From the NCBI RefSeq assembly GCF_001562055.1, contig NZ_LLWE01000025.1, positions 310,001-374,000 on the forward strand: a DNA stretch of 64,000 nucleotides, in the 5' to 3' direction. Position numbers and translations under genes: made by a program. Origin of the DNA: Polycladidibacter stylochi. GTDB lineage: Bacteria > Pseudomonadota > Alphaproteobacteria > Rhizobiales > Stappiaceae. The notes below the pieces were generated by a model that saw only the letters and a program-made list of their open reading frames with translations, was not told where the DNA came from and did no database searches. This document shows, in pieces, positions 1 to 64,000 of this stretch; position 1 is the stretch's first letter; each line of letters starts with the position of its first letter.

Positions 1-1153
1 CGCACTGGCGTAAGGCTTCATCCAGCTGGCCGGCTTTTTCCCAATCTTGTTGTGCTTTGGGCAAACGCTGTTCTTGCGTCTCGAATGCCTTTTGCCCGTC
101 ATTTAGCTGCGCGGTCCCTGCTGCACACTCTTGCAGCGCCTGTTGCATTTGTGTAGCCAATTGCGCCAGCTCAGCGCTGTTTTTTTCCTGCTGCGCCTTT
201 AGTTGTTCTTGCCGCGTATGCACCGGCTGTACTGCTTTCAACCGTTGCAATTGCGCCCGCAATTGCTGCTTTTGCGCACTCTGCGTTTCTTGTTGTTGCA
301 GCTGCACATAAGCATCTTGCGCTTGTTGTAACTGCGTTCGCGCTTTTTCAACCTGTTCAAGGTGGGAAAGCGCCTTACCCAGCTTCGCCAAAGCCTCTTC
401 CCCCTGCTGGCTTTGGGTTTGCAAGCTGCTTTGCGTGGCGATTAACTCGCCACGTGCGGTCTCATCCAGCACCCCCACCGCATCGCACTGTGCTTGTAAA
501 GCCGCCACATCGCTTTGTGCGCTTTGATGCATCAAATGCACCCGCTGCGATATTTCGCTATAAACCTCGGTGCCGGTGATTTTCTCCAGCAGCTCAGCCC
601 GCGCATTATCATTGGCCCGCAAGAAGGCGTCGAAATCCCCCTGTGCCAAGAGTACGGTACGCCGGAACTGGTCGTAGGAAAGGCCAAGCTGCGTCTCGAC
701 CGCGCTATCAACATCACGCAGTTTATTCGCCAGCACCACATGGTCTTCCAGCCGCTCGATAAAGCGCTCCACCGGCTGCAAGCGCCCCTCCGCCTTGCCC
801 CGTGCCCGCCGCGCCGCCCAATGGGCGCGATAGGACTTGCCATCAACACCGATAAAGTCCACCTGCGCAAAACCGTCGCTAGCCCCACGGGTGAGCACAG
901 AGCGGGCGTCTTTTTCGTTAAACACTTCGCTGGCCACATCGGGTACTTTTTCGTCCGAACCTTCTGCCGTTAAACGCGGACAGCGGCCATAAAGCGCCAA
1001 GCACAACGCATCCAACAAGGTAGATTTCCCCGCGCCGGTTTCACCAACAATGGCAAACAGCCCTGCACTTTTTAAGGGTTCAGCTTCTAGGTTCACTTCA
1101 AATGCCGCAGCAAGGCTCGCCAGATTTTGACCACGCACCGCTAAGATTCTCAT
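1..1153 (-). CDS. sbcC: Exonuclease subunit SbcC, N-terminal part (runs off the window)
   Basis: Large SMC-like ATPase subunit of the SbcCD nuclease, which opens DNA hairpins and trims double-strand ends. Only the N-terminal ~384 residues are in the window and the frame is open to base 1. Reading the minus strand from the ATG at 1153 gives MRILAVRGQNLASL, then a Walker A motif GETGAGKST near residue 40, and a motif LAQGDFDAFL typical of the family before residue 200. From about residue 200 the chain becomes a Gln/Ala/Leu-rich coiled coil that continues out of the window. Its ATG overlaps the stop of sbcD by four bases (ATGA), so the two are translationally coupled. Identification is firm; the 3' end is simply not present. 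Confidence 0.93.
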   Translation of the reverse strand, partial: MRILAVRGQNLASLAAAFEVNLEAEPLKSAGLFAIVGETGAGKSTLLDALCLALYGRCPRLTAEGSDEKVPDVASEVFNEKDARSVLTRGASDGFAQVDFIGVDGKSYRAHWAARRARGKAEGRLQPVERFIERLEDHVVLANKLRDVDSAVETQLGLSYDQFRRTVLLAQGDFDAFLRANDNARAELLEKITGTEVYSEISQRVHLMHQSAQSDVAALQAQCDAVGVLDETARGELIATQSSLQTQSQQGEEALAKLGKALSHLEQVEKARTQLQQAQDAYVQLQQQETQSAQKQQLRAQLQRLKAVQPVHTRQEQLKAQQEKNSAELAQLATQMQQALQECAAGTAQLNDGQKAFETQEQRLPKAQQDWEKAGQLDEALRQC

Positions 1154-2409
1154 TGTTCGTTCTCCGCTACGGCCTTCGTAAACAGCTCTTGATGCACGCT
1201 TGAGGCGGCTTCGCCATGCACTTCTTCAAATACTTGTAAAAACAAATCACGCGGGTTCATTTGCGCAAGTGCCGCCATGCTATCCGCCTCGCTCACATCG
1301 GCCTGCGCTGCCCGCGCCCGCACCTTGCGCTTGATTGCCACCCCCGCACCGCGTACGGCAAAGCCTTCCAGCATTTGCTCCACTTGCGCTTTCAAACCAT
1401 GACTGGAAACCTGCGGGCACAAATCCACATGCACAAACGGGCGCTGCTCTACCGGCAATTCCGCGTCCAACGGCAGTTCTTCAAGCAATTTGGGCACATC
1501 CTCAAGCCGTGCCCCCTCGCTGCCGCCCAAACGGTAAAACGGCACCGAGCGGCTTAGCGGCAAGCGCTCAAGGGTGGGCGTGCTGGCCCCATCCTCAAAG
1601 CAGATTAAATCAAGCCCGTGCTTATAATGCTGCTCGGCAACCGAAAGCGGGAAAGGCGAGCCGGAATAGCGAATGTTCTCGCGTCCGACCTTTTGCGGCT
1701 TATGCAAATGGCCCAGCGCCACATAAGCAAGCTCCTCAGTAAATATACTATGCGGCACGGCATGTTCACCGCCAATCAGAATGCGCCGCTCCGCCCCTTC
1801 CGATTCTTCTGCTCCCCCAACGTGTAAATGACCGGTAGCAATGAGCGGCAAACCATTCGCCGCAAGCAAAGCTCTTTGGGTGGCGTCATCGTAAAGAGTG
1901 CGAACGGCCGCCACAACGGGAGAACCCTCCTCCCCCTCATGCGCCAAATGCAGCCCCGGCAAATCGGCGGCCCGCGGGAAAGGCAGCGCCAGCACACAGG
2001 CGCGTGCCACACCATTTTTATCTTTCAAGCTCACCAGATGACGCGATAAATCAACACCGGTTTCATCGCGGCGAATACCACCGCACACATGCACACCAAT
2101 TCGTTCGAACAACACGCCCGGCGCTTCCAGCCGTCCAGCGGGGTCGTGATTGCCCGCCACCAGCACCACTTGCAAATGCGGCCTGACATGGTGCAAGTCC
2201 GCCAAGGCCTCATAAAGCATCCGGCTGGCCTGTGCCGATGGATTTTGATTATCAAAAACATCGCCCGCCACGATAACGGCATCCACATTATGTGCGCACA
2301 CCAGCTCTTTCAGCTCGGCAAAAAACTGCCGATGCTCAAAGCTGCGTGTCCAGCCGTTAAGGGTTTGGCCAATATGCCAATCCGCCGTATGCAGAATTTT
2401 GAATGCCAT
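1150..2409 (-). CDS. sbcD: Exonuclease subunit SbcD
   Basis: Mn-dependent calcineurin-like phosphoesterase that is the nuclease subunit of SbcCD. The 419-residue protein carries the phosphoesterase metal motifs in order: HTADWHIGQ at the N-terminus, AGDVFDNQNPS near residue 50, GNHDPAGR near residue 105, and two GHLH motifs (TGHLHVGG and LGHLHKPQ) around residues 190-235. Length is normal for the family. It is the first gene of the sbcD-sbcC pair and ends inside the sbcC start codon. The role in DNA end processing and hairpin cleavage is inferred from the family. Confidence 0.95.
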   Translation of the reverse strand: MAFKILHTADWHIGQTLNGWTRSFEHRQFFAELKELVCAHNVDAVIVAGDVFDNQNPSAQASRMLYEALADLHHVRPHLQVVLVAGNHDPAGRLEAPGVLFERIGVHVCGGIRRDETGVDLSRHLVSLKDKNGVARACVLALPFPRAADLPGLHLAHEGEEGSPVVAAVRTLYDDATQRALLAANGLPLIATGHLHVGGAEESEGAERRILIGGEHAVPHSIFTEELAYVALGHLHKPQKVGRENIRYSGSPFPLSVAEQHYKHGLDLICFEDGASTPTLERLPLSRSVPFYRLGGSEGARLEDVPKLLEELPLDAELPVEQRPFVHVDLCPQVSSHGLKAQVEQMLEGFAVRGAGVAIKRKVRARAAQADVSEADSMAALAQMNPRDLFLQVFEEVHGEAASSVHQELFTKAVAENEQ

Positions 2410-2769
2410 TAAGGTGCCGACTCGCCAAAGACCCTAGGGAAACCACAATCCGAAACCGCTAGCTTAGTCGCCAACCCGATTAAAGAGTCTTACCAAAACC
2501 AATGTTTCCAACAGATTCAGTGGTTTACACACAGTTGCCACACAGCTTTTTTGTTATCCCCACCCCGGGTGTGGATGGTGTGTTGATGAGCCTGTATGAA
2601 GCGGGAAAGCCCATTTATTGTTCACCAAAAACTGACAATGCATTCACCGAAAACGATATTGTTCAACACCATCGCTACCGCTAGTCTTAGGTAAACACAA
2701 ACACCCGCCCACACCAGAGCAAAAAGCAACATAAGCTGCATCAATAGGGCCGAATAACAGGAAGCGAAC
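2410..2769. other. Intergenic region between sbcD and the pirin gene
   Basis: Divergent promoter region. It holds a 60-codon open frame on the plus strand (2502-2684) with no ribosome binding site, no recognisable product and no sign of coding bias, so it is not called. A short GC-rich imperfect palindrome (ccaccccgggtgtgg) lies near 2560. Nothing else is recognised. Confidence 0.5.
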
Positions 2770-3552
2770 ATGTGTCAGACAAGCAAGATTCCCCCACAGC
2801 CACAAGCGACAAAGGTTAACGACTTGGCCTTAACCCTTCGCCCGGCAAACCAGCGCGGCCATGTTGACCACGGCTGGCTCAAAGCCGCCCACTCATTCAG
2901 TTTTGGTAGTTATTACAACCGCAACAACATGCATTTTGCGTTACTGCGCGTGATTAACGAAGACCATATCGCACCAAACATGGGCTTCCCAACCCACCCC
3001 CACGAGAATTTCGAGATTTTTACCTATCCGATTTCTGGCCGCATCGCCCATAAGGACTCCATGGGTAACAGCAGCGAGGTTGGCGCGGGTGAAATCCAAT
3101 ATATGAGCGCGGGCAGCGGCGTAGAACACAGCGAATTCAACCCCTCCACCACCGAGCAAACCCACCTGCTACAAATCTGGCTCATGCCCAATTCGCTAAA
3201 CACCACACCGCGCTATGAAAACCGCCGCTTGCCGCTGCAACAGCAAAAGGGAGCGTTTCACCTTTTCCTCTCTCCCGATGGCCGCGATGGCTCCATTGCT
3301 ATTCATAGCGACAGTGATGTTTACGCAGCCTTGTTCGATAAAGGCATGCGCCAACAATTGGAACTGCCGGAAGATAAGGTGGCCTATGTGCATGTGGTGC
3401 AAGGCAACATCAACATCAACAACCAGCAGCTAAAATCCGGTGATGCCTTAGAGGTGCTTGCCCCCGGCTTGTTAGAGTTCAGCGCACAGGAAAACAGTGA
3501 ATTGCTGGTGTTTATCATGCCTGCCAACCCGCAGCGCCCAAAACGGCCTTAA
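2770..3552 (+). CDS. Pirin family protein (YhhW-like bicupin)
   Basis: A 260-residue pirin. The N-terminal cupin has the family's metal motif, with FPTHPHENFEIFTY around residues 75-90 and the second metal His/Glu in GSGVEHSEFN near 120. The sequence before it (HGWLKAAHSFSFGSYYN) is typical of pirins. Pirins bind iron or another divalent metal; some bacterial members act as quercetin dioxygenases, others as regulators or redox sensors, so the reaction here is unknown. It is followed by the arsenic genes on the same strand but a separate operator lies between, so it is probably its own unit. An ATG at 2770 preceded by aggaagcgaac fits as the start. Confidence 0.88.
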   Translation: MCQTSKIPPQPQATKVNDLALTLRPANQRGHVDHGWLKAAHSFSFGSYYNRNNMHFALLRVINEDHIAPNMGFPTHPHENFEIFTYPISGRIAHKDSMGNSSEVGAGEIQYMSAGSGVEHSEFNPSTTEQTHLLQIWLMPNSLNTTPRYENRRLPLQQQKGAFHLFLSPDGRDGSIAIHSDSDVYAALFDKGMRQQLELPEDKVAYVHVVQGNININNQQLKSGDALEVLAPGLLEFSAQENSELLVFIMPANPQRPKRP

Positions 3553-3623
3553 CACCCCATAAGCCACGTGCTCCAAACACATGGCCAAATAGATTGCCAT
3601 AAAGTTTAGAATGGCTCCACATT

Positions 3624-3653
3624 GCAATACTACAAGAAAATTTGTAGTATTGC
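3624..3653. promoter_or_regulatory. Probable ArsR operator: perfect 12-bp inverted repeat
   Basis: gcaatactacaa (3624-3635) and ttgtagtattgc (3642-3653) are perfect inverted repeats separated by six bases. The repeat ends four bases before the ATG of the ArsR-ArsC gene, the expected place for an autorepressor site that controls transcription of the ars genes. It could also act as a hairpin hiding the start codon. That it binds ArsR is inference. Confidence 0.7.
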
Positions 3654-3657
3654 TTTT

Positions 3658-4488
3658 ATGCAAGATACCGAAGCCATAAAGGCCCTAAGCGCCCTTGCCC
3701 ATAAAGACCGCCTGGCCGCGTTCAAGCTGGTTCTCAAACACAGCCCCACCGGTTTGCCCTCTGGCGCTATAGCGCAACAGCTGAATATTGCCCCCACCCG
3801 CATGTCGTTCCACCTTGCCGCCTTGCATCAGGCCGAGCTGCTCGCCACCAAACGCCATGGCCGCCAAGTATACTATGCGCTTGCGCCGCAAACCATGCAG
3901 AACCTGCTGCTATTTTTAACGCAAGACTGCTGCGGCGGTGATACCGCCCTTTGCGGCCCCATGCTCTCCGCGCTTTCCCTTTGCCCATCGCAAACGCAAA
4001 ACCAACCCGAAAGCAAATGCCAGCTTGATGAAGGCTGTACACCACCTGCCACCCACGAACATGGAAGGATAGAAAAGTCTATGAAAGCAACGATTTACCA
4101 CAATCCCAAATGCGGCACCTCACGCAATACCCTCGCCATATTAACCAAGGCTGGCTATGAGGTAACGGTGATTGAATACCTGCAAAACATGCCGGACCGC
4201 GCCACCCTAACAACCTTGGTAAATGAAAGTGGCCTGAGCCCGCGCCAGTTCATGCGTGCCAAGGAAGCCCGCTTTAAAGAACTGGGGCTTGAAGAAGACA
4301 AATGGAGCGACGACCAGCTGATTGATGCCATGCTGGACAACCCCGTTCTCATGAACCGCCCGGTAGTGGTAACCGAGCTGGGCACCCGCCAGTGCCGCCC
4401 TTCGGAAGTGGTGTTTGAAATCATCCCGCAAGGCAGCGTTACCAGCTTCACCAAGGAAGATGGCGAAATAATCGCCCCCAAAGCCTAA
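3658..4488 (+). CDS. arsRC: ArsR regulator - ArsC arsenate reductase in-frame fusion
   Basis: One uninterrupted frame of 276 codons from ATG 3658 encodes two domains. Residues 1-105 are an ArsR/SmtB winged helix (HKDRLAAFKLV, LNIAPTRMSFHLAALHQAELL) with Cys91, Cys92 and Cys99 just after the DNA-binding domain, resembling the C-terminal As(III) site of the Acidithiobacillus-type ArsR rather than the ELCVCDL type. From residue 142 comes a complete glutaredoxin-dependent ArsC: catalytic Cys in NPKCGTSRN, and Arg residues in QFMRAKE, MNRPVVV and GTRQCRPSE. An ATG at 4081 preceded by gaagga could start free ArsC as well, so both fused and separate reductase may be made. A TTG at 3622 is rejected as start because it lies inside the operator. 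arsH follows. Confidence 0.88.
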   Translation: MQDTEAIKALSALAHKDRLAAFKLVLKHSPTGLPSGAIAQQLNIAPTRMSFHLAALHQAELLATKRHGRQVYYALAPQTMQNLLLFLTQDCCGGDTALCGPMLSALSLCPSQTQNQPESKCQLDEGCTPPATHEHGRIEKSMKATIYHNPKCGTSRNTLAILTKAGYEVTVIEYLQNMPDRATLTTLVNESGLSPRQFMRAKEARFKELGLEEDKWSDDQLIDAMLDNPVLMNRPVVVTELGTRQCRPSEVVFEIIPQGSVTSFTKEDGEIIAPKA

Positions 4489-4527
4489 CGCAATCCACCA
4501 CACCTTAAATAAAGCGTAGGAACAAAG

Positions 4528-4565
4528 CGGCAGAAACCCAAGAACAATAACAATTCTGCCGTTTT
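4528..4565 (+). terminator. Possible terminator or attenuator between arsRC and arsH
   Basis: An 8-bp perfect stem (cggcagaa 4528-4535, ttctgccg 4554-4561) with an 18-base AT-rich loop runs straight into gtttt. It could partly terminate arsRC transcripts ahead of arsH. Confidence 0.45.
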
Positions 4566-4628
4566 CAGCAAATATGCCTTCGCCTACGAAGTTCCTTGGC
4601 AGCAGGCACGAGTGATTAGAGCGTAAAG

Positions 4629-5396
4629 ATGACAGATACCCCCAAAAAGCAAAGTGACCAGATGCAGCATGACAAACTGGCCAATGCCGATGACATGCCA
4701 AATATTGCAGCGCCGTGCTTTCATCATATCGACAGCAACGCCCTGCTCCACCCGCAAATCAGCAGCCATAAACCAAAGATTCTGCTGCTCTATGGCTCCT
4801 TGCGTGAGCGCTCCTACAGCCGCCTGTTAACCGAAGAGGCGGCCCGTGTGCTGACGGCACTGGGCGCGGAAACCAAAACCTTCAACCCTTCCGGCCTGCC
4901 ATTGCCGGATGATGCCGACGCCGACCACCCCAAGGTGAAAGAGCTGCGTGAGTTGGTGATGTGGTCTGAAGGGCAGGTGTGGTGCTCGCCCGAGCGTCAC
5001 GGTGCCATGACCGGTATTATGAAAACAATGGTAGACTGGATACCGCTTTCAGCCGGTGCCGTACGCCCCTCGCAAGGCAAAACACTGGCTTTGATGCAGG
5101 TTTCCGGCGGCTCGCAAAGCTTTAATGCCCTCAACCAAATGCGGGTACTAGGCCGCTGGATGCGCATGATCACCATTCCCAACCAGTCATCAGTGCCCAA
5201 AGCATTTTTGGAGTTTGAGGAAGACGGCCGCATGAAGCCCTCTTCGCTCTACGACCGCATGGTAGATGTCATGGAAGAGCTGGTGAAGTTCACGCTGCTA
5301 ACCCGTGACCGCGCCCCGTACTTGGTAGACCGCTACTCCGAGCGCAAGGAAACGGCAGAAGAGCTTTCCAAACGCGTTAACCAACGCTCTATATAG
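4629..5396 (+). CDS. arsH: ArsH, NADPH-dependent FMN reductase / organoarsenical oxidase
   Basis: A 255-residue flavodoxin-like protein of the ArsH family. The FMN phosphate loop [13 protein letters not shown] is near residue 60, the family signature [18 protein letters not shown] near 120, and [11 protein letters not shown] near 160. ArsH members oxidise trivalent methylarsenicals and aromatic arsenicals to the less toxic pentavalent forms, or reduce quinones. A 45-residue N-terminal extension precedes the fold; an inner ATG (residue 12) is also possible because no strong ribosome site marks the first ATG. It sits 140 bases after arsRC and is the last gene of the arsenic locus; no arsB, acr3 or arsA is nearby. 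Confidence 0.93.
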
Positions 5397-5522
5397 GAGG
5401 TATAGCCACACCTTCTGCAAAACTGCATTAAGGGCGCAGCGCAATCCTGCCCGCGGTGAAATGCGGTCCTATTAGCAGTCAACGCCGTTAAGAAGTTAAT
5501 GCTATTTGAATGCCTCGCTCAT

Positions 5523-5996
5523 CTACATCAATGGTTGTAAAACCCGAGAGTGGCGCGAGGCATACACCATAGAGGTTTCGATGCGGGTGATAAAAGGCCG
5601 GTTTGTGAATTGCTCGAATGCCAGTTTTTTCAGATGCAACATATCTTGCGCCACCACATTCACCACCACATCATGACGTCCAGTTACCAAAAAAGCTGAT
5701 AGAACCTCGGGTAACTGGACAATTTCGCGCATAAACTCCTCGACAATCTCTTCGTCGTGCTTATCCAGCTCCATCAAAAACAAAGCCTCCAAATGCGCGC
5801 CCATGATATCGCGCTGAACCACCGCATGCGCTGATTCTATATAACCTGCTTCTTTCAAAAGCTTAACGCGTTGTGCCGTTGCCGAATTAGACAGACCAAT
5901 ACGCGCCGAAAGCTCTTTCGTTTGCAACCAGCCATTTTCCTGCAAAAACTGCATTATTAAGTAATCTTTACGGTCAAGAACCATATTTTCTGACAT
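5523..5996 (-). CDS. Lrp/AsnC family transcriptional regulator
   Basis: About 157 residues with an N-terminal helix-turn-helix (LQTKELSARIGLSNSATAQRVKLLKEAGYI) and a C-terminal RAM/AsnC ligand domain (EVLSAFLVTGRHDVVVNVVA). The start is placed at the ATG at 5996 (MSENMVLDRKDYLIM), the spacing usual for Lrp proteins; an ATG at 6023 is an alternative, and the TTG at 6065 is unlikely. It is divergently transcribed from the radical SAM/LysE pair across about 100 AT-rich bases, the normal position for a regulator of those genes. Lrp proteins next to LysE exporters commonly sense the amino acid that is exported; the ligand here is unknown. Confidence 0.86.
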   Translation of the reverse strand: MSENMVLDRKDYLIMQFLQENGWLQTKELSARIGLSNSATAQRVKLLKEAGYIESAHAVVQRDIMGAHLEALFLMELDKHDEEIVEEFMREIVQLPEVLSAFLVTGRHDVVVNVVAQDMLHLKKLAFEQFTNRPFITRIETSMVYASRHSRVLQPLM

Positions 5997-6100
5997 ATTC
6001 AGTAAACAATCCCGATAACTCATCTCAATTACAATATAAAATACCAACAACAATAAACTATACAACTTTATCTAGTATTATTTAATCGATTGAGGATAAT

Positions 6101-7540
6101 TTGAAATCCATACTATTGATCAACCATCCAACAGTTAAATTTTCCATACGTCATATCGCAAAGAGAGATGATATACAACTGGGTAATACCTATAGATACA
6201 CAATGCCTATAAGTCTTGTAAGAGTTGCCACTATATTAGAAAATGACTTAGGAGTTAAAACAGAAATACTCGATATGAAAGCCTCTTATTTTGCAAAGGA
6301 AGTTAACTATCGAAAAGTCAAATTTAATCAAATGACGGCAACTTTACATCGAGTTGGATTAGATATGGACATACTGTTAGATCACATAACAAAATATGAT
6401 GCGGTTGGTTTATCTAATCATTTTACTTTTGAAAGTGGCATAGTAAAAGAAATTATCCATTTTTGCCGTAAGCACAATCCTAAAATAAAAGTGTTAGTTG
6501 GTGGCGCTGATGTTAAAGCTCGGCCTAATTACTATTTAGAGTGCGGTGCCGACCTTGCCTTTCTTGGGGACATTAATCCAAATGCTATTTTAGAAGCTGA
6601 TTGGTCCAAACCAAAAATTATACAGTCCTATAGATACCCCATTGAAAAACTTAATAAACCAGATTTTAACAAGCTATCGGATTTAAAAATCTATACTGAT
6701 AGCCACGATGGTCCAGTACCTCAAGGTGTTACAACTCCTGTAGGGTTTACCTACTTCACAAGAGGCTGCCCACGAGAATGCGATTTTTGCGAAAGCAGAC
6801 GTACAAAATTTGAAGCACTACCCATCGACCACGCATTAGAAATGCTAACTCATTATTCGAATCATGGCATAAAAACTATTAATTTTTCAGATGACAATTT
6901 TTTACTATTAAAACGTCCATACATTGAAACCTTATTAACCCATATGCGGAGACTGAAGTTTGCCTGGGAATTTCCTAATGGTTTAGAAGTCGGTCGTTTT
7001 ATACGTAATGGAGAAGTTGATAGGGAGCTGATTTCTCTATTATTCTCTAATTATAAAGACCACCTAACTGGTCAACATATTGGTGCATATAGAGCTTTTA
7101 TACCAGTCGAAACCTTCGAGAAAAGAGCAAATTACAAGAAACTGAAACCAGTTAATGAACAAAACGCAGTAATTAAAGAAATTATAACACACAATATACC
7201 AGAAATTAATTTTGGCGTTGTTCTACCACCTAACGCAAAGCAAAGCACATTTGATGCAATTCATAACGGCTACAAAGAAATAAAGAAAATACTTAACGAA
7301 AATAAGTACACTAAAAGCAGATTTTCAATTTTTCATTTAATACCGATAGCATTACATCGGTCTATGAAAACATTGCGTAGCGTAGATGACTTTCCAGAAG
7401 GGTGGAATTTCCATTTTCCAATATACAACGGTACTCATTTAACAGCCGAAGAGTTATTCATAAATCGAATTGAAACCATAATGAAAATTGATCCTGCTGC
7501 TCACCATTCAATGATGAATGGTATTTATAGTTACGCCTAG
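6101..7540 (+). CDS. Radical SAM protein with cobalamin-binding-like N-terminal domain
   Basis: A 479-residue enzyme. Residues ~30-165 have the Rossmann-like pattern of B12-binding domains (DAVGLSNHF, KIKVLVGGADVKA, ECGADLAFLGD). The radical SAM domain starts at about residue 213 with TRGCPRECDFC, giving Cys223, Cys227 and Cys230 in CX3CX2C spacing for the 4Fe-4S cluster. The classical DXHXXG cobalamin motif is not seen, so B12 use is uncertain. The start is a TTG preceded by tgagga, a convincing ribosome site. The gene is much more AT-rich than the ars and nag genes around it, which suggests horizontal transfer. It is followed after 17 bases by a LysE-type exporter, so the product is probably a small exported metabolite. 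Substrate and reaction are not known. Confidence 0.85.
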   Translation: MKSILLINHPTVKFSIRHIAKRDDIQLGNTYRYTMPISLVRVATILENDLGVKTEILDMKASYFAKEVNYRKVKFNQMTATLHRVGLDMDILLDHITKYDAVGLSNHFTFESGIVKEIIHFCRKHNPKIKVLVGGADVKARPNYYLECGADLAFLGDINPNAILEADWSKPKIIQSYRYPIEKLNKPDFNKLSDLKIYTDSHDGPVPQGVTTPVGFTYFTRGCPRECDFCESRRTKFEALPIDHALEMLTHYSNHGIKTINFSDDNFLLLKRPYIETLLTHMRRLKFAWEFPNGLEVGRFIRNGEVDRELISLLFSNYKDHLTGQHIGAYRAFIPVETFEKRANYKKLKPVNEQNAVIKEIITHNIPEINFGVVLPPNAKQSTFDAIHNGYKEIKKILNENKYTKSRFSIFHLIPIALHRSMKTLRSVDDFPEGWNFHFPIYNGTHLTAEELFINRIETIMKIDPAAHHSMMNGIYSYA

Positions 7541-7557
7541 CTTGAGGTGCCGCTATC

Positions 7558-8184
7558 ATGTTCACCAACACCATTTTGTTTCTCGCAACTGTTATTAGCC
7601 TTATTATCGTTCCTGGCCCCGATATGCTTTATGTCACCAGCAGGGCTCTCGCCAGCGGCAAGGAGTCCGGTATTAAGGCAGCAATCGGTATCTCAACCGG
7701 CTATCTTGTCTTCACGCTTTTGGTTGCCATGGGGCTAGGGGCGCTATTTCTTGCAAATCCCAATATTTTTCTAATTATGAAGATACTGGGGGCGATTTAT
7801 CTCATGTTCCTCGCCTACCAATTATTTATTTCAGATATCACTAGTTTTTCAAAGACTTCAAAGCAGGAACAAAAACAGCCAAACGAACTCAAATACGGCT
7901 TTTTAACCAGCCTACTTAACCCCAAGGGGTTGGTATTTTACTTCGCCCTGCTCCCTCAGTTTTATATTATAGATACCATGCCCTTTTGGATCTATGCCCT
8001 CATATATGGCAGTCTTACCAGTCTTCTGTGTTTCCTCATTTATTCATCAGTTGGGGCATTGGCCGCCAATAAAGGTCGCCAACTACTTATAAATCATAGG
8101 CATGGTAAAATAATGACCCGTCTGGCAGGGCTTTGTGTATTCACCATTGCCCTTACAATGGTTCTGCTTGATTTTTTTCATTGA
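7558..8184 (+). CDS. LysE/RhtB family exporter
   Basis: A 208-residue membrane protein of the LysE/RhtB family of amino-acid and metabolite exporters. The N-terminal signature IVPGPDMLYVTSRALASGKESG is family-typical, as is the central LTSLLNPKGLVFYFALLPQF. Hydrophobic stretches fit the usual six helices. A ttgagg ribosome site precedes the ATG. It is 17 bases after the radical SAM gene, so co-transcribed, and the divergent Lrp-type regulator is a common partner of such exporters. The exported compound is probably the radical SAM product or its toxic by-product; this is inference from context. Confidence 0.88.
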   Translation: MFTNTILFLATVISLIIVPGPDMLYVTSRALASGKESGIKAAIGISTGYLVFTLLVAMGLGALFLANPNIFLIMKILGAIYLMFLAYQLFISDITSFSKTSKQEQKQPNELKYGFLTSLLNPKGLVFYFALLPQFYIIDTMPFWIYALIYGSLTSLLCFLIYSSVGALAANKGRQLLINHRHGKIMTRLAGLCVFTIALTMVLLDFFH

Positions 8185-8580
8185 TACAAACCAAAGCATA
8201 GTCGTCACGAACTACTTTGGCTTGCTATTCTTTTACCTTTTTCAAATCCAAACATACGCAAAATCTGTCTAGTACCATCCTTTTGGAGTAGCACTAGGGT
8301 ATATCAGGTATTACCTTCAGCGGAATAATTGCTACCTACCCCATGAATAACAACACCTATACAAGACCAATAAGTTACCAACAAATGACTACAAACATAT
8401 AACATAAATAATATCAATAAATTAACTATATTAGCCTTTTAAATTCATACTACCATTGCATATACCACTTGCCTATTGGTATTTAATTGGTAATGTACAA
8501 ACGACAACAACAAGCAATGTACACAACCAAAACACGTAACCAATAAGCCAAAACAAGCGGTAATAAAGAGCAGTGCACCC
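8185..8580. promoter_or_regulatory. AT-rich upstream region of the nag genes
   Basis: About 400 bases without a gene. It contains operator-like elements: aggtattacct (8306-8316), ataccac...attggtat around 8462-8482, and two copies of aatgtaca 24 bases apart (near 8492 and 8516). These could be NagR or Lrp sites, but none is a clean match to a known consensus. No terminator with a T-run is seen after the LysE gene. Confidence 0.35.
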
Positions 8581-9357
8581 ATGATTGACCAAGAGTTTAA
8601 CGAGCTAATACAACTCTCGCAAATGCAGCAGCATAAGGGGCCGCTTTACCGCCAACTCCAACAAGTTATTATTGAAGGTATTGAAAGCGGCCGGCTAAGC
8701 CCCGCAAGCGCACTGCCAACCGAGCGCGAGCTAGCTGAGCTAACAAACGTTTCGCGCGTTACTGTGCGCCGCGCTATAGGTGAGCTGGTAACACAAGGTA
8801 TACTCATTCAGCGTCAAGGCTCTGGCACCTACATCGCCCCGAAAATCGAGCGTATGGAACAAACACTTCGCACGCTCACCTCCTTCACGCAAGAAATGTC
8901 CAGCCGGGGAAAACAGGTTAGCAGCCAATGGCTCGATAGAACCATAAGCCTGCCTTCACCAGATGAAACCATGCGCCTTGGCCTGAGCTCAACAGATCGT
9001 GTTGCCAGACTTTCACGCTTGCGTTTGGCAGATAATGTGCCGCTTGCCTATGAGCACGCAACAATTAGCAATCGCTTTCTGCCAGATCCTGAACGAGTGA
9101 CACATTCGCTTTACCAAACCCTGCATAAACTGGGCTATCCGCCCGAACGCGCTGTACAAAAAATAACAGCAATTAATGTTGATCCCGAGATGGCACACCT
9201 TTTGGAGGTCGCAACCGGAAAAGCAGCCTTGCAGATCGACCGTCTCTCATACCTACCCGACGGGCGCATACTGGAAGCCACAAAAACAATTTACCGAGCC
9301 GGAGCCTACGATTTTATCGCCGAGCTAGAACTCGACCATCAAGATATCCTCAATTAG
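8581..9357 (+). CDS. nagR: GntR/HutC family regulator of N-acetylglucosamine use (NagR/DasR type)
   Basis: A 258-residue repressor. Residues ~18-88 are a GntR winged helix (GPLYRQLQQVI, LPTERELAELTNVSRVTVRRAIGELV, RQGSGTYIAP) and residues ~95-250 are a UTRA effector domain of the HutC subfamily, which in NagR and DasR binds glucosamine-6-phosphate or N-acetylglucosamine-6-phosphate. It is the first gene of nagR-nagB-nagA, so the effector is very likely an amino-sugar phosphate. The next gene begins 28 bases later. The gene symbol rests on context. Confidence 0.85.
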   Translation: MIDQEFNELIQLSQMQQHKGPLYRQLQQVIIEGIESGRLSPASALPTERELAELTNVSRVTVRRAIGELVTQGILIQRQGSGTYIAPKIERMEQTLRTLTSFTQEMSSRGKQVSSQWLDRTISLPSPDETMRLGLSSTDRVARLSRLRLADNVPLAYEHATISNRFLPDPERVTHSLYQTLHKLGYPPERAVQKITAINVDPEMAHLLEVATGKAALQIDRLSYLPDGRILEATKTIYRAGAYDFIAELELDHQDILN

Positions 9358-9385
9358 CCCCTCGCTGGAAAGGAAAGAACCGACC

Positions 9386-10414
9386 ATGACCGATAAAACA
9401 CATATGAGACTAGAAGTTGAGCAAATTCCAGCAAAGGTTGCGGAACTGTTAGACAAGGGCAGTGACGCCATAAACATTGCCGCTGAAAACTTCAAACGAG
9501 CCGATCCCAAGTTCCTTGTCTCCATTGCAAGGGGCTCTTCCGACCATGCCGCGCTCTACCTAAAATATGCGTTTGAACTGATGGCCGGCCTGCCCGTCGC
9601 CTCTATCGGTCCCTCGGTTGCATCCATCTACGAGGCACCTTTAAAACTAAAAGATGCCGGCTGTATTGCCATTTCACAATCCGGTGCCAGCACCGACATC
9701 GTAGCGCTTGCCAAGGCCGCCCGTGACAGCGGTGCCCCTGCAATTGCCATCACCAACAATGCCAAGTCCGATTTGGCCAACACATGCAGCGCCACACTGG
9801 ACATTCTTGCCGGTCCCGAAATCTCCGTTGCTGCCACGAAAACCTTTGTTAACTCCATTATTGCCGGCTTGGGCATGCTCGCCGCCTACACAGATGACGT
9901 AAAACTGCAACAAGCGCTGAAGGCACTGCCAGAGCAACTGGAAAAAGCGATTAACTGCGACTGGAGCCCGCTTATTGCCCCTGTCAGCAAGGCACCATCC
10001 CTATTTATCATCGGTCGAGGACCCGGTTTTGCCATTGCGCACGAAGCCGCTTTGAAGTTTAAAGAAACATCGTCCAAACACGCTGAAGCCTATTCTTCAG
10101 CCGAAGTGCTCCACGGGCCTGTTTCTATCGCTGATGCCAGCTTCCCGGTGCTTGCGCTCGCTGCACGCGATGCAGCTGAGGCCTCCCTTATGGAAACGAT
10201 GGGGCGCATTGCGAGCCAGCAGGCAAGCGTATTTGCCACATCAGATATTGAAGTCGCAGGCATCAAACTGCCATTTGTTGCTACCGGACACCCGCTCACC
10301 GACCCGCTCAGCCTGATTGTATCCTTCTACAGCTTTATCGAGGGCTTTGCCCGCCACAGCGGCTTTAATCCCGATACACCAAAACACCTTAAAAAAGTTA
10401 CGGTGACACGCTAA
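9386..10414 (+). CDS. nagB-II: SIS-domain glucosamine-6-phosphate deaminase (NagB-II type)
   Basis: A 342-residue protein with two SIS sugar-isomerase domains and no glutaminase domain. Domain 1 (residues ~30-165) has SIARGSSDHAALYLKYAFE and ISQSGASTDIVA; domain 2 (from ~200) has FIIGRGPGFAIAHEAALKFKETS and AEAYSSAEVLHGP, the GlmS-isomerase signature. Placed between nagR and nagA, it most probably converts glucosamine-6-phosphate to fructose-6-phosphate and ammonia, replacing the unrelated NagB. A good ribosome site (aaggaaag) precedes the ATG. Its stop overlaps the nagA start (TAATG). Confidence 0.9.
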   Translation: MTDKTHMRLEVEQIPAKVAELLDKGSDAINIAAENFKRADPKFLVSIARGSSDHAALYLKYAFELMAGLPVASIGPSVASIYEAPLKLKDAGCIAISQSGASTDIVALAKAARDSGAPAIAITNNAKSDLANTCSATLDILAGPEISVAATKTFVNSIIAGLGMLAAYTDDVKLQQALKALPEQLEKAINCDWSPLIAPVSKAPSLFIIGRGPGFAIAHEAALKFKETSSKHAEAYSSAEVLHGPVSIADASFPVLALAARDAAEASLMETMGRIASQQASVFATSDIEVAGIKLPFVATGHPLTDPLSLIVSFYSFIEGFARHSGFNPDTPKHLKKVTVTR

Positions 10415-11568
10415 TGACCCACAATCGCGCTTATACCGGAGCCGACATTTTCACCGGCTCACAAACACTTAAAGATCATGCCCTCTTGGTGCAGGACGAT
10501 AAAATCATTGCCACAGTACCTGCAGGCGAAGTTCCCGAGGACTATGAAAAGGTCCAGCTGGATGGTGATCTGCTGGCCCCCGGCTTTATCGATCTGCAAG
10601 TAAACGGCGGCGGCGGCGTTCAACTCAACGACCAACCAACCCTTGAAGGGCTGCAAACCATCTGTAAATCGCTGATCCCGTTTGGTACCACTGCAATACT
10701 GCCAACACTGATCACCGATAACAAGCAGGTCAACGCCCAATTGCGCGATGCCGCTCGCGCCGCCATTGCCGCGAAAACCCCCGGTTTTCTGGGGCTGCAT
10801 CTGGAAGGACCACACCTATCGGTTGAAAAGCGCGGCTGTCACTCAGCCGATCTGGTCCGCCCCATGGATACAGAAGACCTTGAAGCTCTGGTCGCCCTTA
10901 AAAAAGACCTGCCAGTGCTGTTGGTAACGCTGGCACCGGAAAACGAGCCAGATGCCAACATTACCGCCCTGCGTGATGCCGGTGTTTTCGTTTGCCTTGG
11001 CCACACAAATGCAAAATTCGAACGTGCCCAAGCGGCATTAGCCGCTGGAGCCACTGGCTTCACCCACCTGTTCAATGCCATGAGCCCCATGTCGCACCGC
11101 GAACCCGGTGTGGTTGGCGCAGCCCTTAGCTCAAAAGAGGCATGGGCCGGTCTGATTTGTGATGGCTATCATGCCCACCCGGAAATGATGAAAATCGCCC
11201 TACGCGCCAAACAGGGACCGGGCAAGATTTTCCTCGTCACCGATGCCATGGCCCCCATGGGTACAGAACTGCAAAGCTTTGTACTCAATGGCGAGACCAT
11301 CACCCGCTCTGGCGGCCGCCTGACCACCCCGGACGGCACTCTGGCCGGGGCTGATCTCGACTTCATCAGCGCCGTGCGTAACGCCATAACAATGTTGGGC
11401 GTTGATAAGGAAGAAGCTCTACGCATGGCAGCTCTGTACCCGGCACAAGCCGCCGGCGTTGCCGACAAAATGGGCCAGTTCACACCAGGAACACAAGCCA
11501 ATATGGTGCTTTTGAGCCGTGATCTGGATGTGAACGCCGTATGGATTGACGGTAAACAACAATACTAG
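10414..11568 (+). CDS. nagA: N-acetylglucosamine-6-phosphate deacetylase
   Basis: A 384-residue amidohydrolase that removes acetate from N-acetylglucosamine-6-phosphate to give glucosamine-6-phosphate for the preceding enzyme. Visible motifs are LAPGFIDLQVNGGGG near residue 55, the metal Glu in GLHLEGPHLS near 130, the substrate His residues in FVCLGHTNA and FTHLFNAMSPMSHREPG, and catalytic Asp in FLVTDAMAPMG. Length is normal. Start and upstream stop share one base, so translation is coupled to nagB-II. No amino-sugar transporter is present in the cluster. Confidence 0.95.
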   Translation: MTHNRAYTGADIFTGSQTLKDHALLVQDDKIIATVPAGEVPEDYEKVQLDGDLLAPGFIDLQVNGGGGVQLNDQPTLEGLQTICKSLIPFGTTAILPTLITDNKQVNAQLRDAARAAIAAKTPGFLGLHLEGPHLSVEKRGCHSADLVRPMDTEDLEALVALKKDLPVLLVTLAPENEPDANITALRDAGVFVCLGHTNAKFERAQAALAAGATGFTHLFNAMSPMSHREPGVVGAALSSKEAWAGLICDGYHAHPEMMKIALRAKQGPGKIFLVTDAMAPMGTELQSFVLNGETITRSGGRLTTPDGTLAGADLDFISAVRNAITMLGVDKEEALRMAALYPAQAAGVADKMGQFTPGTQANMVLLSRDLDVNAVWIDGKQQY

Positions 11569-11619
11569 CGCAAAAAAACGGACCACCGACCTCCCCGGCC
11601 CGATAATAAAAAGCGCAAC

Positions 11620-11656
11620 AAGGGTAGGACTGGCACATCAGCCCTACCCTTTGTTT
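11620..11656. terminator. Terminator between convergent nagA and the ChaN-like gene
   Basis: aagggtagg (11620-11628) pairs perfectly with cctaccctt (11643-11651), with a 14-base loop, followed by tgttt. It lies between the ends of two convergent genes and probably works for nagA and possibly both ways. Confidence 0.6.
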
Positions 11657-11687
11657 ATCGCGCCACTCCAAGCTTTTTTGCTCACCA

Positions 11688-12713
11688 TCACTTCTCTGCC
11701 GCTTTATTCAAAGTTTTCAAATCTCCTTTGGATTTTAGCCGTTGTAATGAGCCCTTATATTTTTCGCAGGGATCCACCTCGTCAACACGCGCTGTAAACC
11801 AGATATAATCATAGAGCTTTGCATCGAACATCTTATAGTCTTGCGCTTTAAAAGCACCGCGCTGCACTTCGACAGGCGCTAAAGTCAAGAATTGCCCCCC
11901 GCCAGTAAGATAATAGGGTACGCCGCGATCCACACGGATATGCCCATTGCCAGCAATTAAAATTGCCCCTTGTCGAGGCGTAGTTTCGCGCATGGCCCGC
12001 GCCATACTCGCATCTTTCAGCCGCTGCATAGCCACCATCGGTGCCATTTGTTCAGCTTTCATTAAATGACAATGGGAGGAAACCAGCTCATCAACAAGAC
12101 TTTGCTGCAAGGGCGTTGTTAACGCCTTATCCCACAATAGCTTATCCGCCTCAAAAGGCAGTGCACCACTTGCCACCCGCTTGAGTTTTTCACGACTTGG
12201 CCCGCCAGCAATAAGTGGCAGACCCGCTGCAAGCCCCTGCTTGAATATTGGTGCATACATGGAAAAGGCAGGCCAACCACGCGCTTCCCATTTCAACTCT
12301 TTGCCTAACTGAGCTAGCTCATTCTCTCTCGCAATAGCCAAGATAGGCGAAGCAGTTTCATCAAGCATTTCAAAGACCAGTGCCGGCCTTTTGCCAGCGC
12401 CAACCAGCGCTCCAACAGCCTGCGCCTGAATTTCATGATGACGTGGATTATCGTGCTTTTCACCCAAAAGGACATAATGCCCTTTTGCAAGCGCTTGCCA
12501 AAGTTGCGATTGCGTAATCTGCTTGCCGGATTTTACATCCCAGATCGTTTCAACCAGCGGGTGATTTTTCAGCAAAAGGTTTTCTTTTGCAACCTCTTGC
12601 GCAGCTGCAGAACGACTAAATGGCACATATAAATGAACCACAGCAATAACAACGCACCAAAACAGAAAACGCTGAACCAACATTTGTAATGAAGAAACGA
12701 TACGCCAAGACAT
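11688..12713 (-). CDS. ChaN family lipoprotein-like protein (haem-binding/Tiki fold)
   Basis: About 341 residues. The start is the ATG at 12713 because aggagat lies just upstream; the longer frame from 12734 has no such site. Residues 1-38 form a membrane anchor or signal peptide ending near SAAAQE. The ChaN/Tiki fold is marked by YVLLGEKHDNPRHHEIQ around residue 80 and ILIAGNGHIRVDRGVPYYL near 265. Campylobacter ChaN binds haem as an iron-regulated lipoprotein; related folds are metalloproteases. No lipobox cysteine is clear here. Function in this organism is unknown. It is transcribed toward nagA but belongs to a separate unit. Confidence 0.78.
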   Translation of the reverse strand: MSWRIVSSLQMLVQRFLFWCVVIAVVHLYVPFSRSAAAQEVAKENLLLKNHPLVETIWDVKSGKQITQSQLWQALAKGHYVLLGEKHDNPRHHEIQAQAVGALVGAGKRPALVFEMLDETASPILAIARENELAQLGKELKWEARGWPAFSMYAPIFKQGLAAGLPLIAGGPSREKLKRVASGALPFEADKLLWDKALTTPLQQSLVDELVSSHCHLMKAEQMAPMVAMQRLKDASMARAMRETTPRQGAILIAGNGHIRVDRGVPYYLTGGGQFLTLAPVEVQRGAFKAQDYKMFDAKLYDYIWFTARVDEVDPCEKYKGSLQRLKSKGDLKTLNKAAEK

Positions 12714-12851
12714 GATATCTCCTGCCCTTACCAAACACTTCCACTCTCAGCTTACCAGCATCTTATTGCCTAAATGTCTTCGAAACAGCTCGATTTTATT
12801 ATGACAACAATACTCAAGTTTCAAGACAACATGAAACTTCAAGCCGTAGTT

Positions 12852-14648
12852 TTAAGCATTCCTATCGCCATTGAGCTTCAGCCAATCTTCCAAGGCCTCG
12901 ACAGCAGCTATTGTCGTATTGCATTGCGCTTGTTGTAAAAGCCGAAACTCTTCCCCGCTCACAGTTTCATCCGGCGCTTCACTCACCAGCGTAACAGGGC
13001 AAACACCGCCTTCGTGCTCACTGATGAAAATAGGAATACCACGGCGAAATTCAAAACTCGGATCACCGGCATAGTTCACATAACGCGCCAACTGCTCCCC
13101 GTTAAGGGTCATCAACGCGTCATCCTTACTTAGCTCTTGAAGAACCTGCTCTAAAACATGATGCGCCAAATCGGCATAACCTGGCTTATAACGCAAAATC
13201 AGCATAAAGCCTTTGGGCAGGCTCCAGCCCTCAAACCCCTTCGGCAAATAACCGGTAAAGGGGCGTGTCCACTCGTGCGAAGGGTAGCCATGCAAATTCA
13301 CATGCAAAAGTGCTTGTGTCAAAGTTTGCGCCTGCACTCGAATATTGCGCTCCTGTTGGTCACTGCCATATTCCAAATCATTGCCACCCGCCGTGTAACG
13401 TGCAGCATGGTGCATATGCTTGGGATTTTCAGCGCAATAGGCTCGGAACAAGGCATAACCATCAGGGTTTTCCATAGGCGAAACAGTAAAGCCAAGTTTG
13501 GTTTTGCCTTTTAATGCCGCAGCAGCCCGAAGTGCCCCGATAGGACCGGTACTTTCGTTAGCATGTTGACCGGCAGAGATGATAACCCCAGGCTGCCCCC
13601 CTTCAAAGTAGCGGGCTTCAATATCTCGCCCTTGCTGCGAGTGCCAGGAAAAAGCCTCGCCCCCCAGCTTATTTAACGCTTGCGCAATACTTGCAGGCGC
13701 CAGCCAGTTTTGTGCATCAGCCAGATCACTCTTTTCCGCAACGTCACCAGCACCTTTGTCTTGAGCCACCAGCGCTTCAACGTCGGCCGCGTCACGTAAT
13801 CTAAGCCGTGCTACAACCTGCGCCGTATTGTGCTTCACCACAGGTACAAGTTGACCCGGCTGCAGACGACGGCTCCCCGCACCGTGAGCACCCAGTTTCT
13901 GGAAATATTCAAGAGCAGAAAAATACAGCTCTTCATGCATTGCCTCACTGGTGCTGATGCATTCATTGCCAATCAGCAAATCAAAATCATAGAAAGGCGC
14001 CTGAACTTCCATCTCCAAGCGTGGAAAGTAAGGCTCTTGCTCAGGCCATTGCTGCGCCTTTAAAGCATCCATCAAAGCCCAATAAGCACGCTCTTGATCG
14101 CTCTCCAGTACTTCGCTGTGGCAGACCTCAAGGCTCGCTTCGTCCAGAACCTCCAGATATCCGCTGGCACCAAATACTTCGTCCCCACAGACATCCTTTT
14201 TCAGCAAATTCGGCGCAACAATGGAGTGATGTTCGAAAGTACCGCCATGACGTTCGATTTCCACCTCATACACCGGCATTTGCTCGGCACTCGTAGCTTC
14301 CATGGGTTCGAACGCCAAACGAACAGGTGCCAAAAGCTCCTTAAGCGGGTAAGCCTCAAGGCGAAAACGCGCCACATGCTGGCCTTCAATCACAGGATAG
14401 CGAACGATTACCGCACGCATATTCTCAAGCGCAATGTTTTCAACAAAAGCGGCAACCAGCGGCTTATAAGCTGAAAGAGCAGAGACTGAGTAACCCAGCC
14501 CCTGCATTTCTTTGGTAAACTCTTGTCGCCGCTCGAAACTGTCAAAACTCCACAGACGGCACGCTTGCCCGGCACGTAAAATACTAGGCAATCGTTGGCG
14601 CAATTGTTCCAACACCGGTGTAAAGCTTTTTTCAAATAAAATTGTCAT
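12852..14648 (-). CDS. M14 family zinc peptidase, last gene of a peptide ABC operon
   Basis: A 598-residue protein. The C-terminal half is an M14 carboxypeptidase/amidase domain: zinc ligands His362 and Glu365 in SAGQHANESTG, His453 in LLHVNLHGYP, and SPMENPDGYALF near 395. The first ~340 residues match no family I can name. There is no signal peptide, so it should act in the cytoplasm. It overlaps the stop end of the upstream permease gene by four bases (ATGA) and is the final gene of the operon, so it probably trims peptides brought in by the transporter. M14 members include murein-peptide amidases (MpaA) and succinylglutamate desuccinylase relatives; which bond is cut is unknown. Confidence 0.8.
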   Translation of the reverse strand: MTILFEKSFTPVLEQLRQRLPSILRAGQACRLWSFDSFERRQEFTKEMQGLGYSVSALSAYKPLVAAFVENIALENMRAVIVRYPVIEGQHVARFRLEAYPLKELLAPVRLAFEPMEATSAEQMPVYEVEIERHGGTFEHHSIVAPNLLKKDVCGDEVFGASGYLEVLDEASLEVCHSEVLESDQERAYWALMDALKAQQWPEQEPYFPRLEMEVQAPFYDFDLLIGNECISTSEAMHEELYFSALEYFQKLGAHGAGSRRLQPGQLVPVVKHNTAQVVARLRLRDAADVEALVAQDKGAGDVAEKSDLADAQNWLAPASIAQALNKLGGEAFSWHSQQGRDIEARYFEGGQPGVIISAGQHANESTGPIGALRAAAALKGKTKLGFTVSPMENPDGYALFRAYCAENPKHMHHAARYTAGGNDLEYGSDQQERNIRVQAQTLTQALLHVNLHGYPSHEWTRPFTGYLPKGFEGWSLPKGFMLILRYKPGYADLAHHVLEQVLQELSKDDALMTLNGEQLARYVNYAGDPSFEFRRGIPIFISEHEGGVCPVTLVSEAPDETVSGEEFRLLQQAQCNTTIAAVEALEDWLKLNGDRNA

Positions 14649-15529
14649 TTCGCAGTTTGCCCTAAAGGATCAAGATGATCACGAAGCCAATCACCCATCA
14701 GATTGAGACCAAGCACCGTCAACATAATCGCTAGCCCTGGGAAGACCATAATCCACCAGGCAACCTGTACATAGTTACGTCCATCGGCCAACATCCCGCC
14801 CCAACTTGGAATTTGCGGATCTACTCCCAAACCAAGAAAGGTCAAACTGCTTTCCAGCAGAATATTGTTGGCAACATTCAAAGTCATCAAAATGATGATC
14901 GGACCCAGCGTATTGGGTAGAATATGCCCGAATATAATTTTAGCATCCGGCAACCCGTAGGAGCGCGCCGCTTGCACAAACTCCCGTTCGCGTAAAGATA
15001 AAACCCCACTACGCACGAGTCTTGCATATTGAACCCATTGCGAAATAATCATAAGACCAATGACCCGGTCAAGCCCCGGACCTGCAATTGCCATAACCGT
15101 TATCGCCAGCAGAATAAACGGTAGTGCCAACTGAATATCGGCAAAGCGCATTAACAAAACATCCCAGAACCCGCGATAATACCCTGCCACCAAGCCAACG
15201 AGCGTACCAAGAACTAAAGCGCCAAGTGTGGAGGCGACACCCACGAGATATGAGATTTTTCCCCCAGTAATAACACGGGCCAAAATATCCCGACCCAGAG
15301 AATCGGTACCGAGAATATGCTGCCACGAAACAAAAGGTTCCATGAGCCGTGCCCGCAAGTCGATCGCCTCACCGCCATCGGGAAACAATAAACCGGAGCA
15401 AAGGACGAGGACACCAAGGCTGCAAGTCAAAAATGCGCCAAATAAAAGCTCAAAGCTCCAGTATTTTGCTAGAGAACGTTTCTTTTTAGCCGCTTCAGGC
15501 AGAATAATATTTTCTTCGGAAAGTGACAT
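14645..15529 (-). CDS. Peptide/nickel-type ABC transporter permease (DppC/OppC family)
   Basis: A 294-residue inner-membrane permease. It has the DppC-type N-terminal cytoplasmic segment, then HILGTDSLGRDILARVITGGK around residue 75 and the EAA loop VQAARSYGLPDAKIIFGHILPN near 190, which contacts the ATPase. The C-terminal LGLGVDPQIPSWGGMLADG is diagnostic of the family. It lies two bases after the DppB-type gene and overlaps the M14 peptidase gene. With DppB it forms the membrane channel of an oligopeptide importer. Confidence 0.92.
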   Translation of the reverse strand: MSLSEENIILPEAAKKKRSLAKYWSFELLFGAFLTCSLGVLVLCSGLLFPDGGEAIDLRARLMEPFVSWQHILGTDSLGRDILARVITGGKISYLVGVASTLGALVLGTLVGLVAGYYRGFWDVLLMRFADIQLALPFILLAITVMAIAGPGLDRVIGLMIISQWVQYARLVRSGVLSLREREFVQAARSYGLPDAKIIFGHILPNTLGPIIILMTLNVANNILLESSLTFLGLGVDPQIPSWGGMLADGRNYVQVAWWIMVFPGLAIMLTVLGLNLMGDWLRDHLDPLGQTAK

Positions 15530-15531
15530 GG

Positions 15532-16458
15532 TTATTCCACCCGTATTCTAGGGTCTAACAGGCCGTAGACCAAATCGACTGTAAAATTGACCGCAACAAT
15601 CATGAGGGCCAAGAGGGTAATACTTGCTTGTAAAACCGGATAGTCACGTTGATAAATCGCATCAAGTGCGAGCGAGCCCATACCCGGCCAATTGAAAACC
15701 ATTTCAACCACCACAAGACCGCCAACGAGATTACCGAATTGCAGGCCCATATACGTAACGATTGTGATCGCCGAATTCCGCAGAGCGTGCTTATAAACAA
15801 CAATGCGTTCGCGTAGCCCCTTACTCCGGGCCACCATGATATATTGAGCACCCAAAGTTTCCAGCATCGCAGTACGCACCAAACGCACATTGGTTGCGGT
15901 TAAAATAATGCCAATCGTCACAGCGGGCAGAACAATGGAAGCTGGCCCCTCATAACCGCTACTATTAAAGATCGGTATCTTGATGGAAAAAACCATCATC
16001 AACATCAAACCCAACCAGAAGTTGGGAAATGAGAGCCCAACCAAAGAGCCAATGCGAATGATCTGGTCTGACAGCCCTCCCTTGTGCAATGCGGCACGAA
16101 TACCCAGCGGAATGGAAATCAGCATCGACACAACCATGGATGCCACAGCCAGAGCCAACGTGGCGGGCAAGGCAACCGCAACTAAATTAGATACCGGCCC
16201 CCTAAAAAAGCTCGTCCCCATATCCCCATTGAAGAAGCCCAAAATAAAGTCCTTATATTGGACGAGGAAAGGTTTGTTCAAACCCATAGCAGCGCGTATG
16301 CGCTCCAAGTCGGCTTCCGTAACATTGCTGGATTCTTGCACCAGCATAATTGCAGGATCACCTGTAAGACGAATAGCAAAAGCCACAAAGATCGTGACAA
16401 CAAAAACAACAAACACCGCCTGTAACAGACGTTGAATGGCAAACTTGGCAATGGGCAT
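15532..16458 (-). CDS. Peptide-type ABC transporter permease (DppB/OppB family)
   Basis: A 308-residue membrane protein with the family N-terminus (FAIQRLLQAVFVVFVVTIFVAFAIRLTGDPA) and the EAA loop VARSKGLRERIVVYKHALRNSA near residue 210, followed by GLVVVEMVFNWPGMGSLALDAI. It is the first permease of the operon, separated from the binding-protein gene by a strong hairpin, and is followed two bases later by the DppC-type gene. Confidence 0.93.
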   Translation of the reverse strand: MPIAKFAIQRLLQAVFVVFVVTIFVAFAIRLTGDPAIMLVQESSNVTEADLERIRAAMGLNKPFLVQYKDFILGFFNGDMGTSFFRGPVSNLVAVALPATLALAVASMVVSMLISIPLGIRAALHKGGLSDQIIRIGSLVGLSFPNFWLGLMLMMVFSIKIPIFNSSGYEGPASIVLPAVTIGIILTATNVRLVRTAMLETLGAQYIMVARSKGLRERIVVYKHALRNSAITIVTYMGLQFGNLVGGLVVVEMVFNWPGMGSLALDAIYQRDYPVLQASITLLALMIVAVNFTVDLVYGLLDPRIRVE

Positions 16459-16484
16459 GACAAGAAAACTTTCTGGAAGAAGCA

Positions 16485-16508
16485 GTGGAACCGGTATTCC
16501 GGTTCCAC
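16485..16508 (-). terminator. Hairpin after the binding-protein gene (attenuator or stabiliser)
   Basis: gtggaaccgg (16485-16494) and ccggttccac (16499-16508) pair perfectly around a four-base loop in the short gap between the binding-protein stop and the first permease. There is no T-run, so partial termination or 3' mRNA protection is more likely than full termination. Confidence 0.6.
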
Positions 16509-16520
16509 CGTCAGGACTTG

Positions 16521-18092
16521 TTATTCAACGGAGGTATTGAGGAAGAACAAGCGATCATCTGGTGCCGGTTCAAAGTTTTTCACCCGGCTGCTGATCCCGT
16601 AAACCGTATTCAGATTGTAAAGTGGAATATCCAGCGCTTGCTCATGCGCCATACGCGCAACTTCCTGCAATGCCTCTTCACGCAATTCGCGGTCATAAGT
16701 TAACCGTTGCTTTTCAAGGAGTGCATCCATTTTCGCGCTTTTGATGTATGGATTATAGCGCTCTCCACTGTGATACAACAGATAGGCGGTGTTATCAAAA
16801 TCAAACGTCCAACCACCCCAACCGAACTGGTACATTTCGTGGGTCTTCCCGTTTGGAATAACATCCTTACTCATCACACTGTTTTCAACCGGATTGATTT
16901 TAACCTCCAGTCCCACCATACGAAGATAGGATGTAATGGCCAGTGCAACTTCACGAAAATCTGAATCCGCCGAACGGTAGTCAATGGTCATCTTTGTACC
17001 AGGCTTGACACCGGCTTCAGCAAGCAAGGCTTTCGCCTTCTTGGGGTCATATTCGTAAGTCTCAAGCGAAGCGTCATAACCAAAAGAGCCAGCCCCTTGA
17101 AGTGAGGAAATCGGTTTGCCCTGCCCGCCCAGTAATGATTCAATAATCGCATTACGATCAATCGCCATATTGAGTGCTTTACGCACCCGAATATCGCTGG
17201 TGAGTGCCCCTTCTGTCGTTTTAAGACGCAAAGAATCAATGGTTGGGCTGGCAACTGGTGCAAGCTCGATGTTATCGTGTGTATCAAACACAGACAAAGA
17301 GCCTAACGGCACTTTGTAAATCACATCCACACCACCAGATTGTAGCTCGGCCATACGCGTAGAAGCTTCAGGAATAAAGCGGTAGACAAGCTCGTCCAGC
17401 TTCGGCGCACCGCGCCAGTGATCCTCAAATTTTTCAAACGTGATCTTTACGGACGGTGTGTAGGATGTAAACTTGAAAGGCCCGGTACCAACCGGCTTTA
17501 AGTTAAACTCCTCACCCATTTTCGCAGTATATTTTGGCGGTACGATCATCGCACCATAGCCCGCCAATTTTGTAATCAAAACCGGGTCAGGCCGCTTCAT
17601 AATAAAATCGACAGTATAATCATCAACGATTTTAATCTGCTCGATAGAAGTATAATTGGAGCGTTGCGGTCCCTTGGCCCCTTCATCGCCCAACAAACGT
17701 TCAAAGGTAAACTTCACCGCTTCAGCGTTAAATGGCTCACCGTTATGAAATTGCACACCTTCACGCAGCTTAAAGCGGATACGGCTTTCGTTATCCAAAA
17801 ACTCCCAGGATGTGGCCAGCCCAGGCACCAGTTTAAGGTCTGGTCCACGATACACCAAGCCATCAAACAAATTCGAGGCAACAGAGCCCCACGCCAGTGT
17901 AAAGGTGTCAATCGGGTCCCAGCTACCAGGGTCACGTACTTGTGCCACTGTCAGCTTGCCGCCCGCCTGTGCAACAGAGCTTAATGCCATGAGGGAAAGT
18001 GCTGTCACCACCCCAACGCCACGTTTTAAATTTGCTTTCCGCGACCTTGAGTTGTAGTTCTTGCCAAAATTGCATTTACCATTAAAAGTCAT
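16521..18092 (-). CDS. Peptide-type ABC transporter substrate-binding protein (SBP family 5)
   Basis: About 523 residues, periplasmic receptor of the operon. The start is the ATG at 18092, preceded by gagaggaac; the frame also extends to 18119 without a site. A signal peptide (LKRGVGVVTALSLMALSSVAQA) ends about residue 43. Family 5 features are WDPIDTFTLAWGSVASNLFDGLV near 60, the signature LREGVQFHNGEPFNAEAVKFTFERL near 115, and VRKALNMAIDRNAI near 300. Such proteins bind di- or oligopeptides, murein peptides, nickel or opines; the ligand cannot be read from sequence. Confidence 0.92.
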   Translation of the reverse strand: MTFNGKCNFGKNYNSRSRKANLKRGVGVVTALSLMALSSVAQAGGKLTVAQVRDPGSWDPIDTFTLAWGSVASNLFDGLVYRGPDLKLVPGLATSWEFLDNESRIRFKLREGVQFHNGEPFNAEAVKFTFERLLGDEGAKGPQRSNYTSIEQIKIVDDYTVDFIMKRPDPVLITKLAGYGAMIVPPKYTAKMGEEFNLKPVGTGPFKFTSYTPSVKITFEKFEDHWRGAPKLDELVYRFIPEASTRMAELQSGGVDVIYKVPLGSLSVFDTHDNIELAPVASPTIDSLRLKTTEGALTSDIRVRKALNMAIDRNAIIESLLGGQGKPISSLQGAGSFGYDASLETYEYDPKKAKALLAEAGVKPGTKMTIDYRSADSDFREVALAITSYLRMVGLEVKINPVENSVMSKDVIPNGKTHEMYQFGWGGWTFDFDNTAYLLYHSGERYNPYIKSAKMDALLEKQRLTYDRELREEALQEVARMAHEQALDIPLYNLNTVYGISSRVKNFEPAPDDRLFFLNTSVE

Positions 18093-18137
18093 TGATGTTC
18101 CTCTCTGGTAACGTTGCACAACCGTGCAACAAGCTGG

Positions 18138-20024
18138 TTAAACCCAGCGAAAGTTCCCTGCATTTTGTGCAAGGAAATGTCCGGGGCTTACTTCGTCAAA
18201 ACCATGAACAAAAGGCGCGTCTCCTACGGCCCGCACCGCACTGGGTATTTCCCCTTCTAACGGTACACTTTCACGTTTTTTTGAAGGATTAAGCTCCGGA
18301 ACCGCAGACAAAAGCCTGCGCGTATAAGGATGCTGAGGATTTTTAAATATTTGCTCTCGAGGCCCCAGCTCTACCAATTGCCCAAGATACATAACGGCAA
18401 CGCGGTGACATACCCGCTCAATCACCGCCATATCGTGGGAAATAAACAAATAGGACAACCCTTTTTCTGCTTGAAGATCCATCATCAAGTTCAATACCTG
18501 TGCCTGAACGGATACATCCAAGGCTGAAACGGCTTCATCTGCAATAATCAAGCTTGGCTCACAAGCCAAAGCACGTGCAATACAAATGCGCTGCCGCTGC
18601 CCCCCCGAAAATTCATGGGGGTAGCGATCATAATGCATGGATTGCAAACCAACCCGCTCGAGTAATTCCTTTACCCGTTTTTCAATCGCACTCTTACTTT
18701 CCAAAAGGCCATGGGTACGGATAGGCTCGGCAATACTCTCGCCAATCTTTTTTCGCGGGTTGAGCGATCCATAAGGATCTTGGAATATGTATTGAATCTC
18801 TTGGCGAAACTTTTTCCGTTGTGCTTTTGGGAGTTGAAAAACATCCTGCCCGCGAAACCGGACTGTACCACCAACAGGGTCGATAAGCTGCTGAATGGTT
18901 TTTCCAACTGTTGATTTCCCAGAGCCTGATTCGCCCACCAGCCCGAGCGTCTCGCCTTTAAACAGCTGGAAACCAACACTCTCCGCCGCATGCACATGAT
19001 GCGTGACTTTATTCAACAGCCCGGAACGAATATTAAAACGAGTTGTAAGCCCCGCAACTTCTAGCAAAGGGGCATTCTCGTATTTTGGCGCTACAGCCGT
19101 GTAAATAGGCCCATCTGTGCGCTGTTGTTTATCTTCGACAATATCAAAGCGCTCGGGAAGTGTTTTATTCTCCATAGAACCGATACGGGGCACAGCAGCC
19201 AACAAGCTTTTGGTATATGGGTGTTGCGGCTTGACCAGAACATCTTTTACATCGCCATATTCAACCTTGAGTCCTTGGCGCATTACCAGAACATCATCGG
19301 CCATTTCCGAAACAACGCCCATATCATGGCTTATGAAAACAACAGCCATATCAAGCTCGCTCTGCAGCTCGCGGATAATGTGCAAGATTTGCGCTTGAAT
19401 AGTTACATCAAGAGCGGTTGTTGGCTCATCAGCAATCAGTATTTTAGGACGGCACGAAAGCGCCATGGCTATCATCGCACGTTGACGCATACCACCGGAA
19501 AGCTGATGCGGATAGGAATCGATTATACGCTTGGCATGAGGCAAGCGAACTCTCTCAAGCCATTCCAGCGCTTCACGCCTTGCTTCAATTGTAGTCTTCT
19601 GACTATGAAGTTTGATCGCTTCAATGATCTGCGATCCAACGGTATAAACGGGGTTGAGCGAGGTCATCGGCTCTTGGAAAATCATGGCAATTTCATTACC
19701 ACGCAAAATACGAAGCGCCTTCTCTGGCAAGTCGTTGATATTAACCTCATGCCCGTAATGCGGGCTGTCAAACAGCACAGTTCCCTGGCTTATACGCCCC
19801 CCCACATGCGGTATTAAACCAAGAAGAGCGAGCGAGGAAACCGATTTACCAGATCCAGATTCCCCAACTATGGCAAGTGTTTTCCCTTGATCAAGGCTAT
19901 AGGATAGCTTTTGGACTGCGCAAAATGGCGCCCGTGGATCACCAAATTCAATTGAAAGATCTTGAACGCGCAGTACTGGCCCCCGGTGAGCATCAGTAGC
20001 GACTTCTCCTATAGTATTAATCAA
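18138..20024 (-). CDS. Peptide ABC transporter ATP-binding protein, DppD-DppF fusion
   Basis: One ~628-residue chain holds two full ABC ATPase domains, each with Walker A (GESGSGKS near residues 55 and 350), an LSGG-type signature (LSGGMRQRAMIAMALSC; FSGGQRQRICIARALAC), Walker B and the OppD/OppF C-terminal tail (QHPYTKSLLAAVP; QHPYTRRLLSAVP). The two halves replace the usual separate DppD and DppF. The best start is a TTG at 20024, seven bases after gagagg; the TTG at 20030 is too close to that site. It is the first gene of the operon ATPase, binding protein, permease, permease, peptidase. Confidence 0.92.
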   Translation of the reverse strand: MINTIGEVATDAHRGPVLRVQDLSIEFGDPRAPFCAVQKLSYSLDQGKTLAIVGESGSGKSVSSLALLGLIPHVGGRISQGTVLFDSPHYGHEVNINDLPEKALRILRGNEIAMIFQEPMTSLNPVYTVGSQIIEAIKLHSQKTTIEARREALEWLERVRLPHAKRIIDSYPHQLSGGMRQRAMIAMALSCRPKILIADEPTTALDVTIQAQILHIIRELQSELDMAVVFISHDMGVVSEMADDVLVMRQGLKVEYGDVKDVLVKPQHPYTKSLLAAVPRIGSMENKTLPERFDIVEDKQQRTDGPIYTAVAPKYENAPLLEVAGLTTRFNIRSGLLNKVTHHVHAAESVGFQLFKGETLGLVGESGSGKSTVGKTIQQLIDPVGGTVRFRGQDVFQLPKAQRKKFRQEIQYIFQDPYGSLNPRKKIGESIAEPIRTHGLLESKSAIEKRVKELLERVGLQSMHYDRYPHEFSGGQRQRICIARALACEPSLIIADEAVSALDVSVQAQVLNLMMDLQAEKGLSYLFISHDMAVIERVCHRVAVMYLGQLVELGPREQIFKNPQHPYTRRLLSAVPELNPSKKRESVPLEGEIPSAVRAVGDAPFVHGFDEVSPGHFLAQNAGNFRWV

Positions 20025-20616
20025 GCCCAAACCTCTCGAAGTATTTCTTATTGCCTCTCCCTAACGATGAAAAATTATCGCTATTTTGTCAATAAAGTAA
20101 TTTTAAAAACACTTTATATGCTACCAATCACAACCAAAATAAACTAAATATTTAATCAGTTAACTGCACATTATTTGTATTTATGCAGATTAAATAGCCA
20201 TTTAGCCTACTAAGATTGAGTATTTCTCATATTAATTGCAATAAAACTACAACACAACTTTTTACTAAATAAATTTAGCAATACATATCTCTTAGTTGGG
20301 CAGTGACGCCCCTTATACCTGATAAGTGCTTTAATCCTTTGAGGACTCGTGCAAATAGCAAGCGAATAAAAGAGGTGATGAAAACGCATATACACGCAAA
20401 TGCCCATAGCAAGTGCGGTATATTATTACCAGCAAATACAAAACGGCCCTGCGCCAACAAAGACAGCAAGGCCGTTTAAATAATTCACTTTTAGGCGTGT
20501 TCTGCTTGATAGAGCTCAAGCTAACTAGATGAAACCGTTAAAATGAGCGGCTAAGGCACGAGCACAAATGCAATATGCTTAAATAGCCTACTCTGATCAC
20601 CGTTTTCACTTCAGGA
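20025..20616. other. AT-rich intergenic region with one terminator
   Basis: About 590 bases. It includes the promoter region of the peptide ABC operon (right after 20024, very AT-rich). The only structured element is the hairpin at 20441-20477. No convincing coding frame is seen. Confidence 0.5.
20441..20477 (-). terminator. Probable terminator of the DUF1217 gene
   Basis: On the minus strand aaacggcc and ggccgttt (20470-20477 with 20441-20448) form a perfect 8-bp stem, followed by ttttgtatttg. It lies about 140 bases after the stop of the DUF1217 gene. Confidence 0.6.
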
Positions 20617-21804
20617 TTAACCACCAAGCTTTAGGCTATTGAACTGAGCCAAAGTACTCGGATTAATGCCAAAGCCCGGATTCGAGAACAAGGAAACTGT
20701 AGGTGCAACACCAATATTATTATTGATGTCAAACATACTGGTAAATCTGGTAATTGTTTTTTCCAGAGCCTTAGGCGTAATTAAGTCCTCTACCTTTAAC
20801 TTTTTCAAAATATGCGCCGCTTGCTTGTCAACGTTACCGCCAACCATTTTATCTGGCATATTAATGGTAGTACGAACGAACTTATAGAGTGCAGGATCCG
20901 CTAGTATTTCATAGGCCCAGTTATCCTTAACCTTTTGTGATATCTTGGGATCATCAAGAGTTTTTTGCGAAGGAAGTAACTCGGGGATCTTACGTTTGAA
21001 GTACAGCGCCAACCGCACACCTTCGTTCTCGGCACCCTCGTTAAGCTCTAAAGTTTGCTTCAGGTACTTATCGACGACTTTTTGCTGACCGGCAATCAGC
21101 TTATCTTGTATCGCTTTGGTTTTTTCAGCTCGCATCGACTGAAGCATATCTTCAACCTTAAATGATTTTGTAAGGTCATTGAGGTTGAGTTTCTTATCCA
21201 AAAAGTCAATTTGCTTATCGAGGCTCTGCCTCCGCATTTCTGCAGGCATGCGCGCAATATCTTGTATATTCTGCTTTAAAACCGGATCACCTAGGATGTT
21301 GCTCCAGATTTTCGTTTTCTTAGCATAATCAAACTCTGTAGAACCGATGCTATAATTATTCGGAATAAACATTTTCAACACAGAAACAAAATAGTTATCT
21401 TTGTTCTTTTGCGCAGTCACTTGCTCTTGAGTGTGCGTCGCCTCTGTAACGAGAGATGTTTGCCCTTTAATACCACCGGTCCGTAAATAACTAAACTCTT
21501 CAACAAAGTGCTTAAAGCGTTTATCAGTTAGCTTATTCGCAAATGACTTAGGGTCATCAACACCCTCATTAAGGGCCTTTTTCATAAACCCCTTGGCATA
21601 GGCCATATCATTCAGGCCCATCGCTCGCATGGCATAGTTAAAAACTTGAAAGTCATTAACAAATTCGTCTACAGAGGTAATATTCTTCATACGCTCAAGA
21701 AAGTGAGCACTTTCTCGCTTTACCTGCGGATCTTTGGAGGTCGTCTCCAATGTTTTCGCCATATCGCGAGTAACCAGTCTGTATCGAAGTGCTGTATCCA
21801 ACAT
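20617..21804 (-). CDS. DUF1217 family protein
   Basis: A 395-residue hydrophilic, helix-rich protein. The repeated pattern of DUF1217 is visible (FVNDFQVFNYAMRAMGLNDM, FANKLTDKRFKHFVEEFSY, and a third similar block near residues 280-320, NWAYEILADPALYKFVRTT). DUF1217 proteins are known from alphaproteobacteria and are often encoded in flagellar regions, but no function is established. No flagellar gene is next to it here. A ggag site precedes the ATG. The C-terminal ~45 residues are low-complexity, rich in Asn, Gly and Pro, suggesting a secreted or surface-exposed tail. Confidence 0.75.
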   Translation of the reverse strand: MLDTALRYRLVTRDMAKTLETTSKDPQVKRESAHFLERMKNITSVDEFVNDFQVFNYAMRAMGLNDMAYAKGFMKKALNEGVDDPKSFANKLTDKRFKHFVEEFSYLRTGGIKGQTSLVTEATHTQEQVTAQKNKDNYFVSVLKMFIPNNYSIGSTEFDYAKKTKIWSNILGDPVLKQNIQDIARMPAEMRRQSLDKQIDFLDKKLNLNDLTKSFKVEDMLQSMRAEKTKAIQDKLIAGQQKVVDKYLKQTLELNEGAENEGVRLALYFKRKIPELLPSQKTLDDPKISQKVKDNWAYEILADPALYKFVRTTINMPDKMVGGNVDKQAAHILKKLKVEDLITPKALEKTITRFTSMFDINNNIGVAPTVSLFSNPGFGINPSTLAQFNSLKLGG

Positions 21805-22016
21805 TGCGAAGAATCTCCAAAGTATAATTTACCTTAAAACATGAAGCCTTTGCCTTGTCCGAAGCTTGTAAAATTTGAATATTAGTAGTTTTATTACAGA
21901 TACAACTTATTACAACCAAAAAGTGTATACACAATTATCATATAAAATAACGCTTCGTGGGAATGCAAAAATAAGTTGCAAATTAATTAGATGCCAAATT
22001 AACCCAATGAAATCAT

Positions 22017-22086
22017 CTAGGCGCGCACACAAGCAAGATCTATAAACACTAGACCAAAAGAATGCCTGCTTGTGTACGCGAGCTAG
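22017..22086 (-). terminator. Long hairpin just after the NCS1 permease gene
   Basis: cgcgcacacaagca (22022-22035) pairs with tgcttgtgtacgcg (22067-22080) with one mismatch; the flanking ctag sequences can extend it. The hairpin lies within 10 bases of the permease stop codon and probably ends that transcript. Confidence 0.5.
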
Positions 22087-22089
22087 GAT

Positions 22090-23589
22090 TTAACGCTTGT
22101 TGAATTGAGCCAATACTAAATACGCAAGGCCAGCAACAAAAAGCCCCACAAACCAAGCATAAGTATAAAGGTCCAAAAAGAACTGTGGTGCTGTTTCACT
22201 TAGTCCTACAGCAACCATAAAGCCTGGAAGGTTGGGCAAAATACCAATTATCAATGCCCCCAAACCAGCAAGATTCCAGCCCTTACAACCAGTATAACAA
22301 CCTTCCATGCGGAACAAATCTTCCACATTGAGTTTCGTCTGGCGAAGGAGATAGTAATCTGCCAACATAATTCCAGCAATTGGCCCTAAAAGTGCCGAAT
22401 AGGCAACCAGCCAACCGATAATGTGGTTCACAAGCACCCAGGGGAACATGACCAAACCAATGCCTGCAGTAATATAGCCACCACGGCGAAGATTTATCGA
22501 TCTAGGTGCTAAATTGGAAAAACCGTGCGCAGGAGCAACCACGTTCGCAGCCAGGTTTGTCGTTAATGTTGCAACAATAAGGACAACGAGTGCCAGTATA
22601 ATGCCCATTCCCCCCATACGCTCTGCCAGTTGCACAGGGTCCCAAATAGCTTCCCCATAAATCACAACAGTGGCAGATGTCACAGCAGCCGCAATAAAAG
22701 CAAATAATGCCATAGGTATCGGCAGCCCCAAAGCTTGCCCAACCAACTGGTCTTTTTGCGAGCTAGCATAACGTGTAAAATCTGGAATATTCAGCGCCAA
22801 TGTTGCCCAATAGCCAATCATACCCGTTAAACCCGGCCAAAAGGCAGACCAGAATTGCCCTTCTTTAGGCTGCCCGGCATCAAACAGAGAGGGCGTCGAT
22901 AGCATTTGCCCAAATCCCCCGGCTTGCACATAGGCCCAAACCAGCAATGCGATGCCCATAACTAGAAGAAACGGTGCAGCGTAAATTTCTAGCCAGCGAA
23001 TGGACTCGGTTCCATTGCGAATGAAGTATAAATGCAATCCCCAAAAAGCCAGGAAGCTGATGAATTCACCGCCATTGATACCAAGTATTGGCAATGGGTC
23101 TCCAATTAAAGCATCGCCAGTTAGCCTATTAAGTATCACGTAAATTGCAGAGCCACCGACCCATGTTTGAATACCAAACCAACCACAGGCCACAATACCC
23201 CGGGCGACCGCTGGTAATTTTGCCCCGGCAGGACCAAAGGAAGAGCGTAGCAATACAGGAAAAGGAATCCCGTATTTAGTACCCGCATGCCCCACCAAAA
23301 CCATGGGCACCAAGACAATGACATTGGCGAGCAAAATCACGATAACAGCTTGATCCCAACTCATGCCATCACTAATCAAAAAGGATGCCAACATATATGC
23401 TGGAATACTAACAACCATTCCAACCCAAAGTGCCGCAATTGAAATCCAGTTCCATGTACGGGCCGAAGCACTCACAGGTAGCTGATCTTCGTTATAGAGT
23501 GCTTCATCAATCCCGTTTAATTGACTATGCATCACACCGAACTCATCAGGCACTGCGTTATTATCAGTCATTTTTCCTGTATTCGTCAT
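22090..23589 (-). CDS. NCS1 family nucleobase permease (cytosine/uracil/allantoin type)
   Basis: A 499-residue inner-membrane symporter with about twelve hydrophobic segments. Family marks are WNWISIAALWVGMVVSIPAYMLAS near residue 45, YGIPFPVLLRSSFGPAGA near 110, WFGIQTWVGGSAIY near 140, and NIPDFTRYASSQKDQ near 270. NCS1 proteins import purines, pyrimidines, hydantoins, allantoin or thiamine precursors. The divergent RutR-like regulator suggests a pyrimidine. The ATG at 23589 has a gagg site six bases upstream. Exact substrate is not determined. Confidence 0.9.
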   Translation of the reverse strand: MTNTGKMTDNNAVPDEFGVMHSQLNGIDEALYNEDQLPVSASARTWNWISIAALWVGMVVSIPAYMLASFLISDGMSWDQAVIVILLANVIVLVPMVLVGHAGTKYGIPFPVLLRSSFGPAGAKLPAVARGIVACGWFGIQTWVGGSAIYVILNRLTGDALIGDPLPILGINGGEFISFLAFWGLHLYFIRNGTESIRWLEIYAAPFLLVMGIALLVWAYVQAGGFGQMLSTPSLFDAGQPKEGQFWSAFWPGLTGMIGYWATLALNIPDFTRYASSQKDQLVGQALGLPIPMALFAFIAAAVTSATVVIYGEAIWDPVQLAERMGGMGIILALVVLIVATLTTNLAANVVAPAHGFSNLAPRSINLRRGGYITAGIGLVMFPWVLVNHIIGWLVAYSALLGPIAGIMLADYYLLRQTKLNVEDLFRMEGCYTGCKGWNLAGLGALIIGILPNLPGFMVAVGLSETAPQFFLDLYTYAWFVGLFVAGLAYLVLAQFNKR

Positions 23590-24017
23590 TCGCGCCTCAA
23601 TTTATTCAAGCTACTTTTCAAGGAAATTCGCTAAACCCAAGCAAATTGACGGGCTTTTATCATATAGAGGGTCTATGTCATCACTTTTTGCTAGTTTACA
23701 CAAAAAACAGGAAATATATTTATATAACCAGTCATCATCAGGTATATATATCCACAAATTCGTCTATATTTTTACTACAAAGTCAAATTTATTACCCAAA
23801 GGGAATCAGAAACAATAAACTACTTTGATAGTGTAGAAATAATTTATTATGCAATATATTACTCAAGTTAAAACGAAAATAATTATTACTACTAATATAA
23901 ACTATAAAGAACAATAATAGAAAAATTGAAATTCTTTATTTCAATGGACTTTCGAGTGTTTACTCGTTAGTTACACCTTCAAGAGCACACTTATATTCTA
24001 TCTGGTAGCAATAAACC
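23590..24017. promoter_or_regulatory. Divergent promoter region of the permease and TetR genes
   Basis: Very AT-rich stretch of about 430 bases between two divergent genes. I looked for the RutR consensus palindrome (TTGACCA-TGGTCAA) and did not find a good match. No gene or terminator is seen. Confidence 0.4.
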
Positions 24018-24644
24018 ATGGCGCATGCATCGAATTCGCGCGGTCAAACACGAATACAAAAAGAAAAATCAGAGGCCATCCTCGCCGCTGCATTAAAAGT
24101 ATTTGCAAACTACGGTTTTCGTGGCGCGACAATTGATCAGATTGCCGATGAGGCTGGGCTATCAAAGCCAAATTTGCTCTATTATTTCAAAAATAAAGAG
24201 GACATGCACCACCAGCTTATCGAGCGTATACTTGTTATCTGGCTTGATCCATTGCGTCAGTTTTCAGCAACGGGAGAACCAGTGGAAGAAATATGCGCCT
24301 ATGTGCAACGTAAGTTAGAAATGGCACGCGACTTTCCATTACAAAGCCGACTGTTTTGCTCTGAGGTTTTACAAGGAGCTCCCAACATAATGAGTGAGCT
24401 CACCGGCCCGTTGAAAACACTGGTCGACGAAAAGGCAATGCTTATAGAACATTGGGCAAAAGCTGGCTACATTAACCCAGTTGACCCCTATCACTTACTG
24501 TTCTCCATATGGGCAACAACCCAGCATTATGCAGACTTTTCTATACAGGTTGAAGCGGTGCTGGCACAAAACAAACAACACTGGTTTGTTGACGCCTCAG
24601 CACACCTAGATAAATTATTCCGTACATTACTGAAGCCCAGCTAA
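24018..24644 (+). CDS. TetR family regulator, RutR-like
   Basis: A 208-residue regulator. The N-terminal helix-turn-helix (ILAAALKVFANYGFRGATIDQIADEAGLSKPNLLYYFKNKEDMH) and the C-terminal domain (DFPLQSRLFCSEVLQGAPNI, FSIWATTQHYADF) closely follow RutR, the uracil/thymine-responsive regulator of pyrimidine catabolism. It is divergent from an NCS1 permease, which it probably controls. The rut degradation genes themselves are not in the window. RutR identity is by remembered similarity plus context. Confidence 0.82.
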   Translation: MAHASNSRGQTRIQKEKSEAILAAALKVFANYGFRGATIDQIADEAGLSKPNLLYYFKNKEDMHHQLIERILVIWLDPLRQFSATGEPVEEICAYVQRKLEMARDFPLQSRLFCSEVLQGAPNIMSELTGPLKTLVDEKAMLIEHWAKAGYINPVDPYHLLFSIWATTQHYADFSIQVEAVLAQNKQHWFVDASAHLDKLFRTLLKPS

Positions 24645-24862
24645 AAACACGAAACCTACAACATACATTATCATCTTCATATTTTATTATTTTTTTACCT
24701 ATTGGGGATCCACATTACATCAATAAATACAATATATTAGCAAGATTCTCAGTTCAGGACCTATGAATAATCCAGCCTCGGTTCAGCAACCGACCCTATC
24801 AGTATGCAAAATACAACTAAAAAGTGATTAGTTAACATCTATCAACTAGGGTCCTATCATAA

Positions 24863-27211
24863 ATGTCTGTTGATCAAAATCTACGTAAAGCTAAGTCTGC
24901 CATTAAGAAACAACAATACGACATAGCTGCTGGGCACTACCGTGAAATTTTGAACAAGTTTCCCAACAATCAACGCGCACTGACTGGGCTTTTAGAAATT
25001 GAAAAGCAAGCTCCCACGGAAGATGTTATGGATAGCTTGTATAGCCTTTATAAGGCTAATCAATTTAATGAAGTAATTACAGCTGCTGCTAGCCATTATG
25101 ATACGCATAATAAATCATGGGAGCTCAACTACTTGTTCGCAGCAACCAAATCTCTATTACAACAATGGGAAGAAGCCGAAGATTACTTAGAGACAGCGTA
25201 TAGATACAGCCCCACCAATGCACGCATTTTAAAACACTATGCACAAACAGCGCATTACAATGGTAAATATCGTAAAGCGCTGCAGCTGATGCAAAAATTA
25301 GTCGCGATTGAGCCTCAAAACCTGCAAAACCTATTAGACCTAGCAATAAAGCAATTATCTTTAGGTGAGCGCTCAGCTGCAATAACTACTTTGCAAGCAG
25401 CAGCACAAATTATAAGAGATGCAGATTTTACACGCTTAGATTTTGAAGAAATCTCAGAAACCGAACTTGTCAATAATATTCAAAAGGTAATTGAAGAATA
25501 CGAAAAAGATAGAGATTATCAATTCGAACAGTATTTACAAATAAATAATTTCTATAATAAATTTGGAGATAAACAAAGGGCTCTAGCAATATTGGAAAAA
25601 GCCCAAAAATTGCAACCGGAGAACGCAACAGTTTATAGTAAAATTGCAGAGCATTATAATTCGATAGATGACCTGCAACAGGCTGGCACATACTTTGAAA
25701 AAGCCATTCAACTCGGATCACAAGACCTGTTTACATTAAAAACCGCTTCAGAGTTCCTATTTGATTTAGGAGAGTTTGAGAAAAGCGCTCAGCTGGCAGC
25801 CCGATCACTCAATATTCAGCCGAACGATCTAAATGCTAATTCCTTATTAATTAGTAGCTTAACACATACCTGTGATTGGTCTCTCGAAAATCAGCTAGAT
25901 AAACTCGTAGATAGTAGTTCCAAAGATCAAGGGAACAGTAAATCATCAATAAACCCTTTTTCAACGCTGAGATTTACAGACAAAGCCGATAAACAACTGT
26001 TGATTTCAAAAAAATACTATCAATTCAACTATTTAGATAACAGCAGAGAAGCAAATGAGCTCACTACTCCAGTAAATGGTAAAATCAAAGTTGGATACTA
26101 CTCCTGCGATTTCTACGACCACGCAACCATGCACTTAATAGCACAGCTGTTTGAGCTGCACGACAAACAACACTTCGAAATACACATTTTCTCCTATGGG
26201 AAGCAAGTCGATGATCATGTCAGTCGTAAACTGAAACAAAATACACAGCACTATCACGATATTAGCCGAATGAATAATGTAGATATTGCTGCCCTATCGG
26301 ATAAACTGGGTATCAATATTGCCATCGATTTAAAAGGCTATACACATAACAGTCGATTTGAAATCTTTGCCCATCGTGTTGCACCAATTCAAATCAGTTA
26401 TCTTGGCTACCCAGGCACAACAGGTGCACCGTTCATGGATTACATGATCGCCGACCCTGTGACAATTCCTAGTGGCTATGATCAATTTTACTCAGAAAAA
26501 ATCATCTATATGCCAAACAGTTATCAGGTAAACGATAACCAAAGAAGCATAGCAGACAACCCCACAAGCCGCGCACAGCATAATTTGCCTGAAGATACCT
26601 TTGTATTTTGCTGCTTTAACAACTCCTACAAAATTTCACCGCACGAATTTACGATATGGATGCAGCTCGTCAAACAGGTCGAAGGCAGTGTGCTCTGGCT
26701 CTATCAAGCAAATGAGGCTGCCGAGAAAAACCTGCAAAAAGAGGCACAAAAACACGGGGTCAGCACCGATCGATTGATCTTTGCACCGAAAATGCCCCAA
26801 AGCGAGCATCTCGAAAGACAAAAACATGCCGATTTATTCCTCGACACTTTCAACGTAAACGCCCACACAACTGCCTCGGATGCCCTATGGGGCGGCCTTC
26901 CTGTAATTACCAAAGCAGGTGAAAGCTTTGCAGCACGCGTGGCAGCAAGTTTGCTAACGGCGATTGGATTGCCCGAGCTGATTACACATTCGCAAGAAGA
27001 ATATGCCGCCCTAGCCCTCCACCTGGCAACCCATCCGGAAGAATTACGCGCGATCAAGCAAAAACTCCAACAAAACCGACACACGGCACCGCTATATGAC
27101 AGTGAGGGCTTTACCCGCCATTTAGAAAGAGCCTTCGAAGAAGTCATAAATCGCTATAACAGCGGCGCAAAACCAGAGAATATTGACGTAAAGGAGCTAA
27201 TAGCTCAATAG
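24863..27211 (+). CDS. TPR-containing GT41 family glycosyltransferase (O-GlcNAc transferase-like)
   Basis: A 782-residue protein. About residues 1-330 are TPR repeats (for example NARILKHYAQTAHYNGKYRKAL and ATVYSKIAEHYNSIDDLQQAG). From about 390 comes the GT41/SPINDLY catalytic region: GYYSCDFYDHATMHL, IAIDLKGYTHNSRFEI, APIQISYLGYPGTTGAPFMDY and the nucleotide-sugar block NAHTTASDALWGGLPVITKAGESFAARV. Bacterial members glycosylate proteins such as adhesins or flagellin on Ser/Thr; the acceptor here is unknown. It stands alone on the plus strand. The N-terminal half is clearly more AT-rich than the catalytic half. Confidence 0.9.
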   Translation: MSVDQNLRKAKSAIKKQQYDIAAGHYREILNKFPNNQRALTGLLEIEKQAPTEDVMDSLYSLYKANQFNEVITAAASHYDTHNKSWELNYLFAATKSLLQQWEEAEDYLETAYRYSPTNARILKHYAQTAHYNGKYRKALQLMQKLVAIEPQNLQNLLDLAIKQLSLGERSAAITTLQAAAQIIRDADFTRLDFEEISETELVNNIQKVIEEYEKDRDYQFEQYLQINNFYNKFGDKQRALAILEKAQKLQPENATVYSKIAEHYNSIDDLQQAGTYFEKAIQLGSQDLFTLKTASEFLFDLGEFEKSAQLAARSLNIQPNDLNANSLLISSLTHTCDWSLENQLDKLVDSSSKDQGNSKSSINPFSTLRFTDKADKQLLISKKYYQFNYLDNSREANELTTPVNGKIKVGYYSCDFYDHATMHLIAQLFELHDKQHFEIHIFSYGKQVDDHVSRKLKQNTQHYHDISRMNNVDIAALSDKLGINIAIDLKGYTHNSRFEIFAHRVAPIQISYLGYPGTTGAPFMDYMIADPVTIPSGYDQFYSEKIIYMPNSYQVNDNQRSIADNPTSRAQHNLPEDTFVFCCFNNSYKISPHEFTIWMQLVKQVEGSVLWLYQANEAAEKNLQKEAQKHGVSTDRLIFAPKMPQSEHLERQKHADLFLDTFNVNAHTTASDALWGGLPVITKAGESFAARVAASLLTAIGLPELITHSQEEYAALALHLATHPEELRAIKQKLQQNRHTAPLYDSEGFTRHLERAFEEVINRYNSGAKPENIDVKELIAQ

Positions 27212-27513
27212 CAAGACCAGCATTTCCAACAAATGGGCCATTGCGACAATGGCCCACAAAGACTTCAGTTTTATAACAGGTAACACGGCCTAGTTACTGA
27301 GTTAATTAATGCGCAGTGCGCACGGTCCATTGTTTGTACCAGTTCACACAATTATGTCTGCGCAAAATATCGCTACCACTTACAAGATGCGCACTGGAAT
27401 CATTGCTATTGAATAAGTGTATAAATGGCTCATGCGCCCCATTATACAAGCATCATACTATATCCTATAAGAACTTTAATTAAACCAGTTACACTAAACA
27501 TATATTTTAGTTC
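27212..27513. other. Convergent intergenic region
   Basis: About 300 bases between the glycosyltransferase and acetate kinase stops. It holds the hairpin at 27234-27256 and otherwise nothing recognisable. Confidence 0.4.
27234..27256. terminator. Strong hairpin after the glycosyltransferase gene
   Basis: tgggccattg (27234-27243) and caatggccca (27247-27256) form a perfect 10-bp stem with a three-base loop, 23 bases after the stop codon. The T-run is poor on the plus strand and slightly better on the minus strand (tttgttgg). Confidence 0.6.
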
Positions 27514-28695
27514 TTATTGCATTAAGCATAATTCTCTGGTTTGGCGCGCTATCATTTTTTCCTCATTTGTTGCGATAGCAAAAATCGTGGCCTTTGCGGA
27601 CGGCTTTGAAAGGCATGCGAAAGTAGAATTACAACCACTATTAGCCTCGCGATCAATTTCCAGCCCGAGATACTCGAGCCCAGAACAAACGCTTTCGCGC
27701 GTTCTTGCCGAATTCTCACCGACACCACCTGTAAACACCAAAGCATCCAACCCGCCAATTGTAGCGGTGAGTGAGGCAAGCTCGCGGCGAATACGGTTAT
27801 CGTAATACTCAAGAGCCTGTAAAGCTGATTGTTCCTTTGAAGCCTCTAGATCACGCATATCCTGCGAGATACCGGAAAGACCTTTCAAGCCAGATTCTTT
27901 CGTGAGCAAATCAGAGACCTGTTTGGGTGTCATACCCTTTTTCTCAATCAAATAAAGCACAACACCAGGATCAAGCAAACCACACCGAGTGCCCATTACC
28001 AACCCATCAAGCGGTGAAAAGCCCATAGTTGTTGCAACTGATTTACCATCTTTTAGCGCACATAAAGAGGCACCATTGCCAAGGTGAGCAATAACAACTC
28101 TACCCTCAGCTAAATCAGGTGATACCTGTTTCAGTTCCTCAGCAATATAATGATACGACTGTCCATGAAAACCAAAGCGGCGTACACCACCCTCATAGTA
28201 TTCGAGTGGTAACGCAAAAGCTTCGTTGACAAATTTTTGTGATCTATGAAAAGCTGTATCAAAGCAGGCGACATTTGGCTTGTCTCCAAACGCTCGCTTA
28301 GCGCCGCGGATACCAGCAAGATTATGCGGGTTATGTAAAGGAGCAATCCAGTTAAGAGTTTCTAACTGCGCTTCGATATTCTCGCAAACAAGTACCGGTT
28401 TGCTAAACAAATCATAGCCATGCGCAACACGGTGACCAATTGCATCAACTGCACGCGTTGGCGAATGCGCGTCTAACAGGTCAAGAATACCGTCAAGTGC
28501 AGTATCATGGTCACACTTACCTTCCGCACTCAAAGGACTATCGCAAATTACATCGCCCCTATCCGTTTTTGATTTTAAATGTGCACGCGGCGACCCGATG
28601 CCATCAACCAAACCAGTTAGTACAGCAGTTTCATGCTGAAATAGTTGAAATTTTATTGATGACGAGCCCGCATTGAGAACAAGAATACTATCCAT
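27514..28695 (-). CDS. ackA: Acetate kinase
   Basis: A 393-residue ASKHA-fold kinase that interconverts acetate and acetyl phosphate with ATP. Motifs are in order: LVLNAGSSSIKFQ at the N-terminus, GHRVAHG near residue 85, ACFDTAFH near 145, VVIAHLGNGASLCA near 205, MGTRCGLLDPGV near 240 and FTGGVGENSARTRE near 325. Length is normal. It is monocistronic here; phosphotransacetylase or phosphoketolase, the usual partners, are not adjacent. It could process acetate released by NagA, but that is only a possibility. Confidence 0.95.
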   Translation of the reverse strand: MDSILVLNAGSSSIKFQLFQHETAVLTGLVDGIGSPRAHLKSKTDRGDVICDSPLSAEGKCDHDTALDGILDLLDAHSPTRAVDAIGHRVAHGYDLFSKPVLVCENIEAQLETLNWIAPLHNPHNLAGIRGAKRAFGDKPNVACFDTAFHRSQKFVNEAFALPLEYYEGGVRRFGFHGQSYHYIAEELKQVSPDLAEGRVVIAHLGNGASLCALKDGKSVATTMGFSPLDGLVMGTRCGLLDPGVVLYLIEKKGMTPKQVSDLLTKESGLKGLSGISQDMRDLEASKEQSALQALEYYDNRIRRELASLTATIGGLDALVFTGGVGENSARTRESVCSGLEYLGLEIDREANSGCNSTFACLSKPSAKATIFAIATNEEKMIARQTRELCLMQ

Positions 28696-28907
28696 TGTTA
28701 TTCCGTTTTTCGAGTAAATATCGATGTTCTCTTAGGATAGGTTGCAGATAAATAGTTACAACCTACTAATTGGATTATGATAAAGAGTAATTAGGGATTG
28801 TTACGATTAAGTCACTAAAATCCGTAGATGCTTGACGTTAATTGTTCCAAGTTGGATGTCATCGATGATGATTTCTAATACTTTTAGCTATATCATTACA
28901 CGCACCC

Positions 28908-29831
28908 CTATTTAGCCCCCATTCCAATAATACTCGTGCACCAGTCAACAAACTGGGAAACTGCTGGCCTCGCCTGTTCACGGTGTCGTGCATAATAAGC
29001 CGCATCTTCATTAATTGCTGTATCCGAAAGAACGACCAGATCTCCCCTTTCTATTTCCGCCTTAAATGTTTCGACAGGGCAAAGTGCGATACCGTGCCCA
29101 GCAATTGCTGCGGTAACAAGAAGATTAAAATCTTGATAAACTGGCCAGTTATCCCCTCCAACCCATTTAATACCAGCAGCTTGAAACCAGTTACGCCAAC
29201 CATCCCTGTTTTCATCATGCAGTAATGGAACTATTGAGATATCTCCTGGAAAAGTAAGGTTACTGTATTTATTGAGAAATGAAGGACTACAAACGGGTTT
29301 GGTTGCCCGTGAGATTAACCAATTTGAGCGAACATGACTGCTGTCCTCTGTTCCTAGCGTAACCAAAACATCGATACCACCACTCAACAATTTCTGATTT
29401 GCTGTCGCATAAACTACTCTAACATCTAGTTCAGGGTGAGTAGTGGTAAAGTCGTTCAAATTAGGAACGAGTAACCTGCTCGCAATGGACGGAATACAAC
29501 CTACTGTAAGTACCTCTTTACCATCCAAAGCTCTTACTTCTCTGCATGCTTCATCTATTTCAGCTAAAGCAGGTGCCAATTTCCGATATAAGGTTTCACC
29601 TGCATGTGTTAGCTCAACGCCTCTTACCTTGCGTTTAAATAGGTCGGTACCAAACCAAGTCTCCAAATTCTTAATTTGATGACTTACAGCAGCATAAGTA
29701 ACACAAAGTTCATCCCCAGCCTTGGAGAAAGATAGATTTCTTGCGGCAGCCTCAAAGACCCTAATTGCGGTTAATTTAGGTAGTTTTATGTAAGTATTTC
29801 TCACACCTGATAAAAAAGGATCATTTGTCAT
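28908..29831 (-). CDS. LysR family regulator (GcvA-like)
   Basis: A 307-residue LysR-type regulator. The N-terminal winged helix (AIRVFEAAARNLSFSKAGDELCVTYAAVSHQIKNLE) and first strand of the effector domain (LTVGCIPSIASRLLVPNLNDF) are clear, and the C-terminal half resembles the GcvA/AmpR branch (HGIALCPVETFKAEIERGDLV). It diverges from the EctC-like gene across 133 bases and is the likely regulator of that gene and the ABC genes that follow. Confidence 0.92.
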   Translation of the reverse strand: MTNDPFLSGVRNTYIKLPKLTAIRVFEAAARNLSFSKAGDELCVTYAAVSHQIKNLETWFGTDLFKRKVRGVELTHAGETLYRKLAPALAEIDEACREVRALDGKEVLTVGCIPSIASRLLVPNLNDFTTTHPELDVRVVYATANQKLLSGGIDVLVTLGTEDSSHVRSNWLISRATKPVCSPSFLNKYSNLTFPGDISIVPLLHDENRDGWRNWFQAAGIKWVGGDNWPVYQDFNLLVTAAIAGHGIALCPVETFKAEIERGDLVVLSDTAINEDAAYYARHREQARPAVSQFVDWCTSIIGMGAK

Positions 29832-29940
29832 TTAGCTAAATTGCATTCACTCTCCACACATAAACTAAAAGCACAACAAGACAATAGGAACTGCTGCCTA
29901 GAAAAGTTCCTTCCACTGTAGCGATAGAGTGGTTTGATTA

Positions 29941-29952
29941 AGTTTGTAAACT
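29941..29952. promoter_or_regulatory. Small palindrome in front of the EctC-like gene
   Basis: agttt-gt-aaact is a 5-bp inverted repeat 12 bases before the ATG, within the LysR-ectC divergent region. It could be part of a LysR site or overlap the leader; evidence is limited to symmetry and position. Confidence 0.3.
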
Positions 29953-29964
29953 GTGGAGATCTAA

Positions 29965-30351
29965 ATGTTCGTACGCTCATTAGCTGATGTTGAAAAGACT
30001 GATTTCTTTGTCGAATGGGGAAATGGGACCAGCCATCGTTTGCTAACAGAACAAGACCAAATGGGTTTTACTGTCTGTCATACTGTAGTGCGAGCCAATA
30101 CCGTTTCAGAGTTGCATTACCGAAATCACCTGGAAGCATGCTACTGCATTGATGGTGAAGGTGAAGTCGAAGACATGGAAGGTAAAATCTATCCGATCAA
30201 AAAAGGTGATATTTATGTACTTGATAAGCATGATCGGCACTTTCTTCGTGGTGGTAAAAACGAGGATTTAATCTTGGTAAGTGTGTTCAATCCACCGTTA
30301 ACAGGCAAAGAACGTCACAACCTCAACAATCCCGATGGATCAGCCTACTAA
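29965..30351 (+). CDS. Solitary EctC-like cupin (ectoine synthase family)
   Basis: A 128-residue cupin clearly related to ectoine synthase: [54 protein letters not shown] and [11 protein letters not shown]. The metal ligands known from EctC appear conserved as Glu57, Tyr84 and His92, and the catalytic pair as Glu116 and His118. However, the usual Trp before the S-x-R-L-L motif is Gly21, the pocket sequence G-F-S-F-H is replaced by GFTVC, and the Cys before V-F-N/T-P is Ser106. No ectA, ectB or ask_ect gene is present. It may cyclise imported N-acetyl-diaminobutyrate or act on a different substrate. The neighbouring ABC genes point to an imported compound. Confidence 0.82.
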
Positions 30352-30375
30352 TTTTGTCACTCGAAGCTACTAGTT

Positions 30376-30398
30376 CTACTGTTTTGAAGAAACAGTAG
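30376..30398 (+). terminator. Hairpin after the EctC-like gene
   Basis: ctactgttt (30376-30384) and aaacagtag (30390-30398) pair perfectly with a five-base loop, 25 bases after the stop codon. No T-run follows, so partial termination or mRNA stabilisation is likely. Confidence 0.5.
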
Positions 30399-30630
30399 AG
30401 GATAAGTATGCGCTACGCATATATATTACGGCAAAAAGAAGACTATTGATGTTAATTGCATAAATACTGATTTTGTAACTCAAAGGAGAGATTGGTTACA
30501 TCTTCTATTATTAATGCAACTCAAGTATTTTCACTTAAAAATAAGTATAGATACTTTAATGGCATCAACATTCTTACCATTACTAAAGGTCAGAAATAGT
30601 TTTCCAATGTTAAAAATGAGGGGAAGCAAT

Positions 30631-31443
30631 ATGCTAAATATAAAGTCTATAACTACTTCTGTTTTACTATCAACTACAATCTCAGCCAGTGCTTTAGCAG
30701 GTAGCACAATCACTGACGGTTCAATTTTAGTTGGTACCGATTTAAGTTACCCACCATACAACTATATTGATGAGAATGGCGCTCCAGCTGGTTTCGATGT
30801 TGAGCTGATGACCGCATTAGCTAAGAGAACAGAATTAAATATAACTTTCCTTGATACAAAATTTGAGAACCTCATTTTGGGTGTCAATGGTCAACAATTT
30901 GATGTGATTGCTTCCACTCTCTATGTTAAACCTGAGCGTGCCAAGAAAATTGATTACGTTCCATATATGAAGACTGGCGTTTCAATAGCAGTAGCTTCTA
31001 GTAGCGGTAAATCATTTGCTACATTAAATGATCTATGTGGCCAAGTGGTAGGCTCCATTAAAGGTGCAGCTTGGTTAGAAGCATTTGAGGAAATGAATAC
31101 TGGTATTTGCGCCAAAAACCCAATAGACAGCCGCGAGTTTCCAACCTCCCCTGAAGCCACCCAAGCACTACTATCGGGCGGAGTTGATGCACAAGTAGAA
31201 GACTCGGCTGTACTCGGCGCTGCAGTCGATAAACTGAATGGACGTTTGGTAATCTCATCCAAAGAGCAATTCTATCCAGTAATCGTAGGCTTGGGTGTTA
31301 AAAAGAATAATGAGGCCTTGGTAAACGACTTACGCGTTGCACTGAAGGGCCTAGAGGAGGATGGAACATACACTGATCTTCTCAAAAAATACAATCTGGC
31401 GAAGCCAAGTGAGGAAGAGTTCCTCAAAGCAGTAGGTCAGTAG
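30631..31443 (+). CDS. Polar amino-acid type ABC transporter substrate-binding protein (SBP family 3)
   Basis: About 270 residues. The start is the ATG at 30631, preceded by gagggga; the open frame reaches 30514 but without a ribosome site. A signal peptide (MLNIKSITTSVLLSTTISASALA) is followed by a family 3 periplasmic receptor: VGTDLSYPPYNYIDENGAPAGFDVELM, GVNGQQFDVIASTLYVKPERAKKIDYV and ATQALLSGGVDAQVEDSAV. It resembles receptors for polar amino acids and ectoine (EhuB type). The ligand is probably related to the EctC-like enzyme's substrate, which is inference from operon order. Confidence 0.88.
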   Translation: MLNIKSITTSVLLSTTISASALAGSTITDGSILVGTDLSYPPYNYIDENGAPAGFDVELMTALAKRTELNITFLDTKFENLILGVNGQQFDVIASTLYVKPERAKKIDYVPYMKTGVSIAVASSSGKSFATLNDLCGQVVGSIKGAAWLEAFEEMNTGICAKNPIDSREFPTSPEATQALLSGGVDAQVEDSAVLGAAVDKLNGRLVISSKEQFYPVIVGLGVKKNNEALVNDLRVALKGLEEDGTYTDLLKKYNLAKPSEEEFLKAVGQ

Positions 31444-31468
31444 TTTGTACCCATAACTACATATTTAG

Positions 31469-31498
31469 GCGACGCACTATATTGGTGTGTCGCTTTTT
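31469..31498 (+). terminator. Intra-operon terminator between binding protein and permease
   Basis: gcgacgca (31469-31476) pairs with tgtgtcgc (31486-31493) with one G-T wobble and is followed by five T. It lies 25 bases after the binding-protein stop and probably lets only part of the transcripts reach the permease-ATPase gene. Confidence 0.72.
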
Positions 31499-31516
31499 CT
31501 TTCGGAGGAGAACACG

Positions 31517-31660
31517 ATGCAATTCGACTGGAACTATCTGTTCAGTCTAGCCAGTTTCAAAGACTTTTGGACAGCAAGTCTGTTGGTAGCTTGGCTTAGC
31601 ATCCTGACATGGACAATTGGCGTAGTTACGGGTTTTTTTCGTTGCGTTAGCTCGTACTAA
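31517..31660 (+). pseudogene. N-terminal fragment of the ABC permease, cut off by a frameshift
   Basis: From the ATG at 31517 (preceded by ggaggag) the frame reads MQFDWNYLFSLASFKDFWTA, a normal start of a His/Glu/Gln/Arg-type permease, but stops at 31660 after 47 codons. The cause is a run of seven T (31633-31639). With six T the frame continues as GFFVALARTNGPFWLRQLAG straight into the open frame that follows. So this is the first part of the permease-ATPase gene, shifted by one base. The lesion may be a true mutation, slippage-prone coding or a sequencing error. Confidence 0.8.
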
Positions 31661-31682
31661 CGGGCCATTCTGGCTACGCCAG

Positions 31683-33020
31683 TTGGCTGGCACCTACATT
31701 TGGTTTTTCAGAAGCTTGCCGCTTCTTGTTCTACTAATTTTTGTGTACAATTTGCCACAATTGATGCCTGGCTTGCGCCCAATTCTATCTAACCCTTTTT
31801 GGGCTGGTTTGATTGCATTGGTCATTAGCGAAACAGCATACATTGCGGAAATCCATCGCGGTGGACTTTTATCAATTGATAATGGTCAACATGAAGCAGC
31901 CCATGCTCTAGGAATTCGCTCCTTTGGGAAATACAGGCAGATTATTGTACCACAAGCATTTCGTGTGGCTTTGCCAACCTTGGGCAACCAATTCATAACC
32001 ATTGTAAAGTTGACTTCATTGGTTTCCGTTATTTCACTCTCTGAAATACTATTGGTTGGTCAACGCCTTTATACTAGAAACTTTCTAGTCATAGAAACTT
32101 TAGTAGCCGTATCTTTGTACTATGTAATGATAGTAACAGTATTTACATGGGCAGCTAGTTGGCTAGAACGTCGTATGGATGTGACACGTAGAAAGACATC
32201 TGAACGTGAAGTACCAGTTTCCACTGAGAAAAAAGAGATTGTAAGATCAGCTCGAAAAATCGGTGAAGAAATTGTCGTTGATATGAAAAAGGTACGAAAG
32301 GCTTTCGGTAAAAAAGTTGTACTCAACGACATCTCACTTGAAGTTCGATCTGGTGAAGTGGTAAGCGTTATTGGCCCATCTGGTTCAGGTAAAACGACAC
32401 TAATCCGTACAATCAATGCACTACAAGATATAGATGCAGGCACTATACGCTTCCATGGTGAGGATTGGATTGATGGAAATGGGCGCTACCAGTTAGCAAA
32501 AACTTTTCATGACGATGTGGTGCACTTAGGAATGGTGTTCCAATCATTCAACCTATTCCCCCATAAAACAGTTCTGGAGAACATTATGATGGCACCTCGC
32601 TATCATAAAATGGGAAGTAATGCAGAACTGAAAGAAAAAGCAGAAGGCTATCTTCATAAGGTAGGTATGGCCGCTCACGCAGATAAGTATCCGCACCAGC
32701 TTTCTGGGGGACAAAAGCAGCGTGTCGCTATATCCCGCGCACTAGCAATGGAACCACGGGCCATTTTGTTTGACGAGCCGACATCAGCACTTGATCCTGA
32801 ACTTGTAGCAGAAGTTCTTCGAGTAATTGAAATGCTCGCTTCAGAAGGGATGACAATGATTATTGTGACCCACGAAATGCGTTTTGCAACACGCATAAGC
32901 GATCGTATCATCATGATGGAAGATGGCAATATGGTTGCTAATATAAAATCCCAAGAGCTTGCTACTGCTCCTGAAGGCGAGAGAGTCAGGCAGTTTATGG
33001 CTCAATCTGAACACGGCTAG
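31683..33020 (+). CDS. Permease-ATPase fusion of a polar amino-acid ABC transporter (5' end in another frame)
   Basis: A 445-codon frame. Residues 1-165 are the rest of a HisM/GlnP-type permease: YIWFFRSLPLLVLLIFVYNLP, ISETAYIAEIHRGGLLSIDNGQHEAAHALG (EAA loop) and LVSVISLSEILLVGQRL. After a ~35-residue charged linker an ABC ATPase follows from about residue 200: Walker A GPSGSGKTTLIR, Q-loop MVFQSFNLFPH, signature LSGGQKQRVAISRALAMEP and Walker B AILFDEPTSALDPEL. Fusion of permease and ATPase in one chain makes the transporter a two-gene system with the upstream receptor. The true gene would start at 31517 if the T7 run were six. The TTG at 31683 lacks a ribosome site. Confidence 0.85.
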   Translation: MAGTYIWFFRSLPLLVLLIFVYNLPQLMPGLRPILSNPFWAGLIALVISETAYIAEIHRGGLLSIDNGQHEAAHALGIRSFGKYRQIIVPQAFRVALPTLGNQFITIVKLTSLVSVISLSEILLVGQRLYTRNFLVIETLVAVSLYYVMIVTVFTWAASWLERRMDVTRRKTSEREVPVSTEKKEIVRSARKIGEEIVVDMKKVRKAFGKKVVLNDISLEVRSGEVVSVIGPSGSGKTTLIRTINALQDIDAGTIRFHGEDWIDGNGRYQLAKTFHDDVVHLGMVFQSFNLFPHKTVLENIMMAPRYHKMGSNAELKEKAEGYLHKVGMAAHADKYPHQLSGGQKQRVAISRALAMEPRAILFDEPTSALDPELVAEVLRVIEMLASEGMTMIIVTHEMRFATRISDRIIMMEDGNMVANIKSQELATAPEGERVRQFMAQSEHG

Positions 33021-33038
33021 CCAATAATTCTACTGAGC

Positions 33039-33072
33039 AAAGAGGCTTGCTTCGCAATGAGCAAGCCTCTTT
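33039..33072. terminator. Terminator between convergent ABC and SorC genes
   Basis: aaagaggcttgc (33039-33050) and gcaagcctcttt (33061-33072) form a perfect 12-bp stem with a ten-base loop between two convergent genes. Confidence 0.65.
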
Positions 33073-33151
33073 CGCAAAAACAAGACTTATGCATCCTGTT
33101 AAATCATTATGCAAATGACGCGCAATCTACCATAAATCTAAAGCCCAAACA

Positions 33152-34105
33152 TTAGCTGCTCTCCCTATGCAGCTTTAACGTGGCACGGGCAGTTGCCTCA
33201 TCCACGATTAAATCAGTTATGTATCCTGTGAGCAGCAAGCCTCGTAAAGCCTGCGCTTTATCAACGCCGTCAACAATAACGATGACCCGCTTCGTCTTGG
33301 CAATCAACTCCAGTGGAATTCGAACAACAATATCTGTTTCACTTTCAATAATCCGTCCAGATATATCAAAAAAGTAGGAGGCAAACACACCTACAGCTTT
33401 TCCTGTTCGAAGCTTATTTCCAAATCGAGCTGCAGTCGCCTGATCTGGTATGACAGGGTAGGTGTTAATACCCAAAACAATGGTATCGAGCTGCGACCAC
33501 AAATTAAAAATACTCTTAAAGTCGTGAGTATCTTCAAAAAGCTCCTTATCACTCTGTGAGTTTGGAAAAGCCGGCGCATGTAAATACTGCGGTGTAAAAG
33601 CAATTTTTTCAGAAAATAGTCGCGTTAATTCATTCGCCTGCATAGACTTAATTGGGAATGGCGCACTACCAATAATTGGGCAGACTTTGTGTTCAAGCGA
33701 AATGTCCCTATCAGAATCGCTCAGCTTTTCTATTAGCTCACCAATAGTTTCGCCCCATCCCAACCCTATGTTTTGCATTTGATTGCTAAGGCTATCAATG
33801 TAGCTAGCCGCCTGAGATATGAGAAGGTGATGCGTTAAGTTAGCTTCCTTAGCGTTTGTTGGCACGATTAAACCGGTACTGACACCAAACTTGTCAGAAA
33901 TTTCAGCCATTAAATCGTCATTACTGCCGATAGGGGAAACGACCTCAATTCGCACAATACCTTGCTTCTTGGCGTCAGCGAGAATTTTGCTCACAGCCGG
34001 TCGTGAAATTCCGACCATCTTGGCAATATCTGCCTGCGTCAACTCCTTCTCGTAATACATACGGCAGATTTCTACCATTCTTAATGTATCTTGGTTCACT
34101 TTCAT
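33152..34105 (-). CDS. SorC/DeoR-type sugar-binding regulator (LsrR-like)
   Basis: About 317 residues from the ATG at 34105 (MKVNQDTLRMVEICRMYYE); the frame also opens with a GTG at 34153, which looks too far upstream. The helix-turn-helix ELTQADIAKMVGISRPAVSKILADAKKQGIVRIEVV is followed by a SorC sugar-phosphate-binding domain (FGVSTGLIVP, NIGLGWGETIGELIE, DTIVLGINTYPVIPDQATAARFGN, RGLLLTGYITDLIVDEATA). SorC/LsrR proteins bind phosphorylated sugars or phospho-AI-2 and are released from DNA. It sits behind a terminator downstream of the Lsr-like cluster and probably represses that cluster through the palindromes near 43.2-43.4 kb. Confidence 0.88.
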   Translation of the reverse strand: MKVNQDTLRMVEICRMYYEKELTQADIAKMVGISRPAVSKILADAKKQGIVRIEVVSPIGSNDDLMAEISDKFGVSTGLIVPTNAKEANLTHHLLISQAASYIDSLSNQMQNIGLGWGETIGELIEKLSDSDRDISLEHKVCPIIGSAPFPIKSMQANELTRLFSEKIAFTPQYLHAPAFPNSQSDKELFEDTHDFKSIFNLWSQLDTIVLGINTYPVIPDQATAARFGNKLRTGKAVGVFASYFFDISGRIIESETDIVVRIPLELIAKTKRVIVIVDGVDKAQALRGLLLTGYITDLIVDEATARATLKLHRESS

Positions 34106-34359
34106 TGGAGCTGTACCTGTAAGAAATTTGGGGCCTTTTGCGGGGCTTATCACATGGACTTATTGTTTTGGTCCAATAGACAAAACTAACTCTTCGCACA
34201 TCTGCGTAAAATATTAAATCCTGATATTCTTTATCAACACGACTCTCAGTGATCTGAATAAACCTTGCAATCAATTAGGTTAGACATTTACAAAGTTCAT
34301 ATTTATCAAAGTAATCGCTTCTAGATTCCATACTTTTGCTATTCACAATGATATGCCAA

Positions 34360-34384
34360 TCAGGCCTGTAAAAAACAGGCCTGA
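34360..34384 (-). terminator. Terminator of the Lsr-like catabolic operon
   Basis: tcaggcctgt (34360-34369) and acaggcctga (34375-34384) form a perfect 10-bp stem with a five-base loop, 16 bases beyond the sugar isomerase stop. It separates the operon from the regulator gene downstream. Confidence 0.65.
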
Positions 34385-34400
34385 AGTGAGCACGATTAAA

Positions 34401-34994
34401 TCAATCAAGGAAGAACTTGCCATTCGGATGGCTGAAGCACAAGCCTTCATGATCATGATGGGTAGCATACTCGGTCACAATTGCACCTTGCGGCCCTGCC
34501 CGCATCCAATGGCGTTCACCAGGAGCAGAGAGCATTGCTACATTGCCCGGCAAAACTTCTTCACGTTTAAAAGCGGTCGTACATTCAGTATGCGAGCTAG
34601 GAATATCCTGTGCAACGCCCTCTGTTGGCTGACCTTCTGCATAGGTGTATATACTACCGTGACGCACGTGCCAAGCTTCGCATTTTTCGTTCGTTGCATC
34701 GGTTGCAACATGCCAATGCTCTGGTATTGCTTGGTTAGGAAGCAAGAAGATTTCATGACCACTAATGTTGTATTTTGCATCAGTAATCCAGAAAATACCG
34801 GCCATGCCTGACTCGGCAAAGTTACCAATATTGAAATCCTTCACCCAAAAATCATCGGTGTCGAAACGTGGTGGAATGGGATAGTTATAGAAGCGCATCA
34901 TTTCAAGGTAGGCTTCACGCGCTACATCCATTTTAAATGTGCCATCAGCATCATAGAAGTGCTCGTTTGGATAAACCTTAAGTTCTGCAGTCAT
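34401..34994 (-). CDS. Cupin sugar isomerase, D-lyxose/D-mannose isomerase-like (YdaE type)
   Basis: A 197-residue single-domain cupin. It follows the pattern of Bacillus YdaE-type D-lyxose/D-mannose isomerases: EIFLLPNQAIPEHWHV with the two metal His, the metal Glu in KCEAWHVRHGSIYTYAEG, then SAPGERHWMRAGPQGAIVTEYATHHD with the last His. Such enzymes interconvert an aldose and its 2-ketose with Mn. It is the last gene of the operon that also holds the transporter, a DhaK/DhaL kinase and an LsrF-like aldolase, so it would make the ketose for phosphorylation. The true substrate is not known. Confidence 0.75.
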   Translation of the reverse strand: MTAELKVYPNEHFYDADGTFKMDVAREAYLEMMRFYNYPIPPRFDTDDFWVKDFNIGNFAESGMAGIFWITDAKYNISGHEIFLLPNQAIPEHWHVATDATNEKCEAWHVRHGSIYTYAEGQPTEGVAQDIPSSHTECTTAFKREEVLPGNVAMLSAPGERHWMRAGPQGAIVTEYATHHDHEGLCFSHPNGKFFLD

Positions 34995-35056
34995 TTTATT
35001 CTCCTAAGTCTATAGAGAGGTGTTCATTATTCTTTGAATTTTAGTAGAGAACTTAC

Positions 35057-36052
35057 TTAGCGGCTTGAGGCAGCGTAAGGCTTCAAGGTGCGTGTAATGT
35101 AGCTTTTGATCTTTTCTCGCTCATTGATAGCCATGGCAACCACAAGGATTAAGCCTTTGATGATTGTTTGCCAAAAGATCAAAACATTCATCATGCTCAA
35201 ACCATTACCGATCACAGTAATAATCATTGCAGCAACAAGCGTACCGACGATTGTCCCACGACCACCGGTCAAGGCAGTACCACCCAACATAATAGAAACG
35301 ATAACATCCATATAGAACATTTCGTAGACACGTGGGTCACCTGCACCAAGGCGTGAAGCTGTCATAATACCTGCAAAAGAAGCCATAAGAGCAACAACAA
35401 CAAATAGTACAGTCACAATCTTGTTTACATTGATACCAGAAAGTAAAGCTGCATTTTCATTACTGCCGATAGACATTGCATACTTACCAAGTATCGTTTT
35501 ATTCGCAACGATCCAGAAGAATACACAACCAATAACAGCAAGAATGATGGGAAGAGGAATGCCCAATACAACACCGTTCATGAGTGTTCCAAATGCCTCA
35601 GGCAAATCACCACGCACGGACTGACCATTACATATTACCAGCGCGAAACCTTTACCCATGAACATCATGCCAAGTGTCGCAATGAATGGCGAAATATCCC
35701 ATTTGGTAACCAGTATGCTGTTCAGGATACCAAAGCATGCACCAGCCGCTAGCGTCAAAACAAACGCAATAGTCAGGGGCACACCTGAAAGTGCCAGCAT
35801 GGTGTAGAGCACACCGCTGAATGCCAGATTGGAACCGGCAGACAGATCGAAGTTACCAGTCATCATCAATATGGTTGCTGCACTAGCAGCAATTAATAAT
35901 GATGATGATTGCTTAAGCATATTAAAGTAGTTACCTACCTCAAAGAAGTGCTCGGAAGAAAATGCAAAGTATGCATTCAACGCGATTAGCACAAGAAATA
36001 GGATGAATGTTTGTGTTCCAGCAATAGATTTGAATTTTTCGCTAAGAGTCAT
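35057..36052 (-). CDS. CUT2-type sugar ABC transporter permease (second permease, LsrD/RbsC family)
   Basis: A 331-residue membrane protein of the RbsC/LsrC/LsrD family. Typical segments are ILMMTGNFDLSAGSNLAFSGVL near residue 60, LVTKWDISPFIATLGMMFMGKGFALVI near 115, LSGINVNKIVTVLFVVVALMASFAGIMTASRLGAGDPRV near 205 and VIVSIMLGGTALTGGRGTIVGTLVAAMI near 255. Its start overlaps the ATPase stop by four bases (ATGA). Two different permeases in one operon, as here, is the arrangement of the Lsr AI-2 transporter rather than of ribose transporters. Confidence 0.92.
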   Translation of the reverse strand: MTLSEKFKSIAGTQTFILFLVLIALNAYFAFSSEHFFEVGNYFNMLKQSSSLLIAASAATILMMTGNFDLSAGSNLAFSGVLYTMLALSGVPLTIAFVLTLAAGACFGILNSILVTKWDISPFIATLGMMFMGKGFALVICNGQSVRGDLPEAFGTLMNGVVLGIPLPIILAVIGCVFFWIVANKTILGKYAMSIGSNENAALLSGINVNKIVTVLFVVVALMASFAGIMTASRLGAGDPRVYEMFYMDVIVSIMLGGTALTGGRGTIVGTLVAAMIITVIGNGLSMMNVLIFWQTIIKGLILVVAMAINEREKIKSYITRTLKPYAASSR

Positions 36053-37542
36053 TGCCCTAAATCCTTTCCTGCAACAACATCCATAATGAAGTCTGTATCG
36101 ACATCATCACCATTTTGGATAATACAGCGTGCTTCGCCGTCATACATGAGCACAATACGGTCGCACAGCTGCAGTACTTCTTGTAACTCAGAGGAGAAGA
36201 CGATTATGCTCTTGCCATCGTTAGCAAGATCGCGAACAATTTCGTGTATTTCTTGCTTGCCGCCAATATCAACACCACGGCTAGGCTCATCCATGAGGAT
36301 GATGTCGCTGTCGCGGTTCAAGCATTTACCAATAACCACTTTTTGCTGGTTACCACCGCTTAGCAAGCCCACTTTGTGCTCGCGGTTACTTGAAGCAATT
36401 GACATGGCATCGCGATAATGGTCCGCAAGTTTGTTTTCTGCCGCCCGGCTGATCAAACCGCCTTTCAAGACAGTACCCATTCGCATCAAAGGAACGTTCT
36501 GACGAATGCCTAGTAAGCCAAAGATACCCTCTTGCCGACGCTCTTCTGGCACCAAGGCAATGCTGGCTTTAAGTGCACGGCGTACACTATTGAGCCAGAC
36601 TCGCTTGCCTTTAACCCGAATCTCGCCTTCACTGTCATGCCCGTAAAGAATTTCAGATACTTCGGTTTTACCTGCACCAACCAAGCCGTAAAAACCAAGA
36701 ATTTCACCCTTATGAAGATCAAAGCTTACATTCTTGAGTTTACGAGTTGATACATTTTTAACTTCAAGCAGTTTTTCATCACTTCGCTTCTTACTTGGCA
36801 CGTATTCGTTAACAACGATCTTGCCAAGCATCATGCGAACAAGGTCGGCGCGGTCCATGCCCTCAAGCGAACGTGTGCCCACCATTTCCCCGTCCCTAAA
36901 GACACTTACGTAATCACCAATTTCAAAAATCTCACTTAGTTTGTGAGAAATGAAGATCATGGTGACACCGCTTGCCTTAAGCCTTGCCACGGTTTGAAAC
37001 AGCTTTCGAGTCTCACCAAGGCTGAGAGCAGCTGTCGGCTCATCCATAACAAGCACAGAACAGTCCGAACACAACGCCTTGGTAATTTCTACAAGCTGCT
37101 TTTGTGCAACCCCTAAGCTGCCCACAGCATCGTCCAGCGAAATACTCTCATCGAACGTTGCGAGTATTTCTTTGGCTCTCTTAAGCATCTCACTCTTTTG
37201 AGGGAAGCCGTATTTATGCTCTTCTTGGCCAAGCGTAATATTTTCGGCAATAGTAAGCTCATCCACAACGTTCAATTCTTGGTAAAGAACTGAAATGCCG
37301 TCGGCCATCGCCTCCTTAACCCGCGTTGGAGCGAAAGGTTTGCCGTTAAGAGTGATTTCACCAGAACTTCTCTTAATCACCCCGGTAAGGATTTTAATGA
37401 ATGTGGACTTACCAGCGCCGTTTTCACCGACAATACAGTGTACTGAGTTGCGTTTAATATCAAAACTAACCGACTTAAGTGCAGTCACTCCAGGGAAAGT
37501 TTTACCAACATCTCGAATTTCAATAATATTGCTCTGATCCAT
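36049..37542 (-). CDS. CUT2-type sugar ABC transporter ATP-binding protein (LsrA/RbsA family)
   Basis: A 497-residue duplicated ATPase. The first half has Walker A GENGAGKSTFIKIL near residue 37, LGVAQKQLVEITKAL and Walker B VLVMDEPTAALS. The second half has a degenerate Walker A (GLVGAGKTEVSEIL near 285) and the signature LLSGGNQQKVVIGKCLN with ILMDEPSRGVDIGGK, as usual for RbsA-like proteins. It lies between the two permease genes, two bases after one and overlapping the other, so all three are made together. Confidence 0.93.
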   Translation of the reverse strand: MDQSNIIEIRDVGKTFPGVTALKSVSFDIKRNSVHCIVGENGAGKSTFIKILTGVIKRSSGEITLNGKPFAPTRVKEAMADGISVLYQELNVVDELTIAENITLGQEEHKYGFPQKSEMLKRAKEILATFDESISLDDAVGSLGVAQKQLVEITKALCSDCSVLVMDEPTAALSLGETRKLFQTVARLKASGVTMIFISHKLSEIFEIGDYVSVFRDGEMVGTRSLEGMDRADLVRMMLGKIVVNEYVPSKKRSDEKLLEVKNVSTRKLKNVSFDLHKGEILGFYGLVGAGKTEVSEILYGHDSEGEIRVKGKRVWLNSVRRALKASIALVPEERRQEGIFGLLGIRQNVPLMRMGTVLKGGLISRAAENKLADHYRDAMSIASSNREHKVGLLSGGNQQKVVIGKCLNRDSDIILMDEPSRGVDIGGKQEIHEIVRDLANDGKSIIVFSSELQEVLQLCDRIVLMYDGEARCIIQNGDDVDTDFIMDVVAGKDLGQ

Positions 37543-37544
37543 GA

Positions 37545-38513
37545 CTACCCCCGACCCATATTGGTGAAACGATGATTGAGCATGAGTGAACCAATGAGAA
37601 TGACACCATAAGCAATGCTTTGATAATAGAATGGGATACCCAGGAGGTTCAGACCGTTACTTGAAAAGCCAACAACAAGGGCCCCAAGCAGCATACCGAC
37701 AGTAGAGCCTACGCCACCCATCATGCTGGTACCGCCCAAGATGATCGCAACAATAACGTCAAACTCCAAACCGTTACCAACACTTGGTGATGCCAGACCA
37801 ACACGTGATGTTTGCAGCACACCACTCAAACCAGCGAACAAAGCAACCATCATATATAGGAAGCCGATGATACCAACTGTGTTGATGCCGGATAATTTTG
37901 CAGCCTTGATGTTGGTACCAACTGCGTAGCTCAAGCGGCCCAGAGCTGTCTTCTTCTCGACAAAAATAAAGACCAACAGAGAGAGCACCATCAGAACAAT
38001 TGCCAGCGGGAAAATTCCAAAAACAAGTTCACGACCGAAATCGACAAACTCCATTGGCAAGCCGGTCATAATGTTCGCTCCGCCGTCCCAGCGTGCAATC
38101 AAGAAAGCGAAACCACGAGCAATAAAGAGAACGCCAACAGTAGCAATAACAGGGTTAATTCCTAATACCGCCACCGTAAGTGCATTCACTGCACCCCAGC
38201 ACATAGCAACAACACAAGTAATTAAAATCGATAGCTCAATAGGGACACCGTGTTTGCACATGTAAGCATGAAGAATTCCTGAGAGCGCCAATACACTACC
38301 AACTGACATGTCAAAATGACCAGTAATCATAAGCATATTTGCAGCGGAGGCGATGATGACGATTACCGCAACCTTAAGGAATACATTGGTAAAATTTGTC
38401 ACGGTCAGGAAAGTTGAAGAAGCGAAGGACAACCCAACAATGATCATTAAAAGCGTACCTAATAGAACAAGCTTTTGGGTTTCCGTCCGCAGTAAGTGCT
38501 GGATCCTATCCAC
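37545..38513 (-). CDS. CUT2-type sugar ABC transporter permease (first permease, LsrC/RbsC family)
   Basis: A 322-residue membrane protein of the RbsC/LsrC family with MITGHFDMSVGSVLALSGIL near residue 65, AVLGINPVIATVGVLFIARGFAFLI near 115 and FDVIVAIILGGTSMMGGVGSTVGMLLGALVVG near 255. It follows the binding-protein gene after a hairpin and precedes the ATPase gene by two bases. Confidence 0.92.
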   Translation of the reverse strand: MDRIQHLLRTETQKLVLLGTLLMIIVGLSFASSTFLTVTNFTNVFLKVAVIVIIASAANMLMITGHFDMSVGSVLALSGILHAYMCKHGVPIELSILITCVVAMCWGAVNALTVAVLGINPVIATVGVLFIARGFAFLIARWDGGANIMTGLPMEFVDFGRELVFGIFPLAIVLMVLSLLVFIFVEKKTALGRLSYAVGTNIKAAKLSGINTVGIIGFLYMMVALFAGLSGVLQTSRVGLASPSVGNGLEFDVIVAIILGGTSMMGGVGSTVGMLLGALVVGFSSNGLNLLGIPFYYQSIAYGVILIGSLMLNHRFTNMGRG

Positions 38514-38655
38514 GTTTAACCTCCAAGCATTTCATTTCATACGAGCTGTTATTATTATTAAGCTGCATAGGAGAAAGTAAATGCAATGTAATAATGGCAC
38601 ATTTCTAATTATTTTGCGCTATGCCATTAGTTATAGTGAAGTATTATGAGTTTAC

Positions 38656-38682
38656 TGGGTGCCGTTTATACTACGGCACCCA
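38656..38682 (-). terminator. Hairpin after the Lsr-like binding-protein gene
   Basis: tgggtgccg (38656-38664) and cggcaccca (38674-38682) form a perfect 9-bp stem with a nine-base loop, seven bases after the binding-protein stop on the minus strand. No T-run follows. It probably stabilises or attenuates the message before the permease genes. Confidence 0.6.
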
Positions 38683-38688
38683 TATTGT

Positions 38689-39720
38689 TTAGCGTTGCTT
38701 AGCAACCATAGCTTTCAAGTCTTTATCGAAGTTAAAGTTGACTTCAAGGAAGGCTTGAGCTTCACGAATTGAGTTATTCCAGTAATCGAAAGTTGGGCTT
38801 TCAGTATCAACCTGGAACCACTCATCCGTTGGAATATCGCCTTTGATCATACCCATCAGAGTATCAACCTCGGCAATACCATTGTCGCGAACTTGACCGT
38901 GGCTCAATTTAAATGAGCAGTTCGGATTAAAGATTTTGACCATTGCGTTTTCACCGGCATCAACACCGGCAATGATTTCTGTCAATGGCACACCATTATC
39001 CATGCGACCACGACCCAGTTGCTCAGTTGCCGCCAGCGCACCAAGAGCCATATCGTCGTTTGCACCAAAAATGATGTTTACATCTGGATTAGCCTGCAAA
39101 ATATCAAGCGTTACATCCATAGAAGTAATGGTTGAGCCACCACCATTTTGAACGGTAACCAATTCGGCATCCGCAGAAACTGACTGCACACCTCTGAAGA
39201 ATGGATCGGTACGAAGAGAAGCAATTTGCTCAAAGCCGCCAAAATTCAAAATTGCAACACGCGGTTTTTTATCTGGATGTGCTTTCAGCCATTGTGTCGC
39301 GGCCACTTCCCCCATTCGGAATGAGGAAATGTCTTCACGTGGTTGCACGTGTGGAGTCGACTTAGACATTGGAAACATCAAAGTCGTTACAATAGGAATG
39401 CCGGCTTTTTTAGCCATAGTAACGGCTGTTTCACTCATCGCAATATCAGGTGAGTGCAAAGCAATGCCGTCAACCTTTTGAGCAATCAAATTCTCAACAG
39501 CACTTAAAGCAGATTCACTACTGGATTGACCATCGACAACAATTGTCTTGGCACCATATTCTTTCTTTGCGTAACCTTCAAAGTAACGCACTACAGACTG
39601 ATGATAAGCATGCTCAAGTGTGAATGGGACCTTGCCCAAAACAATTTCACCATCTGCAGCACTTACTGGTGCTGTTGAAAGTGTTACAGCAGCAGCCATA
39701 GCTAATAGTGTTTTCTTCAT
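38689..39720 (-). CDS. CUT2-type sugar ABC transporter substrate-binding protein
   Basis: About 343 residues. The start is the ATG at 39720, preceded by ggaggaaag; the GTG at 39735 lies within that site. A signal peptide (MKKTLLAMAAAVTLSTAPVSAA) precedes a peripla_BP_4 fold: GYAKKEYGAKTIVVDGQSSSESALSAVENLIAQKVDGIALH, VNIIFGANDDMALGALAATEQLG and LTEIIAGVDAGENAMVKIF. It resembles receptors for ribose-like sugars and AI-2 (LsrB family in the broad sense) but is not obviously LsrB. Ligand unknown; presumably the compound processed by the isomerase, kinase and aldolase of this operon. Confidence 0.9.
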   Translation of the reverse strand: MKKTLLAMAAAVTLSTAPVSAADGEIVLGKVPFTLEHAYHQSVVRYFEGYAKKEYGAKTIVVDGQSSSESALSAVENLIAQKVDGIALHSPDIAMSETAVTMAKKAGIPIVTTLMFPMSKSTPHVQPREDISSFRMGEVAATQWLKAHPDKKPRVAILNFGGFEQIASLRTDPFFRGVQSVSADAELVTVQNGGGSTITSMDVTLDILQANPDVNIIFGANDDMALGALAATEQLGRGRMDNGVPLTEIIAGVDAGENAMVKIFNPNCSFKLSHGQVRDNGIAEVDTLMGMIKGDIPTDEWFQVDTESPTFDYWNNSIREAQAFLEVNFNFDKDLKAMVAKQR

Positions 39721-39974
39721 AGTTCTTTCCTCCACATACGCCTCCCAGGCAATATATTTTGCAAATGAGCTCGCAATAACAATTTATCGCCAGCTAAACT
39801 ACCAAGCACCACAGTATTACTGAAGTACTTAACTTTGACACAAGCAATGTTCGATTAAATATTTCTAAATTACATTATATTTAGAAACTAAAATTACTCT
39901 ACTTAGTGGCAATACATTTTGGTGTTACTGTCAGCAACAACGGGAAAACTGACAGTAACTCCTATTAAAATCGA

Positions 39975-40853
39975 CTATTTTTGCGATTTTAATGTGTTAT
40001 AAAGCTCGAAAGCTTGTTCTGGCTTCAGGCCATCGTGAACAACACCAGATACGGCCTGGATCATCGCGGCAGGCGCATCAGATTGGAACACGTTACGGCC
40101 CATATCGACACCGGCAGCGCCTTGGTCAATTGCTTTATAGCAAAGCTCAAGCGCTTCCATCTCTGGTAGTTTTTTACCACCAGCAATAACAATCGGCACA
40201 GGACAAGATGCAGTCACCTTCTCAAAGCCATCACAGAAGTATGTCTTAACAATATGTGCGCCATTCTCTGCACAAATTCTTGAAGCAAGACCAAAGTACT
40301 TTGAGTCACGAGCCATCTGCTTACCAACAGCAGTTACACCCATCACAGGCACACCGTATTTATTGCCAGTATCTGCAGCTCGGTAAAGGTTAGCAACTGT
40401 TTTTGCCTCTGTTGCTTCGTCACCAATTCCCACCATAACTGCAACAGCAGAAGCATTAATGCGTACAGCATCTTCAATATCAATGATCACATTATGATTG
40501 AGTTCAGTTAAAATTGAAGAGCCCGCATCTGCACGCAAACAAACTGGTTTTTTGAGTGTTGGTGGAATAGATGAGCGAATGACGCCGCGCGCACCCATGA
40601 GGCAGTCTGCATACTGTGCAATAGGCACAATGTTCAAATCAATACGCTCTAGACCTGATGTTGGCCCCATAATAAAGCCATGATCGAAAGCAAGCATAAC
40701 TGTACGACCTGTTTCAGGTCTAAAAATGCGGCTCAAGCGGTCTTTCATACCCCAATCGAGATTATTACTACCTTTTAGGTAAAAGCCGTCATTTTCTGCT
40801 GCTTGCCCAAGACCGAAGTCCTTGCCATCACGAATATCGTCAAGATCTGCCAT
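39975..40853 (-). CDS. LsrF-like class I aldolase/thiolase
   Basis: About 292 residues from the ATG at 40853 (aaggat upstream). It closely follows E. coli LsrF along its length: [60 protein letters not shown] and [38 protein letters not shown]. The Schiff-base lysine is at residue 203 (HIVKTYF), the same position as in LsrF. LsrF moves an acetyl group from phosphorylated AI-2 breakdown product to CoA; related enzymes of this fold are DHAP-forming aldolases. Here it stands with a DhaK/DhaL kinase instead of LsrK and no LsrG, so an aldolase role on a ketose-1-phosphate is an alternative. Confidence 0.87.
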
Positions 40854-40931
40854 TGCAGGTATCCTTATCTTAAAACATTGGGATTGTTTGAAAGTGAGAT
40901 CAGCGAAGTAAAGGGAACTGACCAACTAAAA

Positions 40932-41561
40932 TTACATAACGCTTGCAAAGCCTTGGAAAATAAAGCTAATGCTTTTCGCGCCTGGGTCGTAATGGCCGAT
41001 AGCCCGTTCACCCATCAGTCTGGCACGACCAAACTTAGCTACATAGTCCTTGGTTTTCTCCGCACCTTTAGCCGCCTCTTCCGCAGCAAGTTTGAATGCA
41101 GCAGGAAAATCACCTGATTTGCGTAGTTCAGCTGCAAGTGCTTCAGTTGCAGGATGCATGGCATCCATCATTGTCTTATTTCCAAGATCCGCTTTACTTG
41201 TCTTCTTAAAGCCGTTCAAACCAGCTTCAAATAAAGCAGCTGTCTCTTCTGCACTTAGCTCATCACTTTTTGCAGCTGTTGAAAGACCAGTGAAATAAGA
41301 ACCAAGTAATGGGCTTGTTGAACCACCATCACACATCATGATTTTCATGGCTGTATTAGTAAGTAGCTCTGCAAATGGCTTACTGGAATTTTCTTCTACA
41401 GCTTCTTTCGCAGCTTTCATTGTTCTATGAATAGTAACACCATGGTCACCATCACCAGTTGCTTCATCCAACTTAGAAAGAAATGGGTGCTGTTCTTCGA
41501 TTACCGCTTCTGCAGCTTTAATCATTTCAATAAATTGGGATTTAGTATAATTCCCGGACAT
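40932..41561 (-). CDS. dhaL: Dihydroxyacetone kinase subunit DhaL-like (ATP-binding)
   Basis: About 209 residues from the ATG at 41561, with aaggaag upstream. The DhaL nucleotide site is visible: Mg ligands in EATGDGDHGVTIHRTM near residue 35 and MCDGGSTSPLLGSYF near 75, then KTMMDAMHPATEAL near 115 and ARLMGERAIGHYDPGA near the end. DhaL supplies the phosphoryl group to the substrate bound by DhaK. No DhaM PTS protein is encoded nearby, so it may use ATP directly, as the split kinases for erythrulose do in other bacteria. It is followed after 78 bases by the LsrF-like gene. Confidence 0.9.
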   Translation of the reverse strand: MSGNYTKSQFIEMIKAAEAVIEEQHPFLSKLDEATGDGDHGVTIHRTMKAAKEAVEENSSKPFAELLTNTAMKIMMCDGGSTSPLLGSYFTGLSTAAKSDELSAEETAALFEAGLNGFKKTSKADLGNKTMMDAMHPATEALAAELRKSGDFPAAFKLAAEEAAKGAEKTKDYVAKFGRARLMGERAIGHYDPGAKSISFIFQGFASVM

Positions 41562-41655
41562 GACTGCTTTCTTCCTTAGCACATTGAACTTAAAGCGCAC
41601 GTCGTCATTGCGCTCCGATCACATCGTTGCGAATGTCAAGTTGCTATATTTTTTC

Positions 41656-41664
41656 GGGGGGGGG
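41656..41664. repeat. Nine-G homopolymer tract between dhaK and dhaL
   Basis: Nine consecutive G, preceded by ttttttc, in the 149-base gap between the dhaK stop and the dhaL start. Such tracts are prone to slippage and to sequencing error. It is not inside a coding frame. Confidence 0.8.
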
Positions 41665-41710
41665 CCGATCAGGCTACTTTGAAATCACCCGACCGACCAT
41701 TTATTTTTTA

Positions 41711-42703
41711 CTATCGAACGCGATAGTAAGGTGTGTCACAAGGCTCACCCCATAGCTGTTTCAATTCCTCGTCCAGCTTACAAACGATCATTTGATAACC
41801 ACCTGCTTCTTGAACAGTTAAGAATTCTCCAGCTTCACCTTGAATTACTTTAATACCAGCTTGCTCAAAGTAGTTCTTAGCGTCTTTAAAGGTAATCAAA
41901 AGCTCCATTATAGTCGTTTTACCGGAACCATTGATAAGCAATACAACTTCATCACCAGACTTAAGCTGCAATTTTTCAACAACGCGCTTCGCCAGAATTT
42001 CAGCAGTTTCCTTTGCTGAACTCATTGGCATACGAACGCCGCCACCTTCGCCATGCTGACCAGCGCAAATTTCCATTTCATCTGCACCAATCTCACCACA
42101 GTCACCGCCAGTTGTCGGATGAGTTGCAATTTCAGAGAGCACTGCAATAGCAGCCGTATTCTCGTTTGTTTTTTCAGCTATGCGGTGAACTTCATCAAGA
42201 TTTTTACCTTGCTCAGCTGCCGCACCAGCCATTTTGTAAACGACAAAACAACCACCTAGGCCGCGCCCTTCCTCTTCATCAGTAGGGCGAATTTCTTCAT
42301 TGGTCAGCACTTCTTTAACAACGATACCTTCAGCGCTAGCGATTTGTTTCGCCATTTCAGCACTCATTACATCGCCAGCGTGGTTAAGTGTAACCAACAA
42401 AATACCTGCATCACGCTTTAAAAGGCGCATCGCTTCCACAACAGTGGGGGGACCAGGTGCAGCAAAAACATCACCAACGACCGAAGTATCAAGCATTCCT
42501 TTGCCAACCCAACCTTGGAGAGCAGGCTCATGACCAGAACCACCCAAAGTTAAAACAGCAACTTTATCGGCGCTTTTTTCTTCTACGCGGCACAGCAATT
42601 TTTCTGAAACAAGCTTAACTTTATCAGGATACGCAGCAACCATACCCTCAAGCATTTCAGTAGTTAATGTTTCAGGATTATTGATAAATTTCTTCATAGC
42701 CAT
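41711..42703 (-). CDS. dhaK: Dihydroxyacetone kinase subunit DhaK-like (substrate-binding)
   Basis: A 330-residue DAK1 domain protein. The substrate site GGSGHEP is near residue 55, GDVFAAP near 78, the loop with NHAGDVMSAEMA near 108, and the His that binds the ketose covalently is His217 in CAGQHGEGGVR, matching His218 of E. coli DhaK. It is separate from the DhaL half and lacks any PTS partner. Such DhaK/DhaL pairs phosphorylate dihydroxyacetone or four-carbon ketoses such as erythrulose; the substrate in this operon is unknown. Preferred start is the ATG at 42703 (caagg upstream). Confidence 0.9.
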   Translation of the reverse strand: MAMKKFINNPETLTTEMLEGMVAAYPDKVKLVSEKLLCRVEEKSADKVAVLTLGGSGHEPALQGWVGKGMLDTSVVGDVFAAPGPPTVVEAMRLLKRDAGILLVTLNHAGDVMSAEMAKQIASAEGIVVKEVLTNEEIRPTDEEEGRGLGGCFVVYKMAGAAAEQGKNLDEVHRIAEKTNENTAAIAVLSEIATHPTTGGDCGEIGADEMEICAGQHGEGGGVRMPMSSAKETAEILAKRVVEKLQLKSGDEVVLLINGSGKTTIMELLITFKDAKNYFEQAGIKVIQGEAGEFLTVQEAGGYQMIVCKLDEELKQLWGEPCDTPYYRVR

Positions 42704-42760
42704 GATCTTATACCTTGGGAGATAAATGTAATCTCCCGATTTTTCTATTTAGTCTTGGGT

Positions 42761-43081
42761 TTACGCGGAAATAGACATAAGTTCGACAGGTTGTCCGTCT
42801 TCAATAATGAATCCAACACGAACCCCTGGCCCACCATCAAAAGGCTCCATTAGGCACTCTTTTCCTTCCATAGCTGCTTCCACATCAGCAACTACGTAAG
42901 CAATATGCGCTTCTTTTTTTAGCAACTCTGGCATTGGGCTATCAGCTTCAAAACGTAGCCACTCAATATTTGCCCCACATGCACTAGGGTCACTCACGAA
43001 CGTCTTAATATCCGCCATGTAATTTTCTTCAGCACGGACCAAGTCGGTCGGAATCCCAATGTGATGAAACTTTCTTTCCAT
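42761..43081 (-). CDS. VOC/glyoxalase-fold small protein
   Basis: About 106 residues from the ATG at 43081, preceded by the very strong site ggaaggagg. The half-glyoxalase layout is visible: MERKFHHIGIPT with the first metal His, HIAYVVADVEAAMEG with the second His, and QPVELMSI with the C-terminal Glu. One copy equals one VOC half, so it would act as a homodimer, as lyases, epimerases or isomerases do. It is the first gene of the operon leading to DhaK, DhaL and LsrF-like protein, occupying the place where one would expect a modifying enzyme such as LsrG, but it is a different fold. Reaction unknown. Confidence 0.78.
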   Translation of the reverse strand: MERKFHHIGIPTDLVRAEENYMADIKTFVSDPSACGANIEWLRFEADSPMPELLKKEAHIAYVVADVEAAMEGKECLMEPFDGGPGVRVGFIIEDGQPVELMSISA

Positions 43082-43230
43082 AATTCCTCCTTCCAAGACC
43101 ACAATTAAAAGTAGTATTGCTTAGTATAATTAACTGGTAAGCCAGCTAATCTCTCCCAGTCTTGAATTTTGCGAGTTATCTTGTTCACGACTCATATATA
43201 ACAATCGTCAAAACATCGGTCAACATATAT

Positions 43231-43244
43231 CTGACATATGTCAG
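43231..43244. promoter_or_regulatory. Operator-like palindrome 1 (SorC candidate)
   Basis: ctgacatatgtcag is a perfect 14-bp palindrome about 150 bases upstream of the VOC gene start. It shares the TGACATATG core with the second palindrome. Binding by the SorC-type regulator of the cluster is inference. Confidence 0.6.
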
Positions 43245-43334
43245 GAACTTTGTCAGGTGATTCCGTAAGGGATGGTGATATTTCTGTAGTAAATTCAATA
43301 ATATAAAGGAAAGTGCGACAAAATTGCTTTTACT

Positions 43335-43352
43335 CATATGTCATGACATATG
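43335..43352. promoter_or_regulatory. Operator-like palindrome 2 (SorC candidate)
   Basis: catatgtcatgacatatg is a perfect 18-bp palindrome, 90 bases further upstream, built from the same TGACATATG half arranged inside-out relative to the first site. Two such sites about nine helical turns apart would suit a tetrameric SorC/LsrR protein that loops DNA. Confidence 0.6.
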
Positions 43353-43746
43353 AATTTCAACCATGATCATTTGATCTAACAAATGTTCAATGCTTCAGAA
43401 TCAAACTGGGAACTGTACTATCATCACTTGAAAACGGCATGTCTCATGAGCGAACAATAAGAATAATCTCCCTATAAAATTAAATTAATTAAACCAAAAG
43501 TAGTAATGCTTAAGCCAATTGATGCCCTACCCTCTATTACAAATCAATTGATTAACTCCAGCTCCCACCTTGGAAGGTACAATCACAAAACTGACTATGA
43601 GATAAAGTAGAACCAAGGTCGCATCATTTCATTACAAAGTTCTATGATCAATTTATAGTCGTTTCGCCGTAAGCTGCTTTCTTTCTGTGAGAAGGAGCGG
43701 CTATCAAGTCGCCAAACGTATTTGCGTAAGTATCAATGAAATATCT

Positions 43747-43770
43747 ATCTCGGATGTAAACCTCCGAGAT
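43747..43770 (-). terminator. Terminator of the rbs operon after rbsK
   Basis: atctcgga (43747-43754) and tccgagat (43763-43770) form a perfect 8-bp stem with an eight-base loop, 24 bases beyond the rbsK stop. Confidence 0.55.
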
Positions 43771-43794
43771 AACCTTTTATTAAGCATTCATACA

Positions 43795-44724
43795 TCATCC
43801 AAGTAACTTATGCACCTCTTCAGCGTACGGTGCAGCAGGGGCCGCGCCGTGTTTGGTTGTGGCCAAAGCACCACAAGCGGCAGCATAACGCACCGCCTCG
43901 GCAAAACTCTCGCTATTAATAGCTTTCGCGCAATCCAGAGAATGGGCAAGGCCAGCGTTAAAGCAGTCCCCTGCCGCAACACTATCAATTGCCTCCACCT
44001 TAAACGGTTTGACAAAACCTTGCGTGCCATAACCACTATAAAAAACGCCATGAGCCCCCAGTTTAATGATGGCAGCTTTTACGCCTTTATCATGCAGAGC
44101 ATTGGCTGCCTTTTCGGCTTCCAAAGCATTGGTGGGCAAGATACCAGTAAGGCTGTAGGTTTCACTCTCATTCGGGGTGATGATATCAATCATGCCCAAC
44201 AGGCTATCTGGTAGTCCCTCTTTTGGGGCGGGGGCCGGGTCAAATATTACGGTTGCGCCGTTGTTATGCGCAAGTCTTGCCGCCCCTTCACAAACAGCCA
44301 TTGGGATTTCCAATTGCAATAGCAATATATCCGCAGCTTGCAGTGGCTCTAAAGCCCGCTGGATGTCACTTTCGTCAAGTGCCATGTTGGCACCACCTAT
44401 CACAGTAATGGCGTTTTCTGCATTGGCATCAACGCCAATCACCGCGATCCCGGTAGCTGTTTTTTCATCAATCTGCACATATTGCCGTGAAACACCAAAC
44501 GAGGCCAGCTGTGTTAAGGCTTCCTGGCCAAAGCCATCTTGCCCGACACGCCCAATAAAATGTGTTGTGCTGCCTAAGCGAGAAGCTGCAACGGCCTGAT
44601 TACAACCTTTGCCTCCAAGGAATGTCGCATAACTGCTACCATGCAGGGTTTCGCCCGCTTTGGGCAAGCGCGGCGAACGCGTGACAATATCTAAATTTAT
44701 CGAGCCAACTACTGCAATGGTCAT
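43795..44724 (-). CDS. rbsK: Ribokinase
   Basis: A 309-residue PfkB family kinase that phosphorylates ribose to ribose-5-phosphate in the cytoplasm. The N-terminal signature VVGSINLDIVTRSPRLPKAGETLHGSSYATFLGGKGCNQAVAAS-type block (residues 5-48), the middle FDPAPAPKEGLPDSL near 150 and the C-terminal anion hole and catalytic Asp in AIDSVAAGDCFNAGLAH near 250 are all present. It is the last gene of the rbs operon, nine bases after rbsR. Confidence 0.94.
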   Translation of the reverse strand: MTIAVVGSINLDIVTRSPRLPKAGETLHGSSYATFLGGKGCNQAVAASRLGSTTHFIGRVGQDGFGQEALTQLASFGVSRQYVQIDEKTATGIAVIGVDANAENAITVIGGANMALDESDIQRALEPLQAADILLLQLEIPMAVCEGAARLAHNNGATVIFDPAPAPKEGLPDSLLGMIDIITPNESETYSLTGILPTNALEAEKAANALHDKGVKAAIIKLGAHGVFYSGYGTQGFVKPFKVEAIDSVAAGDCFNAGLAHSLDCAKAINSESFAEAVRYAAACGALATTKHGAAPAAPYAEEVHKLLG

Positions 44725-44733
44725 GGGGTCTTC

Positions 44734-45738
44734 CTAGAGTTTGACAGATTGACGAATAACAAGCTCGGGAACCAGCTTGATGATTGGAGGCATTTCTTGT
44801 TTATTATCTAGTTGATTTATCAGGGTTTGTGCAGCGCTCATGCCTAAATCAAAGCTGGGCTGGCGAATAGTCGTGAGCAGCGGGCTCATATAGCTGGCAT
44901 ATTCAATATCATCATAACCGATAACAGAAATGTCTTTGGGTATCTCGAGCCCTGCTTCGTTAATGGCACGGTATGCACCAATTGCCATAAGATCGTTAAA
45001 AGCAAAAACGGCTTGCGGATGATGTGGAGGTGCGAAGCGCAATAGTATGGCTTGCATAGCACGATAGCCACCAGCAACACTGAGTGTCTCGCTTGCGTAT
45101 AGGTTAGGATCAATTTCTTGTCCGGCCGTAGTCATGGCTTCACGGTAACCACGATATCGCTCGTTAGATCGAGGGTGCCCTTCTGGCCCTGTTAGGCAAG
45201 CAATTCTTTGTAAGTCTTGTTGAAGTAAAAAATCAACAGCGAGTTTCGCGCCAAGCTCAGAATCATCTTGCAAAGTACAAGCATTTGTTTGAGGAGCGGA
45301 ATCCAAAACCACCTTGGGCAAATTTTTTAGTTGTTGTAAGGCTTCGTTAAAACGTGGCTCACTGCGATTTGTCATCACAACCAATGCATCAATGCGCTTA
45401 CGTACCAATGTGTTGAGGTAGGAGAGTTGCCTCTCGATCTCGTTACCGGAATTACACAGGATCAAACTGTAGTTATGCTGATAACAACCTTCTTCCACAC
45501 CGCGCACGACCTCGGCAAAAAAAGGGTTGGTACTGGAAGAAACCAGCATGCCAATATTATTGCTGCGGTTCATCTTCAGAGCGCGCGCTAAAGTACTTGG
45601 CTGAAAGCCGAGGTGATCGATAGCCTCGCGTACTTTTTGCTTTGTTTCGGGACGAACATAGCGGGTTCTATTAATAACATGTGAGACTGTTGAAGGAGAA
45701 ACACCTGCACGCCTTGCCACATCTTTAATACTAACCAT
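44734..45738 (-). CDS. rbsR: LacI family ribose operon repressor
   Basis: About 334 residues from the ATG at 45738, just after gagga. The LacI helix-turn-helix and hinge are clear (VSIKDVARRAGVSPSTVSHVINRTRYVRPETKQKV, then LARALKMNRSNNIGML), with a ribose-binding-protein-like effector domain behind (FAFNDLMAIGAYRAINEAGLEIPKDISVIGYDD). RbsR releases its operator on binding ribose. It lies between rbsB and rbsK and probably controls the palindrome in front of rbsD. Confidence 0.93.
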   Translation of the reverse strand: MVSIKDVARRAGVSPSTVSHVINRTRYVRPETKQKVREAIDHLGFQPSTLARALKMNRSNNIGMLVSSSTNPFFAEVVRGVEEGCYQHNYSLILCNSGNEIERQLSYLNTLVRKRIDALVVMTNRSEPRFNEALQQLKNLPKVVLDSAPQTNACTLQDDSELGAKLAVDFLLQQDLQRIACLTGPEGHPRSNERYRGYREAMTTAGQEIDPNLYASETLSVAGGYRAMQAILLRFAPPHHPQAVFAFNDLMAIGAYRAINEAGLEIPKDISVIGYDDIEYASYMSPLLTTIRQPSFDLGMSAAQTLINQLDNKQEMPPIIKLVPELVIRQSVKL

Positions 45739-45756
45739 CAGTCCTCGTCCGTTCTT

Positions 45757-45783
45757 GAGCTCCGGCAACTGCCGCCGGAGCTC
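45757..45783 (-). terminator. Hairpin between rbsB and rbsR
   Basis: gagctccggc (45757-45766) and gccggagctc (45774-45783) form a perfect 10-bp stem with a seven-base loop, 21 bases after the rbsB stop. It likely reduces read-through into rbsR-rbsK and protects the rbsB message. Confidence 0.65.
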
Positions 45784-45804
45784 TTTGCTTTAAAACATAT
45801 GCTT

Positions 45805-46686
45805 TTATTTTACGACAAGCTTCAATGGCACAGGTGTGTAACTATCAACAGCTTCACCTTTAGCAACTTTATCGGCAATTTCTACGCCAATACTACCAAT
45901 CTTACCAGCTTGCTGGGCAACAGTTGCCAACATTGAACCGTTTTCAACTGCGACGACACCATCGTTTGTGCCGTCAAAACCAACAACCAGGATTTTACGG
46001 TTGGTCGCCTGAATAGCCTTGATAGCCCCCAAGGCCATTTCATCGTTATGCGCAAATACAGCATCAATTTCCGGCTGAGCCTGCAAGATGTTTTCCATCA
46101 CGTTCAGGCCTTTGGTGCGATCAAAGTCCGCTGGTTGGCTGGCAACCACTTCAATGCCTGCATGGCCATGTACAGCTTTACGGAAACCCTCGCCGCGGTC
46201 ACGAGCAGCAGATGTTCCAGGAACGCCTTCCAGTTCAACAATTTTACCCTTGCCACCAAGCTTCTCAATAATCAGCTTACCGGCCATTTCACCACCCAGC
46301 ACATTATCAGATGCCACGTGAGAGGCTACTTTACCGCGGCTTGCACCACGGTCCAGTGTCACAACAGGTACATTCTTGCTATTTGCTGCGCGAATAGAGC
46401 TGTAAACTGCGTCAGAATCTGTCGGGTTTATCAGTAGAACCTTGATATCCTTGTTCAGGACATCTTCCACATTTGCCAGTTCTTTTGCCGGGTCATTTTG
46501 GCTATCCAGTACCAGCAGCTCATAGCCCATTTCTTTGGCCTTAGCCTCGGCACCATCTTTCAAGCTCACGAAAAACGGGTTGTTCAGTGTCGAAACCACA
46601 AGGGCCATTGAATCAGCAGCCATTGAATGGGCCGTCGTACCCAGCAGCATTGCTGTTCCAAGTGCAAAGCCTAGAATTCTTTTCAT
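45805..46686 (-). CDS. rbsB: Ribose ABC transporter substrate-binding protein
   Basis: A 293-residue periplasmic receptor very like E. coli RbsB. A signal peptide ([24 protein letters not shown]) is followed by [50 protein letters not shown]-type sequence, [32 protein letters not shown] and [15 protein letters not shown]. Ribose specificity is well supported by the rest of the operon. Confidence 0.94.
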
Positions 46687-46716
46687 TTTTCACTCCCATT
46701 AACTCGTCTATTGAAG

Positions 46717-47664
46717 CTATTCGTTTGACTTGCCACGACTATCGACAACCACGGCAAGCAAGATGACAGCGCCCTTGGCTATCATTTGGTAATATGAGGA
46801 AACATCCATGATATTCAGGGCATTGTTCAGCACACCGATAATCAGTGCGCCTATTATGGTGCCAAAAATCCGCCCTCGTCCGCCCATAAGGCTGGTTCCT
46901 CCAAGAACGACAGCAGCAATGGCATCCAATTCATAGCCCGTACCTGCGGTAGGCTGGGCTGATCCTAACCGGGCGGTCAGGATAATACCTGCCAAAGCGG
47001 CCAGAGTACCGCTAATGGCATAAACGGTTATTTTTACCGCGCGAACATTCACGCCGGTCAGGCGAGCAACATTTTCATTCCCGCCAATGGCATAGACATA
47101 GCGCCCCAATTTGGTGTGAGTGAGTACAAACCAGCAAATCAGCAACACCAGAATTGCAACCACAACAGGATTGGGCAGGCCCAAAGTATAGCCTGCGCCA
47201 AAATCATAAAAACGGTCTGCCACCTCGTGCATACCGGTAGAAATAGGACGGCCACCGGTATACACCAGCGTAGCACCCCTAATCATAGTCATGGCAACAA
47301 GCGTGGCGATAAATGGCTGCACACCAGCATAGGCGATAACGACACCACTTGTTGCCCCTAGAGCTGCACCCACCAGGAGCGTTGCAATAACAGCAAGGGT
47401 TAGCGGTGTATCAAGCCCGATAAGGCTTGCACAAATAGCACCGGCAAAAGCAAGGATTGAACCGACAGATAGATCGATACCTGATGTGATAATAACAAAG
47501 GTCATGCCCATGGCAATCACAGCGTTTATCGAGGTTTGCCGCAAAATATTCAGCAGGTTATCAACCCCAAGAAAATTGGCATTGATTACCGAGACAACGG
47601 CCATAAGAATAATCAATCCAATCAACGATTTGTTGTCAATTGCAGCTTGTTTGATATTCATCAT
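46717..47664 (-). CDS. rbsC: Ribose ABC transporter permease
   Basis: A 315-residue membrane protein with the RbsC signatures VIITSGIDLSVGSILAFAGAI near residue 60, AYAGVQPFIATLVAMTMIRGATLVYTGGRPI near 115, GRYVYAIGGNENVARLTGVNV near 195 and LDAIAAVVLGGTSLMGGRGRIFGTIIGALIIG near 250. The gene begins with two adjacent ATG codons. It is nine bases after rbsA and 30 before rbsB. Confidence 0.94.
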   Translation of the reverse strand: MMNIKQAAIDNKSLIGLIILMAVVSVINANFLGVDNLLNILRQTSINAVIAMGMTFVIITSGIDLSVGSILAFAGAICASLIGLDTPLTLAVIATLLVGAALGATSGVVIAYAGVQPFIATLVAMTMIRGATLVYTGGRPISTGMHEVADRFYDFGAGYTLGLPNPVVVAILVLLICWFVLTHTKLGRYVYAIGGNENVARLTGVNVRAVKITVYAISGTLAALAGIILTARLGSAQPTAGTGYELDAIAAVVLGGTSLMGGRGRIFGTIIGALIIGVLNNALNIMDVSSYYQMIAKGAVILLAVVVDSRGKSNE

Positions 47665-47672
47665 TACACCTG

Positions 47673-49157
47673 TTATTGGCCTGCCACAGCGCAGTGCATA
47701 ATCTTTTCTTGCGTTGCTTCATCGCGGGAGAACTCGCCAGTCAGTTTGCCATTGGCAAGCACCATAATCCGATCGGAAATACCCAGTAACTCTGGCATGT
47801 CCGAAGAGACTAAGAGAATGCACATCCCCTCGGCCTTCAATTTATTAATGAGTGTATAGATCTCACGCTTTGCCCCCACATCAACCCCGCGGGTTGGCTC
47901 GTCTAAAATCAAAATCCTTGGCTCAACCAGCACTGATTTAGCAATAGATACCTTTTGCTGGTTGCCGCCCGACAGGTTCTGAACCAAGCTTTCGCCGCCC
48001 TGGGTCTTAATCGAGAATGCCTTGATAAATTCATTGATCGTGACCTCCTCTGACTGACGGTTGACCATACCCAAGGCGCTCGTAAACCTAGCAAGCCCGG
48101 CAAGCGTCATATTTGTCCCAACAGAGTGAATTTGTATCAGCCCTTCGGATTTGCGATCTTCTGTCACATAGCCAATGCCATTGGCAATACCTTGGCGTGG
48201 AGAGCTGATTTGAACCGGCTTCCCGTCAATCTCAATGGAGCCGGACTGCAACGCATTCGCGCCAAAAATGGTTTTCGCAAGCTCGGTGCGGCCTGCGCCA
48301 ACCAAGCCGGAAAACCCGAGTACTTCACCTGAGTAAGCTGTAAACGATATTTCTTGGCAGCCCTTTGCGCTCAGCTCTTTCACAGCAAGGCGAACGGGTC
48401 CAGTTTGGGCAGCTGTATAGGGGTACTGGTCCGTGAGCTCACGACCAACCATATGGTGGATCAACTCGTGCTCGGTTAAGTCCTCAGTATGTCCCTGATG
48501 CACCATATGCCCATCGCGTAAAATGGCAATATCTTCGCAAGAGGTGAAGATTTCTGCTAACCGGTGGGAGATAAAAACAATGCCCTTACCCTCCGCTTTG
48601 AGATCTTTCATCACATCAAAGAGAATTTGCGCTTCTATATCAGTCAGAGCATCTGTTGGCTCATCCATGACAATAACTTGCGCATTGAGCGATAGCGCAC
48701 GGGCAATCTCTACCATTTGCTGCTGGGCGATAGAAAGCGTGCCCAAACGTGTTGTCGGGTCAATTTTCTGTTTGAGTTTGTCCAGCCAGAACTGTGTTTT
48801 ACTGTAGATTTCCTGCCATTGTATTTTACCAAGCTTTGTTGGCTCGCGGCCCAAGAACATATTCTCGGCCACGCTTAACTCGGGCAACAAGTTCAATTCT
48901 TGGTGAATGACAGCAATGCCCGCGTCAATGGCTTGGCGGGCGTTGGTAAATTTCACCGTTTCACCGTTGTAGATCATTTGGCCAGCATCACGGCTATAGA
49001 TACCGGCAAGTATTTTCATGAGGGTAGACTTGCCTGCGCCATTTTCACCGGCAAGGCCAACGGCTCGACCGCGATGGATCTCCAAATTCACCGACTTTAA
49101 AACATGAACAGTACCGAATGATTTTTCGATATTTTTAAGTTGCAGTAGAGCTGGCAC
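47673..49157 (-). CDS. rbsA: Ribose ABC transporter ATP-binding protein
   Basis: About 494 residues with two ABC domains. The start is most likely a GTG at 49157, because agaggagg lies five bases upstream; the frame also opens at 49175, but then the ribosome site would be inside the gene. Walker A GENGAGKSTLMKIL is near residue 36, LSIAQQQMVEIARAL and VIVMDEPTDAL near 140-165, and the second half has NLSGGNQQKVSIAKSVL with LILDEPTRGVDVGAK near 400. Standard RbsA layout. Confidence 0.93.
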   Translation of the reverse strand: MPALLQLKNIEKSFGTVHVLKSVNLEIHRGRAVGLAGENGAGKSTLMKILAGIYSRDAGQMIYNGETVKFTNARQAIDAGIAVIHQELNLLPELSVAENMFLGREPTKLGKIQWQEIYSKTQFWLDKLKQKIDPTTRLGTLSIAQQQMVEIARALSLNAQVIVMDEPTDALTDIEAQILFDVMKDLKAEGKGIVFISHRLAEIFTSCEDIAILRDGHMVHQGHTEDLTEHELIHHMVGRELTDQYPYTAAQTGPVRLAVKELSAKGCQEISFTAYSGEVLGFSGLVGAGRTELAKTIFGANALQSGSIEIDGKPVQISSPRQGIANGIGYVTEDRKSEGLIQIHSVGTNMTLAGLARFTSALGMVNRQSEEVTINEFIKAFSIKTQGGESLVQNLSGGNQQKVSIAKSVLVEPRILILDEPTRGVDVGAKREIYTLINKLKAEGMCILLVSSDMPELLGISDRIMVLANGKLTGEFSRDEATQEKIMHCAVAGQ

Positions 49158-49249
49158 TTGGCCTCCTCTCATCAACCATTAAGGTTCACCATTAATAATG
49201 CTAGCTTTCAGCTTGTACTAGGTAAGCTTACTTAGCGCGGTTGCGTTTG

Positions 49250-49669
49250 TTAAAAGGTTGTTCCTGCTATGAAAATAATGTTCGCATAGGGTGTAAACTC
49301 GCCAGTTCTTACCACAGCGCGGCATTCAGCACTCTTCGCTTTAAATTCCCCATGGTTTACATAGTCTATGGCGATATCACTAGACTGCGCTGCTGCTATT
49401 TCATCAATGAGAGACAAAACTTCTTGGTGGTAAACACCCTGCTGGTTTTTCAGCTCTTCGGCCAAAATCACCCGCTCGATTTGTAATTCACTGGCGACGC
49501 TCTCGGCAACATCAAGCATAGCAGGCAAACCGGCACGAACCGCAAGGTCAATTCGCTTTACATTTTGGGGAATAGGTAGACCAGCATCGCCCACGCACAA
49601 ACTATCGCCGTGGCCCATACGAGAAACCACTTCGGCAATGGCAGAATTTTGCAGCACACATTTTCTCAT
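49250..49669 (-). CDS. rbsD: D-ribose pyranase
   Basis: About 139 residues from the ATG at 49669, with ggggag six bases upstream; longer frames run into the operator. RbsD converts ribose between pyranose and furanose forms for ribokinase. Diagnostic segments are SRMGHGDSLCVGDAGLPIPQNVKRIDLAVRAGLP (residues ~17-50), RVILAEELKNQ, and RAVVRTGEFTPYANIIFIAG at the C-terminus, with the catalytic His in the GHGD motif. First gene of the rbs operon. Confidence 0.93.
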   Translation of the reverse strand: MRKCVLQNSAIAEVVSRMGHGDSLCVGDAGLPIPQNVKRIDLAVRAGLPAMLDVAESVASELQIERVILAEELKNQQGVYHQEVLSLIDEIAAAQSSDIAIDYVNHGEFKAKSAECRAVVRTGEFTPYANIIFIAGTTF

Positions 49670-49720
49670 TTGCTGCTCCCAATTAGCAAGAGAATCGTAA
49701 TTTCCTAAAAGTAAACCACC

Positions 49721-49736
49721 GCGCAAACGTTTGCGC
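49721..49736. promoter_or_regulatory. LacI-type operator in front of rbsD (RbsR site)
   Basis: gcgcaaacgtttgcgc is a perfect 16-bp palindrome with the central CG typical of LacI family operators and close in form to the E. coli RbsR site (CAGCGAAACGTTTCGCTG). It lies 52 bases upstream of the rbsD start codon. Confidence 0.85.
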
Positions 49737-49844
49737 AATCGTTTTTTTTGTAATTCCATCTAAGTAAAGAAACTTAAATCAGTTTATGAATTGCCTTCCT
49801 GAATGAGAAAGTGGTTCATTTATCGTGGTTTATACCCATTTCGG

Positions 49845-50201
49845 CTAGGTATATGAAACAAGCATCACGACCAATATAAAAAGGGAAATAACAACTAAGT
49901 AAACAAACAGTGGCATGAATAGTCTTAGGAGCGGCAATACTAGTGTCCCTAAAACAAAGCAAATTACGGTACCCTCCACAGATCTAACATGAGGGGAAAT
50001 TCCAATAAAATTGTAATATAATGCAGTAACAACTCCGCACAAAGGAAATACTATTATAGGCATGCGTGCAATAAAACTTGCCAGCCAAATTGACAGTCTA
50101 TGAAGCATATTGCGATGAGGATCGTAGTCAGCAGTTTTTCTCTTGTTTGTTAAGTGATAAAGATAAAGCCAATAATGTAGATCCCTATTCTTTTTAGACA
50201 T
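49845..50201 (-). CDS. Hypothetical small membrane protein
   Basis: A 118-residue protein of no recognised family. The N-terminal ~40 residues are basic and hydrophilic (MSKKNRDLHYWLYLYHLTNKR), followed by hydrophobic stretches at about 45-65 and 78-117 that could form two to three membrane helices. A good ribosome site (aagggt) precedes the ATG. It stands alone between the rbs operon and a nitrate/sulfonate-type ABC operon. Confidence 0.6.
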   Translation of the reverse strand: MSKKNRDLHYWLYLYHLTNKRKTADYDPHRNMLHRLSIWLASFIARMPIIVFPLCGVVTALYYNFIGISPHVRSVEGTVICFVLGTLVLPLLRLFMPLFVYLVVISLFILVVMLVSYT

Positions 50202-50409
50202 TTTCTACCCTTGGTATCACATGAATCCTACAAGTACTTCGATGAGTTGTAACTGTAAGGCAGCCTATGATTACCTATGGGATCTGCAATTACAATTCGT
50301 GCACACACGAATAGATGAAAGAAAACCACACATTGCGTATTTAATAAGCGGAGGGTGTAGTCGTATAGCTACGTTACTCGTGTTTTAATACGAACAAAAG
50401 CCCAAGATT

Positions 50410-50453
50410 CCACACATGAGTGTAGCAGAATAAAACGCTACACTCATGTGTGG
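50410..50453 (-). terminator. Very stable hairpin ending the ABC operon
   Basis: ccacacatgagtgtagc (50410-50426) and gctacactcatgtgtgg (50437-50453) form a perfect 17-bp stem with a ten-base loop, 46 bases past the stop of the last gene. No T-run follows. Confidence 0.65.
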
Positions 50454-50499
50454 TATGACTTAGACCACCAGATAATACGGCATGATTTGGAAGTTTGCC

Positions 50500-51045
50500 C
50501 TAAGAAAGTTGCTTCCAGTGGAACAGATTTTCTTCACCAGCATTCATTACTTTCGCAATGAAATCCTGCTTAAATTTCTGGAATGCTTGTTGTTCTTCCG
50601 CAGTGCCCTTACGTGGCTGGAAGGTACTAACCATGGTGCGGAATTCATCGTTAAAAATCTCATTCTGCGGCCATAGGCCAATGCGTCTACCATTATACTC
50701 AAATTCAAAGTAGAAACGCCCAACCAGCGCTAATGGCGCTTCCTCTGGTAAACCTTCAGTTTTGATGGTGACATTGTCAGCATTGCGGGTAAAGCCACGC
50801 AGCACCAGCTCAATGCAATCTTTGATGCCAGGTCCAGGGAAACCTACTTGCACCTTGATTTTATTGCGCTCAGCGAGCTCGTTGCCATCCGTAAGTTTTG
50901 ACAGGGCAAAACGAAACATATTCAGCATGAGTGCCGTAGCTATTATCTGGTCCGGCCCCGCATAAGAAATCAGATCATTGCGACTGAATGTGAGCGGTAG
51001 ATCGGCCTCACGCAACTTGATGTTTCTATCGTCGTAATATTGCAT
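50500..51045 (-). CDS. Unrecognised protein coupled to a nitrate/sulfonate-type ABC transporter
   Basis: A 181-residue soluble protein that I cannot place in a family. It has no signal peptide or membrane segment. Notable segments are YAGPDQIIATALMLNMFRFAL (helical, residues ~28-48), IKVQVGFPGPGIKDCIELVLRGFTR (~63-87, a Gly/Pro-rich loop with one Cys) and FYFEFEYNGRRIGLWPQNEIF. It is only 11 bases after the binding-protein gene and is the last gene of the operon, so it probably acts on or senses the imported compound. Enzyme, chaperone or regulator are all open. Confidence 0.7.
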   Translation of the reverse strand: MQYYDDRNIKLREADLPLTFSRNDLISYAGPDQIIATALMLNMFRFALSKLTDGNELAERNKIKVQVGFPGPGIKDCIELVLRGFTRNADNVTIKTEGLPEEAPLALVGRFYFEFEYNGRRIGLWPQNEIFNDEFRTMVSTFQPRKGTAEEQQAFQKFKQDFIAKVMNAGEENLFHWKQLS

Positions 51046-51056
51046 GGTTTGGCCTA

Positions 51057-52013
51057 TTACTTGGTTTCTTCTAGAACAGTTGACGCAAAGAGCGGAGCAA
51101 CATCAATATCTTGCTTAATCAAGTCGTTACGCAGTAAAAACGCTTTATCATCGTTCATACTCGCAATATCATCGGCATTCAGTTTGGTTGTGAAACCTGC
51201 CCAAGCAGCCAGTTTTTTGGCATCGGCAACAGAAATGTTTTTCTCTTTTGCGCCAAGTTCAATGGCAGCCTCATAGTTTTCATCAATCCATTTTTGCGCT
51301 TGCTGATGTACCTTCACCACACGGGCAACAACCTGCGGGTTTGCTTCCACAAATGGTGCAGCAGCTGCGACAACAAGTTTCGGTGTAACCAAACCAGTTG
51401 CAGTAGAAACCACATGGGCACCTTGTTCTTGCGATTTAATCACCAAACTTGCCGCCAACAGAGCACCATCTACATTACCCGACAACATGGCGGATCTCGC
51501 TTTTGGTAACCCCATGGAGATAAAGTCAACATCATTGAAACTCAGGCCAGCTTTTTCAAGACCTGCACCAAGGAATTGATGCAGCACAGTACCTTTGGGG
51601 CCTGCTACTTTTTTCCCCTTGAGATCGGCAAAACTCGTAACCGCAGGGTTATTGGAAACAAGGGCAAATGTCTCGGATGGACGTGAAACACCAGCAATAA
51701 TTTTAATCGGATTACCAGCAGCATTGGCCATTAAAACAGATGTGGAATTCATGACCATGCCAACATCTAGCGAGCCGGCCGCCATGGCTTGTGCCTGTTT
51801 TGCACCAGAAGTGATCCCATGCCATTTGACGGTAATACCATCTTTTTCGAATTCTTTTTCAAGTAAATTATGCTTTTTTGTGACAATAACCTGTAGGTTA
51901 AAAGGTGATGTCACATAGGAGACATTAATTTGTTTGAGTGGCTGAGAAGTAGCTGGTGTTGCTATTGTGGCTACAACTAGTGCAGCTCCGATTGCTTTAA
52001 ATAGTTTTTTCAT
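51057..52013 (-). CDS. Nitrate/sulfonate/taurine-type ABC transporter substrate-binding protein
   Basis: A 318-residue receptor of the SsuA/TauA/NMT1 superfamily. A signal peptide (MKKLFKAIGAALVVATIATPATSQP) precedes LKQINVSYVTSPFNLQVIVTKKHNLLEKEF, WHGITSGAKQAQAMAAGSLDVGMVMNS, ADLKGKKVAGPKGTVLHQFL and GLPKARSAMLSGNVDGALLAAS. Members bind sulfonates, nitrate, thiamine precursors or aromatic acids; the ligand is not evident. It follows the ATPase gene by 20 bases. Confidence 0.88.
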   Translation of the reverse strand: MKKLFKAIGAALVVATIATPATSQPLKQINVSYVTSPFNLQVIVTKKHNLLEKEFEKDGITVKWHGITSGAKQAQAMAAGSLDVGMVMNSTSVLMANAAGNPIKIIAGVSRPSETFALVSNNPAVTSFADLKGKKVAGPKGTVLHQFLGAGLEKAGLSFNDVDFISMGLPKARSAMLSGNVDGALLAASLVIKSQEQGAHVVSTATGLVTPKLVVAAAAPFVEANPQVVARVVKVHQQAQKWIDENYEAAIELGAKEKNISVADAKKLAAWAGFTTKLNADDIASMNDDKAFLLRNDLIKQDIDVAPLFASTVLEETK

Positions 52014-52033
52014 TTCATGTCCTTTTGTTGGTA

Positions 52034-52846
52034 TTACTGCAACCCGAGTGCACTTGAAATAGTTTGACGGACTGCTTTGAGGTCTTTTGCGTCTTCTTCG
52101 CGCGGCCTCGTTTGAGGAAGCGAGATTTGATGGAGTATTTTTCCTTGGTCCATAACAACGATTTGGTCCGCGATTTGTGTGGCTTCACGTAAGTCATGGG
52201 TAACAAATACAGTAGTGAAACGATGTTTTTGCTGTAACTTGGCCAGCAACTGATGCATTTCAAAACGTGTCATTGCGTCTAGAGCTGCAAAAGGTTCATC
52301 CATGAGCAAAACGCGCGGCTGCAATAACAGGGCGCGGCCCAGGGCAACCCTTTGCGCCATCCCCCCGGATAGTTGAGCACTCAACTTATGGCGGGCATCT
52401 TCTAAGCCAAGATTCACGAGCATCTCATTAAGGCGAACACGCTTTTGTGCCCTATCAAGATTACGCTTGCTCCGTAGTGCCAACAGCAGGTTATCCTCTA
52501 GGCTGAGCCAAGGCAGCAATCGATGGTCTTGAAAAACAACGCCAGTTTGCTCACTGAGTGAAGCAGGGTTAATAAACCCGGAATCCGGGGCTATTAGGCC
52601 AGCCATACAATGTAGGAGTGTGGTTTTTCCGCAGCCGGAACGGCCGAGTATAACGGTAGTTTTGCCCTGTTCGATATCGAGATTGATATGATCCAGTACA
52701 CACTGCGAACTAGAGCCTTGTTGCCCAGTTGTGTGATAGCATTTAACTAAGCCCTGCAGCTTGATAGAGCCATTTGCATGGTTTGCCGCCCTCTTGCCTT
52801 GCATGAAAGGTTGACTATACGAATTGGCTGGTGGTTTTATATGCAT
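52034..52846 (-). CDS. Nitrate/sulfonate-type ABC transporter ATP-binding protein
   Basis: A 270-residue ATPase of the SsuB/TauB type: Walker A LGRSGCGKTTLLHCMAG near residue 75, Q-loop GVVFQDHRLLPWLSLEDNLLLAL, signature QLSGGMAQRVALGRALLLQP, Walker B VLLMDEPFAALDAMTR and FVTHDLREATQIADQIVVM. Its start codon shares a base with the stop of the permease gene (TAATG). A ~25-residue polar N-terminal extension is present. Confidence 0.92.
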   Translation of the reverse strand: MHIKPPANSYSQPFMQGKRAANHANGSIKLQGLVKCYHTTGQQGSSSQCVLDHINLDIEQGKTTVILGRSGCGKTTLLHCMAGLIAPDSGFINPASLSEQTGVVFQDHRLLPWLSLEDNLLLALRSKRNLDRAQKRVRLNEMLVNLGLEDARHKLSAQLSGGMAQRVALGRALLLQPRVLLMDEPFAALDAMTRFEMHQLLAKLQQKHRFTTVFVTHDLREATQIADQIVVMDQGKILHQISLPQTRPREEDAKDLKAVRQTISSALGLQ

Positions 52847-53613
52847 TATACGCTGCCAGAGGATTTAGGTTGCGTGCGATATGAAAGAAGCCGTTTTAAC
52901 AGCATATCCAGCAGCACACCTGTAATGGCTATGGTAGCGATACCGACAAAAACCCGGTCTGTTCGGGCAAGCTCCTCGCTATCTATTATTAGATAACCTA
53001 GCCCTGCAGATGCTGCAATTAACTCAGCCCCGACCAATGCACGCCAAGAGTAACCAAAACCAAGGCGAAGACCTGTTAAAATGCCCGGCGTTGCTGCGGG
53101 TATGATTATAAAACGCGTGCGCTCAAAGGCTGTAAGGCGAATGGTAACGCCCATTTCAATCAGCCTTGGTTCGACAGAACGTAATGCGGTTAAACAGTTT
53201 AAGTAAATTGGAAAGAAACTGGCCAAGACAATAACGGCAAGCTTGGCTGTTTCACCAATACCAAACCAGAGGATCAGAGCAGGCACCAGTGCCAACGGTG
53301 GAATAACGCGAACTGTCTCAGTAATCAGCGCCATAAACTGTTGAAGGCCAGGAAACTTATAGTGAAGAGCGGACAGTAAGAAAGCAGAGATGGTCGAGAT
53401 ACAAAAGCCAAGAAGCACCCGCTTCAATGAAACCAATAGGTGGTGAGATAAAACACCATCTGCAATCAATTCTTGAGCACTTGCAATAATTGTCGAGGGT
53501 GCTGGCAGCAAATAAGTATTAACCAGATTATTTTGTGCAAGAAACTCCCACAAGGCAATAAGCAGAAAAGGCAAGACCAATGCTTGTAAGCTTTTGTTTT
53601 TTATTATTTTCAT
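52846..53613 (-). CDS. Nitrate/sulfonate-type ABC transporter permease
   Basis: A 255-residue SsuC/TauC family permease: ALWEFLAQNNLVNTYLLPAPSTI near residue 20, a VIPPLALVPALILWFGIGETAKLAVIVLASFFPIYLN block near 105-145, and GILTGLRLGFGYSWRALVGAELIAASAGLGYLI near 175-210. First gene of the operon permease, ATPase, receptor, unknown protein. Confidence 0.92.
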   Translation of the reverse strand: MKIIKNKSLQALVLPFLLIALWEFLAQNNLVNTYLLPAPSTIIASAQELIADGVLSHHLLVSLKRVLLGFCISTISAFLLSALHYKFPGLQQFMALITETVRVIPPLALVPALILWFGIGETAKLAVIVLASFFPIYLNCLTALRSVEPRLIEMGVTIRLTAFERTRFIIIPAATPGILTGLRLGFGYSWRALVGAELIAASAGLGYLIIDSEELARTDRVFVGIATIAITGVLLDMLLKRLLSYRTQPKSSGSV

Positions 53614-53867
53614 AGGCCTATAAATTCAACCATTGCGTGATATTTATTTTCATTAATACCTGAGTTATTTCTGAAGGTATTAATGCATGCAAATGCACAT
53701 GAGAACCATTCGCATTAATACGAATGTTAAATATTGCAACACTGGAAACGCCCTATTCCTTTGCCATGGTGAAGATTAGTAGATGTCACCTCAGTTGGCA
53801 TTGAAGGCTGATTGTGAGACTCCTAAGCTGAGTTCCTCAAGTAACTCGTTCTTCGGGGCCGTTATAA

Positions 53868-54059
53868 GCTATTACACCGTATACTTCGAAAGGTAGGGTC
53901 GTTCTGGGATGGCTCAATGCTAATCGACGCCTATTAAAAGCAGGCTATCCCCAATCAATAAAAATAGAAAACTACTTTGATAATGCCATGATAAAAGGGC
54001 AATTAACCATCAAGACTAAGATTTTTGACGCACTTTCTATTGATTTATTAGGGAAGTAG
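53868..54059 (+). pseudogene. Possible gene remnant (63 codons, no start codon)
   Basis: Between an in-frame TAA and a TAG the plus strand reads a protein-like segment, YTSKGRVVLGWLNANRRLLK followed by AGYPQSIKIENYFDNAM. The RLLKAGYP-S/I pattern is faintly like the C-terminal half of Fic proteins, but the Fic HPFxxGNGR motif is missing and the assignment is weak. It may be the tail of a lost gene. Confidence 0.25.
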
Positions 54060-54342
54060 AAAGGCTCTTCGCCTTTACATCGAAGGCTATTAAGCGTCCA
54101 TTCGTAGGTACTTGTCACTAAATTATCATTTATCAAAATTGCACCACAAACATATTTGAAGTTTGGACAAAAATCTCAGAATTTTTCTAAGTCCTTTAAA
54201 AACACCATGAAAAATGGAGAGCATTTAGAAGCAGCTTACTAAGCAATGCGGCGGGTGATTAAACTTTACAGGAGGAAGTAATGTCACAAAGTCATTTCAT
54301 GTAAGGTTTTCAATGGTAACCCGCCACAGATATCTGGCTTCA

Positions 54343-54380
54343 ACCCACATTCTAGGGAGTGAATATACTAGGATGTGGGT
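54343..54380 (-). terminator. Terminator after kduI
   Basis: acccacattctag (54343-54355) and ctaggatgtgggt (54368-54380) form a 13-bp stem with a single wobble and a 12-base loop, 31 bases after the kduI stop on the minus strand. Confidence 0.6.
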
Positions 54381-54410
54381 GTGATGCTCTCCAAACTCTT
54401 CGTGTTCTGA

Positions 54411-55247
54411 TTAGCGCAGATCACTTATTTTTAAGTGGTCCATATCAGTAAAGACCTGATTTTCGCCAACCATGCCCCAAATGAATGTATAGGCTTTGGT
54501 GCCAACTCCTGAGTGAATTGACCAACTTGGAGAAATGACAGCTTGCTCGTTACCGATGAGTATGTGCCTCGTTTGGGTTGGTTCCCCCATCATATGGAAT
54601 ACGGCATTGTCACCTTCAATATCGAAGTACATATACACTTCCATACGCCGATCATGTGTGTGAGAAGGCATGGTATTCCACACGCTACCAGGTGCGAGCC
54701 TGGTCATACCCATGGTTAACTGGCAGGTTTCAACAACATCAGGAACGATAAACTTGCAGATCGTGCGCTCATTACATGTTTCTTTTGAGCCTAGTGAAAC
54801 TTTCTCAGCTTCTTCTTTGGTGATTTTTTTGGTTGGTAATGCAGCATGTGCAGGAGCACTATTATAGTAGAACTTTGCTGGATTATTTTTATCCTTGGAA
54901 GCAAGAGTAAGGCGGCGGGTTCCTTTACTTACATAAAGGGCTTCTTCGTTGCCAATCTCATATTCTGCGTTATCAACCTGGATGATGCCAGCGCCCCCCA
55001 AGTTGATGAAGCCGATTTCCCGGCGTTCAAGAAAATAGCTGGTACCAATTTTCTGGCCATATTCCTCGGCAAACTCCAATGTGGTTGACACAGGAACCAC
55101 ACCGCCAAATATAATACGGTCTATATGACTATATGTCATCGTCAATTTATCTTCGACGAAAATATCTTTAACTAAAAACTCATCTCTTAATTCATCAGTA
55201 TCAAGATGTTTTACGTGTTCACTATGTATACTTTGACGCACATCCAT
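54411..55247 (-). CDS. kduI: 5-dehydro-4-deoxy-D-glucuronate isomerase
   Basis: A 278-residue bicupin that isomerises 5-keto-4-deoxyuronate to 2,5-diketo-3-deoxygluconate in pectin, alginate and glycosaminoglycan breakdown. Family landmarks are the N-terminal [34 protein letters not shown]-like [17 protein letters not shown] near 70, and the zinc site [17 protein letters not shown] near 195 with the later His in [19 protein letters not shown] near 245. Length is exactly that of E. coli KduI. It follows kduD by 134 bases containing a shared regulatory motif. Confidence 0.96.
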
Positions 55248-55326
55248 AATATTTCCCCCTATTATTATTCATGTGGGGATTGAATCTCCACATTTTCCGT
55301 TTTTCTATTGGGTCAATTTAAATTTA

Positions 55327-55346
55327 AGTGAATAATACTATTCACT
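55327..55346. promoter_or_regulatory. Inverted repeat between kduD and kduI, candidate IclR/KdgR site
   Basis: agtgaata (55327-55334) and tattcact (55339-55346) are perfect inverted repeats four bases apart. The core gaataatact recurs in front of the kdgF-like operon (57233-57242), and its inner aatactatt recurs inverted at 56230-56238 between kduD and the IclR gene. Position upstream of kduI fits a repressor site. Confidence 0.5.
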
Positions 55347-55381
55347 TTCGTGTTAGTAACTGAATTACCTACAAACCGTTG

Positions 55382-56131
55382 TTAGCGCGCGAGCCAGCCG
55401 CCATCAACAGCAATGGTGTAGCCATTTACGTAATCACTTGCCTTTGAGGCTAGGAAAACAGCAGGCCCTGCAAGGTCTTGTGGTGTGCCCCATCGTGCTG
55501 CCGGAATACGCCCGAGGATTTCAGCGGAGCGAACAGCATCTTCACGCAATTGCTGGGTATTGTCCGTAGCCATATAACCCGGTGCAATCGCATTGACATT
55601 AATGCCGTGCTGCGCCCATTCGCAAGCCAACAGGCGCGTTAAACCCATAATGCCAGACTTACTTGAAGTATAAGAAGGTACACGTATGCCGCCTTGGAAA
55701 GAAAGCATGGATGCTACATTGATTATTTTGCCACCCTCGCCTTGGGCGATCATCTGTTTTGCAACTGCCTGCGAGAGGAACATTGGAACTTTGATATTGA
55801 TATTCATCACATCATCCCAGTTTTCCTCCGAGAACTCGATGGAATCTTGGCGACGAATAATACCGGCGTTATTGACGAGAATATCGACACGCCCCATCTC
55901 GGCAACGGCTGTATCTACGATGTGCTGAACAGGCTCAATAGATAATAGATTGGCCTCGATAAAACAAAATTTCCGGCCCAGTGCTTCGACCTTTTCTCTT
56001 GTCTCAACAGCATCAATATGGCCAACACCCACAATATTTGCACCAGATTCGGCAAGCGCCAACGCCATGCCTTGCCCCAAACCCGTGTTGCAACCTGTTA
56101 CTACAGCAACCTTGCCATCCAAACTGAACAT
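55382..56131 (-). CDS. kduD: 2-dehydro-3-deoxy-D-gluconate 5-dehydrogenase (KduD)
   Basis: A 249-residue short-chain dehydrogenase that reduces 2,5-diketo-3-deoxygluconate to KDG, the step after KduI. The nucleotide motif TGCNTGLGQGMALALAESGANIVGVG, the NNAGIIRR segment near 88, the catalytic Tyr-x3-Lys in VPSYTSSKSGIMGLTRLLA near 153, and the C-terminal DYVNGYTIAVDGGWLAR are typical. Adjacent kduI and the divergent IclR regulator support KduD over other SDRs. Downstream KDG kinase and aldolase genes are not in the window. Confidence 0.93.
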   Translation of the reverse strand: MFSLDGKVAVVTGCNTGLGQGMALALAESGANIVGVGHIDAVETREKVEALGRKFCFIEANLLSIEPVQHIVDTAVAEMGRVDILVNNAGIIRRQDSIEFSEENWDDVMNINIKVPMFLSQAVAKQMIAQGEGGKIINVASMLSFQGGIRVPSYTSSKSGIMGLTRLLACEWAQHGINVNAIAPGYMATDNTQQLREDAVRSAEILGRIPAARWGTPQDLAGPAVFLASKASDYVNGYTIAVDGGWLAR

Positions 56132-56377
56132 TTTTTATCCTTAGGTTATCTAGGTTATATTGAGGTAAGGCTTTGCTGCCTTATCTCCAATCCTCCGGTT
56201 TAAACATGGCAAAATATTTATATATAGTCAATAGTATTTCTATATGAATATTAAACCCACAAAATTGGTATATAAGTGTTTAGGTGGCTTGAAACCCATT
56301 GACGAGGCTTGTTAGTTTTTAGTAGTCGATTGAAAATATCAGTCGATATTGATGGAAACCGAGTGCGGATTAAAAGA

Positions 56378-57169
56378 ATGAGTGAGACAATAACAAAATA
56401 TAGAGCGCCTGCACTTGAGCGCGGCCTTGATATTATTGAGCTTTTAAGTCGCCAATCAGAACCAATGTCGAAAAAAGAAATTGCAGAATCACTTGGTCGA
56501 TCTGTGAATGAGCTTTTCCGCATGCTGAATATTTTGGAAGCGCGCGGCTATGTTCAAACCTCTGAGGAATCAGGAAAATATGCACTTACCTTAAAGACCT
56601 TCGAACTCTCCAATCAGCACCCACCGATCGAACGCTTGTTGTATTCTGCTAACGACGAAATGCAATTTCTCTCTGAAAAAACTCAGCAATCTTGCCATTT
56701 ATGCATATTGTTTGATGGGGCCATGCTGGTTGTGGCAAAGCAAGATAGTCCTTATAAAATGGGTTTTTCTATTAGGCTATCTGCACGTATTGATATTCAT
56801 GGTTCGGGTTCCGGTTTTGTTGTGCTCGCCTATAAAACACATGAGCAACGTCGCAAGCTATTAGAACAAGGGCATACATCGCCAATAGAGATCGAAAATG
56901 TGCTAAGTCAACTTAACAAGGTTAAAGGCCAAGGGTATTTCGTTGGGGCAAGTCCGCAAATCAGCGGTATCACCAATATATCCTATCCAGTTTTTAACCC
57001 TAAAAAGCAGGTAGAAGCTGCTCTAACCATGCCATTTCTTACAATGAATTCAGATAGTTTACATCACCAAGTGGTCAACTTTGAAGATTCAAGAAAAGCC
57101 GTTGCTGTAGCGGCGGATAACCTCACCAAAGCAATTGGTGGTCGAGCTCCTGAAAATGAAATTGATTAA
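56378..57169 (+). CDS. kdgR: IclR family regulator (KdgR-like)
   Basis: About 263 residues from the ATG at 56378 (the frame opens earlier at 56309). The IclR winged helix is at the N-terminus (LERGLDIIELLSRQSEPMSKKEIAESLGRSVNELFRMLNILEARGYV), followed by the effector domain (SCHLCILFDGAMLVVAKQDS, GSGFVVLAYKTHEQR). KdgR proteins repress uronate catabolism and respond to KDG. It is divergent from kduD-kduI and upstream of the kdgF/TRAP operon, and probably controls both. The symbol rests on context. Confidence 0.85.
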   Translation: MSETITKYRAPALERGLDIIELLSRQSEPMSKKEIAESLGRSVNELFRMLNILEARGYVQTSEESGKYALTLKTFELSNQHPPIERLLYSANDEMQFLSEKTQQSCHLCILFDGAMLVVAKQDSPYKMGFSIRLSARIDIHGSGSGFVVLAYKTHEQRRKLLEQGHTSPIEIENVLSQLNKVKGQGYFVGASPQISGITNISYPVFNPKKQVEAALTMPFLTMNSDSLHHQVVNFEDSRKAVAVAADNLTKAIGGRAPENEID

Positions 57170-57178
57170 GGGCTATTA

Positions 57179-57242
57179 TATTCGATAATATAAAATACAT
57201 ATTTATATAACCAGTACTTTCAGAGTATTATCGAATAATACT
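57179..57242. promoter_or_regulatory. Two inverted copies of a 12-base motif, candidate KdgR operator
   Basis: tattcgataata (57179-57190) and its reverse complement tattatcgaata (57226-57237) lie 47 bases apart. The second sits in a longer inverted repeat, agtattat-cga-ataatact (57224-57242). They occur between the regulator gene and the kdgF/TRAP operon and overlap in sequence with the site before kduI. Confidence 0.55.
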
Positions 57243-57291
57243 TACATATACATGCTTCATCTATTATATGAATTCGGTTCTCTTGCTCTAT

Positions 57292-57318
57292 TTGAACGAT
57301 TTATATATTTTTTATACT
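57292..57318 (+). promoter_or_regulatory. Possible sigma70-type promoter
   Basis: ttgaac (57292-57297) and tatact (57313-57318) with a 15-base spacer, in an AT-rich stretch upstream of a clear terminator at 57418-57448. The spacer is short, so this is tentative. Confidence 0.3.
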
Positions 57319-57324
57319 AGAAAA

Positions 57325-57448
57325 TATCAAAAATATTTAAGTATGGTGATAACCTAACGTATAGTAAGATCAGTAATATATCCACATGTGCATTACATGT
57401 ATTGTTGTTCCTTGGGGCGGCTAGAAATTGCGGTTTCTAGCCGTTTTT
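57325..57448 (+). ncRNA. Candidate short transcript or leader ending at a strong terminator
   Basis: A transcript from the promoter-like sequence at 57292-57318 would be about 125 bases and would stop at the terminator at 57418-57448, before the kdgF-like gene. There is no coding frame. It could be a small RNA, or an attenuator leader for the uronate operon. Support is only positional. Confidence 0.25.
57418..57448 (+). terminator. Rho-independent terminator upstream of the kdgF/TRAP operon
   Basis: cggctagaaa (57418-57427) and tttctagccg (57434-57443) form a perfect 10-bp stem with a six-base loop followed by five T. It is 250 bases after the IclR stop and 128 before the kdgF start, so it may end the regulator message, a small RNA, or attenuate the following operon. 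Confidence 0.85.
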
Positions 57449-57575
57449 ATTTTATCGACTCACCTATGAAGAAGCCGTGATAAAAAATATTCAATATTCA
57501 TACTTGACGAAATACATTTATTTATGAATTTTATATGTATCGCGAATACGAAAATTTCTCAAAGGGGAGAACAAA

Positions 57576-57992
57576 ATGAGCGTAGAACGTAAGCAATATG
57601 TCTACACAATTAAAGATTTGCCACTGACACCAATCGTCGAAGACCAAGGCATTAGCACCCGCTTTCTTCTCGGTGATAATTTGATGGTTAGCTTTATCGA
57701 AAACCCACCTGGAGCGACTTTCCCAATTCATACTCATGAATGCGAACAGATCATGATTATGACCGAAGGTTCTGAAGAGCATATTGTTGGCGACCAAAAA
57801 ATCATGATGAAGGCAGGTGATGTGGCTGTTCATCCGGGCAATGTGCCTCATGGTGGCAAAACAACAACCGGTATGAAAGCAATCGATATCTTTGCGCCAT
57901 ACAGAGATTCCCATTTAGAAAAAATGCGCCAATACGGAACTATGCCAAATCCTGATGGGACATATCCTTTGAAAAACAACATCGAAGAATAA
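57576..57992 (+). CDS. kdgF: KdgF-like cupin
   Basis: A 138-residue cupin. The metal ligands are visible as His52 and His54 (FPIHTHECEQ), Gln58 and His92 (NVPHGG), the same pattern as KdgF, which speeds conversion of unsaturated monouronates to the linear ketouronate used by KduI. It is the first gene of the operon that includes the TRAP transporter, and sits next to kduI/kduD, so KdgF function is a good fit. Ribosome site aaagggg precedes the ATG. Somewhat longer than the shortest KdgF proteins, with an acidic tail. Confidence 0.8.
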   Translation: MSVERKQYVYTIKDLPLTPIVEDQGISTRFLLGDNLMVSFIENPPGATFPIHTHECEQIMIMTEGSEEHIVGDQKIMMKAGDVAVHPGNVPHGGKTTTGMKAIDIFAPYRDSHLEKMRQYGTMPNPDGTYPLKNNIEE

Positions 57993-58045
57993 GAGTTTTG
58001 AAAACCGGTTGTGTTGACCGGTCAAGCTTGCAACGGGAGGAAACC

Positions 58046-59026
58046 ATGGGCAACTTGTTTAAATATCTAAAAATAGCAGCTTCTAGCGTGGCAATGGGTG
58101 TATTGGCAATGGGAAGTGCCAATGCAATAACCTTAAAGCTGGGTCACTATGTAGAAACAGACCACCCTGGCCATATTGCAGCAATGCACATGGCAGAGCG
58201 TGTCAAAGAACGTACACATGGTGAAGTGAACATCGTGATCTTTCCTGCAAACCAGCTTGGGTCGCCAAACGAAGTGCTAGAGCAAAATGTTCTTGGGGCG
58301 GTTGACATGTCGCTGCCTACTCAAGGGCATTTAGATAAGTACTCAAAAAAATTCGCAACAGTAATGACGCCTTTTGCTTTTAAAGATCGTCAGCATGTCT
58401 ACAAGGTTCTTGATGGACCTTTCAAGAAATGGGCTGCGCCGGATCTTTTAGATAAGGGGTTGGTTTACCTAGCGAATTGGGACTATGGTTTCCGCAATAT
58501 TACAAATGGAATACGCCCAATTAACACACCTGAAGATGTTAAAGGGCTGAAGTTGAGAACGCCACCTGAAGTGCAGCTACAATCTGCTATGTCCGCTTTA
58601 GGTGCCAACGTTACTCAGCTTGCATTTAACGAGCTATATATGGCACTGCGTCAAGGTGTTGTTGATGGAGAAGAGAACCCTCTTTCTGTAATCTATCACA
58701 ACAAACTTTACGAAGTTCAAGATAACCTCGCCATAACTCAGCATGTTTATGGTTCTATGGTAAGCGTCATTTCAAAACGTAGTTTTGATAAACTAACTCC
58801 AGAGCAACAAAAAATACTCGAAGAAGAAAGCATTGCTGCTGGTAATATGATGCGCTCCATGATGGAAAAGGAAGATGCCGAACTAATTGCAAAACTAGAA
58901 GAAAAAGGCATGAAAGTTACTTATCCTGACCGTGAGCTGTTTAAAGCCCAAATGGGCCCTGCTTACGAAGCAATCGCTAAATATGCGGGCGAGGAAAACA
59001 TGAAAACGTTCCTCGATATGCTCTAA
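58046..59026 (+). CDS. TRAP transporter solute-binding protein (DctP type)
   Basis: About 326 residues from the ATG at 58046, with gggagg upstream; the frame opens earlier at 57998 without a site. A signal peptide (LKIAASSVAMGVLAMGSANA) is followed by a DctP fold: LKLGHYVETDHPGHIAAMHMAERVKERTHGEVNIVIFPANQLGS, the central FRNITNGIRPINTPEDVKGLKLRTPP with the conserved Arg for a ligand carboxylate, and ALRQGVVDGEENPLSVI. The carboxylate-binding Arg fits a uronate or ketouronate ligand, supported by kdgF and kdu neighbours. Confidence 0.92.
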   Translation: MGNLFKYLKIAASSVAMGVLAMGSANAITLKLGHYVETDHPGHIAAMHMAERVKERTHGEVNIVIFPANQLGSPNEVLEQNVLGAVDMSLPTQGHLDKYSKKFATVMTPFAFKDRQHVYKVLDGPFKKWAAPDLLDKGLVYLANWDYGFRNITNGIRPINTPEDVKGLKLRTPPEVQLQSAMSALGANVTQLAFNELYMALRQGVVDGEENPLSVIYHNKLYEVQDNLAITQHVYGSMVSVISKRSFDKLTPEQQKILEEESIAAGNMMRSMMEKEDAELIAKLEEKGMKVTYPDRELFKAQMGPAYEAIAKYAGEENMKTFLDML

Positions 59027-59036
59027 TCCAACCTTG

Positions 59037-59064
59037 CGCCTGTTCGCTTTCTAGTGGACAGGCG
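59037..59064 (+). terminator. Hairpin after the TRAP binding-protein gene
   Basis: cgcctgt (59037-59043) and acaggcg (59058-59064) form a 7-bp stem with a 14-base loop followed by tttgctttt, 10 bases past the binding-protein stop. It probably reduces read-through into the membrane subunit genes. Confidence 0.55.
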
Positions 59065-59086
59065 TTTGCTTTTGAAGGAGGGTTGA

Positions 59087-60361
59087 ATGACACCCGCAGC
59101 TATTTTTACCGGCCTCATTTTTTTAATTATGATGGGCGTCCCCATCGCAATTTCCCTTGGTGCGATTTCGCTTTACGCCATGTCCGATAACGTGGCAGCG
59201 TTAGGTTTAATGGCACAGCGCATGTATTCATCCACAACTGGCTTTACATTGCTGGCAATTCCTTTCTTTATACTTGCTGGTAACCTTATGAATACTGGTG
59301 GTATTACAGATAGAATTTTCCGATTTGCGAAAGCATCCGTTGGCCATTATTGGGGTGGCTTGGGCCAGGTTAATATTTTCTCCTCAATAATCTTCTCTGG
59401 AATGTCCGGGGCTGCAGTTGCTGACGCTGCCGGCTTGGGCAAAATTGAAGTGAAAGCCATGGTTGATGATGGCTACGACCGCCCCTTTGCCGGTGCAATT
59501 ACCGCAGCATCTTCAACAATTGGTCCGGTTATTCCCCCCAGTATTCCTTTTGTGATTTACGGATCAATGACAGGTGTTTCTGTCGGGAAACTCTTTTTAG
59601 CAGGTATGGTTCCAGGACTGATGATGGCTATTGCCATGGCTGTTGCGGTTAATCTTATCTCTAAAAAGCGCAATTACCCTCGCCGAGAAAAATCATCAAT
59701 AAAAGAGCGTTGGGTAAGCTTTAAAGAAGCATTCCTGGCTTTGTTAACCCCGGTCATCATTGTAGGTGGCATTCTAGGTGGCTGGTTCACACCAACCGAA
59801 GCTGCAATCATTGCCTGCCTTTATGCATTGTTCCTGAGCGGTTTAGTTTACAAAGAGCTCTCGTGGGCTAAGCTGTTGCACATTTTGGAAGATACACTGC
59901 TCCATACTGTGCGGGTCATGTTCATTATGGCTACTGCGGGCTTCTTTGCTTGGGTGCTGACAATGAATGCTGTTCCGCAAACTCTTGTGACCGCAGTAAC
60001 GGGTATGACAGATTCTCCAACACTCATGCTTTTGCTTATCATTGGTGTTTTGCTCATACTTGGCATGTTCCTTGAAGGTGTTGCAGTCATCCTGATTTGC
60101 GTACCAATTTTCATGCCTCTTGTCCAAATCATGGGTATGGACCCAATTCAGTTTGGCGTAATTATGATACTTGCCTCAATGATTGGGCTCTTAAGTCCTC
60201 CAGTAGGTATGTGCCTGTTTGCTGTGGCTTCTATCAGTCAAGTGAGTGTAACAGTATTAAGTAAAGAGGTTATTCCATACATCCTCGGAATACTTGCGGT
60301 GCTGTTCCTGGTCGCATTCATTCCTGCTCTATCAATAACTATGACACAACTAATAGGGTAG
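59087..60361 (+). CDS. TRAP transporter large permease (DctM type)
   Basis: A 424-residue membrane protein with about twelve helices, the main sodium-driven channel of the TRAP system. Family sequence is clear: FTLLAIPFFILAGNLMNTGGITDRIFRFAKA near residue 50, GMSGAAVADAAGLGKIEVKAMVDDGYDRPFAGAITAASSTIGPVIPPSIPFVIYG-type block (105-165), and SPPVGMCLFAVASIS near the end. Ribosome site aaggaggg. It precedes the small permease gene, whereas the usual order is P-Q-M. Confidence 0.94.
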   Translation: MTPAAIFTGLIFLIMMGVPIAISLGAISLYAMSDNVAALGLMAQRMYSSTTGFTLLAIPFFILAGNLMNTGGITDRIFRFAKASVGHYWGGLGQVNIFSSIIFSGMSGAAVADAAGLGKIEVKAMVDDGYDRPFAGAITAASSTIGPVIPPSIPFVIYGSMTGVSVGKLFLAGMVPGLMMAIAMAVAVNLISKKRNYPRREKSSIKERWVSFKEAFLALLTPVIIVGGILGGWFTPTEAAIIACLYALFLSGLVYKELSWAKLLHILEDTLLHTVRVMFIMATAGFFAWVLTMNAVPQTLVTAVTGMTDSPTLMLLLIIGVLLILGMFLEGVAVILICVPIFMPLVQIMGMDPIQFGVIMILASMIGLLSPPVGMCLFAVASISQVSVTVLSKEVIPYILGILAVLFLVAFIPALSITMTQLIG

Positions 60362-60365
60362 GGGC

Positions 60366-60887
60366 ATGTTAGACTTCATTCTAAAAATAGACAGAGTTAT
60401 CTGCAATATCTTCCGATACACCGCAATATGCTTGTTAAGTATTCTGTTTATACTTATGGCATTAAATGTAATACTGCGGTTCTTCCCGGTATTCTCAATT
60501 GGCTGGTTTGACGAGATCGTCGAACTATCCTTCGCTTGGCTTGTATTTACCACTGCGGCAGTTTTGTGGCGCTCAAAAGAGCATCCGCAAATTGATTTGG
60601 TAGTTTACATGTTTGATGGCAAGCGCTTACAGTATTTTCTGCTAGCACTTATAGAAGTGGTCAACATTTTCTTCCTCTCAGCATTTACGTACTTTAGCTA
60701 CTCTTTGGTAGAGCGCGCCATGGCCTCTTCGCCGATCTTCCAGATCCCTAGAAAGATCTTCTATGTCTCTATGCCTGCGGCCGGGGCGTATATGACCGTA
60801 GTTTCTGTTTTCTTCCTTCTGGGTTATTTGAGGAAACTCGTCAGCTCTCCGGCTTCAAAATCAGAGCAAGCGACGTCACAAGTATAA
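60366..60887 (+). CDS. TRAP transporter small permease (DctQ type)
   Basis: A 173-residue membrane protein with four hydrophobic segments. DctQ features are NVILRFFPVFSIGWFDEIVELSFAWLVFTTAAVLWRSKEHPQIDLV (residues ~35-80) and FQIPRKIFYVSMPAAGAYMTVVSVF near 125-150. It begins four bases after the large permease stop, giving the less common order binding protein, large permease, small permease. Confidence 0.9.
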   Translation: MLDFILKIDRVICNIFRYTAICLLSILFILMALNVILRFFPVFSIGWFDEIVELSFAWLVFTTAAVLWRSKEHPQIDLVVYMFDGKRLQYFLLALIEVVNIFFLSAFTYFSYSLVERAMASSPIFQIPRKIFYVSMPAAGAYMTVVSVFFLLGYLRKLVSSPASKSEQATSQV

Positions 60888-60912
60888 ACGAACGAACAAA
60901 AGGAATAAAAAA

Positions 60913-61641
60913 ATGGCAAAAATTCTTATCACTGGCGCAAGCACTGGTATTGGTGCTGAGACCTCACGCCTTTTAGCCGAAAATAATGAGCTATTTTTGG
61001 TATACAATCGCTCTGAAGAAAAAGCGAAACAACTGGAGGCCGAACTCGGTGATTTAGGTGCAAAAGTACACCTGCTACAAGCTGATATCACCAGTGAAAT
61101 TGCTTGCATTGAGTTGTTTCGCCAAATTGGCGAACTCACCGATAGCCTTGATGTACTTGTAAACAATGCAGGTGGTCTTGTCCGGCGTCAGGCGGCAGAT
61201 GCATTAGACTGGCAGCTTATGCAAGAAATCTTCAATCTTAACGTCTTCTCTTTATTCAAGATTACATCTCTTGCACTGCCTTTCTTGCGTAAAGGCGAGA
61301 AGCCTTCGATCGTAAATATAACGTCAATAGCATCACGCCATGGCGCACCAGGGGCAACCATTTATGGCGCAGCCAAAGGCTCTGTAGATACATTCACGCG
61401 CGGCCTTTGCAAGGAATTAGCACCAGAAATTCGCATTAACTCCGTCTCTCCAGGTGTTATTGTAACGCCGTTCCATGACAAAGTCTCCACTCCAGAGCAA
61501 ATGGTGGCTTGGGCGGAAGGTAACCCATTAAAGCGCAACGGAACCCCTAATAACATCGCAACAGCTATTAAGTTCTTGATTGAAAATGATTTCATTAATG
61601 GTGAAAGCATTGATGTCAACGGTGGTCTGCTGATGCGCTAA
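60913..61641 (+). CDS. Short-chain dehydrogenase/reductase of the uronate operon
   Basis: A 242-residue SDR: TGASTGIGAETSRLLAENNELFLVYNRSEEKAKQLE at the N-terminus with an Arg after strand 2 suggesting NADP(H), NNAGGLVRRQAAD near 85, Ser-Tyr-Lys in ITSIASRHGAPGATIYGAAKGSVDTF near 135-160, and FINGESIDVNGGLLMR at the end. It follows the TRAP genes by 25 bases. It may reduce 4-deoxy-5-hexoseulose uronate to KDG (as alginate-pathway SDRs do) or another ketouronate. The exact step cannot be told from sequence. Confidence 0.88.
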   Translation: MAKILITGASTGIGAETSRLLAENNELFLVYNRSEEKAKQLEAELGDLGAKVHLLQADITSEIACIELFRQIGELTDSLDVLVNNAGGLVRRQAADALDWQLMQEIFNLNVFSLFKITSLALPFLRKGEKPSIVNITSIASRHGAPGATIYGAAKGSVDTFTRGLCKELAPEIRINSVSPGVIVTPFHDKVSTPEQMVAWAEGNPLKRNGTPNNIATAIKFLIENDFINGESIDVNGGLLMR

Positions 61642-61647
61642 CTCTAC

Positions 61648-61683
61648 GGGCAGGTGAATACAAGTTGTTTGCCTGCCCCTTTT
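61648..61683 (+). terminator. Terminator between the SDR and the last small gene
   Basis: gggcagg (61648-61654) and cctgccc (61672-61678) form a 7-bp GC-rich stem with a 17-base loop, followed by ctttt. It begins seven bases after the SDR stop and would limit transcription into the following gene. Confidence 0.6.
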
Positions 61684-61703
61684 AAAATGTGGGAGGGAAG
61701 AAA

Positions 61704-62054
61704 ATGAATAGTGGATCAGCAGCAAGAGATTTAATCTACGGGAATATTGATGCAATTATGGCCAATGCCCAAAAATTGCGCGCTCGAGAGGTTGTTTCAA
61801 TCGACATCTTGCTAACGGACGACTTCATGCAGTCAAATACCAATCTTTCAACTGCTCAGGAGCTATTCGCCCTAGCTGGCGCAGAGGAAATCAACGAACA
61901 AACTGTAGAACTTATTCCTGATGAGCTCTGGAACGAGATTATCGAAACGCATACGGGCTTTTCTAATTGGGATGAAATGTTTACCAAGGCATCGCAAAGC
62001 TATGTGAGATCTCAGCTACTGGCCGGGGTTGAAGTGCCAAGTAGCTTGAGCTAA
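61704..62054 (+). CDS. Hypothetical protein at the end of the uronate operon
   Basis: A 116-residue acidic, Ala/Glu/Asn-rich soluble protein from the ATG at 61704 (gggaggg upstream). It has no signal peptide, membrane helix, Cys or recognised motif and looks mostly helical (AARDLIYGNIDAIMANAQKL, ELWNEIIETHTGFSNWDEMF). The strong ribosome site and clean spacing make it a real gene. Its position after the SDR, behind a partial terminator, links it to uronate use, but no function can be assigned. Confidence 0.6.
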   Translation: MNSGSAARDLIYGNIDAIMANAQKLRAREVVSIDILLTDDFMQSNTNLSTAQELFALAGAEEINEQTVELIPDELWNEIIETHTGFSNWDEMFTKASQSYVRSQLLAGVEVPSSLS

Positions 62055-62144
62055 GCGGTAACTCTCCAACCGTTTAATTATTACTGCTTCTATGATCCCA
62101 GCGAATGGGGTAGTAATTGAAGGTAGAAGTCTCAATCAATACAA

Positions 62145-62175
62145 GTCTCTCAACCCCATATCGGGGTTGAGAGAC
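62145..62175 (+). terminator. Terminator ending the uronate operon
   Basis: gtctctcaacccc (62145-62157) and ggggttgagagac (62163-62175) form a perfect 13-bp stem with a five-base loop, 90 bases past the last stop codon. No strong T-run follows. Confidence 0.65.
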
Positions 62176-62470
62176 CGTTGCTATCTTTGCCTAAAATACA
62201 AGCATGACCAATAGTGCATATTATAATTTATCAACTAACAAAATAGCTTACATTTACAGCGATCAAGTTCGTTTTCTGCTTCAAGTTATCAGTTATTCTC
62301 AAAGTGGTAGCGTGGTTATCGCATGCTATTACCTATACATATCAAGCAAAAAGTACACGATCATTTGATTTTTTAAATATTTAAAAATCGGTTTCATAAA
62401 GAGTATATAAAGTTATTCGTTGGGCACAATTAATTGCAACATTTTGAGATGAAATTTTTTGTGAAGGAAG
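62176..62470. other. Intergenic region before the tRNA
   Basis: About 295 AT-rich bases between the uronate operon terminator and the 3' end of the tRNA gene. I see no gene, repeat or clear integration site. Confidence 0.4.
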
Positions 62471-62547
62471 TGGTGGGCCCGGAGGGACTTGAACCCCCAA
62501 CCAATCCGTTATGAGCGGATGGCTCTAACCAGTTGAGCTACAGGCCC
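62471..62547 (-). tRNA. tRNA with CAU anticodon (Ile2 more likely than elongator Met)
   Basis: The minus strand folds as a 77-base tRNA with encoded CCA. The acceptor stem GGGCCTG pairs with the segment before ACCA, the D-arm reads AGCTCAACTGGTTAGAGC, the anticodon arm CATCCGCTCATAACGGATT has loop CTCATAA (anticodon CAU), and the T-arm GGGGGTTCAAGTCCCTC is normal. The TTGGTT variable region favours the lysidine-modified tRNA-Ile2 over elongator tRNA-Met, but this needs a tRNA model to settle. Confidence 0.9.
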
Positions 62548-62778
62548 GATATCCCTCTCCTATACCAACCTTTTAGCCTGAGTAAATAGTTTTGTTTCAA
62601 CTATAAACACCCAATTCCATAAAAGGCTCCGGGATTTATAAAAAAATGCTTTGTGTAACCCTAAATACAAACTACCCTGTTTTAATCATGAGCTGTTAAC
62701 AGACATTCACGTACTGCTTTAATATGAAAATACGAGCGCAATTATGCATCCCGCCATTGCACATTTTGGAAAAATCTC

Positions 62779-63858
62779 ATGCGCAACACTTTAGTCCAAA
62801 CTTCAGCAGCTCTAATCCTACTGTGCTTATTTGGTTATTTATTGGTTATCGGCCGCTCGCTGCTCATACCCTTTATTATTGCGTTCATCGTCTGGTACAT
62901 CATCAACTCACTCGCCAATGCCTTTCACGACATACCGTATATTGGCAAAACCCTGCCAAGGCCAGTGACTATAATATTTGCACTATTTCTGATTTTTTAT
63001 ATAGCCAGCTTTGTATTCGATATGGTGACCAGTAACCTACAACTACTGGCGCAAGATGCCCCCACATATCAAGCGCGGCTTGATGAAGTCTTTCAGCTCA
63101 TATCACAAAAACTGAAACTCAAAGAACCCATAACAATTTCTGACCTCATACCGAATTTTTCGCTTTCTCAAGCCATATCAACCGGTGCCAGCGTGTTGAC
63201 CAGTCTGGCTGGTTCTGGCTCATTGGTGTTTATTTATGTCTTGTTTTTAATTCTCGAAGCAGCAACTTTTGACATCAAACTTATGGCCCTCTTTGAAACA
63301 CAACAAAAGCAACAGCTTGCCCTCGCTATTCGTGATGAAGTTGCCCAAAGAATGCGTCACTATCTAGGTATCAAAACCGCTGTAAGCTTGGCGACCGGAT
63401 TTTTAACTTACTTATTGCTTGAGCTTGTGGGCCTTCCCTACGCACCCCTTTTCGGTTTTATCGCCTTCCTGTTAAATTACATCCCGACAGTTGGCTCGCT
63501 CACTGCTGTATTGTTCCCGGCAATTCTCTCGCTTGTTTACTACGATACTTTTACCAACTTTCTCATCATTTCCATTGGCCTAGGATCTATTCAGTTTTGC
63601 ATAGGAAATTTGATAGAACCAAAATTAATGGGCAGCTCCCTCAATATTTCGCCGCTGATTATCATGATTTCCCTTAGCCTTTGGGGCTCTATCTGGGGAA
63701 TTATAGGCATGGTTCTTTGTGTGCCGCTTGTCGTGCTTATCATGATTATCTGCGCGCAGTTCCCTGCCTCACGCCCTTTTGCCATCCTCCTCTCCGCCAA
63801 CGGAAATGTAGGGGAGCCACTAACTTTGTCCGTGGATAAAGAAAATAACCCGCAATAG
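62779..63858 (+). CDS. AI-2E family membrane transporter (PerM-like)
   Basis: A 359-residue membrane protein with about eight helices. AI-2E family features are IGRSLLIPFIIAFIVWYIINSLAN near residue 25, a periplasmic helical region (residues ~80-135), GSGSLVFIYVLFLILEA near 150, and the conserved LLNYIPTVGSLTAVLFPAILSLVYYD near 230 and LIEPKLMGSSLNISPLIIMISLSLWGSIWGIIGMVLCVPL near 275-315. Family members export AI-2 (TqsA) or Na+/Li+, or have no known role; the name alone does not show AI-2 transport. It stands alone after the tRNA. Confidence 0.9.
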   Translation: MRNTLVQTSAALILLCLFGYLLVIGRSLLIPFIIAFIVWYIINSLANAFHDIPYIGKTLPRPVTIIFALFLIFYIASFVFDMVTSNLQLLAQDAPTYQARLDEVFQLISQKLKLKEPITISDLIPNFSLSQAISTGASVLTSLAGSGSLVFIYVLFLILEAATFDIKLMALFETQQKQQLALAIRDEVAQRMRHYLGIKTAVSLATGFLTYLLLELVGLPYAPLFGFIAFLLNYIPTVGSLTAVLFPAILSLVYYDTFTNFLIISIGLGSIQFCIGNLIEPKLMGSSLNISPLIIMISLSLWGSIWGIIGMVLCVPLVVLIMIICAQFPASRPFAILLSANGNVGEPLTLSVDKENNPQ

Positions 63859-63945
63859 CCGCCATTTTGCCCGAAAATCGCTCTAGTTTTTTATTCTCAA
63901 TAAACAAACTTTTATTCGTTTTCGCACTTAACAGAGGAACTCTTC

Positions 63946-64000
63946 ATGCGCTCAATAACCAAGCAATGGACCGCCTTGCTAATAGCTGCAATCATTACGG
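63946..64000 (+). CDS. Start of a secreted or membrane protein (cut by the window edge)
   Basis: From an ATG with agaggaac upstream, the first 18 codons read MRSITKQWTALLIAAIIT, a typical start of a signal peptide. The rest lies outside the window, so the product cannot be named. Confidence 0.6.
   Translation, partial: MRSITKQWTALLIAAIIT

Follow-up and report, generated by a model that had tools for sequence, protein, structure and literature searches.

The window, a stretch of 64,000 nucleotides from the genome of Polycladidibacter stylochi, carries an operon of ten genes on the minus strand at 33152-43352, which encodes a SorC-family regulator, a CUT2 ABC transporter, a cupin, an LsrF-like enzyme, the kinase subunits DhaL and DhaK and a VOC protein. 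All of the genes named in the initial annotation were found there, including the two-permease transporter, which comprises permease 2 (37545..38513, BPD_transp_2 2.1e-37), an ATPase with two ABC domains (36049..37542, ABC_tran in two stretches), permease 1 (35057..36052, BPD_transp_2 1.4e-30) and one periplasmic sugar-binding protein (38689..39720, Peripla_BP_4 5e-25, scored on a longer frame from 39735). An inverted repeat (38656..38682; 10-nt arms, 100% complementary, 7-nt spacing) lies 3' of the binding-protein gene, and a terminator-like inverted repeat (34360..34384; 10-nt arms, 100% complementary, 5-nt spacing) directly 3' of the cupin gene, both on the minus strand.

The transcriptional regulator (33152..34153; Pfam Sugar-bind 1.4e-41, plus HTH models) is of the SorC type as annotated. 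Of the NCBIfam models, DeoR (151.9 bits) fits it better than LsrR (75 bits), with both values under the respective cut-offs. A relative of this regulator, 70% identical, adjoins the module in the sister genome G023. Two candidate operators, a proximal one at 43231-43244 and a distal one at 43334-43353, are perfect palindromes on the 9-mer TGACATATG. This 9-mer has four matches in the window, all within the two palindromes, against a mean of 0.69 expected, and four matches were reached in none of 100 shuffles. The same 9-mer occurs twice before the first operon gene of G023 (L095 6535-6555). The SorC regulator, acting at the two palindromes, may control the operon.

Enzymes encoded by the operon

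The cupin (34401..34994) is a predicted aldose-ketose isomerase resembling those of D-lyxose and D-mannose. No Pfam or NCBIfam model matched it; its phmmer matches are 7nzo and the B. subtilis D-lyxose isomerase 2y0o (E 5.8e-16), in agreement with its annotation as YdaE-like. The first 17 Foldseek matches of its AlphaFold model (pLDDT 95.1) were all sugar isomerases, and His93, His95, Glu106, His162, Lys104 and Glu175 are invariant across 59 rows. By a simple rule, the cupins of relatives are mostly predicted to be exported, unlike the YdaE-type isomerases 2y0o and 7nzo, and since most of them appear exported, isomerisation may come before phosphorylation.

The kinase is a split pair without DhaM in the operon, as annotated. 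DhaL (40932..41561), the nucleotide-binding subunit, scored 165.1 bits against TIGR02365 (cut-off 138.3), while DhaK (41711..42703), the ketone-binding subunit, matched Dak1 at 1.6e-87 and scored 283.7 against TIGR02363, below the cut-off of 406.25. The catalytic residues of DhaK are kept throughout, His58 in all 43 rows covering the position and Asp111 and His217 in 44/44, one of these rows (L093) being a duplicate of the window sequence. The triose-pocket motifs are altered: TSPT and KNYTGD, both involved in dihydroxyacetone (DHA) binding, occur in none of the 44 module rows. A second DhaK/DhaL pair, accompanied by an EIIA-man-type protein, is encoded elsewhere in the same genome (contig C5), and its DhaK has both motifs. 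The module DhaK probably represents a subfamily that is not one of DHA kinases.

The LsrF-like class I aldolase/thiolase (39975..40853) scored 459.2 bits against NCBIfam PRK08227 (cut-off 297 bits; scored on a longer frame from 40925) and shares 58.9% identity with an E. coli LsrF across 99% of its length. Lys203 is kept, as had been noted at the outset, together with nine other checked residues. According to the available text of PMC2728841, which gives the roles of the active-site residues, Asp251 of LsrF stands where other aldolases have a catalytic Glu or Tyr. Lys203, Asp57, His58, Asp251, Arg254 and the phosphate-binding glycines are kept in 84/84 LsrF rows, and all ten catalytic and phosphate-site residues are the same as in enteric LsrF in 46/46 module rows. 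The module enzymes differ from AI-2 LsrFs at position 61, with Ile in 43 of 46 rows, and position 207 is Cys in 45 of 46 but, among 14 lsr-operon rows, only in L128.

The small gene for a putative VOC (glyoxalase-fold) protein (42761..43081) has an ATG start after GGAGG. No Pfam or NCBIfam model matched its product at E 0.001; VOC proteins were the top fold matches of its model (pLDDT 94.8), although these were weak, with just one at E 0.001 or better. Across 47 rows, His8, Glu41 and His60 never vary and Glu101 hardly does. The annotated VOC gene is present, and its product keeps a His-Glu-His-Glu pattern of putative metal ligands.

Conservation of the module and its neighbours

A neighbourhood comparison, which had been proposed along with the initial annotation, placed LsrF beside DhaK and DhaL across phyla. 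All five enzyme genes lie on one strand at 33 of 80 cupin loci of relatives, 25 of these 33 in the order VOC-DhaK-DhaL-LsrF-cupin; the phyla are Planctomycetota, Hydrogenedentota, Verrucomicrobiota and Bacteroidota, and the set is found in gut and lake bacteria of distant lineages. At least one of DhaK, DhaL and LsrF was present at 45/80 loci, where many contigs stop within the cluster. Twenty genomes with none of the three at the cupin locus were searched: LsrF was encoded elsewhere in 15 (52-73% identity), one of them G844, in which this is locus L070 with its own cupin, and no LsrF was found in four. DhaK and DhaL adjoined LsrF in 10/10 of the loci inspected from these 15 genomes. An ordinary DHA kinase pair merely adjoining an unrelated LsrF gene would suit the family membership of DhaK and DhaL, but is hardly credible given a gene order conserved across phyla, motifs altered in every module row and the presence of a canonical DhaK elsewhere in the genome. 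A literature search of open-licence papers listed none that describes this gene set, in line with the earlier statement that no described pathway is known to have exactly these genes.

In a midpoint-rooted tree, the 46 rows of module LsrFs fall together (96/82), separate from 13 of 14 lsr-operon rows, L128 being a long lone branch. Because the LsrF of the window groups with those of Planctomycetota and Parabacteroides, the tree suggests that the module may have reached its host by horizontal transfer.

Several other genes accompany the module in relatives. In the Planctomycetota loci L022 and L033, whose LsrFs are the closest to that of the window after G023 and Aliiruegeria, a phosphotransacylase-butyrate kinase (Ptb-Buk) fusion lies upstream of VOC-DhaK-DhaL-LsrF with one small gene between; its transacylase half scores under the NCBIfam cut-off. 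A butyrate kinase lies a few genes off in L006, so that the association covers two related loci plus one looser one, among 45 loci of relatives in which a module LsrF is present. One spirochaete combines the cupin with an SDR and E1alpha, E1beta, E2 and E3 subunits, which NCBIfam names pyruvate dehydrogenase and which may be only that; the best match to LsrF there reaches 34% and has one stop. DeoC aldolase genes adjoin the cupin at four loci (L048, L050, L056, L061), the last two of which also have an FGGY kinase. No aldehyde dehydrogenase family had matches in more than one of 78 flanking proteins.

The modules of relatives, among them Rikenella and Parabacteroides, also often adjoin hydrazine-synthase-like cytochrome genes, one with a carbohydrate-binding NPCBM domain. 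In the available text of PMC10732223, the authors propose that such hydrazine-synthase-like genes act on alternative substrates.

Proposed reactions and rival readings

LsrF is known for destroying the AI-2 signal, and a variant of AI-2 processing was one of the two readings first offered for the operon. With the order of steps changed, the cupin would isomerise DPD to 3,5-dihydroxypentane-2,4-dione, DhaKL would phosphorylate it and LsrF would thiolyse the product to DHAP and acetyl-CoA. This is chemically coherent, the LsrF site residues are identical to the enteric ones throughout the module rows, and in one of the module genomes, G832, LsrG has a match at 33%. However, the module LsrFs stand in their own group; luxS is absent from 6/6 module genomes searched, the own genome included, with which use of foreign AI-2 would still be compatible; LsrG had no match in the own genome (G000) or in G023, the control G740 being positive; the binding protein has no significant similarity to LsrB (BLASTP best E 0.28); and relatives' modules often lie beside the cytochrome genes, including the one with NPCBM. 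We consider an AI-2 role improbable. The annotated lack of LsrG is borne out, as is that of LsrK for the operon, whose ten genes include no FGGY kinase; the original wording "in place of LsrK/LsrG" is misleading, as the module is a separate lineage and not an lsr operon with parts swapped.

The best reading, for which gene content, conservation, folds, active-site residues and palindromes are observed while we infer all reactions, substrate, product and regulatory contacts, is that the operon is dedicated to the catabolism of an imported aldose-type sugar or derivative rather than to quorum signalling. The sugar would enter through the ABC transporter, and the cupin would isomerise it to a 2-ketose; DhaK would hold the ketone on its catalytic histidine and, with DhaL, phosphorylate the adjoining hydroxymethyl to give a ketose 1-phosphate, which the LsrF-like enzyme, forming a Schiff base at Lys203, would cleave to DHAP and a second fragment. 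This core, a non-AI-2 isomerise-phosphorylate-cleave pathway yielding DHAP, we regard as likely. It was also the first reading of the initial annotation and fits the anatomy and cross-phylum conservation; its aldehyde product is less secure, the evidence leaning to an acyl-CoA.

Enteric LsrF is reported to catalyse the CoA-dependent thiolysis of P-HPD, and LsrG is a carbonyl-moving isomerase for phospho-AI-2. In the sugar pathway, the favoured cleavage would likewise be CoA-dependent thiolysis to an acyl-CoA, and the VOC protein, with its metal-ligand pattern, may take the part of LsrG and shift the carbonyl. Since thiolysis needs a 2,4-dicarbonyl 1-phosphate, the starting sugar would already be in an oxidised form. 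We lean to thiolysis because of the Ptb-Buk neighbour and the E1/E2/E3 variant, which hint at an acyl-CoA product, and because no aldehyde dehydrogenase family recurs in the flanks. Asp251, retained in every row, would suit thiolysis but is equally kept in LsrFs beside class II aldolase, FGGY kinase and GlpD, so the LsrF residues do not prove it. The departures from AI-2 LsrFs at positions 61 and 207 also count against it, no oxidoreductase that could form a dicarbonyl sugar is encoded in the operon, and the DeoC genes beside cupins would fit a simple aldol cleavage. In this form, the thiolytic version is held tentatively, with doubt slightly outweighing belief.

In a plain retro-aldol route, D-lyxose, D-mannose or a similar aldose would pass through the ketose and its 1-phosphate to DHAP and an aldehyde (glycolaldehyde or glyceraldehyde, for example), with the VOC protein as an accessory epimerase or mutarotase. 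The matches of the cupin, isomerases of D-lyxose, D-mannose/D-fructose and L-ribose, are consistent with this, as are the class I aldolase fold of LsrF with all checked Schiff-base and phosphate residues kept (roles in the available text of PMC2728841) and the DeoC and FGGY genes of some relatives. With the lack of a recurrent aldehyde dehydrogenase family in the flanks and the acyl-CoA hinted at by the Ptb-Buk and E1/E2/E3 links against it, we rate this route as possible but rather doubtful. A branched sugar is very improbable: D-apiose would be converted via D-apulose and its 1-phosphate to DHAP and DHA, and a branched ketose phosphorylated at C1 would indeed give two trioses, but the motifs of DhaK do not resemble those found in DHA kinases, and the family of the apiose kinase aplK is presumably different from that of the module kinase. 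No transketolase was found among the operon genes, which lack aplK as well as the transketolases aptA/aptB of the reported apiose cluster (available text of PMC13001218).

If the thiolytic version is extended to relatives, a widespread dicarbonyl-sugar pathway may be imagined, which we think unlikely on present evidence. In Bacteroidota and planctomycete-type phyla, an extracytoplasmic hydrazine-synthase-like diheme complex with carbohydrate-binding domains would make or release an oxidised sugar, the exported cupin would isomerise it, and DhaKL in re-tooled form, the VOC protein as a carbonyl-shifting isomerase and LsrF as a thiolase would together yield DHAP and an acyl-CoA; marine bacteria such as the owner of the window would have acquired the import-and-cleave half only. 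If this were true, AI-2 processing by LsrF would be a specialised branch of an older chemistry in which sugars are thiolysed.

The linkage in Rikenella and Parabacteroides offers a concrete candidate substrate class for the hydrazine-synthase-like family. For LsrF, a role of its own in sugar breakdown is likely, and genes automatically annotated as "lsrF" do not necessarily take part in AI-2 processing.

Comparison with known systems

The operon shares with the lsr operon of Enterobacteriaceae an LsrF-family enzyme, a two-permease CUT2 transporter and a SorC-type regulator, but has DhaKL, a cupin isomerase and a VOC protein, is without LsrK in the operon and LsrG in the genome, and differs in its binding protein, which is unlike LsrB, and in the group of its LsrF. 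Clusters of LsrF with a class II aldolase, an FGGY kinase and GlpD (Shinella, Sagittula) likewise have LsrF outside an lsr operon and CUT2 transport; their kinase and partner enzymes are different, however, and their LsrFs fall outside the module group. The D-apiose pathway (apsI, aplK, aptA, aptB) has the isomerise-then-phosphorylate logic in common but uses another kinase and transketolases, and LsrF is not named in the available text (PMC13001218). The cupin resembles the YdaE-type D-lyxose/D-mannose isomerases 2y0o and 7nzo in fold (TM 0.75-0.82 on the query) and in the HxH...E...H metal site, at only 23-26% identity. DHA kinases (DhaKL) are of the same family as the module kinase, with split subunits and the catalytic His58, Asp111 and His217 (window numbering), whereas their TSPT, KNYTGD and GIHGEP motifs are replaced by AAPG, LNHxGD and GQHGEx in the module DhaK.

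Organization of the operon in the window

The gene set assigned by the initial annotation to 33152-43352, namely an LsrF-like protein, a transporter, a SorC regulator, DhaK/DhaL, a cupin and a VOC protein, was confirmed as a single minus-strand operon. Counted from the promoter, the genes encode the VOC protein (42761-43081), DhaK (41711-42703), DhaL (40932-41561), the LsrF-like protein (39975-40853), a binding protein (38689-39720), a permease, an ATPase and a second permease (35057-38513), the cupin (34401-34994) and, last, the SorC regulator (33152-34153). Two palindromes built around TGACATATG precede the VOC gene, and this 9-mer occurs four times in the 64 kb window (0.69 expected), every time at the palindromes. 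The sister genome G023, whose operon has its two halves swapped in order, carries the same 9-mer twice ahead of the operon's first gene. A separate set comprising a LacI-type regulator, a ribokinase and an RbsB-like binding protein (ORFs read by eye) adjoins the operon at 43795-46686, and at 29965-33020 lie what we take, from sequence pattern, to be an ectoine-synthase-like small cupin and then a polar amino-acid-type ABC transporter.

The binding protein had 39 relatives in the PDB at E 0.001, all distant, and that table names no ligand for the protein. Sulfoquinovose and ascorbate routes were considered and dropped, the operon being without any gene specific to either.

DhaK was compared across 44 rows from the module (the VOC, DhaK, DhaL, LsrF and cupin set here and in relatives), of which L093 duplicates the window's own copy. 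All 44 rows keep Asp111 and His217, and the 43 that span His58 all keep this residue too. The canonical triose-pocket motifs are nevertheless swapped in every row (TSPT to AAPG, KNYTGD to LNHxGD, GIHGEP to GQHGEx); judged by these motifs, and given the roles presumed for the altered residues, a DHA kinase is probably not what the operon encodes. A second DhaK of the same genome, accompanied by its own DhaL and an EIIA-man-type protein, has the canonical motifs.

The cupin and the VOC protein had no match in Pfam or NCBIfam and were therefore compared with solved structures by sequence and fold. The first 17 matches of the cupin model (pLDDT 95.1) were D-lyxose isomerases of Thermofilum and B. 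subtilis followed by E. coli Z5688 and by L-ribose isomerases, and the matched Thermofilum structures have D-fructose and D-mannose bound. Across 59 cupin rows the metal ligands do not vary. The VOC model (pLDDT 94.8) matched VOC proteins such as methylmalonyl-CoA epimerase in Foldseek, only one of them at the E 0.001 level, and phmmer against the PDB returned chance matches only. The VOC protein has a His-Glu-His-Glu pattern resembling that of nickel glyoxalase I. A search of 385 genomes of the class gave two VOC matches, the own copy and one in genome G245 (35%) outside any module.

Distribution of the module among relatives

One scan of genome contigs with a five-row cupin alignment yielded 249 relatives, and the best 80 of these 249 loci were kept and searched by tblastn. 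VOC was detected in 48/80, DhaK and DhaL each in 41/80 and LsrF in 42/80. The set recurs: all five enzyme genes are present in 33 of these 80 loci, and at least one of DhaK, DhaL or LsrF in 45, with many contigs stopping inside the cluster. The five genes share one strand in 33/33 loci, in the order VOC-DhaK-DhaL-LsrF-cupin in 25, with the cupin first in seven and split in one. For the 35 loci in which none of DhaK, DhaL and LsrF was in view, 20 genomes were searched for LsrF; 15 have it elsewhere (52-73% identity), in one the sole match (34%) contains a stop, and none was found in the other four. One of the 15, G844, proved to be locus L070 with a cupin of its own, and DhaK and DhaL adjoin LsrF in all ten loci examined among the 15, L070 included. 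The same gene set is found in plasmid records of Parabacteroides distasonis and Aureibacter. The cupin occurs in two of the 87 genomes of the window's family, its own counted.

An export signal was predicted in 56/81 relatives' cupins by a simple hydrophobicity rule with start codons taken unchecked, and 12 of the 25 failing the rule have twin-arginine leaders as judged by eye; the P. distasonis and Aureibacter cupins likewise read as exported. In such lineages the isomerase would act ahead of import and ahead of the kinase. The window's cupin and its nearest relatives (loci L095, L013, L022 and L033) are without an export signal.

A tree of 84 LsrF rows, rooted at the midpoint for display only, places the 46 module rows in a single group (support 96/82), apart from the enteric lsr-operon rows and also from LsrFs accompanied by a class II aldolase, some also by an FGGY kinase and GlpD. 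The LsrFs of the window, G023 and the alphaproteobacterium Aliiruegeria group with two Planctomycetota rows (100/98) and next with Parabacteroides (100/95), a placement which suggests horizontal transfer. The grouping with Aliiruegeria points to a marine alphaproteobacterium as the owner of the window. The module group is distinct at positions 61 (Ile, 43/46) and 207 (Cys, 45/46); among lsr rows Cys207 occurs only in L128, a lone long branch from Lacticaseibacillus. The L128 plasmid (1-8888) carries an lsr-type operon with LsrK, a small cupin adjoining lsrK and a very divergent LsrF, and tblastn found no LsrG in it. Outside lsr operons, LsrF lies beside a RhaD-like class II aldolase in L102-L104, L112, L116-L118, L120, L122, L123 and L125, and beside this aldolase, an FGGY kinase, GlpD and a CUT2 transporter in L008, L009, L130 and L131. 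Ten residues drawn from the LsrF structure paper (PMC2728841), Asp57, Lys203 and Asp251 among them, are conserved in 84/84 rows; Lys203 of the window's protein is indeed kept, as first noted.

Proposed cleavage by thiolysis or by retro-aldol reaction

LsrF is known for thiolase chemistry (PMC7828210, citing PMC6433074 and PMC4191781 on the LsrB family and the LsrF thiolase). Thiolysis, giving DHAP and acyl-CoA, is our tentative preference, held at a little under even confidence. A fusion of phosphobutyryltransferase and butyrate kinase is found upstream of the module in L022 and L033, a single small ACT-like gene separating the two (the L022 contig ends within the fusion). Its kinase half scores above the NCBIfam cut-off and its transacylase half below. 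L006 has a butyrate kinase a few genes from the module. The spirochaete locus L042 (627-7985) combines the cupin with an SDR, E1alpha, E1beta, E2 and E3 subunits, named pyruvate dehydrogenase by NCBIfam, and a SorC-like regulator; no close LsrF was found in that genome, and the set is a possible replacement for DhaKL-LsrF. The butyrate-kinase link and the L042 subunits would make sense if the pathway ended in acyl-CoA. Retro-aldol cleavage to DHAP and an aldehyde, which we hold possible though rather doubtful, is favoured by DeoC aldolase genes near the cupin in L048, L050, L056 and L061, by an FGGY kinase in the last two and by the occurrence of LsrF itself alongside class II aldolases; L061 also has DhaKL and LsrF. 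An SDR is likewise near the cupin and DeoC in L048, L050 and L061.

Flanking genes were surveyed from a pool of 86 plus-strand ORFs of at least 90 aa, each no more than three ORFs away from the module, drawn from 35 loci. The survey used 78 of the 86 proteins, leaving out eight Rikenella rows (L062, L067, L083), likely repeats of L058, L083 and L087 neighbours with identity assumed; 25 of 105 families are listed, including every family with at least two matches.

Hydrazine-synthase-like partners and known systems

Among the best 80 of the 249 cupin loci, tblastn placed a relative of the P. distasonis HZS_alpha (hydrazine synthase alpha) + FGE + NPCBM protein in 34 and a relative of its propeller/diheme protein in 22. 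Two CxxCH motifs are present in 48/52 clustered members of the former type and in 25/25 of the latter. The HZS alpha-like protein matched weakly in the PDB (0.0042, 0.00054) and strongly in Pfam (1.6e-37). The Aureibacter propeller protein matched hydrazine synthase beta (E 1e-27) and gamma (1.5e-21), with a surface-layer propeller (1.7e-28) scoring slightly above beta. Five planctomycete-type genomes have 15-26 HZS-like matches each, and because of this linkage there means little and is weak evidence; it was judged only in genomes with one or two matches. Among these, G829, G830, G851 and G855 each have a match no farther than ~4 kb from the module LsrF; in G838 and G839 the match is on a different contig. 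The window genome and G023 have no HZS-like match.

HZS-like genes lie near the sugar module in L005, L006, L015, L016, L032, L036, L054, L058 and others, gut Bacteroidota included, and encode an alpha-like diheme protein (FGE + NPCBM where tested) and a fused beta/gamma-like protein. In 21 loci, among them L005 (7022-8116), the module's cytochrome gene is usually followed by one for a chorismatase/RidA-like protein, which where tested combines an FkbO/Hyg5-like part with an L-PSP domain. HZS-like genes have been proposed (PMC10732223) to be a broad family with other substrates.

The alternative of a variant AI-2 processing route, also offered initially, is disfavoured. luxS was not found in the window's own genome or in five other module genomes. 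Neither its own genome nor that of the sister yielded LsrG (the positive control worked), and the binding protein is not significantly similar to LsrB. LsrG was also sought in four other module genomes, of which G832 alone gave a match (33%). These absences take away the specific AI-2 signs tested and are compatible with the use of foreign AI-2.

The initial view that no described pathway has this exact set agrees with our literature searches, in which no description appeared in the titles and opening abstract lines of the papers listed. The apiose pathway (PMC13001218) employs enzymes that differ from the set in the window.
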